Shown: positions 1-64,000 of the stretch, one piece after another
Position numbering within the stretch: position 1 is the stretch's first letter
Layout of the letters: each line of letters starts with the position of its first letter
DNA from: Saururus chinensis
Lineage: Eukaryota > Streptophyta > Magnoliopsida > Piperales > Saururaceae
Direction of reading: 5' to 3'
NCBI GenBank assembly: GCA_035235625.1
Contig: CP141144.1
Coordinates: 25,975,014-26,039,013 of the forward strand
DNA length: 64,000 nucleotides
Notes under the pieces: generated by a model
Database searches by the model: none
Told to the model about the DNA's origin: nothing
What the model saw: the letters and a program-made list of their open reading frames with translations, nothing else
Translations under genes and position numbers: made by a program

Positions 1-660
1 ATTACCTTTTACATTTGTAAAGGGTTTAACTATAAATGATCACTAGGCTAGCGGGATCGCCTTTTGGAGGCAATTCTGTTAGCCTCAATCCCGCCGAGGC
101 ACGGTGGCTGCCGAAGGGTCATAAGAGTGGCCAGATCCTCTGCCAGCGATATGCAATAGCACCATCACCTTGACTAGCCACACGGCTAGGGTTGTTCAAT
201 CCGGCGTCTAGCCGCAATTCTGAACCTCCTGGTCTCGACGCCAGTCCGTTGCCGATGATATTGCCCTCAATGTCTCCTCTCCTATGTGATTTCATTGACT
301 ATAGGATGAGCAAGGGCGCGGCACAGTGGTGGTCCAAACTTCTGGCGAGGCTCCACCTCCTACTAGTCGATCAACAAAGAAGACAAAGACTCAAGCTTTG
401 CCCCTCTGTTGACTAGAATAATTGGTCTGGCCGCCAGCCAGACGTTTTCTGATTGGGTCTTGTTAATTAAATTCATTCATACATATCTCTAATTTAAATT
501 AAGAGGATGTTTGAGCTATTCTACTTTACGTGCAGGGTTGTTGTCGATCCACCGAGTCTGGAGATTTGAGCTCGCTCTTCCCCAACTTCGTCACTGCCCA
601 TGATCTTGCTCCGGTCGCCAAAAAAACTCCGATGGCTCTGTCTCTTCCATCTACAGCCAA
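1..660. other. TE-like non-coding sequence at the window edge
   Basis: No coding region could be supported; short open frames here resemble nothing known. The first ~45 bases share a run, GTTTAA(C/T)TATAAATGATCACTA, with the minus strand around 60571-60596, which suggests edges of related dispersed repeats. Homology with unit B is not visible before about position 690. Confidence 0.4.
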
Positions 661-689
661 AGCTTCTCTTAACGTTCAAAAGCTAAAAA

Positions 690-2500
690 ACCCTTAATTG
701 TACCCTAAACACCCCTTTTATACCCATAGGCATTAGGGTTTATAATCCCCTAAGGAGTTGGGTCAAACCTCCCCACTTAGGCCACCTAATTGGGCCCCTA
801 AAATATAATTTTTTAATATTAATTAATCAGGCCAATATAATGATTTAAATTGACAATTCGCACATCCAATTCAGGTAAACGGGTCTTGCATGTTATGATG
901 AACTTCGAATGGTTATATCTCTCTCATCTGAATTCCGATTTGCGCATTCTAGGTGGATTTTTTAAGCTCTTTCTATCTACCTTCCACCCATAAATATTTA
1001 GCCACTAATTGGAACCAATGATAAAGCTATTCCATAATATGTTCAAGGGGTCCAACACCATAATTTCCATGTGGTCAACTTTGGGAATTTAGAAAATTCC
1101 CGGACAGTACATTGGCACTCCCTTTTCACACATATCACAGCCCCTAACGCTTGTGTTCATCATGAGCAGGTGTGATCTCTTTATATGTCATCCTTTCGTG
1201 ATGACCAGGGATATATTGTCATCACCATTGGATCCATTACAATCACAGTCACCTCAGATCTTATAGCTACGGTGATGGGTCTTACACACTCCACCTTTAC
1301 CTATCCCTCCTTTGCTGATTTCGAGTTCCCTGATGATTTTACTATCACAAGGACTCTTATGGGGTAGGAGCAAAGACCATCCCTCACATATGGATTGCCA
1401 ACTTCTCTCATGATGCAAGACTATCATTTTGTGCATCTGATATTAGACTATGACATACTGCTCCACTGTCGTGAGAAGTTAGATTACACCTTAGCCCACC
1501 TTCTATATGTTCTGAGTCATGCGGAGCATATTCACCCCGACTTCCCCTCATTTGTCTTTGCATGAATGGGAGATGTGGTATTTGGACCATCGAATGCCCA
1601 ATTAGCTTATCCATTCATCTTGGATCGGATTTTTTATCACTTTCGGTGGGATTTTCCTTCATATGCACCTACGAGTTGTGGTTTAGGGGTTATTTCCTAA
1701 GAGACTCTAAACCAGATGGTCACACATTGTCCACCTCAACTAGCATTAGAAGAGGAGGGTGAGGAAGAGTCAGCTGCAAAGTGCACACCAGAGGTTGTAG
1801 TTGAGCAATGCATTCCACCACATTCTTTTGCTGACGACTATTTCCTCTAGCTAGAGCATCTCCTTTGAGCACATATTGATTCTTCTTAGGTAGAGCTGTA
1901 GACGTGCCTAACTGCACATATAGACACTCATATGGCTACTCAAATGGCTGAAATGAGGGGCCTTATACATGGAACGGCTGATTTTATTTGTGGCTAGTCA
2001 GCGGTGGTAGACGCAAATAATGGTAACAAGACTTCTCCTGATGTGGATGATTCTAATGATGATGATGATGCTTAGCTATGCAGGGGCTAATTTTCTCTTT
2101 TCTTATCTTTTCCTTTCTTTGGTTTACTTTTGTTATCTCTTCTATGGGAGTTTGGTACTGTATGTAATATCCCTAACCCTAACCTGGTTTATTTTAATTA
2201 TGTTATATTATTTTGGTGTTAATTGGTCAGTTTATCTTGTTTTTAGATTAAAGATGGTTAATGGTGGTTTTATGGATTGTTTTCTTCATTGAATTGGTTT
2301 TTATGCTAAATTAAGTTTATCCAGATTTTTTTGGAGTTTATGAGACTTTTTGGTAATTTTCCAAAACAATAGGGTGTGGGTCCCACCGTGGGCCCCACAT
2401 TTATAATTTTGGGTGATGGTCCCACGAGACCCTAAACCCAACTTATTTCATCATTAAAATGTTTCAAAAAATTTCTGAAATGAGTAAATTACCTATTTTT
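690..2500 (+). mobile_element. Athila-type LTR retrotransposon fossil, partial (unit A)
   Basis: LTR-like sequence at about 690-1120 matches 36180-36560 in unit B. It is followed by a degenerate extra ORF (about 1185-1860) matching 39569-40219. In unit B the same ORF lies downstream of Athila-type pol, so this copy is a fossil with pol absent. It is broken in many places and old, and predates the segmental duplication. Confidence 0.6.
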
Positions 2501-2888
2501 AGTATAACATCATATTCGCATTTCAAATTGCTATTTCATATACCCCATAACTTAAGATAAATAAAAAGCTCCAACTTCATTCCCATTTAGGAATGGTTGA
2601 GATCTGGGAGGCTGAGAAGCCCTAATCCCATTTCTATAACAAGAATGCTTGATTAAGGTAAGATTAATCTTGATTTTTCTATAAATTTCTTAGGGTTTTG
2701 CCTAATCTTTCTTAATCCCATTTTTTCTAAAGTTAAATATTCTTTTACTATACTAAAGTTTCTGATTTTGATCTATATTTTAAACCTCTAATGAGGGATT
2801 TTTATTTTTAAGTGATTTAAGCTTAAATAATTGGATTTATCAAGGTATTAACTAAACCCTAAATGTAGGTAGGGATTTGAAGAGATTC

Positions 2889-5784
2889 TATAATGTCCAA
2901 GAAATTTTAGGTATTTTTTAAGAATTTTTCCTGAATTTTTCCTTTTTTTCAAATTTTTGGAGAATTTGCAAAATTTGGAATATGCAGAACAATTTTTGGG
3001 CTATGCAGAGAGATCTATAGGACCCATTGCAGGACCAATTAAGTGGGGACAAACCACTTAATTTAGGAGGGTCTAAGCCACTTAGCAATCCCTATCCTAC
3101 TTGGTTTAGTCCTTACCTAATTAAACCCTAATTTTCTCTCTATATATGTTTGGGTATTCCCCTAATTACAACCCTAATTGTGCCCTAAAAAAATTAGAGG
3201 TCATTGGGAGGAAGAATGTGGACAAAGGCAGAGCTCCAATAATTGTGGATCGATGACAAACCTGTGTTAGAGGTAGGTTCACTATCTCAGTTTCAAGTCA
3301 AGATTAATGGTTCTTTTATTGAATAATTGTCATGTAAATTGTATGATTATAAAAATCTGCACTTTGTTAATTGTAAATAAAATGATTTGCTGTTTTTAAA
3401 TAAAATAAATAGGATTTCTACAATGAAGAGATAGAGGTAGGTTCACTATCTTAGTTTCAAGTCAAGATTAATGGTTCTTTTATTGAATAATTGTCATGTA
3501 AATTGTATGATTATAAAAATTTGCACTTTGTTAATTGTAAATAAAATGATTTGCTATTTTTCAATAAAATAAATAGGATTTCTACAATGAAGAGATCAAT
3601 GTTCCTCGCAACAGTGAATCTGTAGAAAAATTTATTTAGATTCAGATGGACTGTCATTAGCCGGCCACCGATTGACCGGTCTTTTGTTTTCATAAACGGT
3701 CAAATATTTTTTTCTGGCCAAAACCATGGTCGCCAGGAAGGAGCATGTGTTCAACAGGAAACCAGTGAACAAAAAAAAGGGGGGTTTTGAATGGGGAGGC
3801 GACGTCACCAGCAGCCACCCAGGGCACTTCCACTGGTGGTTCCTCTTCCGTCTTGTGCCTCTCAACTGAATCCCACCCTTTGTTTGCTTGTGATCGCTGC
3901 CGGAGGGGAAAAAATGAATCAATTGGGTCAAGGGTGGAAGAGAAATCAGTCACCCGAACTGCCAGACAGCGGGTGACGCTTCGCCTTCTCCACCTCTCGG
4001 GGTTCCAACTACTAGCAATGGTGGTTGCCATTCCAGCTAGTAGGGGAGCACAACTTTTTCTTTGGTCAAGGTGATTTGGGATGTAGGAAAGAGGCGTGTG
4101 CCAGAGGCTAGATGCCCGAAACGTCGTCGCCTCCACACCTTAGGTTTTGGTGTCCTAGGTAGAATCCGGCCGGAGATTACCGTTGTGCTCTTGTTGGAGG
4201 CCGTCATCTTGCTCTGATTGAGCTATCCGTAAAAAAACAGGGAAAACATTCAAAGGTTGAAGATGACCCTAGGTAGGGTCGACTTGACCTGCAGTCATCA
4301 ACCCCTGACCAGGCCCGAAACCGGGCCACTAGGCTGGGTCAAGTGGGCCAGGTTTCAAGCCCATTGTAAAAAATTGAAATTAAAATTAAATTAAATTAAA
4401 CCGAACTCGTCTTGTGTAGAGGTGCCAGTTTGGTATATTGAATTGTAATAGGGGATATAATATATCCTGCATAATACAGATATGTGCAATATGGTACATA
4501 TGAACTATTTTTGAAATTTAATCGAAATTCAATCGTACTTTCTGGCAGAGCCCTACCTAGGGAGTAAAGCTGGGCTTCCTAGTGATTTTTTAGCCTAAAC
4601 CCTAATTATAATATGGCCGAATTATTTATGAGTTGTTAGGCTTTATTAAATTGTTTATGTATATAGTTACATCTTGTCATAGAAAGTAATAAGGGCAGAG
4701 GGCTTTGGATGGGGGTTGACACCTAATCAAGATAAAGACCAAATTACCCTTAGATGGGTCAAAAACCCATTTAGGAATTGAATGAGGGTTTTGACCTGGC
4801 AACCAACTTGGTTGATAAACCAAGGATAGTTTTTGGGGGCCTTAACCCAGTCTGAAGATGCTAATGGGGTTAGGGTTGACCTATGAGTCTAAGCTCTATT
4901 GTGAGCCTTTTGATTTGACCGTGTAGTTACACCTCCCCATTAGAGGGAGCTCCGCATGAGCCAGGCTCACACTGATCTATTGAGGATCATTTAGTGTACA
5001 TGCATTTAGGGTCGCTGACATCATGCTTAGTTGACATCTCTCACCACTTATATTTAGGTGCAATTGTGGGTCATGCCCTTCCACTCCGGTCAGGTCCTCA
5101 TGGGCTAGGTTGGGAGATGACACTTCCTGGTGGATTCTAGGGTTTCATCATGGATTATCCTTAGTGGGTGGTCTATGGTGAGTGTATTATTTGTCACTTA
5201 TGTTGACATTTGATATGTTTGTTTGTTTATGAGTTAAGCGGGTTATTAGTTTTCCTAAGAGAGGAAAACTAATGGGGAATTATAATGAAAATTGATTTGA
5301 TAATTGGTTCAAGTGGAAACCTAACAGATTTGCATAAAATGTTATAACATTTTGCATTCATATTATTCAGTTTTCCTACTGGATATCAGTATACTCAACG
5401 ACCTAGTTTTGCAGGATCTTCTGGTGAGGATTAGCGAGATCGGGACTAGACTATCAGATTGAGGATGACTTAGCTATAGTAGGATTTAGTTCCATTATTT
5501 TAGTACATTTTGAATGATTTTAATAATAGTGTGAGAGAAAAGTTTGATTAGTTGCATATTTCCATACGGATGTAAGAGTTGCACTTAGATAGATTGTTTA
5601 CTTATTTGTGGATTTTTGGATACTCTTAAGATATTATATGATTTGCTATTCATATTTACGAACCCCAATGATTATGATGTGGATATTTAGTTAGCTAATT
5701 TGTTTTGATTTAAAAAAATTCTTGTGAATTGTCGCATGTTTGTTTTTTATTTAAAAATGTATTTTAAAAATCCAGGTCGTGACA
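2889..5784. mobile_element. Solo-LTR-like insertion with 5-bp TSD
   Basis: A 2896-bp block present in unit A and absent from unit B, flanked by the direct repeat GATTC (2884-2888 and 5785-5789). The unoccupied site is at about 41214-41221. Its ends (TATAATGTCC...GTCGTGACA) are close to the TG...CA ends of plant LTRs and resemble the other LTRs in this window. No coding domain is visible, so it is a long solo LTR or a small non-coding LTR element. It is younger than the A/B duplication. Confidence 0.75.
3269..3598 (+). repeat. Direct repeat, ~164 bp x 2, inside the solo LTR
   Basis: The stretch beginning AGGTAGGTTCACTATC at 3271 recurs at 3435 with only a few differences over ~164 bp. This is a local tandem duplication within the LTR-like element. 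Confidence 0.9.
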
Positions 5785-5789
5785 GATTC

Positions 5790-6519
5790 AAGCTTTGATT
5801 TTGGACAAGGATCTCACTAAAGGTAATGGTTCTTCTTCCAAAATGGGTTTATGTCTTGGATTTGAAGTTTGGGATGGTTTATGTGGGTTTTGTTTGATGT
5901 TGAGCTTTAATGATGGTTTATGTAATGAATGTCTTTTTAGTGATTTTTTTGTGTTTTAGTTAATAAGTGACTTGATCTACCATTTCTTAAACTTCAATTT
6001 CAATATTGTGATGTTTGGAAGTGAGATTTGAATGTTTATGTCGATTTTAGGTATTTTCAGATTTGGGTTGGCAAGGTTGAAAACAAACCAAGGTTATTGT
6101 ATAGGGTTATGAACCAAGAATAAAGATCTAGGGCTCTACAAGTGAAGAGTTTTTAATTACTCTTTTCCACCACAAGCCCAACATAAAGAACACTTAGGAA
6201 CTATTATCTATGACATCGATGATGCACATGCTAGTGTCGGTCATTAGCATCAATATCACTGACACTAACGCACACTAGTGTGTGCACCGTCAATCTTAAA
6301 AATAAAAAGTCCTCAAGTATTCTTTATGCTAAAGGCATAGTGAACAAGGAGCATAAAAAACCCTTCCCTCTACAACATGGGTAAAAGAAAGAACTTTCAA
6401 GAAAAAACATACATGAAAATTAAGAACATGCAAAAAGGACATGTAACTCAACTCAAAAACTTAATAGGATGTTTGGTTGTAATTTTTGTTTGTGGCAACT
6501 TCTCCCACAAATTTGGTGA
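5790..6519. other. Non-coding sequence shared by units A and B
   Basis: Matches about 41222-41950 in unit B at high similarity. No gene is seen. It is part of the duplicated segment between the LTR insertion and the copia fossil. Confidence 0.6.
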
Positions 6520-7030
6520 AGTTTTATGCAAATTTAACATAGTGGTCACTTGTTAGGGGAAGAACCATTGTTTGTTTGATTGTGACCACGGCCACGACCA
6601 CAACCCCCATGATTAGAGTACTTGGTGTTACCACAACCATGACTACATTGTTGTTGGCATTGGATTGCTTATTGGCAACATTGGTGGTAGGTGTTAAAAT
6701 GTCACAAGTGGATAATTGGCTAGCCAAAGCCAATCGATGCTCCTATGTTCGAAGCATGCCGTGAAGATCATCCAAGTCAACTAGATCGGCACAAGAAGTG
6801 ATGGCCATAACAAATGGCTCTTATCTCCATGGTCCCTTGAGAATATTGAGAACAAGATCCATGGTAGGGACAAGACAAAGTTGGTTGACAAATTCCCTTG
6901 TCTTGTGAAAATACTGCAAAATGGTGAGCAACCCCTATTTGAGAGTTTGGACTCGAAAGCAAAGTTTCATAAAGTGAGATTGAGAAGGGATGCATGCAAG
7001 CAAAAAGCGTAATCCACATGGCATGATCGA
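6520..7030 (-). mobile_element. Ty1/copia gag fragment, fossil (unit A)
   Basis: On the minus strand the sequence resembles the C-terminal part of copia Gag: a stretch like LASQLSTCDILTPTTNVANK followed by an Asn/Gly-rich region. Only part of gag is present and it is broken. The same fragment occurs in unit B (41950-42560), so it predates the duplication. Confidence 0.6.
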
Positions 7031-7208
7031 ACTCTAAATGAGTTTATCGAAGTGGAAAAAGTTTCCAATGGAACCAATCTGCCACGGGGTTGTGCATGTG
7101 TCCATTGATGTTTTAACACGTAAACTGAAATTCATGCATCAATTTATTCACTTTCAAACACATACAAAATTACTAAACATGTCAAATATTAGAAGGACAT
7201 ATTTACCT

Positions 7209-9907
7209 TGTGACATTGCAACAACCATGAATTTTCAGTATAATTTTCTTGCCTCTAATAAAACTATTTTATGATTTTTTAATATTTTTATCTTATTTAA
7301 GAGGAAGATATTTTAAGAGTTTTTATTTGGGTATGATAGAGCTCGGTGAGACGAGCGTAACTAACATAAGAATGAATGAAACGAAGGTCGGGAGCGAAAG
7401 TTACGACCTTGACAAATGTGCCACATGGGCAGGACCCACTTTCAAAGTGCGAGATAACCTACCCAGTGAGGTCTAGTTTCGAAGGGCTCGTCAATACGAG
7501 TTCATCAGTACCAAGAACATGTAATTCCGACTTCAGGATAAGAAGTTATCGCGTTTTAAATTTGGAATTGTATTTGATTAAAATAAAATAAAATATTATT
7601 AAAAAATAAGAAATAGAAAAAATAGTTGGCATCATCAATGATGCCAGAAGCTCACGCCGAGCCAAGCTGAGATGTGGTGTAAGCCGTGCGCTCAACGCAT
7701 CGGACGCGCATTGTTGCCGCGCAATTCGTGCACACCATGAGCACGTCAGTCGCGACGGAGCCCACGGTTCCTTCCAATCAACATGCAACGCATGTTGAGT
7801 GCATGTGCACACGACATGCTGTCAGCTCGAGGGTCTTTCTTATAAATCGAGGGTTTTGATTCAGTTTTTTGGAGAAGTTTCTGGAGTCATTTTGAGTCTG
7901 TTTTCTTTTGTTCAAAAAACGTTCTTAGCTAAATCAAAGGTGTTCTACGCAATGGAAGCATCCATTTTTTAAATTGGAAACCTTATATGAGGAAAACACC
8001 CTAGGGCAAGGGGAGGTTCTATTTGCCACCTAAGGGCACATGAAGGGTAAAGTGTCTCTGGGCAAGGGGAGATTATGTTCATCACCTACGAGTGTGTTGT
8101 GAGAAAAGTGTCCTGGGCTAAGGGAGGTTCTATCCATAGCCTACTGGCATAGAAGGAGAAAAGTGTTCTGGGTCAAGGGGAGATTCTATCCGCAGCCTAT
8201 GGGCACAGAAAGTGAGAAGTGTTCCGAGTTAATGGGTCCGTTCAAGAGGCGTTCTTACCTAAATCAAGCATGTTGGACATTGTTGCAGGTTATTTTTTTA
8301 GTTGGAGACCTCCAGAACCCCAGAAGTGGGCATCCAATTTTGTGGTGTCCAGTTTATCAGTTTCAAACTCACACGAAGAGCGAGGTAGGGGCTTTTATCC
8401 TTTCTTAAGGCATGATTATAAATTTTGGTTATGTTTTTAACTTATTTTTTATATGACTCGCATGTTATGAGTTAGAGATTATTTTCAAGTTATGATTTAT
8501 AATTTTTGCACATATATTCAATCTATCGAATGGTCAATCGTTGAGATAAAATATAATTTTCATATCGTATGCTATTATGTATATTCGATTAGTCGAATGA
8601 TTTTCTGCTGGAAGCGGATATGTTTTATATACTGCACGTTTTACGATTGCCTCATATATAGTAGTTTAATCGAATGAATATCTATGGATTTTGATATAAA
8701 TTATACATGTTGGAGCGTGTGAGATAGAGATAAACTAGCTTTGTCATTGTTTTCAATGTGAATAAATACAATATGTTTAAAAGAGTGTTTTAGAGGTCTC
8801 GTCCTTGTTGAAAGGAGGATTCTAAAGATTATTTTGAAAAAACGTATAAGCATGGTGATCGTGTTACTAAAGTTGGACAAAGAAGGGTAACTGTTTCATT
8901 GGAATGAGCGACCAACTTTGCCTTTGTAGTGGTTGATAGTGATGCTCCCATGTCTTGTAGAGGTGGAGCTAGGGTTTTCAAAAGGATAAACATTGGGATA
9001 GACTGTTTTAAAAGAAAATAGCTTTTTTTGGAGTCTGTGAACTCTAAGATATTTTGATTGAGTCTGGGACTCAAGAGTGTTTTGGTTGTCTGGAGCTATT
9101 GTTGGGCACCCCAATAGAGCTCCACTGACTAGTTAATGGCACAATTAATCCGGTTTAGAATCGGATGTACGGTACCTATTTTAGCCTAGTGAGCCCCTAA
9201 CGAAGGACAAGGCCCCTTATTAGCCCATAACAAATGGCACATATCAAGGCTACGCGCACTAGGGTAAAGAGTATCAAGGGAAGACTATCTACTCTCTAGA
9301 TCCCAACACCCCATAAACACATGTAACTCTTCTATCCACAAGCACAAAATATTTTCAGATGATCTGTGGAGGAGTAAGAGGTTATTGTTTTGTACTAGCA
9401 ATAAATTTCTATTAATATATATATGTCTGGGACATTAGTAGTGAGATATAAGAGCTTGAAAACCCTAGTAGCATCTTTGATGTATAGGAAGAAGCTCTAG
9501 GAATAGTTTCGGTGAAAAACACACCTTTTTTTCATGAAAAATATTATATATATGTGTTGTGAAACTGCCATGCGTTTATTCATGGCAAATCATACAAACT
9601 CCCCTACTGAGTATTTTAAAATACTCACCACTCCCTAGACTTTGCAGAACTATACAAAGCTTAGTGTGCGGATAGAGACCTATTCCGAGTTTTATCAATG
9701 TAATTTAAAAGATTTCAACCGCACCGAAATGAGTAAGAACTCTCCTTATTATTTTTCTGTTGTATGTTTGTACACGGACTGTAATTCATGAGGATATTAT
9801 TATTTTAATATTAAATGTGGCTAACAGCTCCAGTTGTGGGCCTAAGTAAACTCTAATATTTTTCTAAAAAGAAATTTTATATACTTTCAAAATCTCAGGG
9901 CGCGACA
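7209..9907 (+). mobile_element. LTR-like insertion, approximate ends
   Basis: Absent from unit B. The part from about 7290 to 7560 is clearly related to 48050-48300 and, in reverse, to 63160-63400, the first ~500 bp of the LTR family found three more times in this window. Ends TGTGACATT...CGCGACA fit the TG...CA rule, but no convincing 5-bp duplication is seen (TACCT against AACAT), so the exact borders are uncertain. It contains degenerate ~60-bp tandem units (about 7990-8230), also a feature of 47996-50001. No coding domain is visible. Confidence 0.55.
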
Positions 9908-10262
9908 AACATGTAGAAGAACCCATATAATATTTTTGTGGAACTGGTACCAATGTGAGAAGGTAAGGTTAACAGTGGTAGGCTCGTGGAACATGGATCC
10001 AAGATCTCAGTTTTTCATCAAAATCGCAATGTACCTTGAACACATTGCTGAGTCTTAAGAAATAGCAGTTGTTACTTGACACAACTTTGGATTTCCATAA
10101 CCATATTCCCACACTGACCTCCATTCTTTTCGGCTCTCCGTTCTACTCAAATTAATCTTTCATTATTCCCTTGTCCAGTACAAAGCTGCCTGTTCATCTT
10201 CCTTCCAGAAATGACTCAAGGGCGTATACAGCCATCCTAGCCATCAATCAGACACCAATTAA
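9908..10262. other. 3' flank of GDSL copy A
   Basis: No gene seen. Most of this stretch is missing in unit B, where the homologous sequence resumes at about 42660 close to the GDSL stop codon. Confidence 0.4.
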
Positions 10263-10501
10263 TCAAGCCTCAGCCACAGATGGTCGACAATTAGGGAATA
10301 TAAATGGTGTGGTGTTGGACCCATTCAACCATCTATGGGCAACTGCTCTGTACAACGCCTCAGTCCCGTGCACCCCGTCCCAGCTCACGTAGGTTGAGGG
10401 ATTATCACACGCTTGTACCCCGGGGTCCCCACATACCAGCGATGCGTTGTAGTTATAAGGCCCACCGACTCCACAACACGAACTCAGACTCGCTTTAAAT
10501 C

Positions 10502-11949
10502 CTGCAAATCAACAGAATTGATTCAGAGGGTCTCACCTTTAGGTCTTGGTCATATTTTCATGTTTAGTAGGGCTCTCAAAACTTTGCACCCAGTTTAATA
10601 TTGAGAGAACTGACTCAAGATTGTGGGCTAGGTTCTCTCTCAGGTAGGATCAACCATTTCATATAAAAAATTTAAGAACCGGCCCAAGTTGATTGGAATT
10701 TTTAATTAATTTATAAAATTATATCTAACCCAAGTAAAACGTAATCCTTGGCTCTTGCTATAAACTACGTTTCAAATTTAAAGATTATTTATTAATAATT
10801 TGGTTATTGTTATTATCCTTACATTCTAGTTGTATTTTTATTGTTTGCTTATATTAAGTTATTTATTTTGTTAGAGGGTTATTATATATGAATTTGTGTG
10901 TTAAAAAATTATAATTTTTTTAAAAGTAATAAAATTATGTTTTTTAGATATTAAAAACAATTATTTTTATGTAAATTGTCTCTTAAAAATTATACAAGGA
11001 AGAAAAAAATTAATTTAAAATAAAATTGTTGTTTGATAAATTGTCAAAAACGTCTCTAAAAGTTATCAAAACATCGTTAAAAGTTCTGTAAAAACATTGC
11101 TAGTGTCGACATGCGCCTTGTAATTTTTGCGAGGGTTTTAAACCTTTGTGAAAACTATTAACTAATATTTAAAATACTACTTATAAAAAGGGTTTTAAAT
11201 TTTCTCAAAAACATCAAACTTTCAATGGGGATTTTAAACCCCCGCTACAATCTCCCCAAAAACTTTTTACAATAGGGCTTTTAGAAAAGAAGTAACTTTT
11301 AGAAGAGAAGTAAATACCCCCACTAAAAGTTTAAGTGGGGTTTTTAAACTTTTGCGGAGGTTTGAAACCCCTGTTATAAATCTAAATTTTGTAGTACCGA
11401 TTTCCACTGCCCACTTATAATAAGAGATTTCGTTTTACTCATTATATATAAGCGCATCAAGACCACTGTCTCGTTGAGGCATTTGTTTGTCTGTGGTTGT
11501 CTTTTATCCAAAAAAACAATATTAGTATGGTTGTGGCAACCCAATAGGTAAAGAGTCTTAGGCATGATATTTTTCACAAAATAAAATTTGTTGATACGTG
11601 GGCCTGCTAAACTGTGTATGGAAAATTATTAGGTACACAATGCGGACCCAATAATTGTTTCTGTTGCGGGGCTGTTGGTGAGTGGAAACCCACATGTCTA
11701 AGTAATAAGGGGAGAGTTTTTAAGCTCTTAAGATAATAAGTTATGCATAAAAGCTACGATTACGATTGACAGTACACATATTAATACATATTAATATACA
11801 TTTAGGTGTACGTGATAAAAATTTAGGCTGGGCTCATTGTCAATTATAAACTTTGAAAAACTCTAATGCAGATAAAAGACCGGAGGTTTTTTAATTTTTA
11901 TTTCAAAAATAAACTCTGTTGAGTGTTGACAATTGGGGCGAGGGCTTAC
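10502..11949 (-). other. Intron 4 of GDSL copy A
   Basis: AT-rich intron with donor CG|GTAAGCC at 11949 and acceptor TTGCAG at 10502-10504. It is homologous to the intron 42965-44445 of the paralogue. No gene lies inside. Confidence 0.8.
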
Positions 11950-12143
11950 CGAACTCGTGGGGAGACTCGTAGATTCGCATGGCCGCCTGGTAAAAATCAG
12001 CATAGACGATGTTGACATGAGGGTAATGGCCACGCAGCCGGTCCACCATCTCCACCAACTGACGGTTGTGGAACCGGCTGAGCTCGTTGAGCTGGGCTAG
12101 GCACCCGGTTTGTGGGTCGTAGTCCTCTTTTCTCTCGCCCGGC

Positions 12144-12152
12144 ATGCCAGCC
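12144..12152 (+). repeat. Left 9-bp target-site duplication of the MULE
   Basis: ATGCCAGCC immediately before the element, identical to 31752-31760. Nine bases is the usual Mutator-superfamily duplication length. The sequence belongs to exon 4 of the GDSL gene. Confidence 0.96.
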
Positions 12153-12172
12153 CGCTTCGGATCGGCTGTGAT

Positions 12173-12200
12173 GCACTCCCACCGGGGTGGGTGGGAGTGC
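12173..12200. repeat. Subterminal hairpin, left TIR
   Basis: A perfect 11-bp inverted repeat, GCACTCCCACC and GGTGGGAGTGC, around a 6-base loop, 20 bp from the element end. The mirror copy is at 31704-31731. It could be a transposase-binding or end-recognition structure (inference). Confidence 0.85.
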
Positions 12201-12333
12201 CCAATCAGGTGAAACCACGTCATCAGGTGGCAGCAGGAGACGGGTTACTCGGTGACCCAGGTGAATGGTTTTCGTGAACACAAGACCGGGTGAAGATATG
12301 TATTAGAGCCGAGCCAGGCCAGTGGAGTGGTCT

Positions 12334-12519
12334 TCAAGGAACCCAGAACTCCCACCCATCCCAGCGACGATCACCGCTGCGCTCTGCAACTCCCGCATCC
12401 CGCTGCTCCCGCTCCCACCTGGTGACCAAGGAACCCAGAACTCCCACCCATCCCAGCGACGATCACCGCTGCGCTCTGCAACTCCCGCATCCCGCTACTC
12501 CCGCTCCCACCTGGTGACC
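12334..12519 (+). repeat. GC-rich ~92-bp tandem duplication in the left TIR only
   Basis: The segment starting AAGGAACCCAGAACTCCCAC at 12336 recurs at 12428. The right TIR has one copy (about 31475-31575). The duplication therefore arose after the two arms were last made identical. Confidence 0.8.
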
Positions 12520-13199
12520 AGAGCGCACTGATCAACGCCGGAGAAGAGTGGAGTACTCTTCAAGGAACCCAGAACTCCCGCTCCCACCCACCCCAGCGAT
12601 CCTTCGAGCGCTCTGCAACTCACCCATCCCGGTGACCAGAGAAGCGGTGATCGACGCCGAAGAAGAGTGGTCAGGTAGCAACATTCTCAGAGGCAGCCGG
12701 CGCATAAAAATCGAAATAGGAGGTGCAGTCTGTTGGCGCTCGCTCCTGCAAATCGGTCTGATTCCCGTTCGACAGTCGGAAAAGGATATCGTTGAGGTAC
12801 AACAAACGAACTTGAGATGCAGATGCGCTTATGTATTTTTTATTTTGTCTCTATCCGTCATTCCAGGGGAAAAAAAGGAACTTTGATTATTTTTCTATTC
12901 CATTTTCTTTCACGGACAACTTCTGCATTGTGTTTACTGCGCGCCCAAGTGACTTTATGTTCCATTTTCTTTCACATATAATTTCTGGGTTTTGACCACA
13001 TTGTGTTTACTGCAAGCTTCCGTCACTACTCCATCCCAGATTCTTTAAAGAATAGAAAACTGGATTTTTTGCTTTTTACTACATTTCCACCGACCTGCGT
13101 TTCGTTTGTTCCGCATTTTTTGATGGGCTTTCTTTCAGCTTACCACGCTTCTATATGTCGGAGAGAATAACCTGCATATGCTCTGTGGTTATTTTTATT

Positions 13200-13725
13200 T
13201 TTGAATCTGAAGTCCTAGATCGACGAAGTGAGGCCTTTTCGTCTCCTGCAAAATCAAAATTATGTTGTCCATAGCCTCTTCTCTGTTTTGCTTTTTCCAG
13301 GAAAAATTGTATCTTTTCCACTTTGGAATTTTTTGTTGCCTGTCTACTGATGAAACTGCATATGCTTTGTGTTTATTTTTATTTTTTAATCTGAAGTCCT
13401 AGATCGACAAAGTGAGGCCTTTTCGTATCTTGCAAATCAAAATTATGTTGTCCAGAGCCTCATCTCTGTTTTGCTTTTTCCAGGAAAAATTGTATCTTTT
13501 CCACTTTGGAATTTTTTGTTGCCTGTCTACTGATGAAACTGCATATGCTTTGTGTTTTTTTTATTTTTTAATCTGAAGTCCTAGATCGACAAAGTGAGGC
13601 CTTTTCGTATCTTGCAAATCAAAATTATGTTGTCCAGAGCCTCATCTCTATTTTGCTTTTTCCAGGAAAAATTGTATCTTTTCCACTTTGGAATTTTTTG
13701 TTGCCTATTTACTATGATTGTGAAC
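13200..13725 (+). repeat. ~182-bp tandem repeat, three units, in the TIR
   Basis: Units marked by ATCTGAAGTCCTAGATCGAC begin at about 13205, 13389 and 13571, spaced 182-184 bp. The right TIR holds the same three-unit array (about 30270-30800). Units are AT-rich and non-coding. Confidence 0.85.
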
Positions 13726-13879
13726 ACCGAATGGTTTCATTTCTCATGTTCACGAAACCTGCCATGCATAAAAGGATTTCAGAGTGTCCCCTTTGTCTTC
13801 TCTTTATATCAACTAAATGCTTGCCGATGATTTTGATGCCTTTAAATGTTCGATTATTTTGATGTCTTCAATTCATATA

Positions 13880-14895
13880 AGCCTTGCAGCAATATTGCTG
13901 GAGGGTTGGAGCAATATTGCTGGAGGGTTGGAGCAATATTGCTCCAACCTTGAGCAATATTGCATCAGCATTGGAGCAATATTGCTCCAACTTGGAGCAA
14001 TATTGCATCAACCTTGGAGCAATATTCTTCCAACTTGGAGCAATATTGCATCAACCTTGTAGCAATATTGCTCCAACCTTGGAGCAATATTGTTCCAACT
14101 TGGAGCAATATTACATCAACATTGGAGCAATATTGCTCTAACATTGGAGCAATATTGCTCCAACCTTGGACAATATAGCATCAACATTGGGGCAATATTG
14201 CTCCAACATTGGGGCAATATAGCATCAACATTGGGGCAATATTGCTCCAACATTGAGGCAATATTGCTCCAACCTGAAACTGTTCATTGATTTTGATGCC
14301 TTTAAATGTTTACCGATGATTTTGATGCCTTTAAATGTTTACCGATGATTTTGATGCCTTTAATGTTCGATTATTTTGATGCCTTCAATTTATATAAGCC
14401 TTGCAGCAATATTGTTGTAGGGTTGGAGCAATATTGATTCAACTTGGAGCAATATTGCATGAACCTTGGAGCAATATTGCTCCAACCTTGGAGCAATATT
14501 GTTCCAACTTGGAGCAATATTGCATCAACATTGGAGCAATATTGCTCCAACCTGAAATGTTCTATGATTTTGATGCCTTTAATTTATATATGTCTTGGAG
14601 CAAAATTGCTATAGGGTTGGAGCAATATTACATCAACATTGGAGCAATATTGCTCCAACCTTGGAGCAATATTGCTACACCGTCAGAGCAATATTGCTCC
14701 AACATGAAATGTATTATTACTACACCGTCGGAGTAATATTGCTCCAACCTGATAGGTTCGATGATTTTGATGCCTTTAATTTATTTAAGTCTTGGAGCAA
14801 TATTGCTACACCGTAGGAGCAATATTACTACACCTTAGGATCAATATTGCTCCAACCTTGCAACAATATTGATGCAAGGATTGAGCAATATTGCT
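13880..14895 (+). repeat. Palindromic 22-bp minisatellite, left array
   Basis: Dozens of 22-bp units around the perfect palindrome TTGGAGCAATATTGCTCCAA, alternating with variants in which one half reads GCATCAAC. The array is broken by short spacers containing GATTTTGATGCCTTTAA. Because 22 is not a multiple of three, all frames read periodic Gln/Tyr/Cys/Ser/Asn-rich peptides; these are not genes. Confidence 0.92.
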
Positions 14896-15017
14896 ACAAT
14901 TGTAAATTATAAATGCTAATAATTCTTAACAACGTTATAACTTTTGTAATGTGCTTTTTGATGTTTCAGGAACATTGTCTTCACTATAGTAGGGCTTCCT
15001 TTCATTGAATATCTATC

Positions 15018-18000
15018 ATGGCAACTAAATCAAGTAGGTTTTTTTTAATCCCTACGTTTAAAATGTTTATGGATGTTGTTGATGTACTAATATTAATGCT
15101 TATGCATTAGGATTATTGCTCTTGTTATAGCAATATTTTAAATGTTAATCCTATTATCAATAATTGAATTATATGCGACATTTTAAAGACATTATTGCTA
15201 CAACATTTCTGCATTATTGGTAATTTTATAGCACACTAGCTAAAAATGTTGTAGCATTATTTCAGCTATACTCATACCATCTTGAATATGATGCCAGTGT
15301 ATATTTTAAATATTGATATGTTATTTACGGGGTTATATTCAACACTTTTATTATATGTCTAGGTACCTTCTTACTAATACTTAGATATGTATTGATGCAG
15401 AAGTTCTTGAATCAAAGAAGAGGGGCTCAAACCTTGGAGGAGGATCAGGAAGAAATAGGCGAGAGTCATTGAAAGTCCCTTGTTTCCCCTCGGGACTAGC
15501 AAAGTCAGTGAGCATATTGTCTACCTTCCCAGAGGTGAAGACTCTTGTTAGCCAAACCCCCTTCATCCAATTGTTAGACGCAAGAAACATCGTTTGTCAA
15601 GCGTCACTTTTTGAAGTAATTTTGGGTTATTGGACTGAGGCCCAACCTGGGGTCACATTCAAAGGATGTAGAGTGGACTTCACTGTGGAGGATGTGGCCC
15701 TCATTACTGGCCTGAAGAAGGGGGGCAATCGGGTGGTCTTCGCCCAAGAAAGGGAGGAGAGGGGTGCTTATTGTAAGCGTCGTTTTGGGAAGAAGCAGGT
15801 TACAAGATCTGAAATTGAGAAGACCATGGATGTTTTAACTGCCACGACCGACCCTACATCGGTGGAGGATTGTGCAAGAACGATCATCTTGCACATTTTC
15901 TCATGCCTCCTATTTCCTCAGACCCACACTGTGGTCAAGAACGCGTTAATTGACCTGGTGGAAGACATGGACAGCCTCCATCAATATGACTGGCCTCAAG
16001 CTATTTATGAATTTTTAGTAGTCTCAGCCTCAACCCTCCATAGGAAGATTATGTCGAAGGAGGCAGGCAAGTCTGAGGGCTATGGATCATTGATTGGAGC
16101 AGCATTTGTCCTACAGGTATTTTATACTTGCTACATAATTGTATTTACATGATTATATAGGAGTTACAAAATGCTAATTTTTATCTTTTATATGTTATAG
16201 GTTTGGGTGTTTGAGCATTTTAAGATGTTCATATCCCCTGTGCCGCATAAGCTGCCCCGATTTGCGAAGTGGCCAAATTGTGGCATGCTAAAGGGGGAAA
16301 AAGAGGCTAAGCACCATAGGTCGGTTGGCAAATATGCACAAATGTTTAAATTTCTGAGACCACAAGAGGTAATTGTGACTATTTTTTATATTGAAATGTT
16401 TGAGTTTTTAAAATTTGTTCAACTTTTTAGTTTATTGAACTTTGCATGTTAACTAATTGTGCATATGTTGACCACAGGTTCTATCTGTGTTGGTTCCTGT
16501 TGCGAATGAGGCAAATCTCATTGAAGGGGCAGGAAAGGCCTTAAAAAAAAGGAAGGTAGGAATGGAAGGTGGGGCGCTGGTGAAGGCGAGTGGGGGAGGA
16601 ATGTTGGTCCTGAAGTCGGCGCTAGATAATATGGCCTCTGCACTTGGAGTTGTGCATACTGCCATGCATATATTGGAGGAGGAGGGCTACTCTACTGACC
16701 ATCTACATGGTGTCATGGACACCATTTCAGAAAATTTTTTGACATTTAAGAACATGGCCAATCATTTGGTTAAGAGGCCATCAAAGAGGATGAGGCATAC
16801 CTCCCTCGCAAAGGCGGACGAGGATGAAGGTGGCAAAGCTGACAAGGAAGATATTGGAGATAATAATGATGATAATGAAGATGAGGGTGAGGAGGAGGGA
16901 GGGGAAGAGGAGGGTGAGGAGGAGGAGGGAGGGGAAGAGGGGAAGAGGTGGAGGAAGAGGGGGGAGAGGAGGTGGGAGAGGATGGGGGAGAGGAGGAAGA
17001 GGGAGGAGAGGAGGTGGGAAAGGATGGGGGAGAGGAGGAAGAGGGGGAGAGGAGGTGGGAAAGGATGGGGGAGAGGAGGAAGAGGGGGGAGAGGAGGTGG
17101 GAGAGGATGGGGGAGAGGCAGGAGAGGAGGGTAGAGTGGATGAGGGAGAGGGGGAGAGGAGGAAGAGGGGGAGAGGATGGGGGAGAGGCAGGAGAGGAGG
17201 GGAGAGTGGATGAGGGAGAGGGGAGAGAGGCGGATGAAGAGGAGGGGGCAGCGGAGCAAGGGGAGGATAAGAGAGAGGAGGGTCTAGATGGGGAGGAGAG
17301 TATGAATGTTGAGGAGGGAGATGGGGAGGGAGATAAAGAGGGTCTCACTTCGAAAAGACCTCTACGGATAAAATATAAAAGTAAGAAGTATGGGACCCCT
17401 TTTACTCAGGAGAGAAAGAGGAAGAGGAGGGAGAAGAAGGAAATGACTGTGGAGGAGGCTGCAACCATTTTAGTTTCTTGTGAAGCCTCAGCCAAGCAAG
17501 CATCCCGTACCTTCCCTCGCCGTCCAATGAAGATTAACTTATGCAGTCCTCTATCTAATTTGTGTATGCGAGATCAAGACACTATTCAAAAATTCATTAC
17601 AGATAGGAGCCATTCTGTGGTGGGTGTCGGTGTCGCAGACAATGACTTAGTGGATATGCTGAAGGCGGAGTACATCTCGTCTAATGTAAGACTACAATTT
17701 CTATCTCTTTAAATCTTAAGTATTCAATATTGATTTTATACTAAGTGTATGCTTCAATGTATGTAGGTAATAGATGCTTACATGTATATGCTACAACAAA
17801 GAGCATCTAGATCTACTGGAAATGCCTTCCCCAAATGCCACTTTGGGACCTTTGCGTTGTAATTTTATTTCACCAAGGTATGGTCCAAAGCCTAATATTT
17901 TTATGTATTGGGTTAAGTTTGGATATGGACTAAGTCAAATCCAATGGGAATTGCAATTGAAGGTTATGGCAGAGGACGCATTGGAGGACCTCGCAACCAC

Positions 18001-18600
18001 ATGTTTTGGAGCCGATAAAGAATGTCCTGATTTCATCTTTATACCAATGTGTGACAATGCACATTTTCACTTATTGGTCATAGATGTTGACAAGACTGAA
18101 GTGAAATGGTTTAATTCCATGCATGGGTATGGCCATAAGAAACGACATCCTAATGTGAAAAAATTGGTGAGTTAATGTATGATTCATTGAAACCAATTTT
18201 GTTTTTAAACAATTACTTTGAAACTAATTTGGCAAATATGTGAATAATAGATGGATAGCATTGGAGTATTTCTTGAGGAGCACCTTAAGGTACCTAATGC
18301 TAAAAAGTGGAAGATCGTTAGTAAGAAGGGACCATACCAATCAAACGGGGTTGATTGTGGGTTCTTCCTCATGCGTACTGTATATTGCATTAGTTCTGGT
18401 TTGCCAGTTGATTATACTCAGGTATAATGGGGTTAATAAGATATATGGGCCAATTGCATATATTTTTTTATTTCTTCTTTATTCCTTCAGTCAAAATGGG
18501 ATACTAACAAATTTATTCGTTTCAACATTTTTAGGAAGATATCTCTCAGCGTTTGAGACTTGGAATGGCTGCAAAGATCCTAAGAGGCTCTATTGATTGA
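15018..18600 (+). CDS. DUF1985/Ulp1-type cysteine protease gene of the MULE
   Basis: Seven exons by splice signals: 15018-15033, 15401-16116, 16201-16368, 16478-17685, 17767-18166, 18251-18421, 18535-18600. The N-terminal part (after residue ~35, FIQLLDARNIVCQASLFEVI onward) resembles the DUF1985 region found before Ulp1 domains in plant MULE proteins. A long Glu/Gly-rich linker follows, then the C48 (SUMO-protease-like) domain. Visible residues: His in AHFHLLVID, Asn where Asp is usual in WFNSMHG, and Gln and Cys in PYQSNGVDCGFF. Exon 4 is 1208 bp, out of step by one base, and the open frame changes within the purine-rich linker (16870-17240) and again near 17860. This copy is thus either degenerate or misassembled in low-complexity DNA. 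Its role in transposition is unknown; related genes travel on Arabidopsis and melon MULEs. The annotation is a model, not a proven transcript. Confidence 0.82.
16870..17240 (+). repeat. Purine-rich coding minisatellite in the Ulp1 linker
   Basis: Almost pure A/G strand made of ~40-bp units such as GAGGTGGGAGAGGATGGGGG. In one frame it reads acidic (Glu/Gly), in the others basic (Arg/Gly), and the acidic reading hops between frames along the tract, showing indels inside the repeat. Antisense frames here give Pro/Ser-rich ORFs that are shadows. Confidence 0.8.
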
Positions 18601-19290
18601 GTATGAGTCTTTATGGTGATGGTGAGAACCTTAAATGATATGTATTAATGTTTCCTAGATCCATAGGTATGTATATATGAAAGGGGTGAATCTAACATTT
18701 GCTTGGGCTTTACTTTGTATTAATGGTTGAAAGCTGATGAATTTGGTTTCCGTTGGTTTTTTTTTATTCTACTACTTACATTGGTGGTTAGATGAATGAA
18801 GCCAAAAGTTCCTGGTTGAGACTGTCATGGGGTCTTTTGTTTTTATCCGCCCAATATTTAACTCTCTTCTTCTTCATTATCTCCTTCTTCAATGTTTATC
18901 ACCCAATTATTTCCTTCTCCAAGAAAATAAAGATGAACAGAAGATTAGGTTAACTACTGTTTATAAGTTAAAATGTTCTTCTACAGGGATATGTGGAGCC
19001 AAAAAATATGAGGTGCTACTCATAGAAACTTAGATCTGAATATAATCCTCTGAGTTCTAGTCATAATGGGATTTTATACTTCTGAGAGCTGAAAGAAATA
19101 CCAGGCAATCACTTGTAGCCATGTCACTGGCCTATGAAGAAAAGGATCTCCATGACTTTTACAACTTTTTTCTTTATTTTTGTTCTCTGAGACATTCTTT
19201 ACTACTCAAAAATATGCTTCATCAATAACCATTTGTATTTATCATGTCTCCAATTGTCAACGCAGTACCAACACTATAATTTTATTCTTT
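18601..19290. other. Spacer after the Ulp1 gene
   Basis: AT-rich sequence with no recognised gene; short ORFs lack any family resemblance. It probably includes the 3' UTR of the protease gene and flanking intron sequence of the captured UFL1 piece. Confidence 0.4.
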
Positions 19291-19293
19291 CTA

Positions 19294-20455
19294 GGTGCAA
19301 GGAAGACTTGAGGGAGGACAGCTGTATACACCTGCATATGTTGCACGTATTAATGCTATGGTGCGTGGAGCTTCAAGGGGTATCATTGTTCCCACTAATT
19401 TGTCAACAGTTTGGAGCTCTCTACAACAATTATTAATTGAGACAGATGGATCGAGTGGTGTATCTGTTTAAGGTGTTTTCTTACAATCTTTATGTAATGG
19501 TCTAGTTAAGGAAGGCGAGATACTTGGATCACTTCGTGCTGGAGTTCAATGGACACCTGCTGTATGAAACATCTTATTAGCATTTGTTGCTCTTAATTAT
19601 GTTGTGGCTTTCAAAATCTCCAGTTTTCTGGCTTGATTTGCTTAAATTTACGTGAACTTTTATGATAAAAAGTTACGAGGATTAAGAATGTGAAAATGGG
19701 AGCAAATTAAACTGTTAGTAATTTGATGAAGGTTGTTGTGGGACATTTATTTTTAAATGATGTTGTCGGTTTTTGTGCTACAGGTTTTTGCCCATGCTCA
19801 AAGAGAAAGCATAGAATCTTTTTTCACTTAGGTAGGAGTACATACTAGCTTTCCAGCTTGAAACAGATTTTTATTTTTAAGAAAAATTAATGCATACATC
19901 ATCCTTGCTGCCTTTTCTAATATAATTCCCCTTGTGGATTACAGGATTGACTGCCTTTCAATTCTACCTGCAGTTTATGGGCCTCAGGATGCTCCAAAGG
20001 TTTTGTCTCAGGATGCAAATATATTATTTTCCCTTTCCTTTGGTCTCTTTTTATTTGTTTGTTTATTATGAGGTTATGTCATTCTCCCTTTCTTTAATGT
20101 GCAGGATGTGTTCGGTCTCCTAGACAAAGAAACAGAAACTCTTACTCATATAAGGGCTTCTCATGACACTGTTCTTTCTTTTATGTGAAATAAAAAGAAA
20201 AATTAGAAGCCCACCCTTTTAATCTAAGGTAGTCTTTTGTATGGCATCTTAGTTTGGTCTTTACCTTCTAATGGCATGACAATTTGTGAATGAGGATTTT
20301 TATTCTAGTTTATTTCTTTTATGAGAAATAAAAGCCCAAGATTTATATATTTTTATAACATCTTTTTCATATCTCCTTCCAGGCCTTTTTGGATATTCAA
20401 CTTTATGAGAAAGCCCTCGATTTATTTGAAGATGATCCATCAACCTCAGTATGTT
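19294..20455 (+). pseudogene. Captured fragment of UFL1 (E3 UFM1-protein ligase)
   Basis: Exon-like blocks in order on the plus strand. About 19295-19563 reads GRLEGGQLYTPAYVARINAM, then LSTVWSSLQQLL and LVKEGEILGSLRAGVQWTPA. About 19783-19830 reads VFAHAQRESIESFFT. About 19945-20020 reads WIDCLSILPAVYGPQDAPKV. About 20103-20155 reads DVFGLLDKETETL. About 20383-20452 reads ALDLFEDDPSTS. These match successive parts of plant UFL1, the ligase attaching UFM1 at the endoplasmic reticulum. Introns are retained, so capture was from genomic DNA. The fragment has in-frame stops and lacks both ends of the gene. Confidence 0.82.
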
Positions 20456-20904
20456 TTTCATTGTTGATCTTATGCTATAGTGTTTGGTTAGCAAAATACT
20501 GGAAGTAACAAGTACAAATTTTCTTGCAAAAAAGACACAGCCTTGGTAAATGAATGACTTGTATTTCATTTCCATTTACAGTTAAATTTCTTGTTGCTTT
20601 TTGTTTCCCTATTATATGTCAATTTAATCTTTAACTCTCTCTCTTGTGCCCCTTTTTTTTGGCTTTCCTCATGCAAGATAAGCATGGGTTTTCCTTCCCC
20701 CCCCCCCTCACTTATTTCATATATTTGTAATCTTTTTCTTCTCTATCTAATCAAACAGCTTCGTCAAAGTCGTTGTAAACATGTATTCTATTTATGAAAT
20801 GGAGATCTCAGGCATAAAGAAATAGACAATAATAATATATTTACTTAGACTGCAACACAGAGTTTGTTGCTGCCTGTTCTATCTCGTTTCAGAGTATTTC
20901 ACAG

Positions 20905-21125
20905 TACAGGTAGTGGCTGCTGTTGGTTTCAAGGGCAGAAGGCTTGAAATTCCGAGTGATATTAACCCTCAAGTCGCTGCTGTGATTGAGTCCAGCTGGG
21001 CCAAGTAACTAGATAACCGAACATCCATTTTTCATTTTGGATTCCCTCTTGCAGCAATGAAACACATGATAAAGCCTTCAACACCTCAACCAGTTCTTGC
21101 TGAAGTATCACAGCTTACAGAAAAC
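20905..21125 (+). pseudogene. Captured fragment of a Raf-like (EDR1-type) MAPKKK
   Basis: Reads VVAAVGFKGRRLEIPSDINP followed by QVAAVIESSW, the C-terminal lobe signature of plant CTR1/EDR1-type kinases, then after a break KPSTPQPVLAEVSQLT, like the tail after the kinase domain. Only the last subdomain is present, so it cannot be an active kinase. Same orientation as the UFL1 piece, but from an unrelated gene. Confidence 0.65.
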
Positions 21126-22050
21126 GTGAAATTAGTTGCTGAGTGCTTGTTTCTCCGCATGGACGTTGTTTTTTGGTGAAGCAATTCTAGTGGGAGCGGC
21201 TTCTGTGCAGATTGTCACATGTACAGGACTAAATCTATTTTGTGGATGAGTTTCAATTCTTTTTTGCTTCTACCTAACTCTTACCTCTTATTACGTTGGT
21301 CAATCAGAGTGCCCTGCTATCTACACTCTCTTTGTTCTGTTGAAGGCGAGCTGCTATCTCACATTTCAGGCTGAGTTTCAAACGCCCAACTTCAAATCTT
21401 TTTTCTCCGCAATCACTAAATGTGTATGGTCAAATATCTTAATATGTTTTTTGTATGTATTATTATTCCTGTGTAATTAAATGTCTAACTCATAGAGAAA
21501 ATGAATTTTCTGCGAAAAGTGAGCAATTGCTTCACTAATGTCCAATATTTACATAATGCTTATTGTACAAGCAGGGATTCTTCAATAGATGGTCGTAAAT
21601 TTCAAGAATCGGTTTGCAGTGCAAAGAAGCCGATTGATTTCATTTGTAATATCTGGACAGTTAATGATGTAAGCGTGCTGGTTTTGCCTCTTTCATCCTT
21701 TCTTATAGGGATATTCGTGATAGAAACATGGCGGTGATCATTGTTCGGTTATTTCGTCTCAAAGAGAAGAACGCATGGATGATGTGTTTATGCATGGGCT
21801 CCACGCCATGGCCTGGACACATGGCTGTTATAGCCTTGCAGGACTTCCATGCTATATGCTAAGCCTTAAGGAACCAAACCTAGTCCTCTACGTTAGAAGA
21901 GTTTTCGTTTTCTACTTCTCATTGACAATGATCCCAACCTAAACTATGCATAGGAGATCGATAGTGTATATGTTAGGGCATGTTAGCGTCTGTATTACTT
22001 ATGCTAATGTGTGTTACTATGAGCGTCGTTAATTTTTGTTTTCTAAGGAC
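21126..22050. other. Unassigned MULE interior
   Basis: No gene recognised. A short open stretch at 21501-21737 has exon-like edges but no family resemblance that could be named. It may be a further captured piece. Confidence 0.35.
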
Positions 22051-22054
22051 ATTG

Positions 22055-22945
22055 CTACTGTTAGGGCAATATTGCTCCAACATTTGAGCAATATCGCTCC
22101 AACATTAAAGCAATATCGCTCCAAAATTGCTACAATATCGCTTCAATGTTGAGCAATATCGCTCCAAAATTGCTACAACATCGCTTCAATGTTGGAGCAA
22201 TATCGCTCCAACATTGGTGCAATATCGCTCCAATGTTGGGGCAATATCGCTCCAACATTGGAGCAATATCGCTCCAACATTAAAGCAATATTGCTCAAAT
22301 GTTGGAGCAATATCGCTCCAACATTGGTGCAATATCGCTCCAATGTTGGAGCAATATCGCTCCAACATTAAAGCAATATCGCTCAAATGTTGGAGCAATA
22401 TCGCTCCAAAATTGCTACACTATCGCTTCAATGTTGGAGCAATATCGCTCCAACATTGGTGCAATATCGCTCCAATGTTGGAGCGATATCGCTCCAACAT
22501 TGAACATTAGAGCAATATCGCTCCAACATTGGTGCAATATCGCTCCAATGTTGGAGCGATATTGCTCCAACATTGGCGCAATATCGCTCCAACATTGCTA
22601 CTGTTGTTGCAATATCACTCCAACATTGAACATTAGAACAATATTGCACCAATGTTGGAGCGATATTGCTACAACATTGCTACTGTTGGAGCAATATCGC
22701 GCCAATGTTGGAGTAATATCGCTCCAACATTGGTGCAATATCGCTCCAATGTTGGAGCGATATTGCTCCAACATTGGCGCAATATCGCTCCAACATTGCT
22801 ACTATTGTTGCAATATCACTCCAACATTGAACATTAGAGCAATATCGCTCCAATGTTGGAGCGATATTGCACCAATGTTGGAGCGATATTGCTCCAATGT
22901 TGGAGCGATATTGCTCCAATGTTGGTGCGATATTGCAGCAAGTTA
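22055..22945. repeat. Central palindromic minisatellite array
   Basis: About 40 units related to those in the TIRs but with GCAATATCGCTCCAA in place of GCAATATTGCTCCAA, so the palindrome is mismatched at one pair in most units. Units flip between forms (GGAGCGATATTGC and GCAATATCGCTCC) along the array. It separates the plus-strand half of the element from the minus-strand half. Confidence 0.9.
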
Positions 22946-23204
22946 AGAATAATATTGGATGAACATTGATGTTATTCACTATAAATTTGTTTCATATTAA
23001 GTGTTTCCAAGTGATAATTTCTCTTAATGGAAATTTTAAATTACATTTCAAAACTTGAGTTCGTTAATGCTTTGATGATCACGCTTAATATATTAATGCA
23101 TATGAAACTTACTAGGTTCCAACTACTCTTTTAGTATTTACTTCATATTCATTCCCTCTAACAAACATATCAAGTAATAAAATGATCAAAGATAAGAACG
23201 AACC

Positions 23205-23645
23205 AAACAAAAATTTCTCTACACTTTCGTTGGGCATGAACTCATAGATCAATAATTTTTATTCTTAGCGGATGCACCATCCCAAAAGCCTAACAAGGTT
23301 TTAGTGCTAGAGCTTTGCAATTAGTTCCACCTCATTCTTGAACCCTTCAAATCCTTGTCCTGAACTTTGAGAGAGCCTTTTCACAGCTATTTCTTGACCA
23401 TTTACTAATTTTTTCCTGCAAGATTGCCATTAAGCTCCTTTAATACCCAGATGCTTATGATTAATGCTCAGTGAGCTATTTTATAATATATCTATTTTTA
23501 TGATCCTCCAATTTCTTTTCTTATGTTTCTGTGGAGTTACGGTTCTTAAAATCCCTACAATGAAGTGGGGAAAAACCATATAAACATGTCCACATCCACC
23601 CTCTCCAAGCTTGTTGGCCGTAAAGAAATTCTCAGAGTATGCAAT
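23205..23645 (-). pseudogene. Captured receptor-like kinase fragment (DUF26/S-domain type)
   Basis: On the minus strand: FFTANKLGEGGCGHVY at about 23640-23590 (glycine-rich loop), then after an intron [20 protein letters not shown] and [11 protein letters not shown] (catalytic Lys region), then NLVRLLG and LLIYEFMPNESVEKF. This is the order of subdomains I-V of cysteine-rich or S-locus-type receptor kinases. Stops interrupt it. A plus-strand stretch at about 23760-23875 (CLKLYHRDIALDILNRA) resembles subdomain VIb and may be a rearranged part of the same capture. Confidence 0.65.
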
Positions 23646-24234
23646 ATTGTGATAAAGGAAAACAGAGTATGCAATATTGTGCACAAATAAGAAACACTGG
23701 CAGTCCCATCTTAGGCAAGCCCCACCCATCCAAACAATAAGAATGAGGTCAACACATTTTATTTGGGATCATGTAATATGTGCAGCTTTAGACATACTGC
23801 ATCAAGGAGGATGTTTGAAGCTTTATCATCGCGATATAGCACTTGACATTCTGAATCGTGCAATAATGTGAGTTGTCATGCAGCACCAATTGCAACTTTG
23901 ATTCTTATATCCCAAGAAAGTGGCTGAGCTCCTCCTGAAAAAGAGGTCCATTTTCTATGAGATGCAATATAACTAAAAAGAAATCAACAACTACTAAATA
24001 GATATCTTTACGTATTAACAGGAGTCACAACAAGTACACATTCATGTCCGTACACCACAAACAAAGGCACTTCATCATACATGAATTATATGAAATCTAC
24101 GTCTTTAAATGTTGAAAGTGTGGGATTATTTTTACTTATGACAAACGTTTCTCCCGAAGATGCACAAGGAGCATGATTTCATTTCCAAGTAACATAAAAC
24201 AAAGTAGGATAATTTATGTTTAAATAGGTGGTTC

Positions 24235-24795
24235 TCTAGACTACCTTTTGGCAAGTACTCATAGACCAGTAATCGGTAGTCACAAACACTGGCAATAACC
24301 AATGAGCTTAACTAGATTTGGATAGTGAAGTTGACTGAGGTACTGCACAACTGTCTGTCCACATCAGTTGTGAAACCAAATTAATAACACCAATAAAACT
24401 GAGAAACTTAATTAAACAAATTCTATAAGAGAAGAAAGGCTTACCAACCACTCTTTGTGGCCTTGAAAACCATATGCTTTAAGATTCTTCACAGCAAAAA
24501 CCGTTCCAGATCCAGGCTTTAAAGCAGTTATTGTTTGCTCATCGACCCATCCCTTGAAAACATAACCGAATCCTCATTCTCCACGGAGAGATTCTGTATG
24601 GAAGTTTCTAGTCGCATTTCTGAGCTGATTGAAAGGGAAGTTCTTCAAATATGGGGATGACGAGATTTCACACTCAGTTTGTGGTGTTGGAGCATTAGAA
24701 CTACCACTATTCTTGCTTTAAGATGGCAGAGTCAAACTTGATACACTTGTAGATAGTTTTCTCTTGCTGTTGGTTTTTGAAGCCTCAAATGCAAA
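24235..24795 (-). pseudogene. Captured PBS1-like (RLCK VII) kinase fragment
   Basis: Minus strand: FEASKTNSKRKLSTSVSSL, then LKNFPFNQLRNATRNFHTES, GFGYVFKGWVDEQTITALKP, GTVFAVKNLKAYGFQGHKEW, donor near 24445, then YLSQLHYPNLVKLIGYC. This tracks the N-terminus through kinase subdomain IV of APK1/PBL-type receptor-like cytoplasmic kinases, including the conserved intron position after GHKEW. It is truncated before the catalytic loop and contains stops. It is a separate source gene from the receptor kinase at 23205-23645. Confidence 0.78.
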
Positions 24796-24799
24796 GATA

Positions 24800-26515
24800 T
24801 AACGGAGTTACAAAAAGGATACAATGTTATACACATTTTGTCTCCTCATTCTTTAAAACTACAACCAGTATGAAGGAAGAATAAAACCTAAGAATTGAAG
24901 AATATTTTATAGCAAGTGTAAACAGAGCCTGCAAATGCTAACAGGAAAAAGGGAAAGAAGAACATTTTACAGCAAAGTACTATATTCCCCCTAAATAAAT
25001 AGTCCATGGATAACCAAATGCTATATGTCCTAGAAATCCGGAGATAGAAAATCATAACTTTAAGATTGATGTTGCCGAGTTAATATGGCCTTAATTATGC
25101 AACGTAAAAATCACCTCAAATCATATACTAACTTGGTTGCAAAATATAACAGAAAAAACTTTGTGGTCTACACCTCGAAATATCTCACTTCTAATCCCAC
25201 AGCCCAATTAAAAAGAGCAAATTAATATAACACGAAAATAAGCATATTTAAATCATTTGTCCCAACTAAATCTATACAACGAAAAACTTAAAAAAAACCA
25301 AGCACTTTCACTTTTCCAAAACATTAACTAAAACATACATACCCTTGTACCTAACTAAAAAATTAACTAAAACATAGAGCAAATCACAATGTTCCTAAGT
25401 TTAACAAGTGAATATCAGTATAAACATAAATGGTGGATCACACAAAAATACCTAACAAGGTTTCAAAAATCTCTGGAATATTGCACAGTTGATGGAATAA
25501 GAACTCCTTCAAAGTACCTATTTATCTTTCATATGCAGGTAAGCAATAGTTTAAAAAACTATATCATCATTGCAATATTGCTGCCTGTAACATAGTTGCC
25601 GAATCAGTTACATGTCTACCTATAAAGCTTGAAATATTATGGTACAATTCCAATAATCAAAGTTCCATCATCAAGTTTATGATTGCCAAACATTGATAGG
25701 AACTATATTATGAACAATCAACCCTACTGATAGTCATTGTTCTTATAGGTCTGACCACAAAGCGGTCATTCTTATTAGGATATACAAAAGCAAACGACAA
25801 TTTAGCATCTCTTCTTCTTGCTTGAGGATCAACCTCTTTGACCGAAAAAAGTTTATAAATGTGTACAGTTCATGTCCAGGAAAAAAGGTATTAAAAAAGA
25901 CTTCAAGAGGGGTAATATAAAATTTAATATACCATATATATCAATTCATGAATTGTAGCATCCTTCCATGTTTAAATTTATACTTCATCCTTGGGTTCCT
26001 TATCTCTCATTGCAAAATCTTCATTGGAATGGTGCCCACCAATCTACAATAAATATAAAGCATTTAGACAGAACAACCAAATGACAAAAGGAGAGCTACA
26101 TAATATGATTAGTGTGACACTCATCGAAGTTGGATTCATCACCATGTTTGAGAATATCTACAAAATAACCTGGCTTTCTTTTTTTTACAAACTCGATTCC
26201 AAAGACTAGATTCAATACAAATTGTTACATAGTAGCATCATGCAGAAAAATTACCTCATCTATTTTCCAAATCGTACAAATTGTCTTCAACCTTCCAAGA
26301 TTATATATAACATGACTTAACAAAATGGTACAAAATGTTATCAACCTTCTGTGATTGCATATAGCATCACTTAGCAAAATGGCAAAAAATATTTTCAACC
26401 TCCTGCATAAAAAACCACTTAAAATTGTAATCAGTAAAAGCTTATAAAAACTGATTTTATACTTCATGTTCAATTAATAACGAGTGATTAATATCTATTT
26501 TTACCCAAATTGGCT
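24800..26515. other. Unassigned AT-rich MULE interior
   Basis: No gene seen. Low-complexity AT-rich sequence downstream of the transposase gene; it may hold its 3' UTR and intron remains of captured genes. Confidence 0.4.
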
Positions 26516-29092
26516 TCAGCTAAACCTCAGTTGAGGTTTAGGAATCTGCAAGTGGCTTGATTCTATGGGAGGCATACTGACTTGCTGATGCACAATGTAA
26601 ATAAATTTACTAAATCATATTTTGCTAAAACTATCAAATAAAATGCTTTAGTTAAAGCAAATGATTGAACTTACCTCAAGTAAGTTGGAAAAACTTTTGA
26701 TACCTCTAGGAGTATCTTCGCAACAAAATAAATCCTATAATACATGCCAATAATTTAGAATTATATAGAATACAAAAAGACATGTGATAGTATCTATAAC
26801 ACCGTGAATAAATATAATTACTTGAGGTGGCTGAAACATTGGGATATGAGGTCGAAGCTGCAATTGAGGCAATTGAGTACATGAGGCGGGAGACTGCTGA
26901 GTACTTGGACTTGATTGCTTTTTTTTCTTGTGATGTCTCTCAAGGCAACCCCTCTTCCTCGCAGCTGCTTTACCACCACGAGTACGTTTCTCCCGTATTT
27001 TTATCCCTGATGCAGGTACCTCAATATTTTGGTCATTGATATCCTTTTCTGCGAGGGTCTCATGCATATTTGCAGCCCTATCTTGAAGCTCATTTTGATG
27101 AGTTTGCTTCAATTCCTCATCTATTACTTGGGACATAATTTTAGCTTGAATCATTGTTGCCTTATATTCCACTTCAGATTCAGCACCCCGTGCTGCTATG
27201 GCAATCAATATACGTGACAACTCCATGAAGCGTGTTCCCATAGCCTTATGTGGGTCAGTGTCAGTAGTTGTTGAAGTTGAATTCATTATGACCTGAACTT
27301 TTGCATCTCTTGACCACCGTCTAATTATGTATTGGGGAGGGAGCATCTTCACACATCTATTATCAAACACTTTCAATGAATGACTGCATAGTATTCCTGC
27401 AAATTCAAACTTCTTACAACTGCAAACAACTGTGTGATCTTGTAAATCAAATGTGACATTGTGTTGACCATGCTTTCCTACAACTTTGAACTCCATTGTT
27501 GTTCCTTTCTCTATATATTCATGAATTTCACAATCTAAGTGATCTTGATACTCACTTAAAAATATTTCAAAAGCAGCTGGGGTATAAATTTTTGCCGCTT
27601 GTGCTAACATTTTAGAGAACATGAGTAACCTAGGAGTTCTATCCAACATTTTAAAATCAGCTTGTAACTCTTGAAAACGTCGATCATCTACTAATCTATC
27701 AAAATGATGAAGAAACTCCATAGGATTTATTTTAGAATTTACATACCTCCTCAAAATACTGTTCATAGATTCACTGCACTGTGTGGACTTCATTCCCGCA
27801 CAAAAATGATGTCGACCATAAGCCATAGCCCATTTTTCCTTCTCACGAAACAACTGAAGCAACCACGGATGATCTTTAACTGTATATTTTTCAATCATCC
27901 TATTCCATCCCTCTAAGAACTCCTCCTCTGTTTCAAACTCAAATATGCATTGTTTTAGATCTCTTGCAAATGACTGAAACTTTTCAAAAACATGGCTGAG
28001 ATGTTCAGCTGCATTCTGATATATATGCCATATACATAAGCGATGATGGGTTTCTGGCATAACAACTCGAATAGCTTTAGCCATTGCTGCACATTGGTCT
28101 GTAATGATAGTAACCGGTTTCTTACCAGACATTGCAAAAAGATAAGTCTCAAGTAACCAAATAAAAGAATCAGCAGTCTCATCATATAACAAGGCAGCCC
28201 CAAATATGGTATTTTGGCGATGATGATTTACACTAGTGAACAATGCACATGGCCAATTTATGTTAGTAGTTCTATACGTGGTATCAAAGCTTATCACATC
28301 CCCAAAATTCTCATAGTCTACTATCATCCTTGCATTTGCCCAAAAGATATTAGTTATCAGACTATCTTCATCCAACTGCATTGAGTAGAAGAAAGATGGA
28401 TTATCCTTTTGTTTTCTTTTGAAGTATTCTAACAAAGCCGCTGCTTCTCCTTTTTCCATCACCTTTTGACGCTTAGTACGTAAATAATTTTTCAGATCCA
28501 CTGCAAGAAACCCTACATTTTGTTGACCACCAGCTTGGCTTGCTTGCAAAGCTATAGAATCTTTAGGTGGAATGCCTACACTTGCCGCTGAATCAGCCAA
28601 CACAGATTGAGACATACTCATGTGTCTATGTGAATTCAAAAATGGAACCTTTGTTGGGGTCACAACCATGTGATTATGACTTGGCTCAAATTGTACAATT
28701 TTATACATGTCATCTACAAGCTTGATAACCATCATAGCTAAACAGCCCGTTCTTGTTTCTGGACGAGGATTCTTCACCACTCTATTTCTTTTATCTTCAA
28801 CTCTTTTGCCTTCTTTTGAACAACAAAATCTTCGCATTCTAATTATGCCATCTTTTTTCCATTTTCATCCTCTTCGAATGCTAAATCCAATTGTTGCACT
28901 ATAATCATTGTAGAATTTGTAAGCCATCTCCTCTGTTGCAAACTCCATTCCAATATTTGGTACTCTTTCTTCTACTTCATGAAAATCTAATTTCCGACAA
29001 GCAGAGTTTACTTGGCTCCCTATTTGAATGTCATTTTGTTCATCACCTTCATTATGCCCATCACATCGAACACTTGACCCCTCACTTGCCAT
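26516..29092 (-). CDS. FAR1/FHY3-type MULE transposase, one in-frame stop
   Basis: Three coding exons: 26822-29092, 26675-26734 and 26516-26584, all phase 0, 800 codons including the final stop. Start chosen at ATG 29092 (MASEGSSVRCDGHNEG); an upstream in-frame ATG at 29110 lies before a possible splice acceptor. Domains: FAR1 DNA-binding region (residues ~49-145, MEFATEEMAYKFYNDY and RFCCSKEG), MULE transposase core with DDE candidates Asp270 (VISFDTTYR), Asp332 (TIITDQC) and Glu441 (STQCSESMN), and a SWIM zinc finger (CSCKKFEFAGILCSH, ~557-571). The spliced C-terminus ends QIPKPQLRFS. Codon 76 (28865-28867) is TGA inside the FAR1 domain, where a sense codon is expected; the rest is open for over 700 codons, so the nonsense change is recent or a sequencing error. 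The right TIR probably drives it. Confidence 0.9.
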
Positions 29093-29199
29093 TGCCCTAC
29101 ACAAGTCCATAAAAATATTATGAAGAAAAGAAGGGAATATATTCAAAATTTTGAAACTAAGACATTTTATTAGTGTGTAACAAAATACTATATGGCTAT

Positions 29200-30115
29200 A
29201 TTGTAGCAATATTGCTGCAATGTTAGAGCAATATTGCTGCAAAGTTGGAGTAATATTGCGCCAACAGTGTAGCAATATTGCTCCAAGGTTGGAGCAATAT
29301 TACCCCAATGTTGATGCTATATTACTTCAAGGTTGGAACAATATTGCTCCAACAGTGGAGCAATATTGCTCTGATGGTATAGCAATATTGCTCCAAGGTT
29401 GGAGCAATATTGCTCCAATGTTGATGTAATATTGCTCCAACCCTATAGCAATTTTGCTCCAAGACATATATAAATTAAAGGCATCAAAATCATAGAACAT
29501 TTCAGGTTGGAGCAATATTGCTCCAATGTTGGAGCAATATTGCTCCAATGTTGATGCAATATTGCTCCAAGTTGGAACAATATTGCTCCAAGGTTGCTCC
29601 AAGGTTGGAGCAATATTGCTCCAAGGTTCATGCAATATTGCTCCAAGTTGAATCAATATTGCTCCAACCCTACAACAATATTGCTGCAAGGCTTATATAA
29701 ATTGAAGGCATCAAAATAATCGAACATTAAAGGCATCAAAATCATCGGTAAACATTTAAAGGCATCAAAATCAATGAACAGTTTCAGGTTGGAGCAATAT
29801 TGCCCCAATGTTGGAGCAATATTGCCCCAATGTTGATGCTATATTGTCCAAGGTTGGAGCAATATTGCTCCAATGTTAGAGCAATATTGCTCCAATGTTG
29901 ATGTAATATTGCTCCAAGTTGGAACAATATTGCTCCAAGGTTGGAGCAATATTGCTACAAGGTTGATGCAATATTGCTCCAAGTTGGAAGAATATTGCTC
30001 CAAGGTTGATGCAATATTGCTCCAAGTTGGAGCAATATTGCTCCAATGCTGATGCAATATTGCTCAAGGTTGGAGCAATATTGCTCCAACCCTCCAGCAA
30101 TATTGCTGCAAGGCT
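29200..30115 (-). repeat. Palindromic 22-bp minisatellite, right array
   Basis: Mirror of the left array with the same TTGGAGCAATATTGCTCCAA core and GATGCC spacers. It begins ~110 bp upstream of the transposase start codon, so the array sits directly in front of the gene. Confidence 0.92.
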
Positions 30116-31751
30116 TATATGAATTGAAGGCATCAAAATAATCGAACATTTAAAGGCATCAAAATCATCGGCAAGCATTTAATTGATATAAAGAGAAGAC
30201 AAAGGGGACACTCTGAAATCCTTTTATGCATGGCAGGTTTCGTGAACATGAGAAATGAAACCATTCGGTGTTCACAATCATTAGTAAACAGGCAACAAAA
30301 AATTCCAAAGTGGAAAAGATACAATTTTTCCTGAAAAAAGCAAAACAGAGATGAGGCTCTGGACAACATAATTTTGATTTGCAAGATACGAAAAGGCCTC
30401 ACTTTGTCGATCTAGGACTTCAGATTAAAAAATAAAAAAAACACAAAGCATATGCAGTTTCATCAGTAGATAGGCAACAAAAAATTCCAAAGTGGAAAAG
30501 ATACAATTTTTCCTGGAAAAAGCAAAACAGAGATGAGGCTTTGGACAACATAATTTTGATTTGCAAGATACGAAAAGGCCTCATTTTGTCGATCTAGGAC
30601 TTCAGATTAAAAAATAAAAATAAACACAAAGCATATGCAGTTTCATCAGTAGACAGGCAACAAAAAATTCCAAAGTGGAAAAGATACAATTTTTCCTGGA
30701 AAAAGCAAAACAGAGAAGAGGCTATGGACAACATAATTTTGATTTTGCAGGAGACGAAAAGGCCTCACTTCGTCGATCTAGGACTTCAGATTCAAAAATA
30801 AAAATAATCACAGAGCATATGCAGGTTATACTCTCCGACATATAGAAGCGTGGTAAGCTGAAAGAAAGCCCATCGAAAAATGCGGAACAAACGAAACGCA
30901 GGTCGGTGGAAATGTGGTAAAAAGCAAAAAATTCAGTTTTCTATTCTTTAAAGAATCTGGGATGGAGTAGTGACGGAAGCTTGCAGTAAACACAATGTGG
31001 TCAAAACCCAGAAATTATATGTGAAAGAAAATGGAACATAAAGTCACTTGGGCGCGCAGTAAACACAATGCAGAAGTTGTCCGTGAAAGAAAATGGAATA
31101 GAAAAATAATCAAAGTTCCTTTTTTTCCCCTGGAATGACGGATAGAGACAAAATAAAAAATACATAAGCGCATCTGCATCTCAAGTTCATTTGTTGTACC
31201 TCAACGATATCCTTTTCCGACTGTCGGACGGGAATCAGACTGATTTGCAGGAGCGAGCGCCAACAGACTGCACCTCCTATTTCGATTTTTATGCGCCGGC
31301 TGCCTCTGAGAATGTTGCTGCCTGACCACTCTTCTTCGGCGTCGATCACCGCTTCTCTGGTCACCGGGATGGGTGAGTTGCAGAGCGCTCGAAGGATCGC
31401 TGGGGTGGGTGGGAGCGGGAGTTCTGGGTTCCTTGAAGAGTACTCCACTCTTCTCCGGCGTTGATCGGTGCGCTCTGGTCACCAGGTGGGAGCGGGAGCA
31501 GCGGGATGCAGGAGTTGCAGAGCGTAGCGGTGATCGTCGCTGGGATGGGTGGGAGTTCTGGGTTCCTTGAAGACCACTCCACTGGCCTGGCCCGGCTCTA
31601 ATACATATCTTCGCCCGGTCTTGTGTTCACGAAAACCATTCACCCGGGTCACCGAGTAACCCGTCTCCTGCTGCCACCTGATGACGTGGTTTCACCTGAT
31701 TGGGCACTCCCACCCACCCCGGTGGGAGTGCATCACAGCCGATCCGAAGCG
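29350..31751 (-). repeat. Right terminal inverted repeat of the MULE
   Basis: Reverse complement of the left arm, slightly shorter because it has a single copy of the ~92-bp GC-rich unit and fewer short units near the minisatellite. The transposase start codon lies ~260 bp inside its inner limit, with a possible splice acceptor just before it, so this arm probably supplies the transposase promoter. Confidence 0.92.
31704..31731. repeat. Subterminal hairpin, right TIR
   Basis: Mirror copy of the 11-bp stem and 6-base loop at 12173-12200, again 20 bp from the element end. Confidence 0.85.
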
Positions 31752-31760
31752 ATGCCAGCC
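31752..31760 (+). repeat. Right 9-bp target-site duplication of the MULE
   Basis: ATGCCAGCC immediately after the element, a perfect copy of 12144-12152. Confidence 0.96.
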
Positions 31761-32810
31761 AGGGAACAGGGCAAGCAGCCGAGCCCCACCATGGACGGCA
31801 CAAGGAAGGAAGTGGCCCCGTCTTCAATCAGAGTCTGAAACACAGGCAGGCATACAAATGAGCCTTTCAATTTAGTCTATATGCAGACGAACTGAGTCAA
31901 TCAAACTCACTTTCATGGCCGACTCAGTGGTTGCAATGACAAGCGGCACAATGCCCTCCTGTACTTCTGGGATGCTCCAGTTGTGATTGAATGCATAGCC
32001 ATAGTCGTTGCCTCCTATTTCTCCCACAATGAAAAGGGTGTTCCTCAATATGAACCCACAATCTGTGGAGATTAGATTCAGACAAAATTATTTTGTGCAA
32101 ACACAGCCATGAACAAGAAATTGGTGGACGGAAACAAACGAGGTAGACTGGCTAACTGAAAGATGATTGGCCGAGTCCACTCGGAAGAAATTGGACAAAT
32201 TATCGATATAATTTACCTGATGTTCCAGAGCAAATTGAAGGCAGAAGCTTCTGGAACCAGTCGAGCTGAACACTCAAGCTGTCCCGCGTCTCCATGGGAA
32301 TCCCTGTCTTGGCAAAGAAGTCTGCATCCAGGGCTGTCGCTCCTGCCACTGCGAAATTGGCCCCATACTTGAAATTCTTCTCGTTTGAGTGAGGCAGGTA
32401 AGGAGGCACAAACGGGATCTCCAGAGCTTCAGCTGTCAGTACAACAAGATCAAACAAGACAGTAAGCTGCACTTTAGTGTCTACAGAAACATAACTATTG
32501 ATCAAGAGACCTGGTACCTAGGAAGTCGATGATCAAGCGGCCATCAGAGTATCTGCCGGTGGGGTGATGGAAGAAGGTTTCCCCATAGGGCGGTCGGCCT
32601 GAAGAGCTGTTGGCTTCAGAGTAGAGCAAGTTTCCTGTGTCCGTGAGGGAGTCACCGAAGCTGAATATGGAGTTGTAGCAGTTTGATAGGGACTCAATTG
32701 GGGACAATAGGAAAGCTGCAATGAAGATGAGAATAAGGTGGAAGGGAGGGAAAGGGGAGGCTTCCATCGCTAAAAGCTAGCACCAGACCCAGCGACTGGA
32801 CTGATTGAGG

Positions 32811-32818
32811 TATTTATG
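32811..32818 (-). promoter_or_regulatory. Candidate TATA box of GDSL copy A
   Basis: CATAAATA on the minus strand about 45 bp before the start codon. The paralogue has a similar ATAAAT at about 45690-45696. Confidence 0.4.
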
Positions 32819-33317
32819 GTAAGGTGTGTTCAGCCATCTGCCCCTGTACGTCTATATATGACTTGACATGTCATGCAGTTGGGACCATCACTACCATGGA
32901 TTTAATCACAATTGAGACTATAGCACTGATCGTAGATCTACCAACGTACTAATTTATGCCCTTTGTTTATTGCCGACTGGACATGCAGCTGGGCTCAAAA
33001 TGGACGTCTCCCTCGCCAATAAACTCGGAACAAGACATGCAAAACAATTAACTCGGGAAAAGCGTGCGAGGCATAGATCGCCGTCTCGGCGAGATCTCGC
33101 CGAGATCTCTCCCGGCATCTCTACCGAGCCGCGAGATCTGGCAGAGATAAAAATCCAATTCTCGGCGAGATCCTACCCTCGGCATCTCTACCAAGCCGTG
33201 AGATCTGACAGAGATAAAAATTCGAGATCTTGCCGGGATAGCCGAGATTCAACGAGACCGGGATTCCTCCCGAACTATTGCTTCTCTCAGTCTCAGCTGG
33301 TGGACATTTTTGCGCCA

Positions 33318-33527
33318 ATGGCTAACGCGGCCAGCCCGGTTGCTCCCATGGTGGAGGTACAGGAGCCGTCCCAGTCCGAGCCAGTGGAGTCAACTAATTA
33401 TTGGCAACTAGCGCCCATGCCGGAAGAGCTCATTGCCAAGGCCATACCTCCGGTAAAGCGGGAGTACCTTCACCCGCCGCCTGTCCGGTCCTCCTCTTTC
33501 TCCAACAGCAGAATCCGCTCCTTCTGA
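33318..33527 (+). pseudogene. Captured 5' exon of tRNA-dihydrouridine synthase 3-like gene
   Basis: An ATG-initiated frame reading MANAASPVAPMVEVQEP, then NYWQLAPMPEELIAKAIPPV and KREYLHPPPVRSSS. This resembles the N-terminal start of plant DUS3, ahead of its zinc-finger region. Only the first ~65 residues are present, and none of the catalytic TIM-barrel domain. Confidence 0.55.
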
Positions 33528-33784
33528 CAAAAAAAACTTTCCCAATTCATTTATCTTCCATCAGTGCTTCTCAATTTGGCAACTGAGGTGCACATATTTG
33601 TCTTATGTATTTTATTTATTTCTATTTGAATTTTTATCTGTTTTATTGGGTTTCTTGATTTGTTCTTACTGTCAGTCTCAGATGTGGGCCAACTCCCTTG
33701 TTGTGCTAGGCCTGATGCTTAGAGAAGGCCTATTGCCAAACAAATATTTAGTACCTAGTACCTACCCTTCTCAGGGTCTGTTCT

Positions 33785-34760
33785 GGTTTTGAAGCTTTGT
33801 ACTTCTGGGTTTGAAGCTTTGAGTATAGGAAAAATGCTTCATGGATATGTGATCAGAGGGAAGTTGGAATCCGATGTTTTCATCGAAAATTCCCTCATCG
33901 ACATGTATGCCAATTGTGATGATTTGGGGTCTGCACGGAGGGTGTTTGATGGAATGAACGACAGAGACAGTGTATCGTGGACTGCCCTTGTTACTGCTTA
34001 CACAAATGAGGGTCTTTTGAATGAGGCAATTGAAATTTTTGAGTCCATGCAGATGACTGGCATTGAGCTGGATACAATATCCGGGCTTTGCTCGGAGTGG
34101 GAGGATTGGAAAAGCCCTTTTGCTCTTGCCGGAAATGCGAGAAAGTGGACTGGAACCTGGTGTTAGTTCTTGGAATGGAATTTTGTCTGGGTGTGTGCAA
34201 AATGGGTGCTTTGAGGATGCATTAGACATTTTAAACGAAATGCTTTTGTCTCAGAGCCCCAATGCTGTCACTATAGTTACCATACTTTAGGCTTGCGCTG
34301 GATTAGAAGAATTGAAGCTTGGAAAGGAAATTCATGCGTATGCCATTAAACAAATTTTTTTGACAAATATCTTTGTATGTGGCTCCTTGATTGCTATGTA
34401 CTTGAAGTTCAGGAAAGGCAATAATGCCCAGTGATTTTTTGTGAAAATTGAAAATAAGAACACTGCTGTATGGAATGAGATGATCTCAGCCTATGCAAAT
34501 GAGGGGAAGATGAAACTGGCACTGCAGCTTTTTTATTTGGTGCAGGTTGATGGCTTGCAACCCGATTTGATCACGTATAATACTTTGCTTGCTGGGTTTG
34601 CAAGGAATGAACAGAAGTCTATGGAGTTGGTGTTATCGAATGTGTTTGTGATGCTTGTGGTGTTTGTGAGTTTGGTCTGTGGGTTTCCTGTGAGAATGGG
34701 CAGGTGTCTGGTTGTAGAATTGTGGTGTTATCCTGTTGGTTTCAGCTGGAAACATGTGTG
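33785..34760 (+). pseudogene. Captured pentatricopeptide-repeat (PLS-class) gene fragment
   Basis: PPR motifs follow each other: GKMLHGYVIRGKLESDVFIE, NSLIDMYANCDDLGSARRVF, DSVSWTALVTAYTNEGLLNE, then in another frame GIGKALLLLPEMRESGLEPG-like and FEDALDILNEM, and later NEMISAYANEGKMKLALQLF and LITYNTLLAGFARNEQ. PPR proteins bind organellar RNA; this one lacks both termini and has a frame change near 34085 and stops, so it is a relic carried by the TIR element. Confidence 0.8.
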
Positions 34761-35006
34761 AATATAATTCCCTGTTGTGATATATACTTGAAGTTTGCTC
34801 TATATTCAATTACTGTGTTAATGTAAAACTTTGTTTCTTTTCGTTGGAGTTAATTTTATATGTTGGGTGATGGTGTTGCAATGACTTGTTACTGTTTTAT
34901 AATCACCTGAACGTTTGTTATTGTTTTACAAGATCTCTCTGAGATTTCATCTCTTTGGGCTACCGAGACGAGACCGAGATCCGAGACAGCGAACCATGGT
35001 GTGAGG

Positions 35007-36150
35007 GCGTTGAGTATCTTATATTTGTTGGTCTCCGTCGTAGGCTCGGCCTATACTAGCCCCATATCAACTAGTTGCGGGAAACCGGTTTATATTAGGG
35101 GTTTAAGTATGAGGCATTCTTTTGAAAATCCGGTAAGTCTTCTCCCTTAATCTTGTTTTCCTTTCTCTTTTCTCTTAATCTCCCTTCCTTTTTTCTCCTC
35201 CTGATATTTATCCATGCCTCTTCTACTCCTATCATCATCTTTATTTCTATTGTCTATGAATCTCTTCTGCCTCATTTGCCGTCCATGGCTTGAAAGTTGG
35301 TTGCTTATTTTTTTATTGCATCTGCCCGACAACTTAATTGGTGAGTTTTCTCAACTAGTTTTTTAAATTCAGGTTGCTCGTCGAAGTGTCCTAGTTCTTC
35401 CTCATTAGGGTTGGAGGATTTAGAACTAATGAGTTGATTTTTGTTAAAGAGATTAATTTCTTATGTTTTGTTTTTTTTTAAAAAAAATGATTGACTATAT
35501 GCTAATTGGATTTTGTAATAGTGAAATTTTGGTCTGGGGAGGGGTGAAAGGAACATGCTAGGTTTTGCTATCTGTGTTATTATTCTAGTGGTCATGTTGG
35601 TAAGCTCCTCTTGTGCCCTTTCTTTTTCTTATTTCCTTTGTTTCACTATAATTCTATGTTTATATTGTTGTCGGATAAGTCAAAATTCTAGACTAGTTGC
35701 CTTGATTTAAGTTAGCACGGTTGGTAGTGTGGAGATTGAAGGATTGTATTGAGTTTATTGGTTTCTTAATTATTCAATTATTTCCAAGTTTTGTAATTAG
35801 TTTGTGCCAAGAAAATTCTAAATGTGGCAGTGGTGGAAGCCAGGACCTTACTTGTTGTTGCAACCTTTTTTGAATTAGTTGAGACTTCTTTTTTGCTCTG
35901 AATTAATGGCCCTCATGAAAAACGAACAACTTCCGGGTTTCCCGATTAAAGAGTGAATGTTCGCCTTGGAGTTGAAAAATAAACAATGTTTTATGTTGAT
36001 AGGAAATGTAGAATGATAACTTATTGAAATAGGTTGAAATGAATAATGTTTTGAATGGTCAAATAGGTTCAAGTGAAATTTTGAGCAAGTTTAACTAATT
36101 TTTTTTTTAATATTATGAAGAAGCTATTGCTAAAATTTTTCAAAATAAGC
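35007..36150. other. Spacer between units A and B
   Basis: 35007-35100 continues the GDSL 5' flank shared with about 45935-46040. The remainder is T-rich non-coding sequence with no gene recognised. The duplication junction should lie near 36100-36180. Confidence 0.45.
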
Positions 36151-39100
36151 CCTAACCGGCCTCTTTATAAGCATGGGGATTAAAGTTCTTAATCTCCTTA
36201 GAAATTGGGCCAACCCCCCCTCCCCCCTCACTTAGGCAACCTAATTGAGGCTCTAAAAATTAATATTCATGATTTTAAATAACCGGGTCCATAAAATAAC
36301 TTAAATGTCCCAAATATACATCTAAATCGGGTAAACGGGCCTTGTACGATATGTTCAACTTTGAAATTCATATCTCTCTCATCCGAACTCCGATTTATGT
36401 GTTCTTAGTGGTGTTTTAAAGTTCTTTCTATCTACTTTCTAATAACTTAAGTTTCAGACAGAAATTCAATCTATTAAAGAAATTAATCTACCAAGAAGGT
36501 CAAAGAGTCAAATAGCCTATTATCCACGTGTTTATTTTTTGAAACAAAAAAAATTCGGGATATTACAATAGTAAGACAGGTTCGTTCTTCTCTTAGCCAT
36601 GCCAGTTTCTATAGGCGATTCATCATGGACTTAGTAAGATATCTTAGCCATTATGTCATTTGTTAGCCCAGGATGTACCTTTTCATTTTGATGATGCCCG
36701 TATGAAAGCTTTCACCAAGCTTTGTACACTCCTCTCTACCACCCCTATCATTCAACCCCTAGAGTACTTCCCTACCCTTTGAGATTATCAGACTATGTTG
36801 TGGGTGCAGTCCTTTGCTAAAGAGTGAACAAAGACCCCCTTGTCATTTATTATGTTAGTAAGACCCTTTTTTATGTCGAATTGAACTATACCACCACAGA
36901 AAATGAACTTCTAACTTTCATTTATGCCCTTGATAAATTTCGATCGTATATTTTAGGGTTCAAAATCATTATCTTTTCTGACCATGCAACCTTATGCAAA
37001 CTTCTTTCTTAAAAGAATACCAAGCCTAGGCTCATCCAATGGATTTTGCTCCTCCAAGAGTTTGGTTATGAAATTAAGGACAAGAATGGTGTTGAGAATG
37101 TTGTGGCTGATTATTTGTATAGGATCTTACTTGAGGAAGCTCCCAACCCTGAACCACTTCATGATTCTTTCCCCGATGAGAAGCTCTATGCTATCTCTAT
37201 TACTTCACCCCTAGTTTGCCCACATTATTAACTATCTTATCATGGGTCGCATTCTCTCTAATTGGACTAAACAAGACAATGACTTATTCTTTTCTCATGT
37301 TAAGCACTATTATTGGGACAACCCAATCTTTTTAAATTTTGTTCTGACCATATTATCTGTCGATGTGTGCCCGATAGTGGATTCCACTGTATTGTCACAT
37401 TTTGTCACTTTCATGCCTGTGGTGGTCATTTTGGGGGGAAACAAAATAGCTGTTAAGGTTCTTCAAAGTGGATTTTACTAGTCCACCTTCTTTAGGGATT
37501 CTCATGAGTTTTGTAAGTTTTACGATAGATGTCAGCGTCTAGCGGATCTTTCCCAAAGAGAAATGATGCCTCTCCAACCCATCCTCATTGTTGAGATTTT
37601 TTATGTTTGAGGAATCGATTTCATGGGTTCATTTCCACCCTCCTTTGGCTACACTTACATTTTGGTTGTCATCGATTATGTCTCCAAATGGCTTGAAGCT
37701 ATAGCGGTAAAAAGCAATGACCATAAGGTTGTTGTGACATTTCCCATGGAACATATTTTTTGTCGATTTGGTTCACCTAGGGCAATCATTAGCAATGGGG
37801 GTAGCCACTTTTGTAACCATTCTTTTGAAGCTTTTCTTCAAAAATATTCCATCACACATAAAGTTGCAACCCCCTACCATCCTTAGATCAGTGGTCATGT
37901 AATGGTGTCCAATCATGAGATTAAGAAAATTTTTGAGAAAATGGTGCACCCTGATCGAAAAGATTGGTCCATGCGTCTTAATGATGCCTTATGGGCATAC
38001 CAAACTGCTTATAAAGCCACCATTGGCATGTCCCTTTACCGTTGTGTTTTACAATATGGCATGTCACTTACCTATTTAGTTGTAGCACCATGCTTTTTGG
38101 GCCATTAAAATATTTAATTTTAAAATGGACAAAGCCGGTTCCCACCACAAACTACAACTGAATAAATTGGAAGAGATGTGTCATGAAGCTTACAAGAATG
38201 CGAAATTAAATAAACAAAGGACTAAGGCTTTACATGACCACTTAATCCATCAAAAGTCCTTTGAACCTAACAAGAAAGTTTGGCTCTTTAATTCTAAATT
38301 ACACCTCTTCCCAAGTAAGCTTAGATCTTGCTAGGATGGCCCCTATGTTGTTACCCAAGTTTTACCTCATGGAGAAGTTGAAATCTCTGACCCATGCGAT
38401 AATCAAATTTTCAAAGTTAATAGTTAGAGACTTAAGCCTTTCACTGAGAGAGATTCAAGAGGGGTGACATTCACTCCATTGATTTGATTGATCGACTATT
38501 ACATTGATGGAGTGCACATCGTCTAGTTGAAGATGTTAAACTTTGCGCTTCTAGGGAAGCACTTATTTTTCTTCAGGTTTATTTTTTGCTCTTTTTGTTA
38601 GTTTTATTTATTACTTATTTTATTAAGATCCATGTAGTTGATTTAGTATAATAACTTCAAGTTTATTAAAAAAATTGAATTTGAACGTACAATCAAGTCA
38701 TCTGTCAAAACAAGTGCTTTGGCTAGCTCGGCAACTACCATGTTCTCTTCCGCCGCAACGACTCCTCTTTTGTTGTGTTGCCATTCACTGTACAACAAGA
38801 GTTTTTTGTCCAAAATCATCCCTTCCCCCTGATCTTTTGCGTAGAATCCATTTCCGGTGTCTATTTGAGCCAAATTGGCCACCATTTTATGTTGTCCCAC
38901 CATTTACCCGATAAGCCCCAAATTCATTTTTTAATTTCTCTTTCATATTTTGGCCAAATTAGATGCAATTTTTGTGGATATTTGTTAGAATCGATTTGTA
39001 TGCTATCTATTTATGATTTGGTCCAGTTTGATAAAATAAATGATGTGGCGTGCATGGTTAATTCCGAATTTTTCATCACGCATTGTTTTTGTCAAAAATT

Positions 39101-40760
39101 CCAATTTTTGAAGCCTTAATGAATCAGTTTATATGACTTGCTTTATTAAATATGCTTATTTTTTACTTGTACATATTATACTCTGATTTGGGACATTTTT
39201 GTTCATTTTTTCTTTGGGTATTTTTGTAATTTGACATTATTGGGCGTGTAAAAAAAATTATGCTTTTTCATTCGTTTCCATAACACTTTTAGCACTTCTT
39301 TTTTAGCTTTTTACATATTCATGGTGCATGATTTCAGTTCTAAAGCCTCAAAGAAGAGGAAGGGTGCCCCTTCCACTTTGCAAGCTTCATCTTCTACTAT
39401 CACCACTACCGATCTACCTCTTTGTGCTATTGTTTACAAGCGACAGGTAGAGTTTGCCCCTACCATTATTGCTACTCAGTCATGACTTATGGAGCAATAG
39501 GATTGGCACTCCTTTTCTCACAGATTGCAGTCCCTAACACTTGCGTGCATCATGAGCAGGTATGATCTTTGTATGTGTCTACCTTTCTTGATGACCGGGG
39601 ATATATTATCAGCACCATTGGATCCGTTACAATCATAGTCACCTCAAATCTTATAGCTATGGTGATGGGTCTTACACACTCCACCTTTACCTATCACGGT
39701 GATGATTTTACTATCACGGGGACTCTTGTGAGACAAGAGCGAGGACCATCCCTCACATATGGTTTGCCAGCTTCTCTAATGATGCGAGACTATCATTTTG
39801 TGCATATTATATTGGAGTATGACATAGGGTTCCACTGATGTGAGAAGGTAGATTACACCTTAGCCCACCTTTTGTATGTTTTGAGTCATGCAGAGCAGAT
39901 TCACCTCTACTTCCCCTCATTTGTCTTTGAACAAATGGCGAATATAGTGTATGGACCATCGAATGCTCAATTGGCTTATCAATTCATCTTGGAGTGGATT
40001 TTTTATCACTTTCAGTTGGATTTTCCTTCATATGCACCTACAAGCTGCAGTTTAGGGGTTATTTCCCAGGAGACCCTAAACCAGATGGTCACACATTGCC
40101 CACCTCGACTAGCATTAGAAGAGGAGGGCGAGGAAGAGTCGTTCGCAAAGGGCACACCAGTGGTTGTAGCTGACCAGTGCATTCCACCACATTCTTTTGC
40201 TGACGACTATTTCCTCTAGACGGAGCATCTCCTTCGAGCATATATTGATTCTTCTAAGGTATAGCTTCAGATGTGCCTGACTGTACATATAGACGCTCAG
40301 ATGGCTGCTTAAATGGCTGAAATGAGAGGCCTTATACATGGAATGGCTGATTTGATTTGTGGCAGATGCAGATAATGGAGATGAGACTTCTCCTGATGGG
40401 GATGATTATGATGATGCTGATGCTTAGCTATGCAGGGGCTAATTTTCTCTTTTCTTATCTTTTCTTTTCTTTAGTTTATTATTGTTCTCTTTTTTTAGAG
40501 TTTGGTACTGTATGTAAGATACCTAACCCCAACTTGGTTTATTTTTGTTGGTTTATCTTGTTTTCATATTAAAGATGGTTAACAATGGTTTTAATCAATG
40601 TTTTCTTCATTTTATTGGTTTTTATGCTAATTTAAGTTTATTTAATTTTTTTTGGAGTTTTTGGGATTTTTTGGTAATTTTCCAAAAAAATAGAACGGGT
40701 CCCACCGTGGACCCCACGTTTGTAATTTGTGGTGATGGGTCCCGCAAGATCCTAAACCCA
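36150..40760 (+). mobile_element. Athila-lineage Ty3/gypsy fossil (unit B)
   Basis: LTR-like sequence (about 36150-36567) is followed by pol remnants of the Athila lineage: the end of reverse transcriptase and RNase H (about 36573-37130), integrase (about 37500-38110, core reading VVIDYVSKWLEAI) and a C-terminal stretch (to ~38470). Then come ~850 bp without a domain, and a degenerate extra ORF (39569-40219) related to 1185-1860. Gag and protease are missing. It is broken in many places and old. Confidence 0.82.
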
Positions 40761-41949
40761 ACTTATTTCATCGTTAAAGTGTTTCAAAAAAATTTTAACT
40801 TCATTTTAGATATGAAATTAGCACATTACCTATTTTTAGTATAAATTTATATTCGTACTCCAAATTGCTATTTCGTATACACCATAACTTACTATAAATA
40901 AAAAGCACCAGCTTCATTCCCATTTGGGAAGGGCTGAAAAGCCCTAATGCTCATTCAATAAAAGAACAACTTGATTAAGGTAAGATTAGTCTTGATTTTG
41001 CCATAAATCTTTTTTAATCCCATATTTTCCAAAGATAAATCTTGTTTTACTATACTAAAGTTTCTAATTTTAATCCATAATTTAAACCTCTAATGATAGA
41101 TTTTTGTTTTAGAACAAAGCAAGCTCTAGATCTATGAGTTTTTAAGTGATTTAAGCTTAAATAATCGGATTTATCAAGGTATTAACTAAATGCTAAATTT
41201 GGGTAGGGATTTAAAGATATTCAAGCTTCGATTTCGGACCAAGATCTCACTGAAGGTAAGGGTTCTTCTTCCGAAATGGTTTATGCCTAGGATTTAAAGT
41301 TTGAGATGTTTTATGTAGGTTATGCTTGATATTGAGCTTTAATGATGGTTTATGTAAAGAATGATATTTTTAATAATTTCCTTGTGTTTTAGTTTATAAA
41401 TGACTAGATCTATCATTTCCTAAGCTTCAATTTCAATATTATAATGTTTGAAAGTGAGATTTGAATGTTTATGTCAATTTTAGGTATTTTTGATTTTAGG
41501 TTCGAAAGGTTGAAGACAAACCAGGGTTACTGTATAGGGTTATAAACCAAGAATAAAGATCTTGTGCTCTACAAGTGAAGAGTTTTTAATGATTCGTTTT
41601 CACCATAAGCCCACAGTAAGGAACACTTAGGAACTATTATCTATGACATTGATGATGCACATGCTAGCGTCGACCATTAGTGCCAATATCACTAACACTA
41701 ACGCACACTAGTGTGTGCTTCGTCAATCTTAAAAATAAAAAGTCATCGGGTATTCTTTATGCTAAGGTCATAGTGAGCAAGGAGTATAAAAAACCCTTTC
41801 CTCTACAACATAGATAAAAAAAAAAAAGAACTTCCAAGAAAAAAATATATGGAAATAAAAAAACATGCAAATAGGACATGTAACTCAACTCAAAAACTTA
41901 ATAGGGTGTTTGGTTGTAATTGTGTTTGTAGCAAGTTCTCCCACAAATT
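40761..41949. other. Non-coding sequence shared with unit A
   Basis: Matches 2500-2883 and 5790-6519 of unit A. It contains the unoccupied site (about 41214-41221) corresponding to the solo-LTR insertion 2889-5784. No gene. Confidence 0.6.
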
Positions 41950-42560
41950 TGGTGAAGTTTTATGCAAATTTAACAAGGTGGTCACTTGTTAGGGGAAGAA
42001 CATTGTTTGGTTGATTGTGACCACGGCCACAACCACAACGCCCATGATTAGAGTACTTGGTGTTACCACGACCATGACTACCATTGTTGTTGGCATTGGA
42101 TTGCTTATTGGCAACATTGGTGGTAGGTGCTAAAATGTCGCAAGTGGATAATTGGCTAGCTAAAGCCAATCGATGCTCCTATGTTCGAAGCATGCCATGC
42201 AGATCATCCAAGTCAACTAGATCAGCGCGAGAAGTAATGGCCATAACAAATGGCTCTTATCCTCCACAGTCTACTTGAGAATATTGAGAACAAGATCCAT
42301 GGTGGGGACAAGACATGTGGCAGCAACAAGTTGGTTGGCAAGCTCTCTTGTCTTGTGAAAATATTGCAAAATGGTGAGCAACCCCTATTTGAGAGTTTGG
42401 ACTCAAAAGCAAAGTTACATAATGTGTGATTGAGAGGGGGACCCATGCAAACACTCGAGCGTACTCCACATGGCATGATCGAACTCTAAATGAGTTGGTG
42501 GAATTGGAAAAGGTATCTAATAAAACCGTTCCACCACGGGGTTGCGCAATTATCCATTTA
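41950..42560 (-). mobile_element. Ty1/copia gag fragment, fossil (unit B)
   Basis: Paralogue of 6520-7030; same partial copia Gag similarity on the minus strand with an Asn/Gly/Arg-rich tail. Broken fragment only. Confidence 0.6.
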
Positions 42561-42725
42561 TATTTTAACACATAAATTGAACCTCATGCCTCAATTTACT
42601 CACTTTTAAATATATATAAAATTACTAAACATGTCAGATATTAAAAGACCATATTTACCCCGTCCTTCCAGAAATGACTAAAGGACATATACGGCCATCT
42701 TAGTAAGCAATCATACACCAATTAA

Positions 42726-45647
42726 TCAAACCTCAGCCACAGATGGTCGACAATTGGGGAATATAAATGGTGTGGTATCGAACCCGTTCAACCATCTATG
42801 GGCAACTGCTCTATACAACGCCTCAGTCCCATGCACCCCGTCCCAGCTCACATAGGTTGAGGGATTATCACACGCTTGTACCCCGGGGTCCCCACATATC
42901 AGCGATGCGTTGTAGTTATATGGCCCACCGACTCCACAACACGAACTCAAACTCTCTTTGAATCCTGCACATCAATAGAATCGATGTTAGAGGGTTTCAC
43001 CTTTTGGTCTTGGTCATGTTTAGTAGGGCTGTTAAAACTTGGACCTAGCTTGATCAGGAGAGAACTGACCCAAGATTGTGAGTCAGGTTCTTTCTCAGGT
43101 AGGGTCAAGTATTTTATATCAAAAATTTAAATACCAACCCAAATCAACTAGAGATCTTAATTAACTTACAAAACCAAATTTAACCCAAGTGAAACCTAAT
43201 CATTGGCGATTGGCATAAATTACATTTCAAATTCAAAGAATGTTCCTCAATTTTTATTGAAAGTTGGGAACTAATTTCGATTTATATTATTTCAATTAAG
43301 TTATTGTTATTATATTTATATTGTAGTTGTCTTTCTATTGTTAGCTTATATTAATTTATTTATTTTATTATGTGATTGATATTTTAAAACAGAACAATGA
43401 TTTAGATGGTTATCATATATGAATTTGTGCGCTAAAAAATTGTTGAGCTTTTAAAAGTAATAAAATTATATTTTTTAGATGTTGGAAATAATTATTTTGA
43501 AGTAACTTGTCTCTTAAAAGTTATACAGGGAAGATGAAAAAAATTGATTTACCATAAAATTATTTTTCATAAATTGTCAAACTAAAAATTATGTCAAAAC
43601 GTCGCTAAAAGTTTGTAAAAGTGTCACTAAAAATTCTGTAGGGTCACCCTTACCTCTTGTATTTTTTGTGGGAGTTTTAAACCTCTGCAAAATTATTAGC
43701 GGATATTTAAAATATTACTTATAATAGTGGGTTTTAAACCTCCGTAAAAATTTTAAACATTCAATGAGGGTTTTAAACCCCACCCCAACCTTCACCAAAA
43801 ACTTTTTGTGACGGGGCTTTTAGATGTGAATTGAGAATCCCCACTAAAGGTGAGGGTTTTTGAAGCTAGTCAAAAATGATAGAGCTAACACAAGTCCACT
43901 TCCAAAAAGAGATTCGTTTTACTCGTTAACTCTCAAGACCACTGTCTGGTTGAGGTATTTGTTTGTTTGTGGTTGTCCTTCATCCAAAAAACAATATTGT
44001 TAAGGTTGTGGCAATCCGGTTAAGAGTCCTATCACTATTGATAATTAAGCACCTGTAATAAATTATGAACCCCTTATACGAACAAACATGCCCATCACCC
44101 CAATACGGACCTAAAATTCTCTCCCTTTATCACTAAACCCACATGTCTAGCAATAAAATTTGCAGGCTTAGAATAAGGGAAGATTCTAATAAGGCCTAGT
44201 TAGGCAGTTAGTAATAATAAGCCTAACGTAAATTATATAAAAACTGATGATATTTAAGATTGAGGGTATATTAATGCATGTTAACATAAGTAACATTTAT
44301 AACACTGTAAATATCTGTGTGTGTTGTCGAAACTTATGGTGGGCTGATTATAAAGTTGAAAAACTATACTGTAGATAAGAGCCCGGAGGTTTTTTAATTT
44401 TTATTTGAAAAATAAACTCTGTAGTCAATTGTGGCGAGGGCTTACCGAACTCACGGGGAGACTCGTAGATTCGCATGGCCGCCTGGTAAAAATCAGCATA
44501 GACGATGTTGACATGAGGGTAATGGCCGCGCAGCCGGTCCACCATCGCCGCCAACTGCCGGTTGTGGAACCGGCTGAACTCGTTGAGCTGGGCCAGGCAC
44601 CCGGTTTGTGGGTCGTAGTCTTCTTTTCTCACGCCCGGCTTGATAGTCAGGTAACAGGGCAAGCAGCCGAACCCCGCCATGGACGGCACAATGAAGGAAG
44701 TGGCTCCGTCTTCAATCAGAGTCTGAAACACAGGCAGGCATACAAATGAGCCCTTCAATTTAGTCTATATGCAGACGAACTGAGTCAATCAAACTCACTT
44801 TCATGGCCGACTCAGTGGTTGCAATGACAAGCGGCACAATGCCCTCCTGTACTTCTGGGATGCTCCAGTTGTGATTGAATGCATAGCCATAGTCGTTGCC
44901 TCCTATTTCTCCCACAATGAAAAGGGTGTTCCTCAATATGAACCCACAATCTGTGGAGATTAGATTCAGACAAAATTATTTTGTGCAAACACAGCCATGA
45001 ACAAGAAATTGGTGGACGGAAACAAACGAGGTAGACTGGCTAACTGAAAGATGATTGGCCGAGTCCACTCGGAAGAAATTGGACAAATTATCGATATAAT
45101 TTACCTGATGTTCCAGAGCAAATTGAAGGCAGAAGCTTCTGGAACCAGTCGAGCTGAACACTCAAGCTGTCGTGCGTCTCCATGGGAATCCCTGTCTCGG
45201 CAAAGAAATCTGCATCGAGGGCTGTCGCTCCTGCCACTGCAAAGTTGGCCCCATACTTGAAATTCTTCTCGTTTGAGTGAGGCAGGTAAGGAAGCACAAA
45301 CGGGATCTCCAGAGCTTCAGCTGTCAGTACCAAAAAAGACAGTAAGCTGCACTTAACTGACTACAGTTACATAACGCTTGATCAAGAGACCTGGTACCTA
45401 GGAAGTCGATGATCAAGCGGCCATCAGAGCATCTGCCGGTTGGGTGATGGAAGAAGGTTTCCCCATAGGGCGGCCGGCCTGAAGAGGTGTTGGCTTCAGA
45501 GTAGAGCAAGTTTCCTGTGTCCGTGAGGGAGTCACCGAAGCTGAATATGGAGTTGTAGCAGTTTGATAGGGACTCAATTGGGGACAATAGGAAAGCTGCA
45601 ATGAAGATGAGAATAAGGTGGAAGGGAAGGGATGGGAAGGCTTCCAT
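42726..45647 (-). CDS. GDSL esterase/lipase, copy B (intact)
   Basis: Five exons: 45398-45647, 45105-45320, 44799-44950, 44446-44722, 42726-42964, total 1134 bp, 377 residues, consensus splice sites throughout. An N-terminal hydrophobic signal peptide (LILIFIAAFLLSPIESLSNC) predicts secretion. Family blocks: FGDSLTDTG with nucleophile Ser40, FAVAGATALD, GEIGGNDYGY with Asn174, and WDGVHGTEALY with Asp340 and His343. The length and the SYVSWDG-like end resemble the sinapine-esterase/acetylajmalan-esterase branch (At1g28590-like), which hydrolyses ester bonds of secondary metabolites; the substrate cannot be read from sequence. Intron 4 is long (42965-44445). It is the functional sister of the disrupted copy at 10263-32767. 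Confidence 0.93.
42965..44445 (-). other. Intron 4 of GDSL copy B
   Basis: AT-rich intron homologous to 10502-11949, with donor CG|GTAAGCC and acceptor CTGCAG-like CAG at 42965-42967. No gene inside. Confidence 0.8.
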
Positions 45648-46040
45648 TGGTAAAAGCTAGCACCAGGCCAGCGAATGGACTGATTGAAGCATTTATGCTA
45701 TAAGGTGTGTTCAGCCATCTGCCCGTGTGCGATATGACTTGGCTTGTCTCGACTCTTGAGCCGGGACCATCACAAATGGGCCTATAACACTGATTGTGGA
45801 TCTATAAACGTGCTAATTTAAGCCCTTTGTTTATTGCCGATTGAACATGCAGCTGGGTTCAAAATGTACGTCTCCCTTCGCCGACAAACTCGGAACACGA
45901 CGTGCAAAACAATTAACTCGGGAAAAGCATGCGAGGGCGTTGAATATCTCACATTTGTTGGACTAAGTTATTGGCTTGGCTCATATTAGCGGTATAGTAA
46001 CTAGTTAGGGTGAATCGGTTTATGTTAAAAGGTCCTAGGT

Positions 46041-47995
46041 GTAGGCGTAGATCTACTATTTACTACATGTTGTCATACTTGTTAGTGAATATATTTATTT
46101 AAATTTTTTTATTTTATATTAATAGTTATAGTTAAAAAATAATAATTTTTATAAAACATGCATCTAAGATAAAGAAATAATACTTTTTTTTAAATACTCA
46201 ATTATTTAAATTTAATAAAATAAAATTATTAATATAGAACAATTTTTTTTTAAATAAAACTATTAATTTAGGATGGTAGGAGTACTTATACTAGTTATAT
46301 AATGAATGGTGATATTTCCACAACAAAAATACCCACAAAAACTCATACAAGAGTTTTGATTCGACTTTACAAGTAGGCCCCACACATAGTTTATATGGGT
46401 TCACTTATTTAAACCAATTAAAATTCATGTGTGAATTATTAATGTATATTTTTTATGTAAAAATATTATTTTTCTTATATAATATGTGTTAGGTATATGC
46501 ATATACCTTGTGGGCCCTCAAATATGTCTTTAACCTAGTGCAGGACCCACAAGAACGTACAATCAATAGCTACCTTGGGTATGACCATAAGGAGTGTGTT
46601 AGGCCTATATAGGCTTGTGGACTTGAGCCTATAACATACTACTTGGAGGCCCGGTTAGAAAAGACTTTGTTGGGCCTTGATTCCAAGCCCCCACTCTCCC
46701 ACGCCTCTCACTTGTGTCCCTCTCTCTCCTTTGGGTGAAGAGGGTCAACCCCTCTTCCCACCCGCCCCCCCTCTTCTCTCTCTGGGTTGAGCCGCTGCCC
46801 TTCCTACTCCTTACCTCTTTACTTGGTGATCAAGGGAGGAGCCTCTCCTTTCACCCTTGGCATGCTAGACCTTCATCTTGGACCGTGAGTAACATGAAGA
46901 AGATAGTTGATTGGCAGCTTATGCACATCAGAGGAGGCTTTGCTTGAGGTGATCTCTCTTTCCCTACATGTGATAGGGTTTGTGGTGTTCTCATTCATCA
47001 ATTCTTTAAAAAGGTATTTCACATCCACCTTTTCTATAATTGAATTGATCGTATTGAAAACAACATGTTTTTACTTGTGGGCGCATAGGCCACACCCTTG
47101 GGGCTCAACCTCTAAAGGTTAGTATGTGATTATCCCTTGCACTTAAGTTTAATTGAATGATTATTGATCATGTTGTAGATGTCATTGCTTATATATGCAT
47201 GCATGCATTTTTTAGTTCTCATTTAACCGTCTTTGGGGGGTATGTACTAAGTCTTCATTGGGGAAATAGAATTATTCTAAACATAATTTTCAAAAGGTCA
47301 AGGGGTTTGTGTAATTTTACAAAAAAATTGGTTGTCTAAAATTAACTATACCGAACCGGTTAAAAACGAGAATTATTAGAGGGGTCCTACATTAAAAAAT
47401 AATTCTTAACTAGTAAGAATGCAAACACATTACACTTATAAATATATATTAGAGAAGATAAAAATAATTAGATTAGAAATAAAGTATTCACTTCCTTTGT
47501 CTAACATTAATAGCTTTATTTGCTTTTTTCCAAATGAACTAAATTTAATTTATTTTGCAAAACCAAATAGAGCTATTAATGTGGGACCAAGGGAGTGTTG
47601 AACAAAGATTTATCTTGCATCCTATAATTACAATACCTGTTTTCCTATTAGAATGATTATAAATTATATATACAAAACCCCAATACACTTGTATGCAATT
47701 GTGAGTCATAATCTTAGAGGCTAAATATTATGTCATATGTTGGCCAAGTAATAGTGTCAAAGAACTTTGTGCGGTGGAGCATGTTGTTTATATTAAGATT
47801 AGTTTGGTGGTGGGTCTTATTTAATAAATTCATTGGGAGTTTTCCAAAGGTTTTAAAAATATGTAAATCCAAACATGTATAATACATAAAAAAATAAAAA
47901 AAATATCATTAAGAACTGTGCTATATACATTGGGCCTACAAAAAATAAAAAAAAAACATAGTCATATGTGATTTCATTTGATAGAGCTCATCGAA
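46041..47995. other. Intergenic sequence
   Basis: AT-rich, with short ORFs that show no family resemblance. Nothing assignable seen. Confidence 0.4.
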
Positions 47996-50001
47996 TGTAA
48001 TTACCCATTTTCTGGTTACGCCTAACCTGAGAGGTTAGGGGTAATTTAATAATTTTAGTTAAGTTTCAGGGGGTTGTAAGGGATGAAATCCTCGCATATG
48101 GGTAGATCTCGAAGTAACAAGCATAATAAATCGAAGAACACATGAAACTGAGGTCAGGAGCAAAAGATATATCCTCGGGAAGTGTGTCATATGGGCAGGT
48201 TTCACATGAAAAGTGTAGAATAACCTACATATGTGTGATCTTATTTTGAAGGGTTTATTGATATGAGTCCATTGATACCAAGAACATCCATCCGCAGGGC
48301 AGCCACTCATCGCACATATTGCACATAGTTGCGACGTGCGGGAGCAAGCCTACTTGTCACGGGCCCCATCCAGCAGACAGGCAGGCCAATGCACGGCCCT
48401 TTGTGTATCACGCGGGATGGCCTATGATGATGCAGGCCGTGGGCATTCCATTATAATTTGGAATCCCGTTCAACTTCCATAGTAGTTTTCCGGCTCGTTC
48501 TGAGTCCATTCTTGTTTGTTTTAAAAGGTGTTCCTAGCTAATTCAAGTGTGATCTATGCAATGACATAGTCTTTTCCTAGAGTTGGCATCCCTCGAAGGG
48601 GTAATGACCTAGGGCAAAAGGAGGCTCTGTTTGCCACCTTTGTGCCCCAAAGAGAGAGAAGTGGCCCGGAGAAAGATGACGCTTCGTCCTCCATTACTAG
48701 GCTGCATCGAGAGAAGTGGCCCAAAGTAGGGGAGGCTCCGTCCTCCACCAAAGGGCCACGTAGTGCAAGAAACGTCCCCCGGTAAGGGGAGGTTCTGTCT
48801 ATAGCTTACGAATGCGGAAAAAGAAAAAGTCTTCGGGTAAGGGGAGGTTTTGTCCGTTGTCTATGGGCATGGGAAGTGTCTCCGGGATTGAGGAGGATTG
48901 GCTCAGGGTAAGGGTAGGCTTTGTTCGCCACACTCGTGCCCCAAAGAGAGAGATACAGCCCAGAGAAAGAGGAGGCTTTGTCCTCCATCATTGGGCTACA
49001 TCAAGAGAAGTGGCCCGAAGTAGGGGAGACTTCATCCTCCACTAAAGGGCCAAGCAGTGAGATAAATATCCCTGAGTAAAAGGAGGTTATGTTCGCAGCT
49101 TACAGGTATGAGAAGTATAAAATGTCTTCATGTAAGGGAAGGTTCTGTATATTGCCTTTAGGCATAAAAGAGTGTGAAGAGCCCCAGGGAAGGGAAGTGC
49201 TTGTCTATCGCCTTTTAGGCGAAATAAGATAAATGTGCCGGAGCTAAAGGAATTTCCTCCACTATCTCCAGATTTGATGGGGTGAACGCACTGAAGGAAT
49301 GAGCAACTCTAAAAGCCGCTACTTCTTAAAATATCAAGGGAGTAAGGATTTCTGACCTTCCAATTTAATATATGGTTATATGAATGCATGTGTTATTTAA
49401 GTATATGCTATGCTATGATCCAATGTGTTTTGATATGCTTTGATGTGATCTGTTCCGTTATGTGGTAGAGCGAGATGTGTGATTGTGTTAGTATTTTGTT
49501 CCGCTTTGTGGCAGAACAAGATATGCGATTGTGTTAGTGTTATACTCGGCTATGTGATAGAGCGAGATATGTGATTCCGCTGTATTATTGGCTTTCGTTT
49601 GACTCTAATGATTTATGAGATTTCCGTATGACTCCGATTAAATATTCGAATATATGTATTTTGATGTATGTTTTTATGATGCTTGATGCATGTAATAGTC
49701 ATTAAGTAGAACTATGTTTGGATCCAATTGTATGGAATAACATCGTAGATGTTATCTAATATGTATGTAAGCAACCAACGACAAGATAATGTTGGCACAG
49801 TCTAAATTAGTTATAAAATTATGTTTGAATTGGCCTACATGTAATGGAGCACTAAAGTTCTATAGTGTGTAGAGGAAACGTTATGACTCTCGCACTCAAA
49901 CTCCACCACTCTTGGTTTGGTTTTCAATTTTTGGGAACCCAGAGTATGAGTTATGATTGTGTACCCCTGGCTCGGGTTGGTTTCTAGGTCAGGGCATTAC
50001 A
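47996..50001 (+). mobile_element. Solo LTR (2006 bp)
   Basis: Begins TGTAATTACCC and ends AGGGCATTACA, with flanks TCGAA (47991-47995) and TCGAT (50002-50006), 4 of 5 identical. It aligns end to end, in inverse orientation, with the LTR at 62058-63488. Its middle (about 48600-49230) is an imperfect ~60-bp tandem repeat built on AAGTGGCCC/GGGGAGG motifs. No internal region, so it is a solo LTR. Confidence 0.78.
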
Positions 50002-50390
50002 TCGATAGCTTATTAACAATATAAAAAATGCTCAATTCCAAGTTTTGGAGTGCAAGATATTGACCTAAAATAAAGTCTATGTTATATTAGTAACCAATAT
50101 TAAGTTGACATATGATAAGCACCTAAAAGGATTAAATAAATAATTTTATAAAAGTATCCTCAAATTATATATCAATTCAAACTTGTATTAAAGGGTATAA
50201 AGATATAAAATACATGTACTAGTAAAATTAAGGGTAAAATATATAAGTAAAATAGTACAAAAATGAAAGTTTATAGTCACTCAATTTACTTCATATAGTA
50301 GTATGATTATCTTCGTTTAAAGACAAAAGTCTTTTTTTATAAAAAAGGGGTGAATTACACATATTAAGTGATATTACACATAACCCATAT

Positions 50391-52330
50391 TGTTACGCCC
50401 CAACTTTTTAAATTACTTTAAAGGTCGGAGCATCAGCAACTCATAGTAGTAAACGAGCCAAGATCAACCATGCACAAAAGAGTAACTATCCATTGATTTA
50501 GATAATTACAAAAAACTTTACAAAATAAGGCTTATCGTGCCTTAACAAAATCAAAGTCGTGCACATATAAAATTAATATATAACAAAAGTACGTGATAAA
50601 GCATAAATCCTTCGAAAGTCTACGAGCAATCCTCAAGAACGTTATCTCCATCGTCCAAACTTATGGCGTCTAGGGGTGGGTGAGTATAATTATACTCAAT
50701 AGATAGAATTAATTTTACTAGCATGCTAAAACATAAAGCATAAATAAAGATGCATAAAATATTCTCATAATACAACGTCCAATTAAATCAATATTGTCGA
50801 CTAACAGAATCCAACACATTTCTTAAATAAAAAGTAGACAAAAATAGTTCTTCACAAAATCTGGTAAATTCTGATAATTTGTTCGTAGCCAGAATCTAAT
50901 AATTAAATCCAAATCGGATAAATCGTCTTTCACAGAATGTCGCCGATACCCGAGTGACATACACCATGCTCATGGGGCAACTAGATCAAAATGAAGAGGA
51001 TCTTCCCACAATATCCAACTTCATGGGCGCGCCATATGCCATAATAGGCAGTACCTAGGAGTCATAATTCCGATAGCTTTTGGGCTTTATACCAAATAGC
51101 TACCTGTTAAAATCGATCGTAGTTTTTGGGCATCATACTAAATAACTACCATTCAAATCCGGTCAAATCATTCATATAACGTATTCAAAAAAATAATAAT
51201 ATTTTAATGGACGTATTACAACAAAAACTCACTAAGAGGCGTACACGACGCTATTATTTTAGCGCATGTCCACCCTTAATCATATCCATTTCAAAATAAT
51301 AATTTATTTATGAGATAAATAAATTATAAAATATAATACCTAGTCGTATCACGGAATTAGAGCTTAAAACCACCTACCATTGTTAAGCCTACATTTGCAG
51401 TTGACCTAAAAGTGGTGGGCAACACCTCCCCCTGAGCAGAGATATTTTTCACGTCTGGTTCGGGTGAGGCAGACAGGACCTCCTCTTACCTTGGGTCATT
51501 TTTACCTTTTAGAGGGGTTATCTCGAAGAACGGACCCTCACAACGTCGGACACCCTCGATTTAGGTAAATTCGGTTTTTGAATGGGTAAAAATGGACATG
51601 GTTAAGAAACAAGCATTTAAAGTATAAAAACGGCGTGGAGTAAGGCAAAAGAGGGGAAGCATTGGGTAGGGGCGAGTTGGGCACCCCCTCCCCTTCCTTT
51701 ATATATAGAAAAACCAGCCGTTGGATGTGCACCATGTTGCGAGCATCCAACAGCCGACAACAACATAGGCTAGCCGCGGCTAGCCCGCGACAAACCGCCA
51801 AACTAGCCTGTGGTTAGCTTGTAGCTAACCACAGGGCTAGCCACGTAGGCTAGTCGCCCTGCTACGGTAGGTGAGCTGATGCCAGTGTGTCAACGTTGGC
51901 GTTAGCCTGCTGACATTAAATTATTATTATTATTTTAAAAAAAATTCGTTTTAAAGTTAAAATAAAAATTTAAACCAACACAACTCCCTACCCCAAATTT
52001 GGAATCATGCGTTCTTGGTACCGTTGGACTCTTATCGACGTGCCCTTCGAAACAAGACCACACAAGGGCATATTTTCTAGCAAACTTAAGGTGGGTCCCG
52101 CCTATGACATGCTTCCCAATGCCATAGCCTATAACCTGGTGTGTGTCTGCCTAACACGTTCTTAGGCTCAATACATTTGTCACGCCGAGCCTTATTAAAT
52201 GTCTTAATGCTTCTCTAAAAGAATCAAGCTCAAGATAGTCTAATTTAAGAAAAACCGTTAATAGGTCTTAAAACCCGCTAATGGGTCCAAATGCCCAAAT
52301 TTCAAAACATAAAAATTCCGGGTCATTACA
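50391..52330 (-). mobile_element. Solo LTR (1940 bp)
   Basis: Begins TGTTACGCCCC and ends GGGTCATTACA, with a perfect 5-bp duplication CATAT (50386-50390 and 52331-52335). The part at about 52000-52200 matches, in reverse, the opening of the LTR at 47996-50001, so it is a diverged relative. No coding domains. Confidence 0.85.
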
Positions 52331-52335
52331 CATAT

Positions 52336-53871
52336 ATTATACAAAAATATATACATAACACCTCTATGTGCTATTTATTTATCCTTCCACTGATTCAACT
52401 GGGCCTGGGCGTCCTCTTTGCTTTGAACGTTTAGACATTTCTATGCAATAGTACTCCGGTTAGAGGGTGAAGAGATGGGTGTGCAGGAGGAAAAATTATC
52501 CAGTATAACCATTCCACAAGCCACCTAGTGCATAAGTCCCCGTACTTTCTAATGTATGTTTATACTTTCCATGTCTCAACATGAGTGATTTGAAGAATTA
52601 ACTTAAATTTACGTATAAAAATGTGAATGAACATATCCACAGCCACATGGTAGAAAGGTTTTACTAAATACTTTCTCGTGAATGAGAGCAAGAGCGAGAT
52701 GAATGGACCAGGATCATGAGAATGACTGCTCGAGTAGAGCTATCCCGCACAACTAATAGAGCTTCCTATTCTCTTTATGCCAGCAAGAGGGAGTAGAGTA
52801 TTTCTCGGTTTGACGACCGGAGAGCAAGGGCAGCTGCATTGACCGAGACACTACGCTCCCTCAACCCCTTAACTCAACTCTGTGCACGGAGATAGGTGGG
52901 CTGAAAATGCCGATATCACAACAGGAAAAGGCCATTGTTCTGGTCAAAGGCTCCAGGTGGTTTCACTATGTTTTTTGTTTATAGGCAAGGCGTTGTTGGT
53001 CGAGGGGACTGGCAGCGACGGAACTATCCACGGGAGACGGTGTAAGGCCGCATGTGGGACTCAAGGCTATCTCGCTTCTCTTTGGCAGGGACTGGCGGCG
53101 ATGTGAATTGCAAGACGGGAGAAGGGCCGAAGTGCTTGGAGGATATGCAGAGAAGCGGATGCAAGCATGAGCCGAGCGCCCCCCGGTTCGTTATCTCCAG
53201 ACTTCCTTCGGATTTAAAGGAACCAGCTTACTCGGTCCTCTTCTCTGCAAACGAAGTTCGCATGAGAATCCTCCTCACTAAACTCTTCCTCGGTTCTCGT
53301 CTTGATTGCCCATTTTCATATCCGCCTTAAATAGAGCCGCAGGAGCCCAAAGGTGGGAACCTTACTTCTTCCATCGTGCATGTATAACTGCAGCGTGGGG
53401 ACGATGTAGAAGTAAAGGCAAGCGGAGAGAAGATGAAGAGAAAGACAAAGGGCAATATAAGAATATTGACAACGTTGTTCTCAATGGTTAGGATATAGAT
53501 GCTATGTGCAACATCACTAGAATTCATAAGGTCAAGTGCAATTTACCCAAAATAAAAGCCCAAAACTTTTGAAAGCAAGAAATATCAAACAATCCAGATC
53601 CTCCGTCCTAAATCAAACAAAATCTCGCTGCATGTGGAAACGCAAATGGACACGCAACCAGACAGCAAATTTTAACAACAGCAGGTGTGTCAAAACAAAA
53701 TTGATTATTACATGCCTCTGTTTGACCTTATTGAGCAAATTCTCCGCAGCCCTTAAAATTAGGCAGCAGTATAGCAACGGAATGATGCAAAATGCTACAA
53801 TGACGGTAAAATATACTCTTTTAATTAGCGAAGGTATAAATTTGCAGATTCTTGGCCCCAAAAAGCTCTAC
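52336..53871. other. Intergenic sequence 3' of the malate dehydrogenase gene
   Basis: No gene seen. A GC-richer block at about 52880-53440 contains short ORFs without recognisable similarity. The 3' UTR of the neighbouring gene is expected in the last few hundred bases. Confidence 0.4.
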
Positions 53872-56800
53872 CTAGTTTTCACTAGCAAACTTGATACCCT
53901 TCTCGATAGAAGATTTAAGCTCGGGCTTGAGGCTTTCTAGTCCTTGCTTCTCGTACTCTGAGAGTGGACCCAACCCCAATACTTCCTCTACTCCATTCTT
54001 ACCAAGCCTCACCTGCATGAAGTACATATGTATATATTACAGAATATTCAAACAGATAAAGCATAGCCAAGCAGATAATCAAACAGCCAACAAACCCACC
54101 AACATATACACCATGCCAACTCCTGCTTAATGATCTAAATGCATTTAATAATTTACACTAAAGTTACACATGCAAGTTAAGTTGATCATTGCGCAAAGGA
54201 AATTCAATTAACAGGTGTGGGATATTAGAGCTATAATAACCCATCAGACGCTTGTGGAAGGTGATACCACTTATCAAATATTTGGACAAAAAATCAAGCT
54301 GGCAGCATAATAAAGTGAACATATCATAGCGATAAAAAAAACAGTAAACATTTGCTGAATTAATTACCTTTGATGCAAAGAATGGGAGTTCAGTGATGTT
54401 TGATTGGACAAAGGAGCATTCCACAACATCAGGTACCCCATTGAGACCCTTCAAGCAAGCATCAGCAAAAAGTGCCCCAGCATAACTGAACAAACGAAAA
54501 GATGTCTCAGTCTTTCTTTTCCTTTTAGCCATACATCAATATTTATCAAGTCTAACTCCAACTCAAGCAACAATACAAACAAATTTCTCCTGTCCTTCCA
54601 TGCCACATAGCAACCACAAAATACAAATGCACACCAATAATGTTCTAAATGTTGGCTGTACCAAAAGCTGATCTACATGTAACAATATACAAAAACAATA
54701 GTCTCCAACCATAATCAAGGATGAAAGGTGTAAAATATAGCACACAAGATTTAAAATAATTTGCTAACATTTTTTATAGATTAGTCTTTGAGTTATCAGA
54801 TAAGCATCATGTAAGAGAATTAAATGTTTTCATCAGTGAGTACTCTTCCATGGCTTTGGATGTAATAATTCAAAACACACAATACATACACTGTATAATC
54901 TCCCAAAGAAGCCAATGGTCATTTAACATATTCTCAGGCATACAAACAAATTTCACTAATAACCTCAAATATATTCTGGTGTGAACAATGAAAATACAAT
55001 ACAAGGACGACACTATGCTTAATGTAACTATGTCCACGTCTAAGGCAGTCAAAATTTGCATTGCATCACACGGATAACACACAACCTTACAGAATTCAGT
55101 CAGAATTCAGTCATAAACAGAAAAACAATGATTGGTCCAATTTAATCCACCTAAGTACAGACAAGCATAGTAGGCAAGAAGCACCAGGTGATCTTCACCA
55201 TTTGTCCAAAGCGGATCACCTAGGTCAATCATTGTCAAAGAATCAACTTATATATTATGTCAGCCATTACTATTTACAGTTACAATACAAAAATACACCA
55301 ACCTTCAGGTGAGCAAGAATCTTAATAGCCATTGAAGTATTATGATCCTGTCAGTTTTATTAACATATGCTAACAGGTCATAAATAACAGAACAGCCAAT
55401 GGAAGCTCCGAAGCCATTTTCTTACATGAAACGACTTATGGAAAGTACAAAGAACATGTTCCCACTCTAGCCTAAGCAGAGAAAGGAACTATAACTTACC
55501 CAAGTTACAAAATGAAACCAGAAATTATACAATGCCAATTCCAACACGATCTTAAAAAAATTCACAGGGTCATAAAATAATCAACAAAATTTCAAAATAC
55601 ATGGACGAACATGGCGACAATAGAGGACCAGAAACTATGATCCTAATCAAGTAGACATAATCTTAATGGTTTGCAAATCAGAGAACACATGCCAAATTAA
55701 AGAACATTCAAATTTCAACATCAGAGGTAATAAGTTTCCACTCAGACTTACGCCATCGACAAAGTGGCAGAGCCTTTTCCAGCTTTTGCTTCAACAACCT
55801 CCGTCCCTCCATCCTGTGTTCTCTTAGTGAGAGCCTTAATATCTTCATCAGACAAAACTGCATTTGCTTTTGGCGTTGCCTACCACAAGATTATTGACCA
55901 AATATCTAAATTACTATGCTGCCAGGTAGATTAAGTCAAAATGTTTGACAAGATGAATACAGTACCTGAGAGAAGAGTGGGAGAATGGTAATGCCAGCAT
56001 GTCCACCAACAACCGGCACATTAACCTCTGCAAGACAGAATACACTAGCGAATTGAACAAAGTTGTACAACGAAAATTTAAAAAAATGAAAAAACAAATG
56101 AAGCAAAATGATACCAGAAACATTGACATGGGCCTTCCCGGCGTAGAAAGTCTTGGCCCTGACCACATCAAGAGTAGTCACACCAAAAAGCTTCTTCGGG
56201 TCATAAGTGCCTGCCTTTTTGAAGACTTCAGCTGCAATTGGCACCGTGGAATTCACCGGATTGCTTATCATGTTAACAAGTGCCTAAGGTACATAGGAAT
56301 TGTATAGTCGAGTTACTAAAAAGAGACTTAAACAATTGCAGAGAATTTCATATATAAAGGAAAGAACAGTAACCAGCACAAAATTTAATAAGTTACACCA
56401 ATGAGCAAATAAATGAATGAAACAACGCCGTTAACGATTCAAAAAATTGCAGATAGTTTCGTAATAGATTGAACATACATTAGGGCAGTACTTGGAGATG
56501 GCGGTGCAGAGAGACCTGACAATCCCGGCGTTGATGTTGAAGAGATCGTCCCGAGTCATCCCCGGCTTGCGTGGGACGCCGGCGGGGATGATGACCACCT
56601 CGCACCCCTCCAATGCCTGCCCTAGCTGCTCCTCTCCCATGTAACCGGTCACCTGAATCAAGAGAAAAAATCCATACACAATCAAACTTTGAACCCAAGA
56701 AATTAGATAGACACAGAAATGATCAAATTCCTGCATAGGTGGGAGGGGGGAAGAGGAGGCGGGGGAACCAACCTTGGACCGGGTGTTGATATGGCTGACA

Positions 56801-57015
56801 TCGGCCGCGACGCCAGGGGTCCCGGCAATATCGTAGAGGGAGAGGTCGGAGACGAGGGGGTTGAGCTTCATGAGGAGAGCAAGAGGCTGGCCGATCCCCC
56901 CAGCAGCGCCGAGGACGGCAACCTTCCGCTCGGGGGCCGCCGCCGACGAGTAGTACCGGGGAGAGGCGCCTCCCCGTAGGGCGGAGCTGGCGGATCTGAA
57001 CAAGGAGAGCCTCAT
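53872..57015 (-). CDS. mMDH: Mitochondrial NAD-malate dehydrogenase
   Basis: Seven exons: 56773-57015, 56479-56652, 56115-56283, 55966-56027, 55752-55879, 54368-54485, 53872-54012; total 1035 bp, 344 residues, the normal length for the plant enzyme. It reversibly oxidises malate to oxaloacetate with NAD in the mitochondrial matrix (citric acid cycle, malate shuttles). Residues 1 to ~29 form an Arg/Ser-rich transit peptide ([16 protein letters not shown]). The NAD-binding loop is GAAGGIG (36-42); substrate-loop arginines are 109 and 115 in [10 protein letters not shown]; the catalytic pair is Asp178 (TTLDVVRA) and His205 ([10 protein letters not shown]). The C-terminus ends KGIKFASEN. All splice sites are GT-AG and the frame is uninterrupted, so the gene looks functional. 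Mitochondrial rather than glyoxysomal form is inferred from the presequence. Confidence 0.97.
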
Positions 57016-57115
57016 TTTGGGCTCGAGCAGCGCAAAGTAGCAAGAGTCGGGGGGACAGAGACGAGGGCCGCGATCTGTAGAGAGGGGTTTTTATCTGCGA
57101 AGGAGCTTCCGAAGT

Positions 57116-57123
57116 CTTATAAA
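57116..57123 (-). promoter_or_regulatory. Candidate TATA box of the malate dehydrogenase gene
   Basis: TTTATAAG on the minus strand, ~100 bp before the start codon, in a locally GC-richer region. A 5' UTR of ~70 bases would follow. Confidence 0.4.
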
Positions 57124-57149
57124 TGAGGGGTTGAAATGCGCTCAAATTT

Positions 57150-60100
57150 TATGTCGAAAATGTTAATTCCGTGACAAGGGGCTCCGCACACGGTACATTA
57201 CGAAAAAATATCCAGTGAAACTGTTGTACGGGATACCTGTTTGATATATGTTGTTAATTAGTGACATGTTTTATGAATTTTTACATAAGATGAGGTACAA
57301 ATTTCAGATTGCGTGTTTAAAGCTTCAGATTGCGTGTTTAAAGCCAAAGGGACATTTACACGGCCATGTAGTAGAACCGTTTCACTAGATACATTCTTGT
57401 ACATTACATATGTACATAAGTAAGGAAGACTTTTGTTTTTCATGCTTCCTTGTGAGTTTCCATTATGAGAACCGTTCATTTTTAAGGTTGATTTAATGTA
57501 TATTAGCGTCAATGATATTAATATACACTTAATATGAAGACCAATAACAATAATATTAATGTACACTAATATGCGCCTTCAGTGATATTGATATTGAGTT
57601 ATCTCTACATTATCAAGTATTATTATATTTTATAAGATGTAAAAATTATTTATATTTGTGCAATATTATAAGTTGAAAAGGAACCAATAACTAATACTAT
57701 AAAATGGCAAATGTCTCAAGACTAACATAACCACACCAATCATAATATATGTAGAATGTCACAAGACTTAATATCATGTTTAGCTGATGGAAATAGACTC
57801 TAGGAATAGAACCGACTCCAATATAAAGAAACTAAACTTCACCTCCAATATAAAGAGTAACTAAACTTTACTGCAATTTCATAGCTAGGAGCACTTGTAC
57901 TCAACATCAAGAAGAAATGAATTCCAACACTAAGAGTAAAATAACTCTAACTTTAGGAGTGAACTAACTCCATCACTACAAAACTAATTCCACATATTAA
58001 AATAAATAGACTCTTGCTCAAATGAGCAGGCTATCAAATTGAGTAACAAATCCCAACTCCTCTAGAGATCCACTAAGATCAGTCATGGACCTATAGATGA
58101 GGTAACATCGAGTTCATGGATAACTATGGCCGAAGGTAGATATGATGCTCATAAATATGGGTAAGCATGTAGTGCCTCAAAAAGGCTAGGGGACCAAAGC
58201 CTTAAAAGTACAAAGGCCACAAAGGCTTGTGACCACATAGGTCAGTGCCACCACAGCTATTATCAATGAGCATACTATGACTTTTTATACTATCCTAAAT
58301 CTAGAGAAGCCTGTCTATCTAGACTGAAAAATCTCAATGCTAATAGATTAATTATGACCACTTCCCATACAAAGAACCAATGTTACTAAGTCTATACGCT
58401 AAGTAGCAATAAAGAGTACAACTAGACTCCTATAATAATGTCAATGCTAAATAAAATTTTAGATATCAACATACTCTATGCAAACCCAGCTAAATACAAC
58501 TTGAGATATTAAACCAACACAACAAGTTTCATCCTTTCTTGCATCGATTGGAAAACCTACTTCATATAGGCTTAGCATAATATTCTTCATTGTGTTACAA
58601 TATTATGATATTCTTTAATGATATCTACTTTGGAAGAGTTTCAAATAAAATTATTTTCTAAGTAATTATTAACAGCCAAGCATAATCTAACTCTAGGGAT
58701 AAATTTATCATTTTACACTTTAACCAACAATTATTTTTTGACCAACACCTACTCTAGAATAATTAAACCACTATTTGGAGTCAATATTAATTTTTCATAT
58801 TTTTACGGGGTAATTTAGACAGTGACAGAAGGCATAATGAGGGTTAGTTTAGACCAAAGGTACAAATGTAATTTTATTTATGAATAAAGAGTTCTGCTGG
58901 AGTTGACAATAAAGTCAGACCTTTAATATTCTGCTAATAGCTTCTAGAAAATTTTCCATTTATAGAAATTGGGTCTAAGACGGGAAATTGGGTTTTTAAG
59001 TGATTAATCGTGAATCGGACATCGAGTCCTAGAGTTTTTTTTCTTCCCAGAACACCGAACAAGGGAAACAATCTCGTCTTCCAATGGCTGCCCTATTTTA
59101 AGCTTTTCACTTTTATAATTTCTTTTAGACCCTTATTGAGTTGTTTAAGATTCAAATACTTTGTATTGTTTAAGTTAAAGAAGAAACCTATACTTTAGAT
59201 CTTGCAAAATTAGCTCTTGATTTCACTCAGGATGTAGCATGATGCTGTCTAGTTCAACCAACTGATGGCATATGATGAAGATAAGAGTATAAAACCATTG
59301 TAACCTTCAGCAGATGTTCCAAACAATCAAACCTACAACTGGACAAAATAGAGCATAAAAAAACATAAAACCTACAACTGGATTTTCACTCAATCAAACC
59401 AAACACTAAGTATGAAAAGAGCATCCACTGGGCATAGAAATTGAGCATAAAAGCACATGAGTTGGCCATCAGTTTACACATAATCAGCCTAAAGAACTGG
59501 ATATTTCTAGTTAGGAGGAACAAGAATCTAAAACATATGACAATAATTTATGGAAAGAGTCTCTGAGGTAAACTTGCAGACACCAGTTGAACTCTGTCCC
59601 AGGATAGCAGTAAAAGAAATTTAGAACCACGCTATTACACAAATTACCAGTAAGGCCAAAATTTATTGTGACAGAATAAAAGGAATAGCAAGAAGATATG
59701 AACGGTAAACTTCTTTATACGAAGTTGACAAGGCAAATGAATTCTATTGACAAGCAATATTAATAATCTCATGTGTATTAGCATGACATGAGATTGTGGG
59801 AATGAAAATAAAATTGTGCGTTTAATGGTTTGATGATTGTTGAACTCTACTTATGCTTATAGGGAGGATTTTTTTGTAAGCAATAAATGAATTGGCCGAA
59901 TACCTATGCTATGATTCATTGGCCGAATGTCTATGTAAAGAATTTCATGCATGCTAGTTAGAGGGAATATTTATACGCTTATAGGATGAATTATATACAT
60001 GATTGTTGTACTATTTGTATGTTTACGCTATGAATTATGAGTATATTAGATGTATGTTTGACACATTATAAGTTATGTCAGATTTGTTGTGAGTGGACCG

Positions 60101-62057
60101 CCTCCAACTTTGCCTGTTGTTGTCGCTCTCTTTCCCTTCGATCTCCCAACTCTTCCTCCTCCCTCTTCTCCCCCTTTCTTTTCCCACTAGTTGCACCAGA
60201 TCCGGCCATAAGCAGGCCACAGGTGGATCAAAGGCTTCTCCTCCATGTGACTTTTTTCTCTACAACACCAAATCCTTGTGGACTCCATAATGGTGTTTTC
60301 AACATTGGATGTCATGACAAACTTCGATTTCCACCCTTACCTAAAATAACTATGATGATTGACCTCAAATAAAGACCTCATAAAAATCATAAAGCATTCA
60401 TTGGATTTCAATAGTTTGCAAAAAAGATTTATTTTGACAAAATCATCCTTTGATGGACAGTGCTAAGCACTTCACATCAACTAGAGCTTATTTTTGTTCA
60501 CAATATAAAAATAGTAAATATTTATTCTCTTTATATATAATAAAGAGACTAAATATTTATACTTTACATTAAAGGTAGTGATCATTTATAATTAAACCAT
60601 TTGCAAGTGTACAAGGTAATTGTACTAGGATAAGTATTTAAGGGTTGTCGAACCTCAGCGACGGATGGATTATCACTAAATCTAAAGAGAAATTTGTTGA
60701 TTAAAAACTAAAAAAAACAACTTAAACTTAAATTAAGCAAAAGAAAGAAATCAACTAGTTTAAAAGCAAGAGATTAATTTGATGGAATTTACTTAGGAAA
60801 TCGAATCCACTATAGAACCATAACAATTCCTTAACTTTTAATCTAAATCTAGTGTAAATATGAACAAGTATTCTCAGCTACAAGCTAGAATTACTTCAAA
60901 AAAAATCATTAATTAACTTCCATGGTATGAACTATCTTCGACAATAGCACGAATCATCTACACTAAACTAGCTATAGGCATGACCTGTCTAATCTTAGTA
61001 TAACTCATCCAAGTCATTAATTATCTGAACATTAAAACTATTGTATGACCATCTCATCTAAATCACAGAAATTAGAATCGATGAAAATATCAAAACCACA
61101 TCAATCTATCATCTACAAAACAATAAATCAACATAGATTTGAATAAACATGAAAAGCTCTTCTATTAAAAAGGAAATCTTTATCATACAATTGTCATCAT
61201 TCACAACTGAGATCTAAATTAAAAAGAAAAGAAACTGAAACTTATCTATAGCTTCATCAACTCCTAAGTAAAAAAAAAGTTTAGCCTTCCATGGTAGAAG
61301 AATGCACTTGAATCTCCATTAAAAGCTTTGAGTTCTCTTTCATCTTCTTCTTCTTTTTTCTCCTTAGAAAATCTACTGGAATCCCCCAATTTTGAGCCAA
61401 ATATGTCCTTTTATAGGCATAAGTTCCGCAGGAAGAAGTCCAATATGAAAAGGATTGAAATTTGGGTCAAACAAGGAAACTGCGTGTTATCCCGTTCGAA
61501 CGCCCTGCATGCCCGTTCGAACGCTTGAACTGTATTTTTGTCTGAATTCACGTTATCCCGATCGAATGGTAAGTGACCCCGTTCGATCTGCTACAGTGTT
61601 TCTGCAATTTGGACAATTTTCCTAGACAGTTTATATTCTGTTCATTAAGCTTTCCTTCGTGTCCATATTAATTTCTAACTTGTTTATAACTCCGAAAAGT
61701 TATCCAAATCACTTTAAAGCATGTGAAGACTATTTTAATCATTTCAAACATCGTCCAAGTACTTCGATAAGCGCACTTTACCTACAAAACATAAAATATC
61801 ATACTTTAGACATGTAGAAAGTAAGTAAAATTCCATCTTGATTTAAATACATGTCTAAACAACTAATAACTACAAAATCATTAATAATTAAACTAAAATA
61901 CTAATATCTATTTTAATATAAATAAACCATAACTAACTCTAAATTAACCTAATCTATACTAGCAAATAAGGTAAAAAAATATATAAAATAGATATAGATT
62001 TTATACTTATCAAGTAGCCAGTGGCAGCTCACGTTGTGGCTAGATCTGCTCAGCGGT
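57150..62057. other. AT-rich intergenic region
   Basis: No gene supported. A pyrimidine-rich stretch lies at about 60100-60190. About 60590-62012 has the look of a dispersed non-coding repeat (AAGTGTACAAGGTAATTGTA near its left end, ACTTATCA at its right), but no duplication could be matched. Confidence 0.4.
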
Positions 62058-63488
62058 TGTAACACCCAACCCAGAAAACCAACTTGGACTGGGGGTTATT
62101 CGGAAAACAAAATTAGATTTTATTAAATTTAATAAAAAAAATTAAAATTGAGACTAACTAGGAGTGGCAAACTCTGTGTGCGAGAGTCATTACGTTCTTC
62201 CACACACTATGGAGCTTTAACGTTCTATTGTGTGTAAATCAGAACAAACCTAATTTTATAACTAATTTGGATCAGGCCAATGTCGTCTTGCCGTTAGTTG
62301 CCTACATACGTATTGGATAACATCCACAATATTATCCTAATACAATCGGATCCAAATATAGTTCTGCCTAATGGCTAATACATGCATCATGCACCACAAA
62401 ATCATATGCGTTAAAATACGTATATCCTTATAACCGAATAAATCATTTAGAGTCAGACGAAAATCTCATAAATTATCAGAGTCAAACAGAAGTCAATAAA
62501 TCAACAGAATCACACATCTCACTATATCACAAAAGAGCAGAACACACCATTGAGTAAATTGGATCACATCAGATCCCATCATACCATATAAGGCAATAAT
62601 AGATTTCATCCGACCATAATAGACCATATTAGATCAGATTCGAGCATATCAAATTAAAACAAAGTATTCCAAAGCAAATCGGTTCCGAGCATTTCATAAA
62701 AAATGGATCATAATATATCAGAATCCACTGTATCATAGCAAATCATATATCTTAATTAATATATATATCTATATATATTAAGATATGCATGTATATAAAT
62801 AGAATAAAATCGAAAAGTCTAGAATGCTTACTTCCTTTTTAGTTTCTCACCTGCTCGTGCCATGTGGCACTTTTTAATTGGACCAAAAAGTGGTCGGTGT
62901 GCACCGACGCGTGCAGTCACGTGTTGCATGTGTTGTGCTCAGCGACACCCTGCTTCTATCGCATGGTGCACGCATACAATGCACATCTTGTGAGCATTGT
63001 GAGCGGAGTCGCACGATCACACAGCCCCATTGATGCACAAATGACCGAGATTAATCAGCTCAGCACGGTTCTTGCAGCTCGGTTCAATGTTGCTGATGTC
63101 GGCTATTCTGTCTTTTCTTTAATATTTTATTATTATTTAATTCCACTATACTTCTAACTTTAAAATACAATAACTTCTTATCCTGAAGTCAAAATCACAC
63201 GTTCTTTCTACCGATTGACTCGTATTGATGAGCCCTTCAAAAATAGACCGCACATGGGTAGGTTATCTTGCACTTTTAAAATAGGTCCCACTCATGTGGC
63301 ACACTTCCCGAGGTCATAATTTTTGTTTACGACCTCAGTTTCACATGTTCTTTAATATGTTACACTCGTTACTTCGAGCTCTATTCATATACAATGATTA
63401 CATTCCTTGAAACCCTTAATATTTAACATAAAATTATGCAATTACCTAACCCATCGGTTTAGGCATCATCGAAAGATGGGGTGTTACA
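62058..63488 (-). mobile_element. 3' LTR of a gypsy-type element running off the window
   Basis: Begins TGTAACACCC and ends GGGTGTTACA, a perfect terminal inversion. Directly outside 63488, read on the minus strand, is the purine tract AAGGAGGGAAGAT preceded by GAGGATGCAATTC, the usual end of gypsy pol and polypurine tract. So this is the 3' LTR of a minus-strand element whose body lies beyond 63489. It belongs to the same family as 47996-50001. Confidence 0.72.
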
Positions 63489-64000
63489 ATCTTCCCTCCT
63501 TAAAAGAATTGCATCCTCGCAAATCACCCAAAAATACTTTTTAAAACACACACGAAAGTAAAATAATATATAATTATTTGTCGGATAACAATTATAATCA
63601 TGAATTTGTTTGATTTACAATCAGACACAACATTCAGAAGCACAATCCGATAAGTTATAATTGAATAACATAACCCGATAACTACTTGGATAACACAAAA
63701 CGAAAACCCAATAAATTATAATCAGATTAAACACTCATAAATAGAATCGGATAAAAAAAAATTTGGATTTCACATTTATAAACAAAATCCAATATTTTAA
63801 GATCCAATAGAACTTCATAACAAAATCTGATATTTCATGATTAGATAAGACACTTTAAACAAAATCTAACTAATTTAAACTTGGATAAATCATATCATAC
63901 GAAATCTGATTATGGATTTTTAAAATCGGATAAATCCATTTGACTAAATCAGAGCAAAGCGAAGTAAATTAGAGTAGAGCTCAAATGTCAATCCAGAAAC
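63489..64000 (-). mobile_element. Start of the internal region of the gypsy-type element
   Basis: The first ~40 bases hold the polypurine tract and pol-end-like sequence. The remainder is AT-rich without a recognisable domain up to the window end, so the internal region is incomplete or interrupted. Confidence 0.45.

Follow-up and report, generated by a model that had tools for sequence, protein, structure and literature searches.

The 64,000-nucleotide stretch of Saururus chinensis DNA analysed here (contig CP141144.1; hereafter the window) contains, at positions 12153–31751, a 19,599-bp block with long palindrome-filled ends, which raises the question of what kind of mobile element it is and what such ends may do for it. 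The block is very probably a recently inserted Mutator-like element (MULE) with long terminal inverted repeats (TIRs) and a transposase of the FAR1-domain, Jittery-like type, a reading based on exact ends, a target site duplication (TSD), the TIRs, an intact-looking DDE core, FAR1 and SWIM domains, two convergent genes and captured fragments. The boundaries were set from the TIR and TSD ends and by comparison with an empty site. At least the first 28 bases of both ends are identical in inverse copy, and the element is flanked by a perfect 9-bp TSD, ATGCCAGCC, at 12144–12152 and 31752–31760. Its structure therefore matches the definition of a MULE, a TSD of 8–10 bp with TIRs. When the flanks are joined with a single TSD, a 121-amino-acid open frame with a GDSL-lipase reading runs across the join on the minus strand. 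The 3′ part of this interrupted exon occupies 11930–12152 (−) and the 5′ part extends rightwards from 31761. To the left of the join, Pfam Lipase_GDSL gives a weak match (E 0.0071, 16.9 bits, cut-off 23.6), and the first exon of the gene, at 32500–32776, scores above the cut-off (25.3 bits). A tandem GDSL-lipase paralogue in the same window (~44347–45936, −) lacks the element at the matching position. The paralogue is identical to the empty-site join at 282 of 300 bases with no gaps, compared with 9 gap bases when both TSD copies are retained, and an assembly join is therefore very unlikely; together with the perfect TSD, these data reduce the probability of such a join, or of chance, almost to nothing. 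The insertion is thus real and its ends are base-exact, as the preliminary description had held, and the exon that was hit is otherwise still open. The interrupted lipase gene (11843–12152 plus 31761–33071) differs from the paralogue at 97 of 1587 bases, with 8 indels. The tandem pair (44347–45936 and 11843–33071, both −) is ~92% identical over 1.6 kb.

A blastn comparison of the element with the remaining 44.4 kb of the window (word size 11, filtered) gave no match at E 1e-3, and the left TIR gave only weak simple-sequence matches, the best of 38 bases (E 2e-4). The 28-bp element end had no exact match in a collection of viral contigs, in which the transposase ORF had no confirmed relative; these are viral, not plant, sequences.

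The left TIR (12153–14701, +, ~2.55 kb) comprises an outer part of 92-bp and 182-bp tandem repeats and an inner part of 22-bp palindromic arrays. The right TIR (29356–31751, −, ~2.40 kb) is its inverse without one 92-bp unit. The earlier estimate of TIRs longer than 2.4 kb is supported by the alignment that the preliminary description had called for, in which 2337 of 2363 aligned columns match and 26 carry substitutions (98.9% identity, the last of these substitutions being the boundary column of the alignment); a repeat search agrees. There are seven internal indels (92, 1, 22, 44, 29, 11 and 22 bp), and the alignment finishes with an overhang of 5 bases. Those of 22, 44, 11 and 22 bp lie inside the 22-bp arrays, and the 29-bp indel falls in a 29-bp repeat between arrays. 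Transitions account for 24 of the 26 differences, the pattern that would be expected of methylated DNA and so of silenced TIRs. The columns up to 13865 contain 23 differences in 1621, compared with none in the next 717 (13866–14677, mostly 22-bp arrays), a contrast with a Fisher p of 0.0003 for boundaries picked after the data were seen and of 0.09 for a plainer split that includes the inner boundary columns. As units of 22 and 44 bp have also been gained or lost between the two TIR arrays, there is modest evidence that the arrays may have been homogenised recently.

The transposase gene lies at 26738–29092 (−; 3′ end approximate). Its product matches the Pfam models FAR1 (75.3 bits), MULE (PF10551; 96.3 bits) and SWIM (20.8 bits), all above their curated cut-offs with the stop described below read as X, and also PF00872 (41.2 bits); PF10551 and PF00872 identify it as a MULE-type DDE transposase. 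The catalytic triad was assigned by eye to residues 270, 332 and 441, giving spacings of 62 and 109. From printed positions the corresponding values are 62/110 in the Jittery transposase and 62/99 in the TED transposase (PMC9569675), so the spacing is Jittery-like. An N-terminal FAR1 domain with a C-terminal SWIM domain is also the layout of the Jittery-like group, which in the published group table has FAR1 N-terminally and SWIM or CCHC C-terminally; in the Hop subgroup that includes plants, FAR1 is present in half of the members (PMC6446971). An in-frame TGA at 28865–28867 (−), inside the FAR1 domain, counts against the preferred reading. As the FAR1 model aligns straight over this codon, it is likelier to be a nonsense change than to lie in an intron, and because the transposase is interrupted by the stop this copy is probably non-autonomous. 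In the survey of Dupeyron 2019, the Jittery dicot/monocot subgroup has TIRs of 39–292 bp or none and a TSD that is not indicated or 8 bp, TIRs of 14–500 bp are stated for the MULEs surveyed, and the table extends to 640 (PMC6446971). The TIR of ~2.5 kb and the 9-bp TSD reported here lie outside the subgroup range, which is descriptive rather than a strict criterion; the TSD of Jittery itself is 9 bp (PMC9569675).

The second gene, ORF2, is located beside the left TIR and is convergent with the transposase gene. Its N-terminal part (15399–17134, +; 5′ start approximate) has likely GT-AG introns at 16117–16200 and 16369–16477, both in phase 0, and encodes a plant mobile domain (PMD) that passes its cut-off (47.0 bits, cut-off 34.9). 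Among published MULEs, PMD is recorded for MuDR groups, frequently in antisense orientation (Dupeyron 2019, PMC6446971). The DUF1985 match in the same region (32.2 bits) is below its cut-off of 35.1, which counts against the preferred reading. An in-gene minisatellite (16885–17248, +) encodes acidic sequence rich in E, G and R. The open frame changes within this repeat, where 132 GT-AG pairs could link both frames; the change would reflect either an intron or a frameshift, and a single continuous ORF2 protein is putative. The C-terminal part (17200–18600, +) is predicted by a five-exon splice model, with exons to 17685 and at 17767–17858, 17935–18166, 18251–18421 and 18535–18600. On the spliced model the Ulp1 protease domain (Peptidase_C48) scores 50.0 bits against a cut-off of 20.7, compared with 19.3 bits, just under the cut-off, for the lone exon-containing ORF. 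The preliminary description of a DUF1985/Ulp1 protease agrees with the Ulp1 match; the N-terminal part is PMD/DUF1985-like. In alignments, His, Gln and Cys of the Ulp1 site are retained, but Asn takes the place of the Asp present in SENP1 and in an Ulp1-like SUMO protease of solved structure. We take the His, Asp, Gln and Cys positions of Ulp1 and SENP1 to be the catalytic residues, and the Asn also counts against the preferred reading. This substitution and the TGA in the transposase are two caveats that the preliminary description had missed. A CDC45 match in acidic low-complexity sequence was rejected, as it is below its Pfam cut-off.

The preliminary description had proposed that the combination of parts may mark a new MULE family, a view that is overstated. 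Ulp1 occurs in some Jittery-like MULE families of grapevine (Benjak et al. 2008) and, according to van Leeuwen 2007 as cited there, in Jittery-like MULEs and TIR-MULEs of melon (PMC2528002). The same source reports the domain in TIR and non-TIR MULEs alike, describes captured host pieces as common in grapevine transposons, and includes two multi-copy families, Jitvine-1 and Jitvine-2, of 11.9 and 14.4 kb (PMC2528002). The grapevine and melon elements thus share a Jittery-like transposase and Ulp1 with the S. chinensis element, and Jitvine-1 and Jitvine-2 its large size, although the text does not name the Ulp1-bearing families (PMC2528002). Since Ulp1 in Jittery-like MULEs is already published, the combination does not define a new family. 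The differences lie in the ends: the longest MULE TIR tabled for grapevine is 710 bp, Jitvine-1 and Jitvine-2 being listed without a TIR length, compared with ~2.5 kb here, and palindromic arrays, which the S. chinensis element has, are not described for the Jittery-like MULEs in the grapevine account (PMC2528002). The mix of parts is mostly known, and what is unusual is the kilobase-scale, palindrome-filled TIR, in which the inner part consists of 22-bp palindromic arrays near both genes, with a third array in mid-element.

The array unit, TTGGAGCAATATTGCTCCAA, is ~22 bp and self-complementary. Searching the whole window with up to 3 mismatches identified 88 copies, all inside the element: 28 in the left arrays (13882–14899), which extend ~200 bp past the TIR, 31 in the central array (22066–22933) and 29 in the right arrays (29201–30113), which extend ~155 bp past the TIR and whose inner edge is ~110 bp upstream of the transposase ATG. 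This proximity of arrays to both genes was counted in favour of the preferred reading. The 10-base core, with one mismatch, has 102 matches, of which 5 are in the element away from the arrays and 1 is outside it; for the 16-base core, one mismatch being allowed, there are 43 matches, whereas none of 100 shuffles contained any. The only strict core in the TIR arrays is GCAATATTGC (22 copies in each), and the central array has mostly a CpG-bearing variant (GCAATATCGC, 21; GCGATATTGC, 7; GCAATATTGC, 2; GCGATATCGC, 1). CpG is present in 29 of the 31 unit cores of the central array and in none of the TIR-array cores. For the left and right arrays the observed/expected CpG ratio is 0.24 and 0.09, respectively; the central array has a value of 0.93 and the outer left TIR one of 0.82. 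Single-strand folding z-scores, each from 20 simple shuffles, are −22.5 for the left array, −26.6 for the centre and 0.0 for a stretch of outer TIR. The 20-bp palindrome had no exact match in viral contigs and prokaryote genomes, neither of which is a plant collection, and a DZR_2 match in the central array, below its Pfam cut-off, was rejected.

The arrays and the protease gene resemble the VANC/Kaonashi arrangement, which has so far been associated with MULEs whose TIRs are degenerate or lacking. In addition to DUF1985, VANC proteins have variable regions that are associated with tandem repeats, and the short motifs that they bind form tandem repeats in noncoding DNA (PMC5735166), and VANC genes that bear Ulp1 are termed Kaonashi in a review (PMC13317346). 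By analogy, the PMD/DUF1985–Ulp1 protein could bind the 22-bp palindromes, both those of the TIRs and those of the central array, and remove methylation from the whole element, giving a VANC/Kaonashi-like anti-silencing system in a FAR1-clade, long-TIR MULE with target palindromes in the TIRs beside both promoters. Such a system is conceivable but on balance doubtful. It is consistent with a DUF1985-like ORF with a minisatellite lying beside 88 palindromes that form three noncoding clusters and occur nowhere else in the window, with the excess of the 16-base core over shuffled sequence, and with the central unit variant, which parallels the C- and T-type motifs of VANDAL21 (PMC5735166). The location of Ulp1 (+) on the strand opposite to the transposase (−) is likewise a Kaonashi/VANC (KIU) trait (PMC13317346, PMC5735166, PMC10398659). 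By contrast, the DUF1985 score is under its cut-off, and the known motifs are all but absent: raw counts, made without a shuffle control, of YAGTATTAY, AGTTGTCC and AGTTGTAC are 0, 2 and 0 in the element, compared with 0, 0 and 2 in the remainder of the window. Furthermore, VANDALs have degenerate TIRs, which their authors suggest as a possible escape from siRNA silencing (PMC10398659), the opposite of what is found here. As VANDAL/KI elements are non-TIR or degenerate-TIR and encode a mudrA-type transposase, the S. chinensis element, with kilobase-long TIRs that are 98.9% identical and a FAR1-type transposase, was not filed among them.

It is just as possible that the palindrome arrays in the TIRs are repeats to which the transposase binds, or that they arose incidentally as the foldback structure grew. 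That the arrays are only subterminal transposase-binding repeats and foldback structure, the Ulp1 gene being a long-kept passenger, is a plausible account whose probability we place somewhat short of even. The arrays pair strongly with themselves (left z −22.5, centre z −26.6), which is compatible with this account, and there are precedents: the TIRs of the Aedes aegypti MULEs Muta1 and Muta5 contain short tandem repeats in subterminal position, and Muta1 counts as a foldback element, although these TIRs measure 145 and 151 bp and the description of the two elements mentions no second gene or Ulp1 (PMC5225508). It does not readily explain why a third array lies in mid-element, far from the ends, or why the splice-consistent Ulp1 exons are open as far as the stop at 18600, since a passenger gene has no need of an open frame. 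Foldback elements with a MULE transposase offer a further comparison. FARE elements have a 9-bp TSD and TIRs of ~0.55 kb, and FARE2, at up to 16.7 kb, encodes three proteins. On a working definition of long modular foldback TIRs plus a 9-bp TSD, the S. chinensis element would be FARE-type, albeit with TIRs of ~2.5 kb. In the published accounts FARE belongs to the foldback elements and carries a MULE transposase (PMC3169594), and FARE1 of Arabidopsis has ‘long palindromic repeats' at both ends (PMC4486113).

Between the PMD-Ulp1 and transposase genes lie four captured pieces of host genes, all with stops or broken frames. Six-frame Pfam scans covered 18400–26862, and elsewhere chosen ORFs and sequences were scanned (10 + 8). 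A fragment of UFL1, an E3 UFM1 ligase (19295–20449, +), was recognised from Pfam and by eye and contains stops; the piece at 19295–19564 has a Pfam E value of 7.6e-15, that at 19787–20163 was read by eye and that at 20383–20449 is a below-cut-off Pfam match only. A search of the UFL1 piece against solved structures gave no match at E 1. A decayed kinase fragment (23205–23633, −; Pfam kinase E 1.3e-9) is putatively cysteine-rich-RLK-like, as judged from motifs read by eye, Pfam saying kinase only. It is followed by a decayed fragment of a PBL2-like cytoplasmic kinase (23798–24299, −; E 1.1e-12, 24222–24299 by eye) and a decayed SAP18 fragment in two coding pieces (25723–26040, −; E 3.2e-10). 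Intron-like DNA separates the coding pieces, so genomic DNA was probably captured. Every fragment has the same orientation as whichever element gene is nearer to it, but four cases do not suffice for an interpretation. Host fragments between TIRs are shared with Pack-MULEs, but Pack-MULEs are nonautonomous derivatives that lack a transposase gene, whereas here the gene is present, interrupted by the stop. The earlier claim of one recent MULE insertion that unites foldback-like TIRs, a transposase of FAR1 type, Ulp1 and captured gene pieces is correct. The label ‘very young' holds for the insertion but not for the contents, given the decay of the captured pieces and the stop in the transposase.

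As the central array resembles the TIR arrays and captured pieces lie on both sides of it, the block might instead be a composite of at least two nested elements, with the remnant of another MULE in the middle. This is improbable: the ends are accounted for by a single pair of TSDs and a single pair of TIRs, and the outer TIR (12153–13870) has no copy in 14950–29150, where the best blastn match is 15 bases (E 0.07). A MULE with tandem multiple TIRs (PMC3310237) was also considered and rejected, since the same search of 14950–29150 found no second outer-TIR copy.

For the preferred reading of a single, recently inserted long-TIR MULE, the following history can be proposed. Host gene pieces would have been picked up as genomic DNA before the present insertion. 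A family transposase would then have bound the TIR ends, and the element would have been cut and pasted into the GDSL-lipase exon through 9-bp staggered cuts. Because its own transposase has an in-frame stop, the mover was probably a sibling copy, or the TGA arose after insertion. By analogy, each TIR is probably the promoter of the adjacent gene at its inner edge, the left serving the Ulp1 gene and the right the transposase. The most likely role of the PMD-Ulp1 protein, judged from VANC/Kaonashi proteins, would be that of a helper that counters host silencing, and the palindrome-rich long ends may help the element to resist it.

The element is a base-exact, recent example of kilobase-long palindromic TIRs combined with a PMD-Ulp1 gene and a transposase of FAR1 type. 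Long TIRs are regarded as triggers of silencing by siRNAs. Protection of the element by the Ulp1 gene, through binding of the TIR palindromes, would mean that anti-silencing arose in, or was passed to, MULEs that have retained such TIRs. A VANC-like system of this kind would break the published link of such systems with TIR loss, and the contrast between CpG-free units in the TIRs and CpG-bearing units in the centre might then have been shaped by methylation.

Neither tRNA genes nor Rfam matches were found across the whole length of the window. A 164-bp unit is tandemly duplicated at 3268–3596, the copies being 97% alike. Pentatricopeptide-repeat ORFs (33759–34758, +) adjoin the interrupted lipase gene, and a malate dehydrogenase exon (Ldh_1_N, 118.8 bits) lies at 56434–57090 (−), with a leader that by eye appears to be of mitochondrial type.
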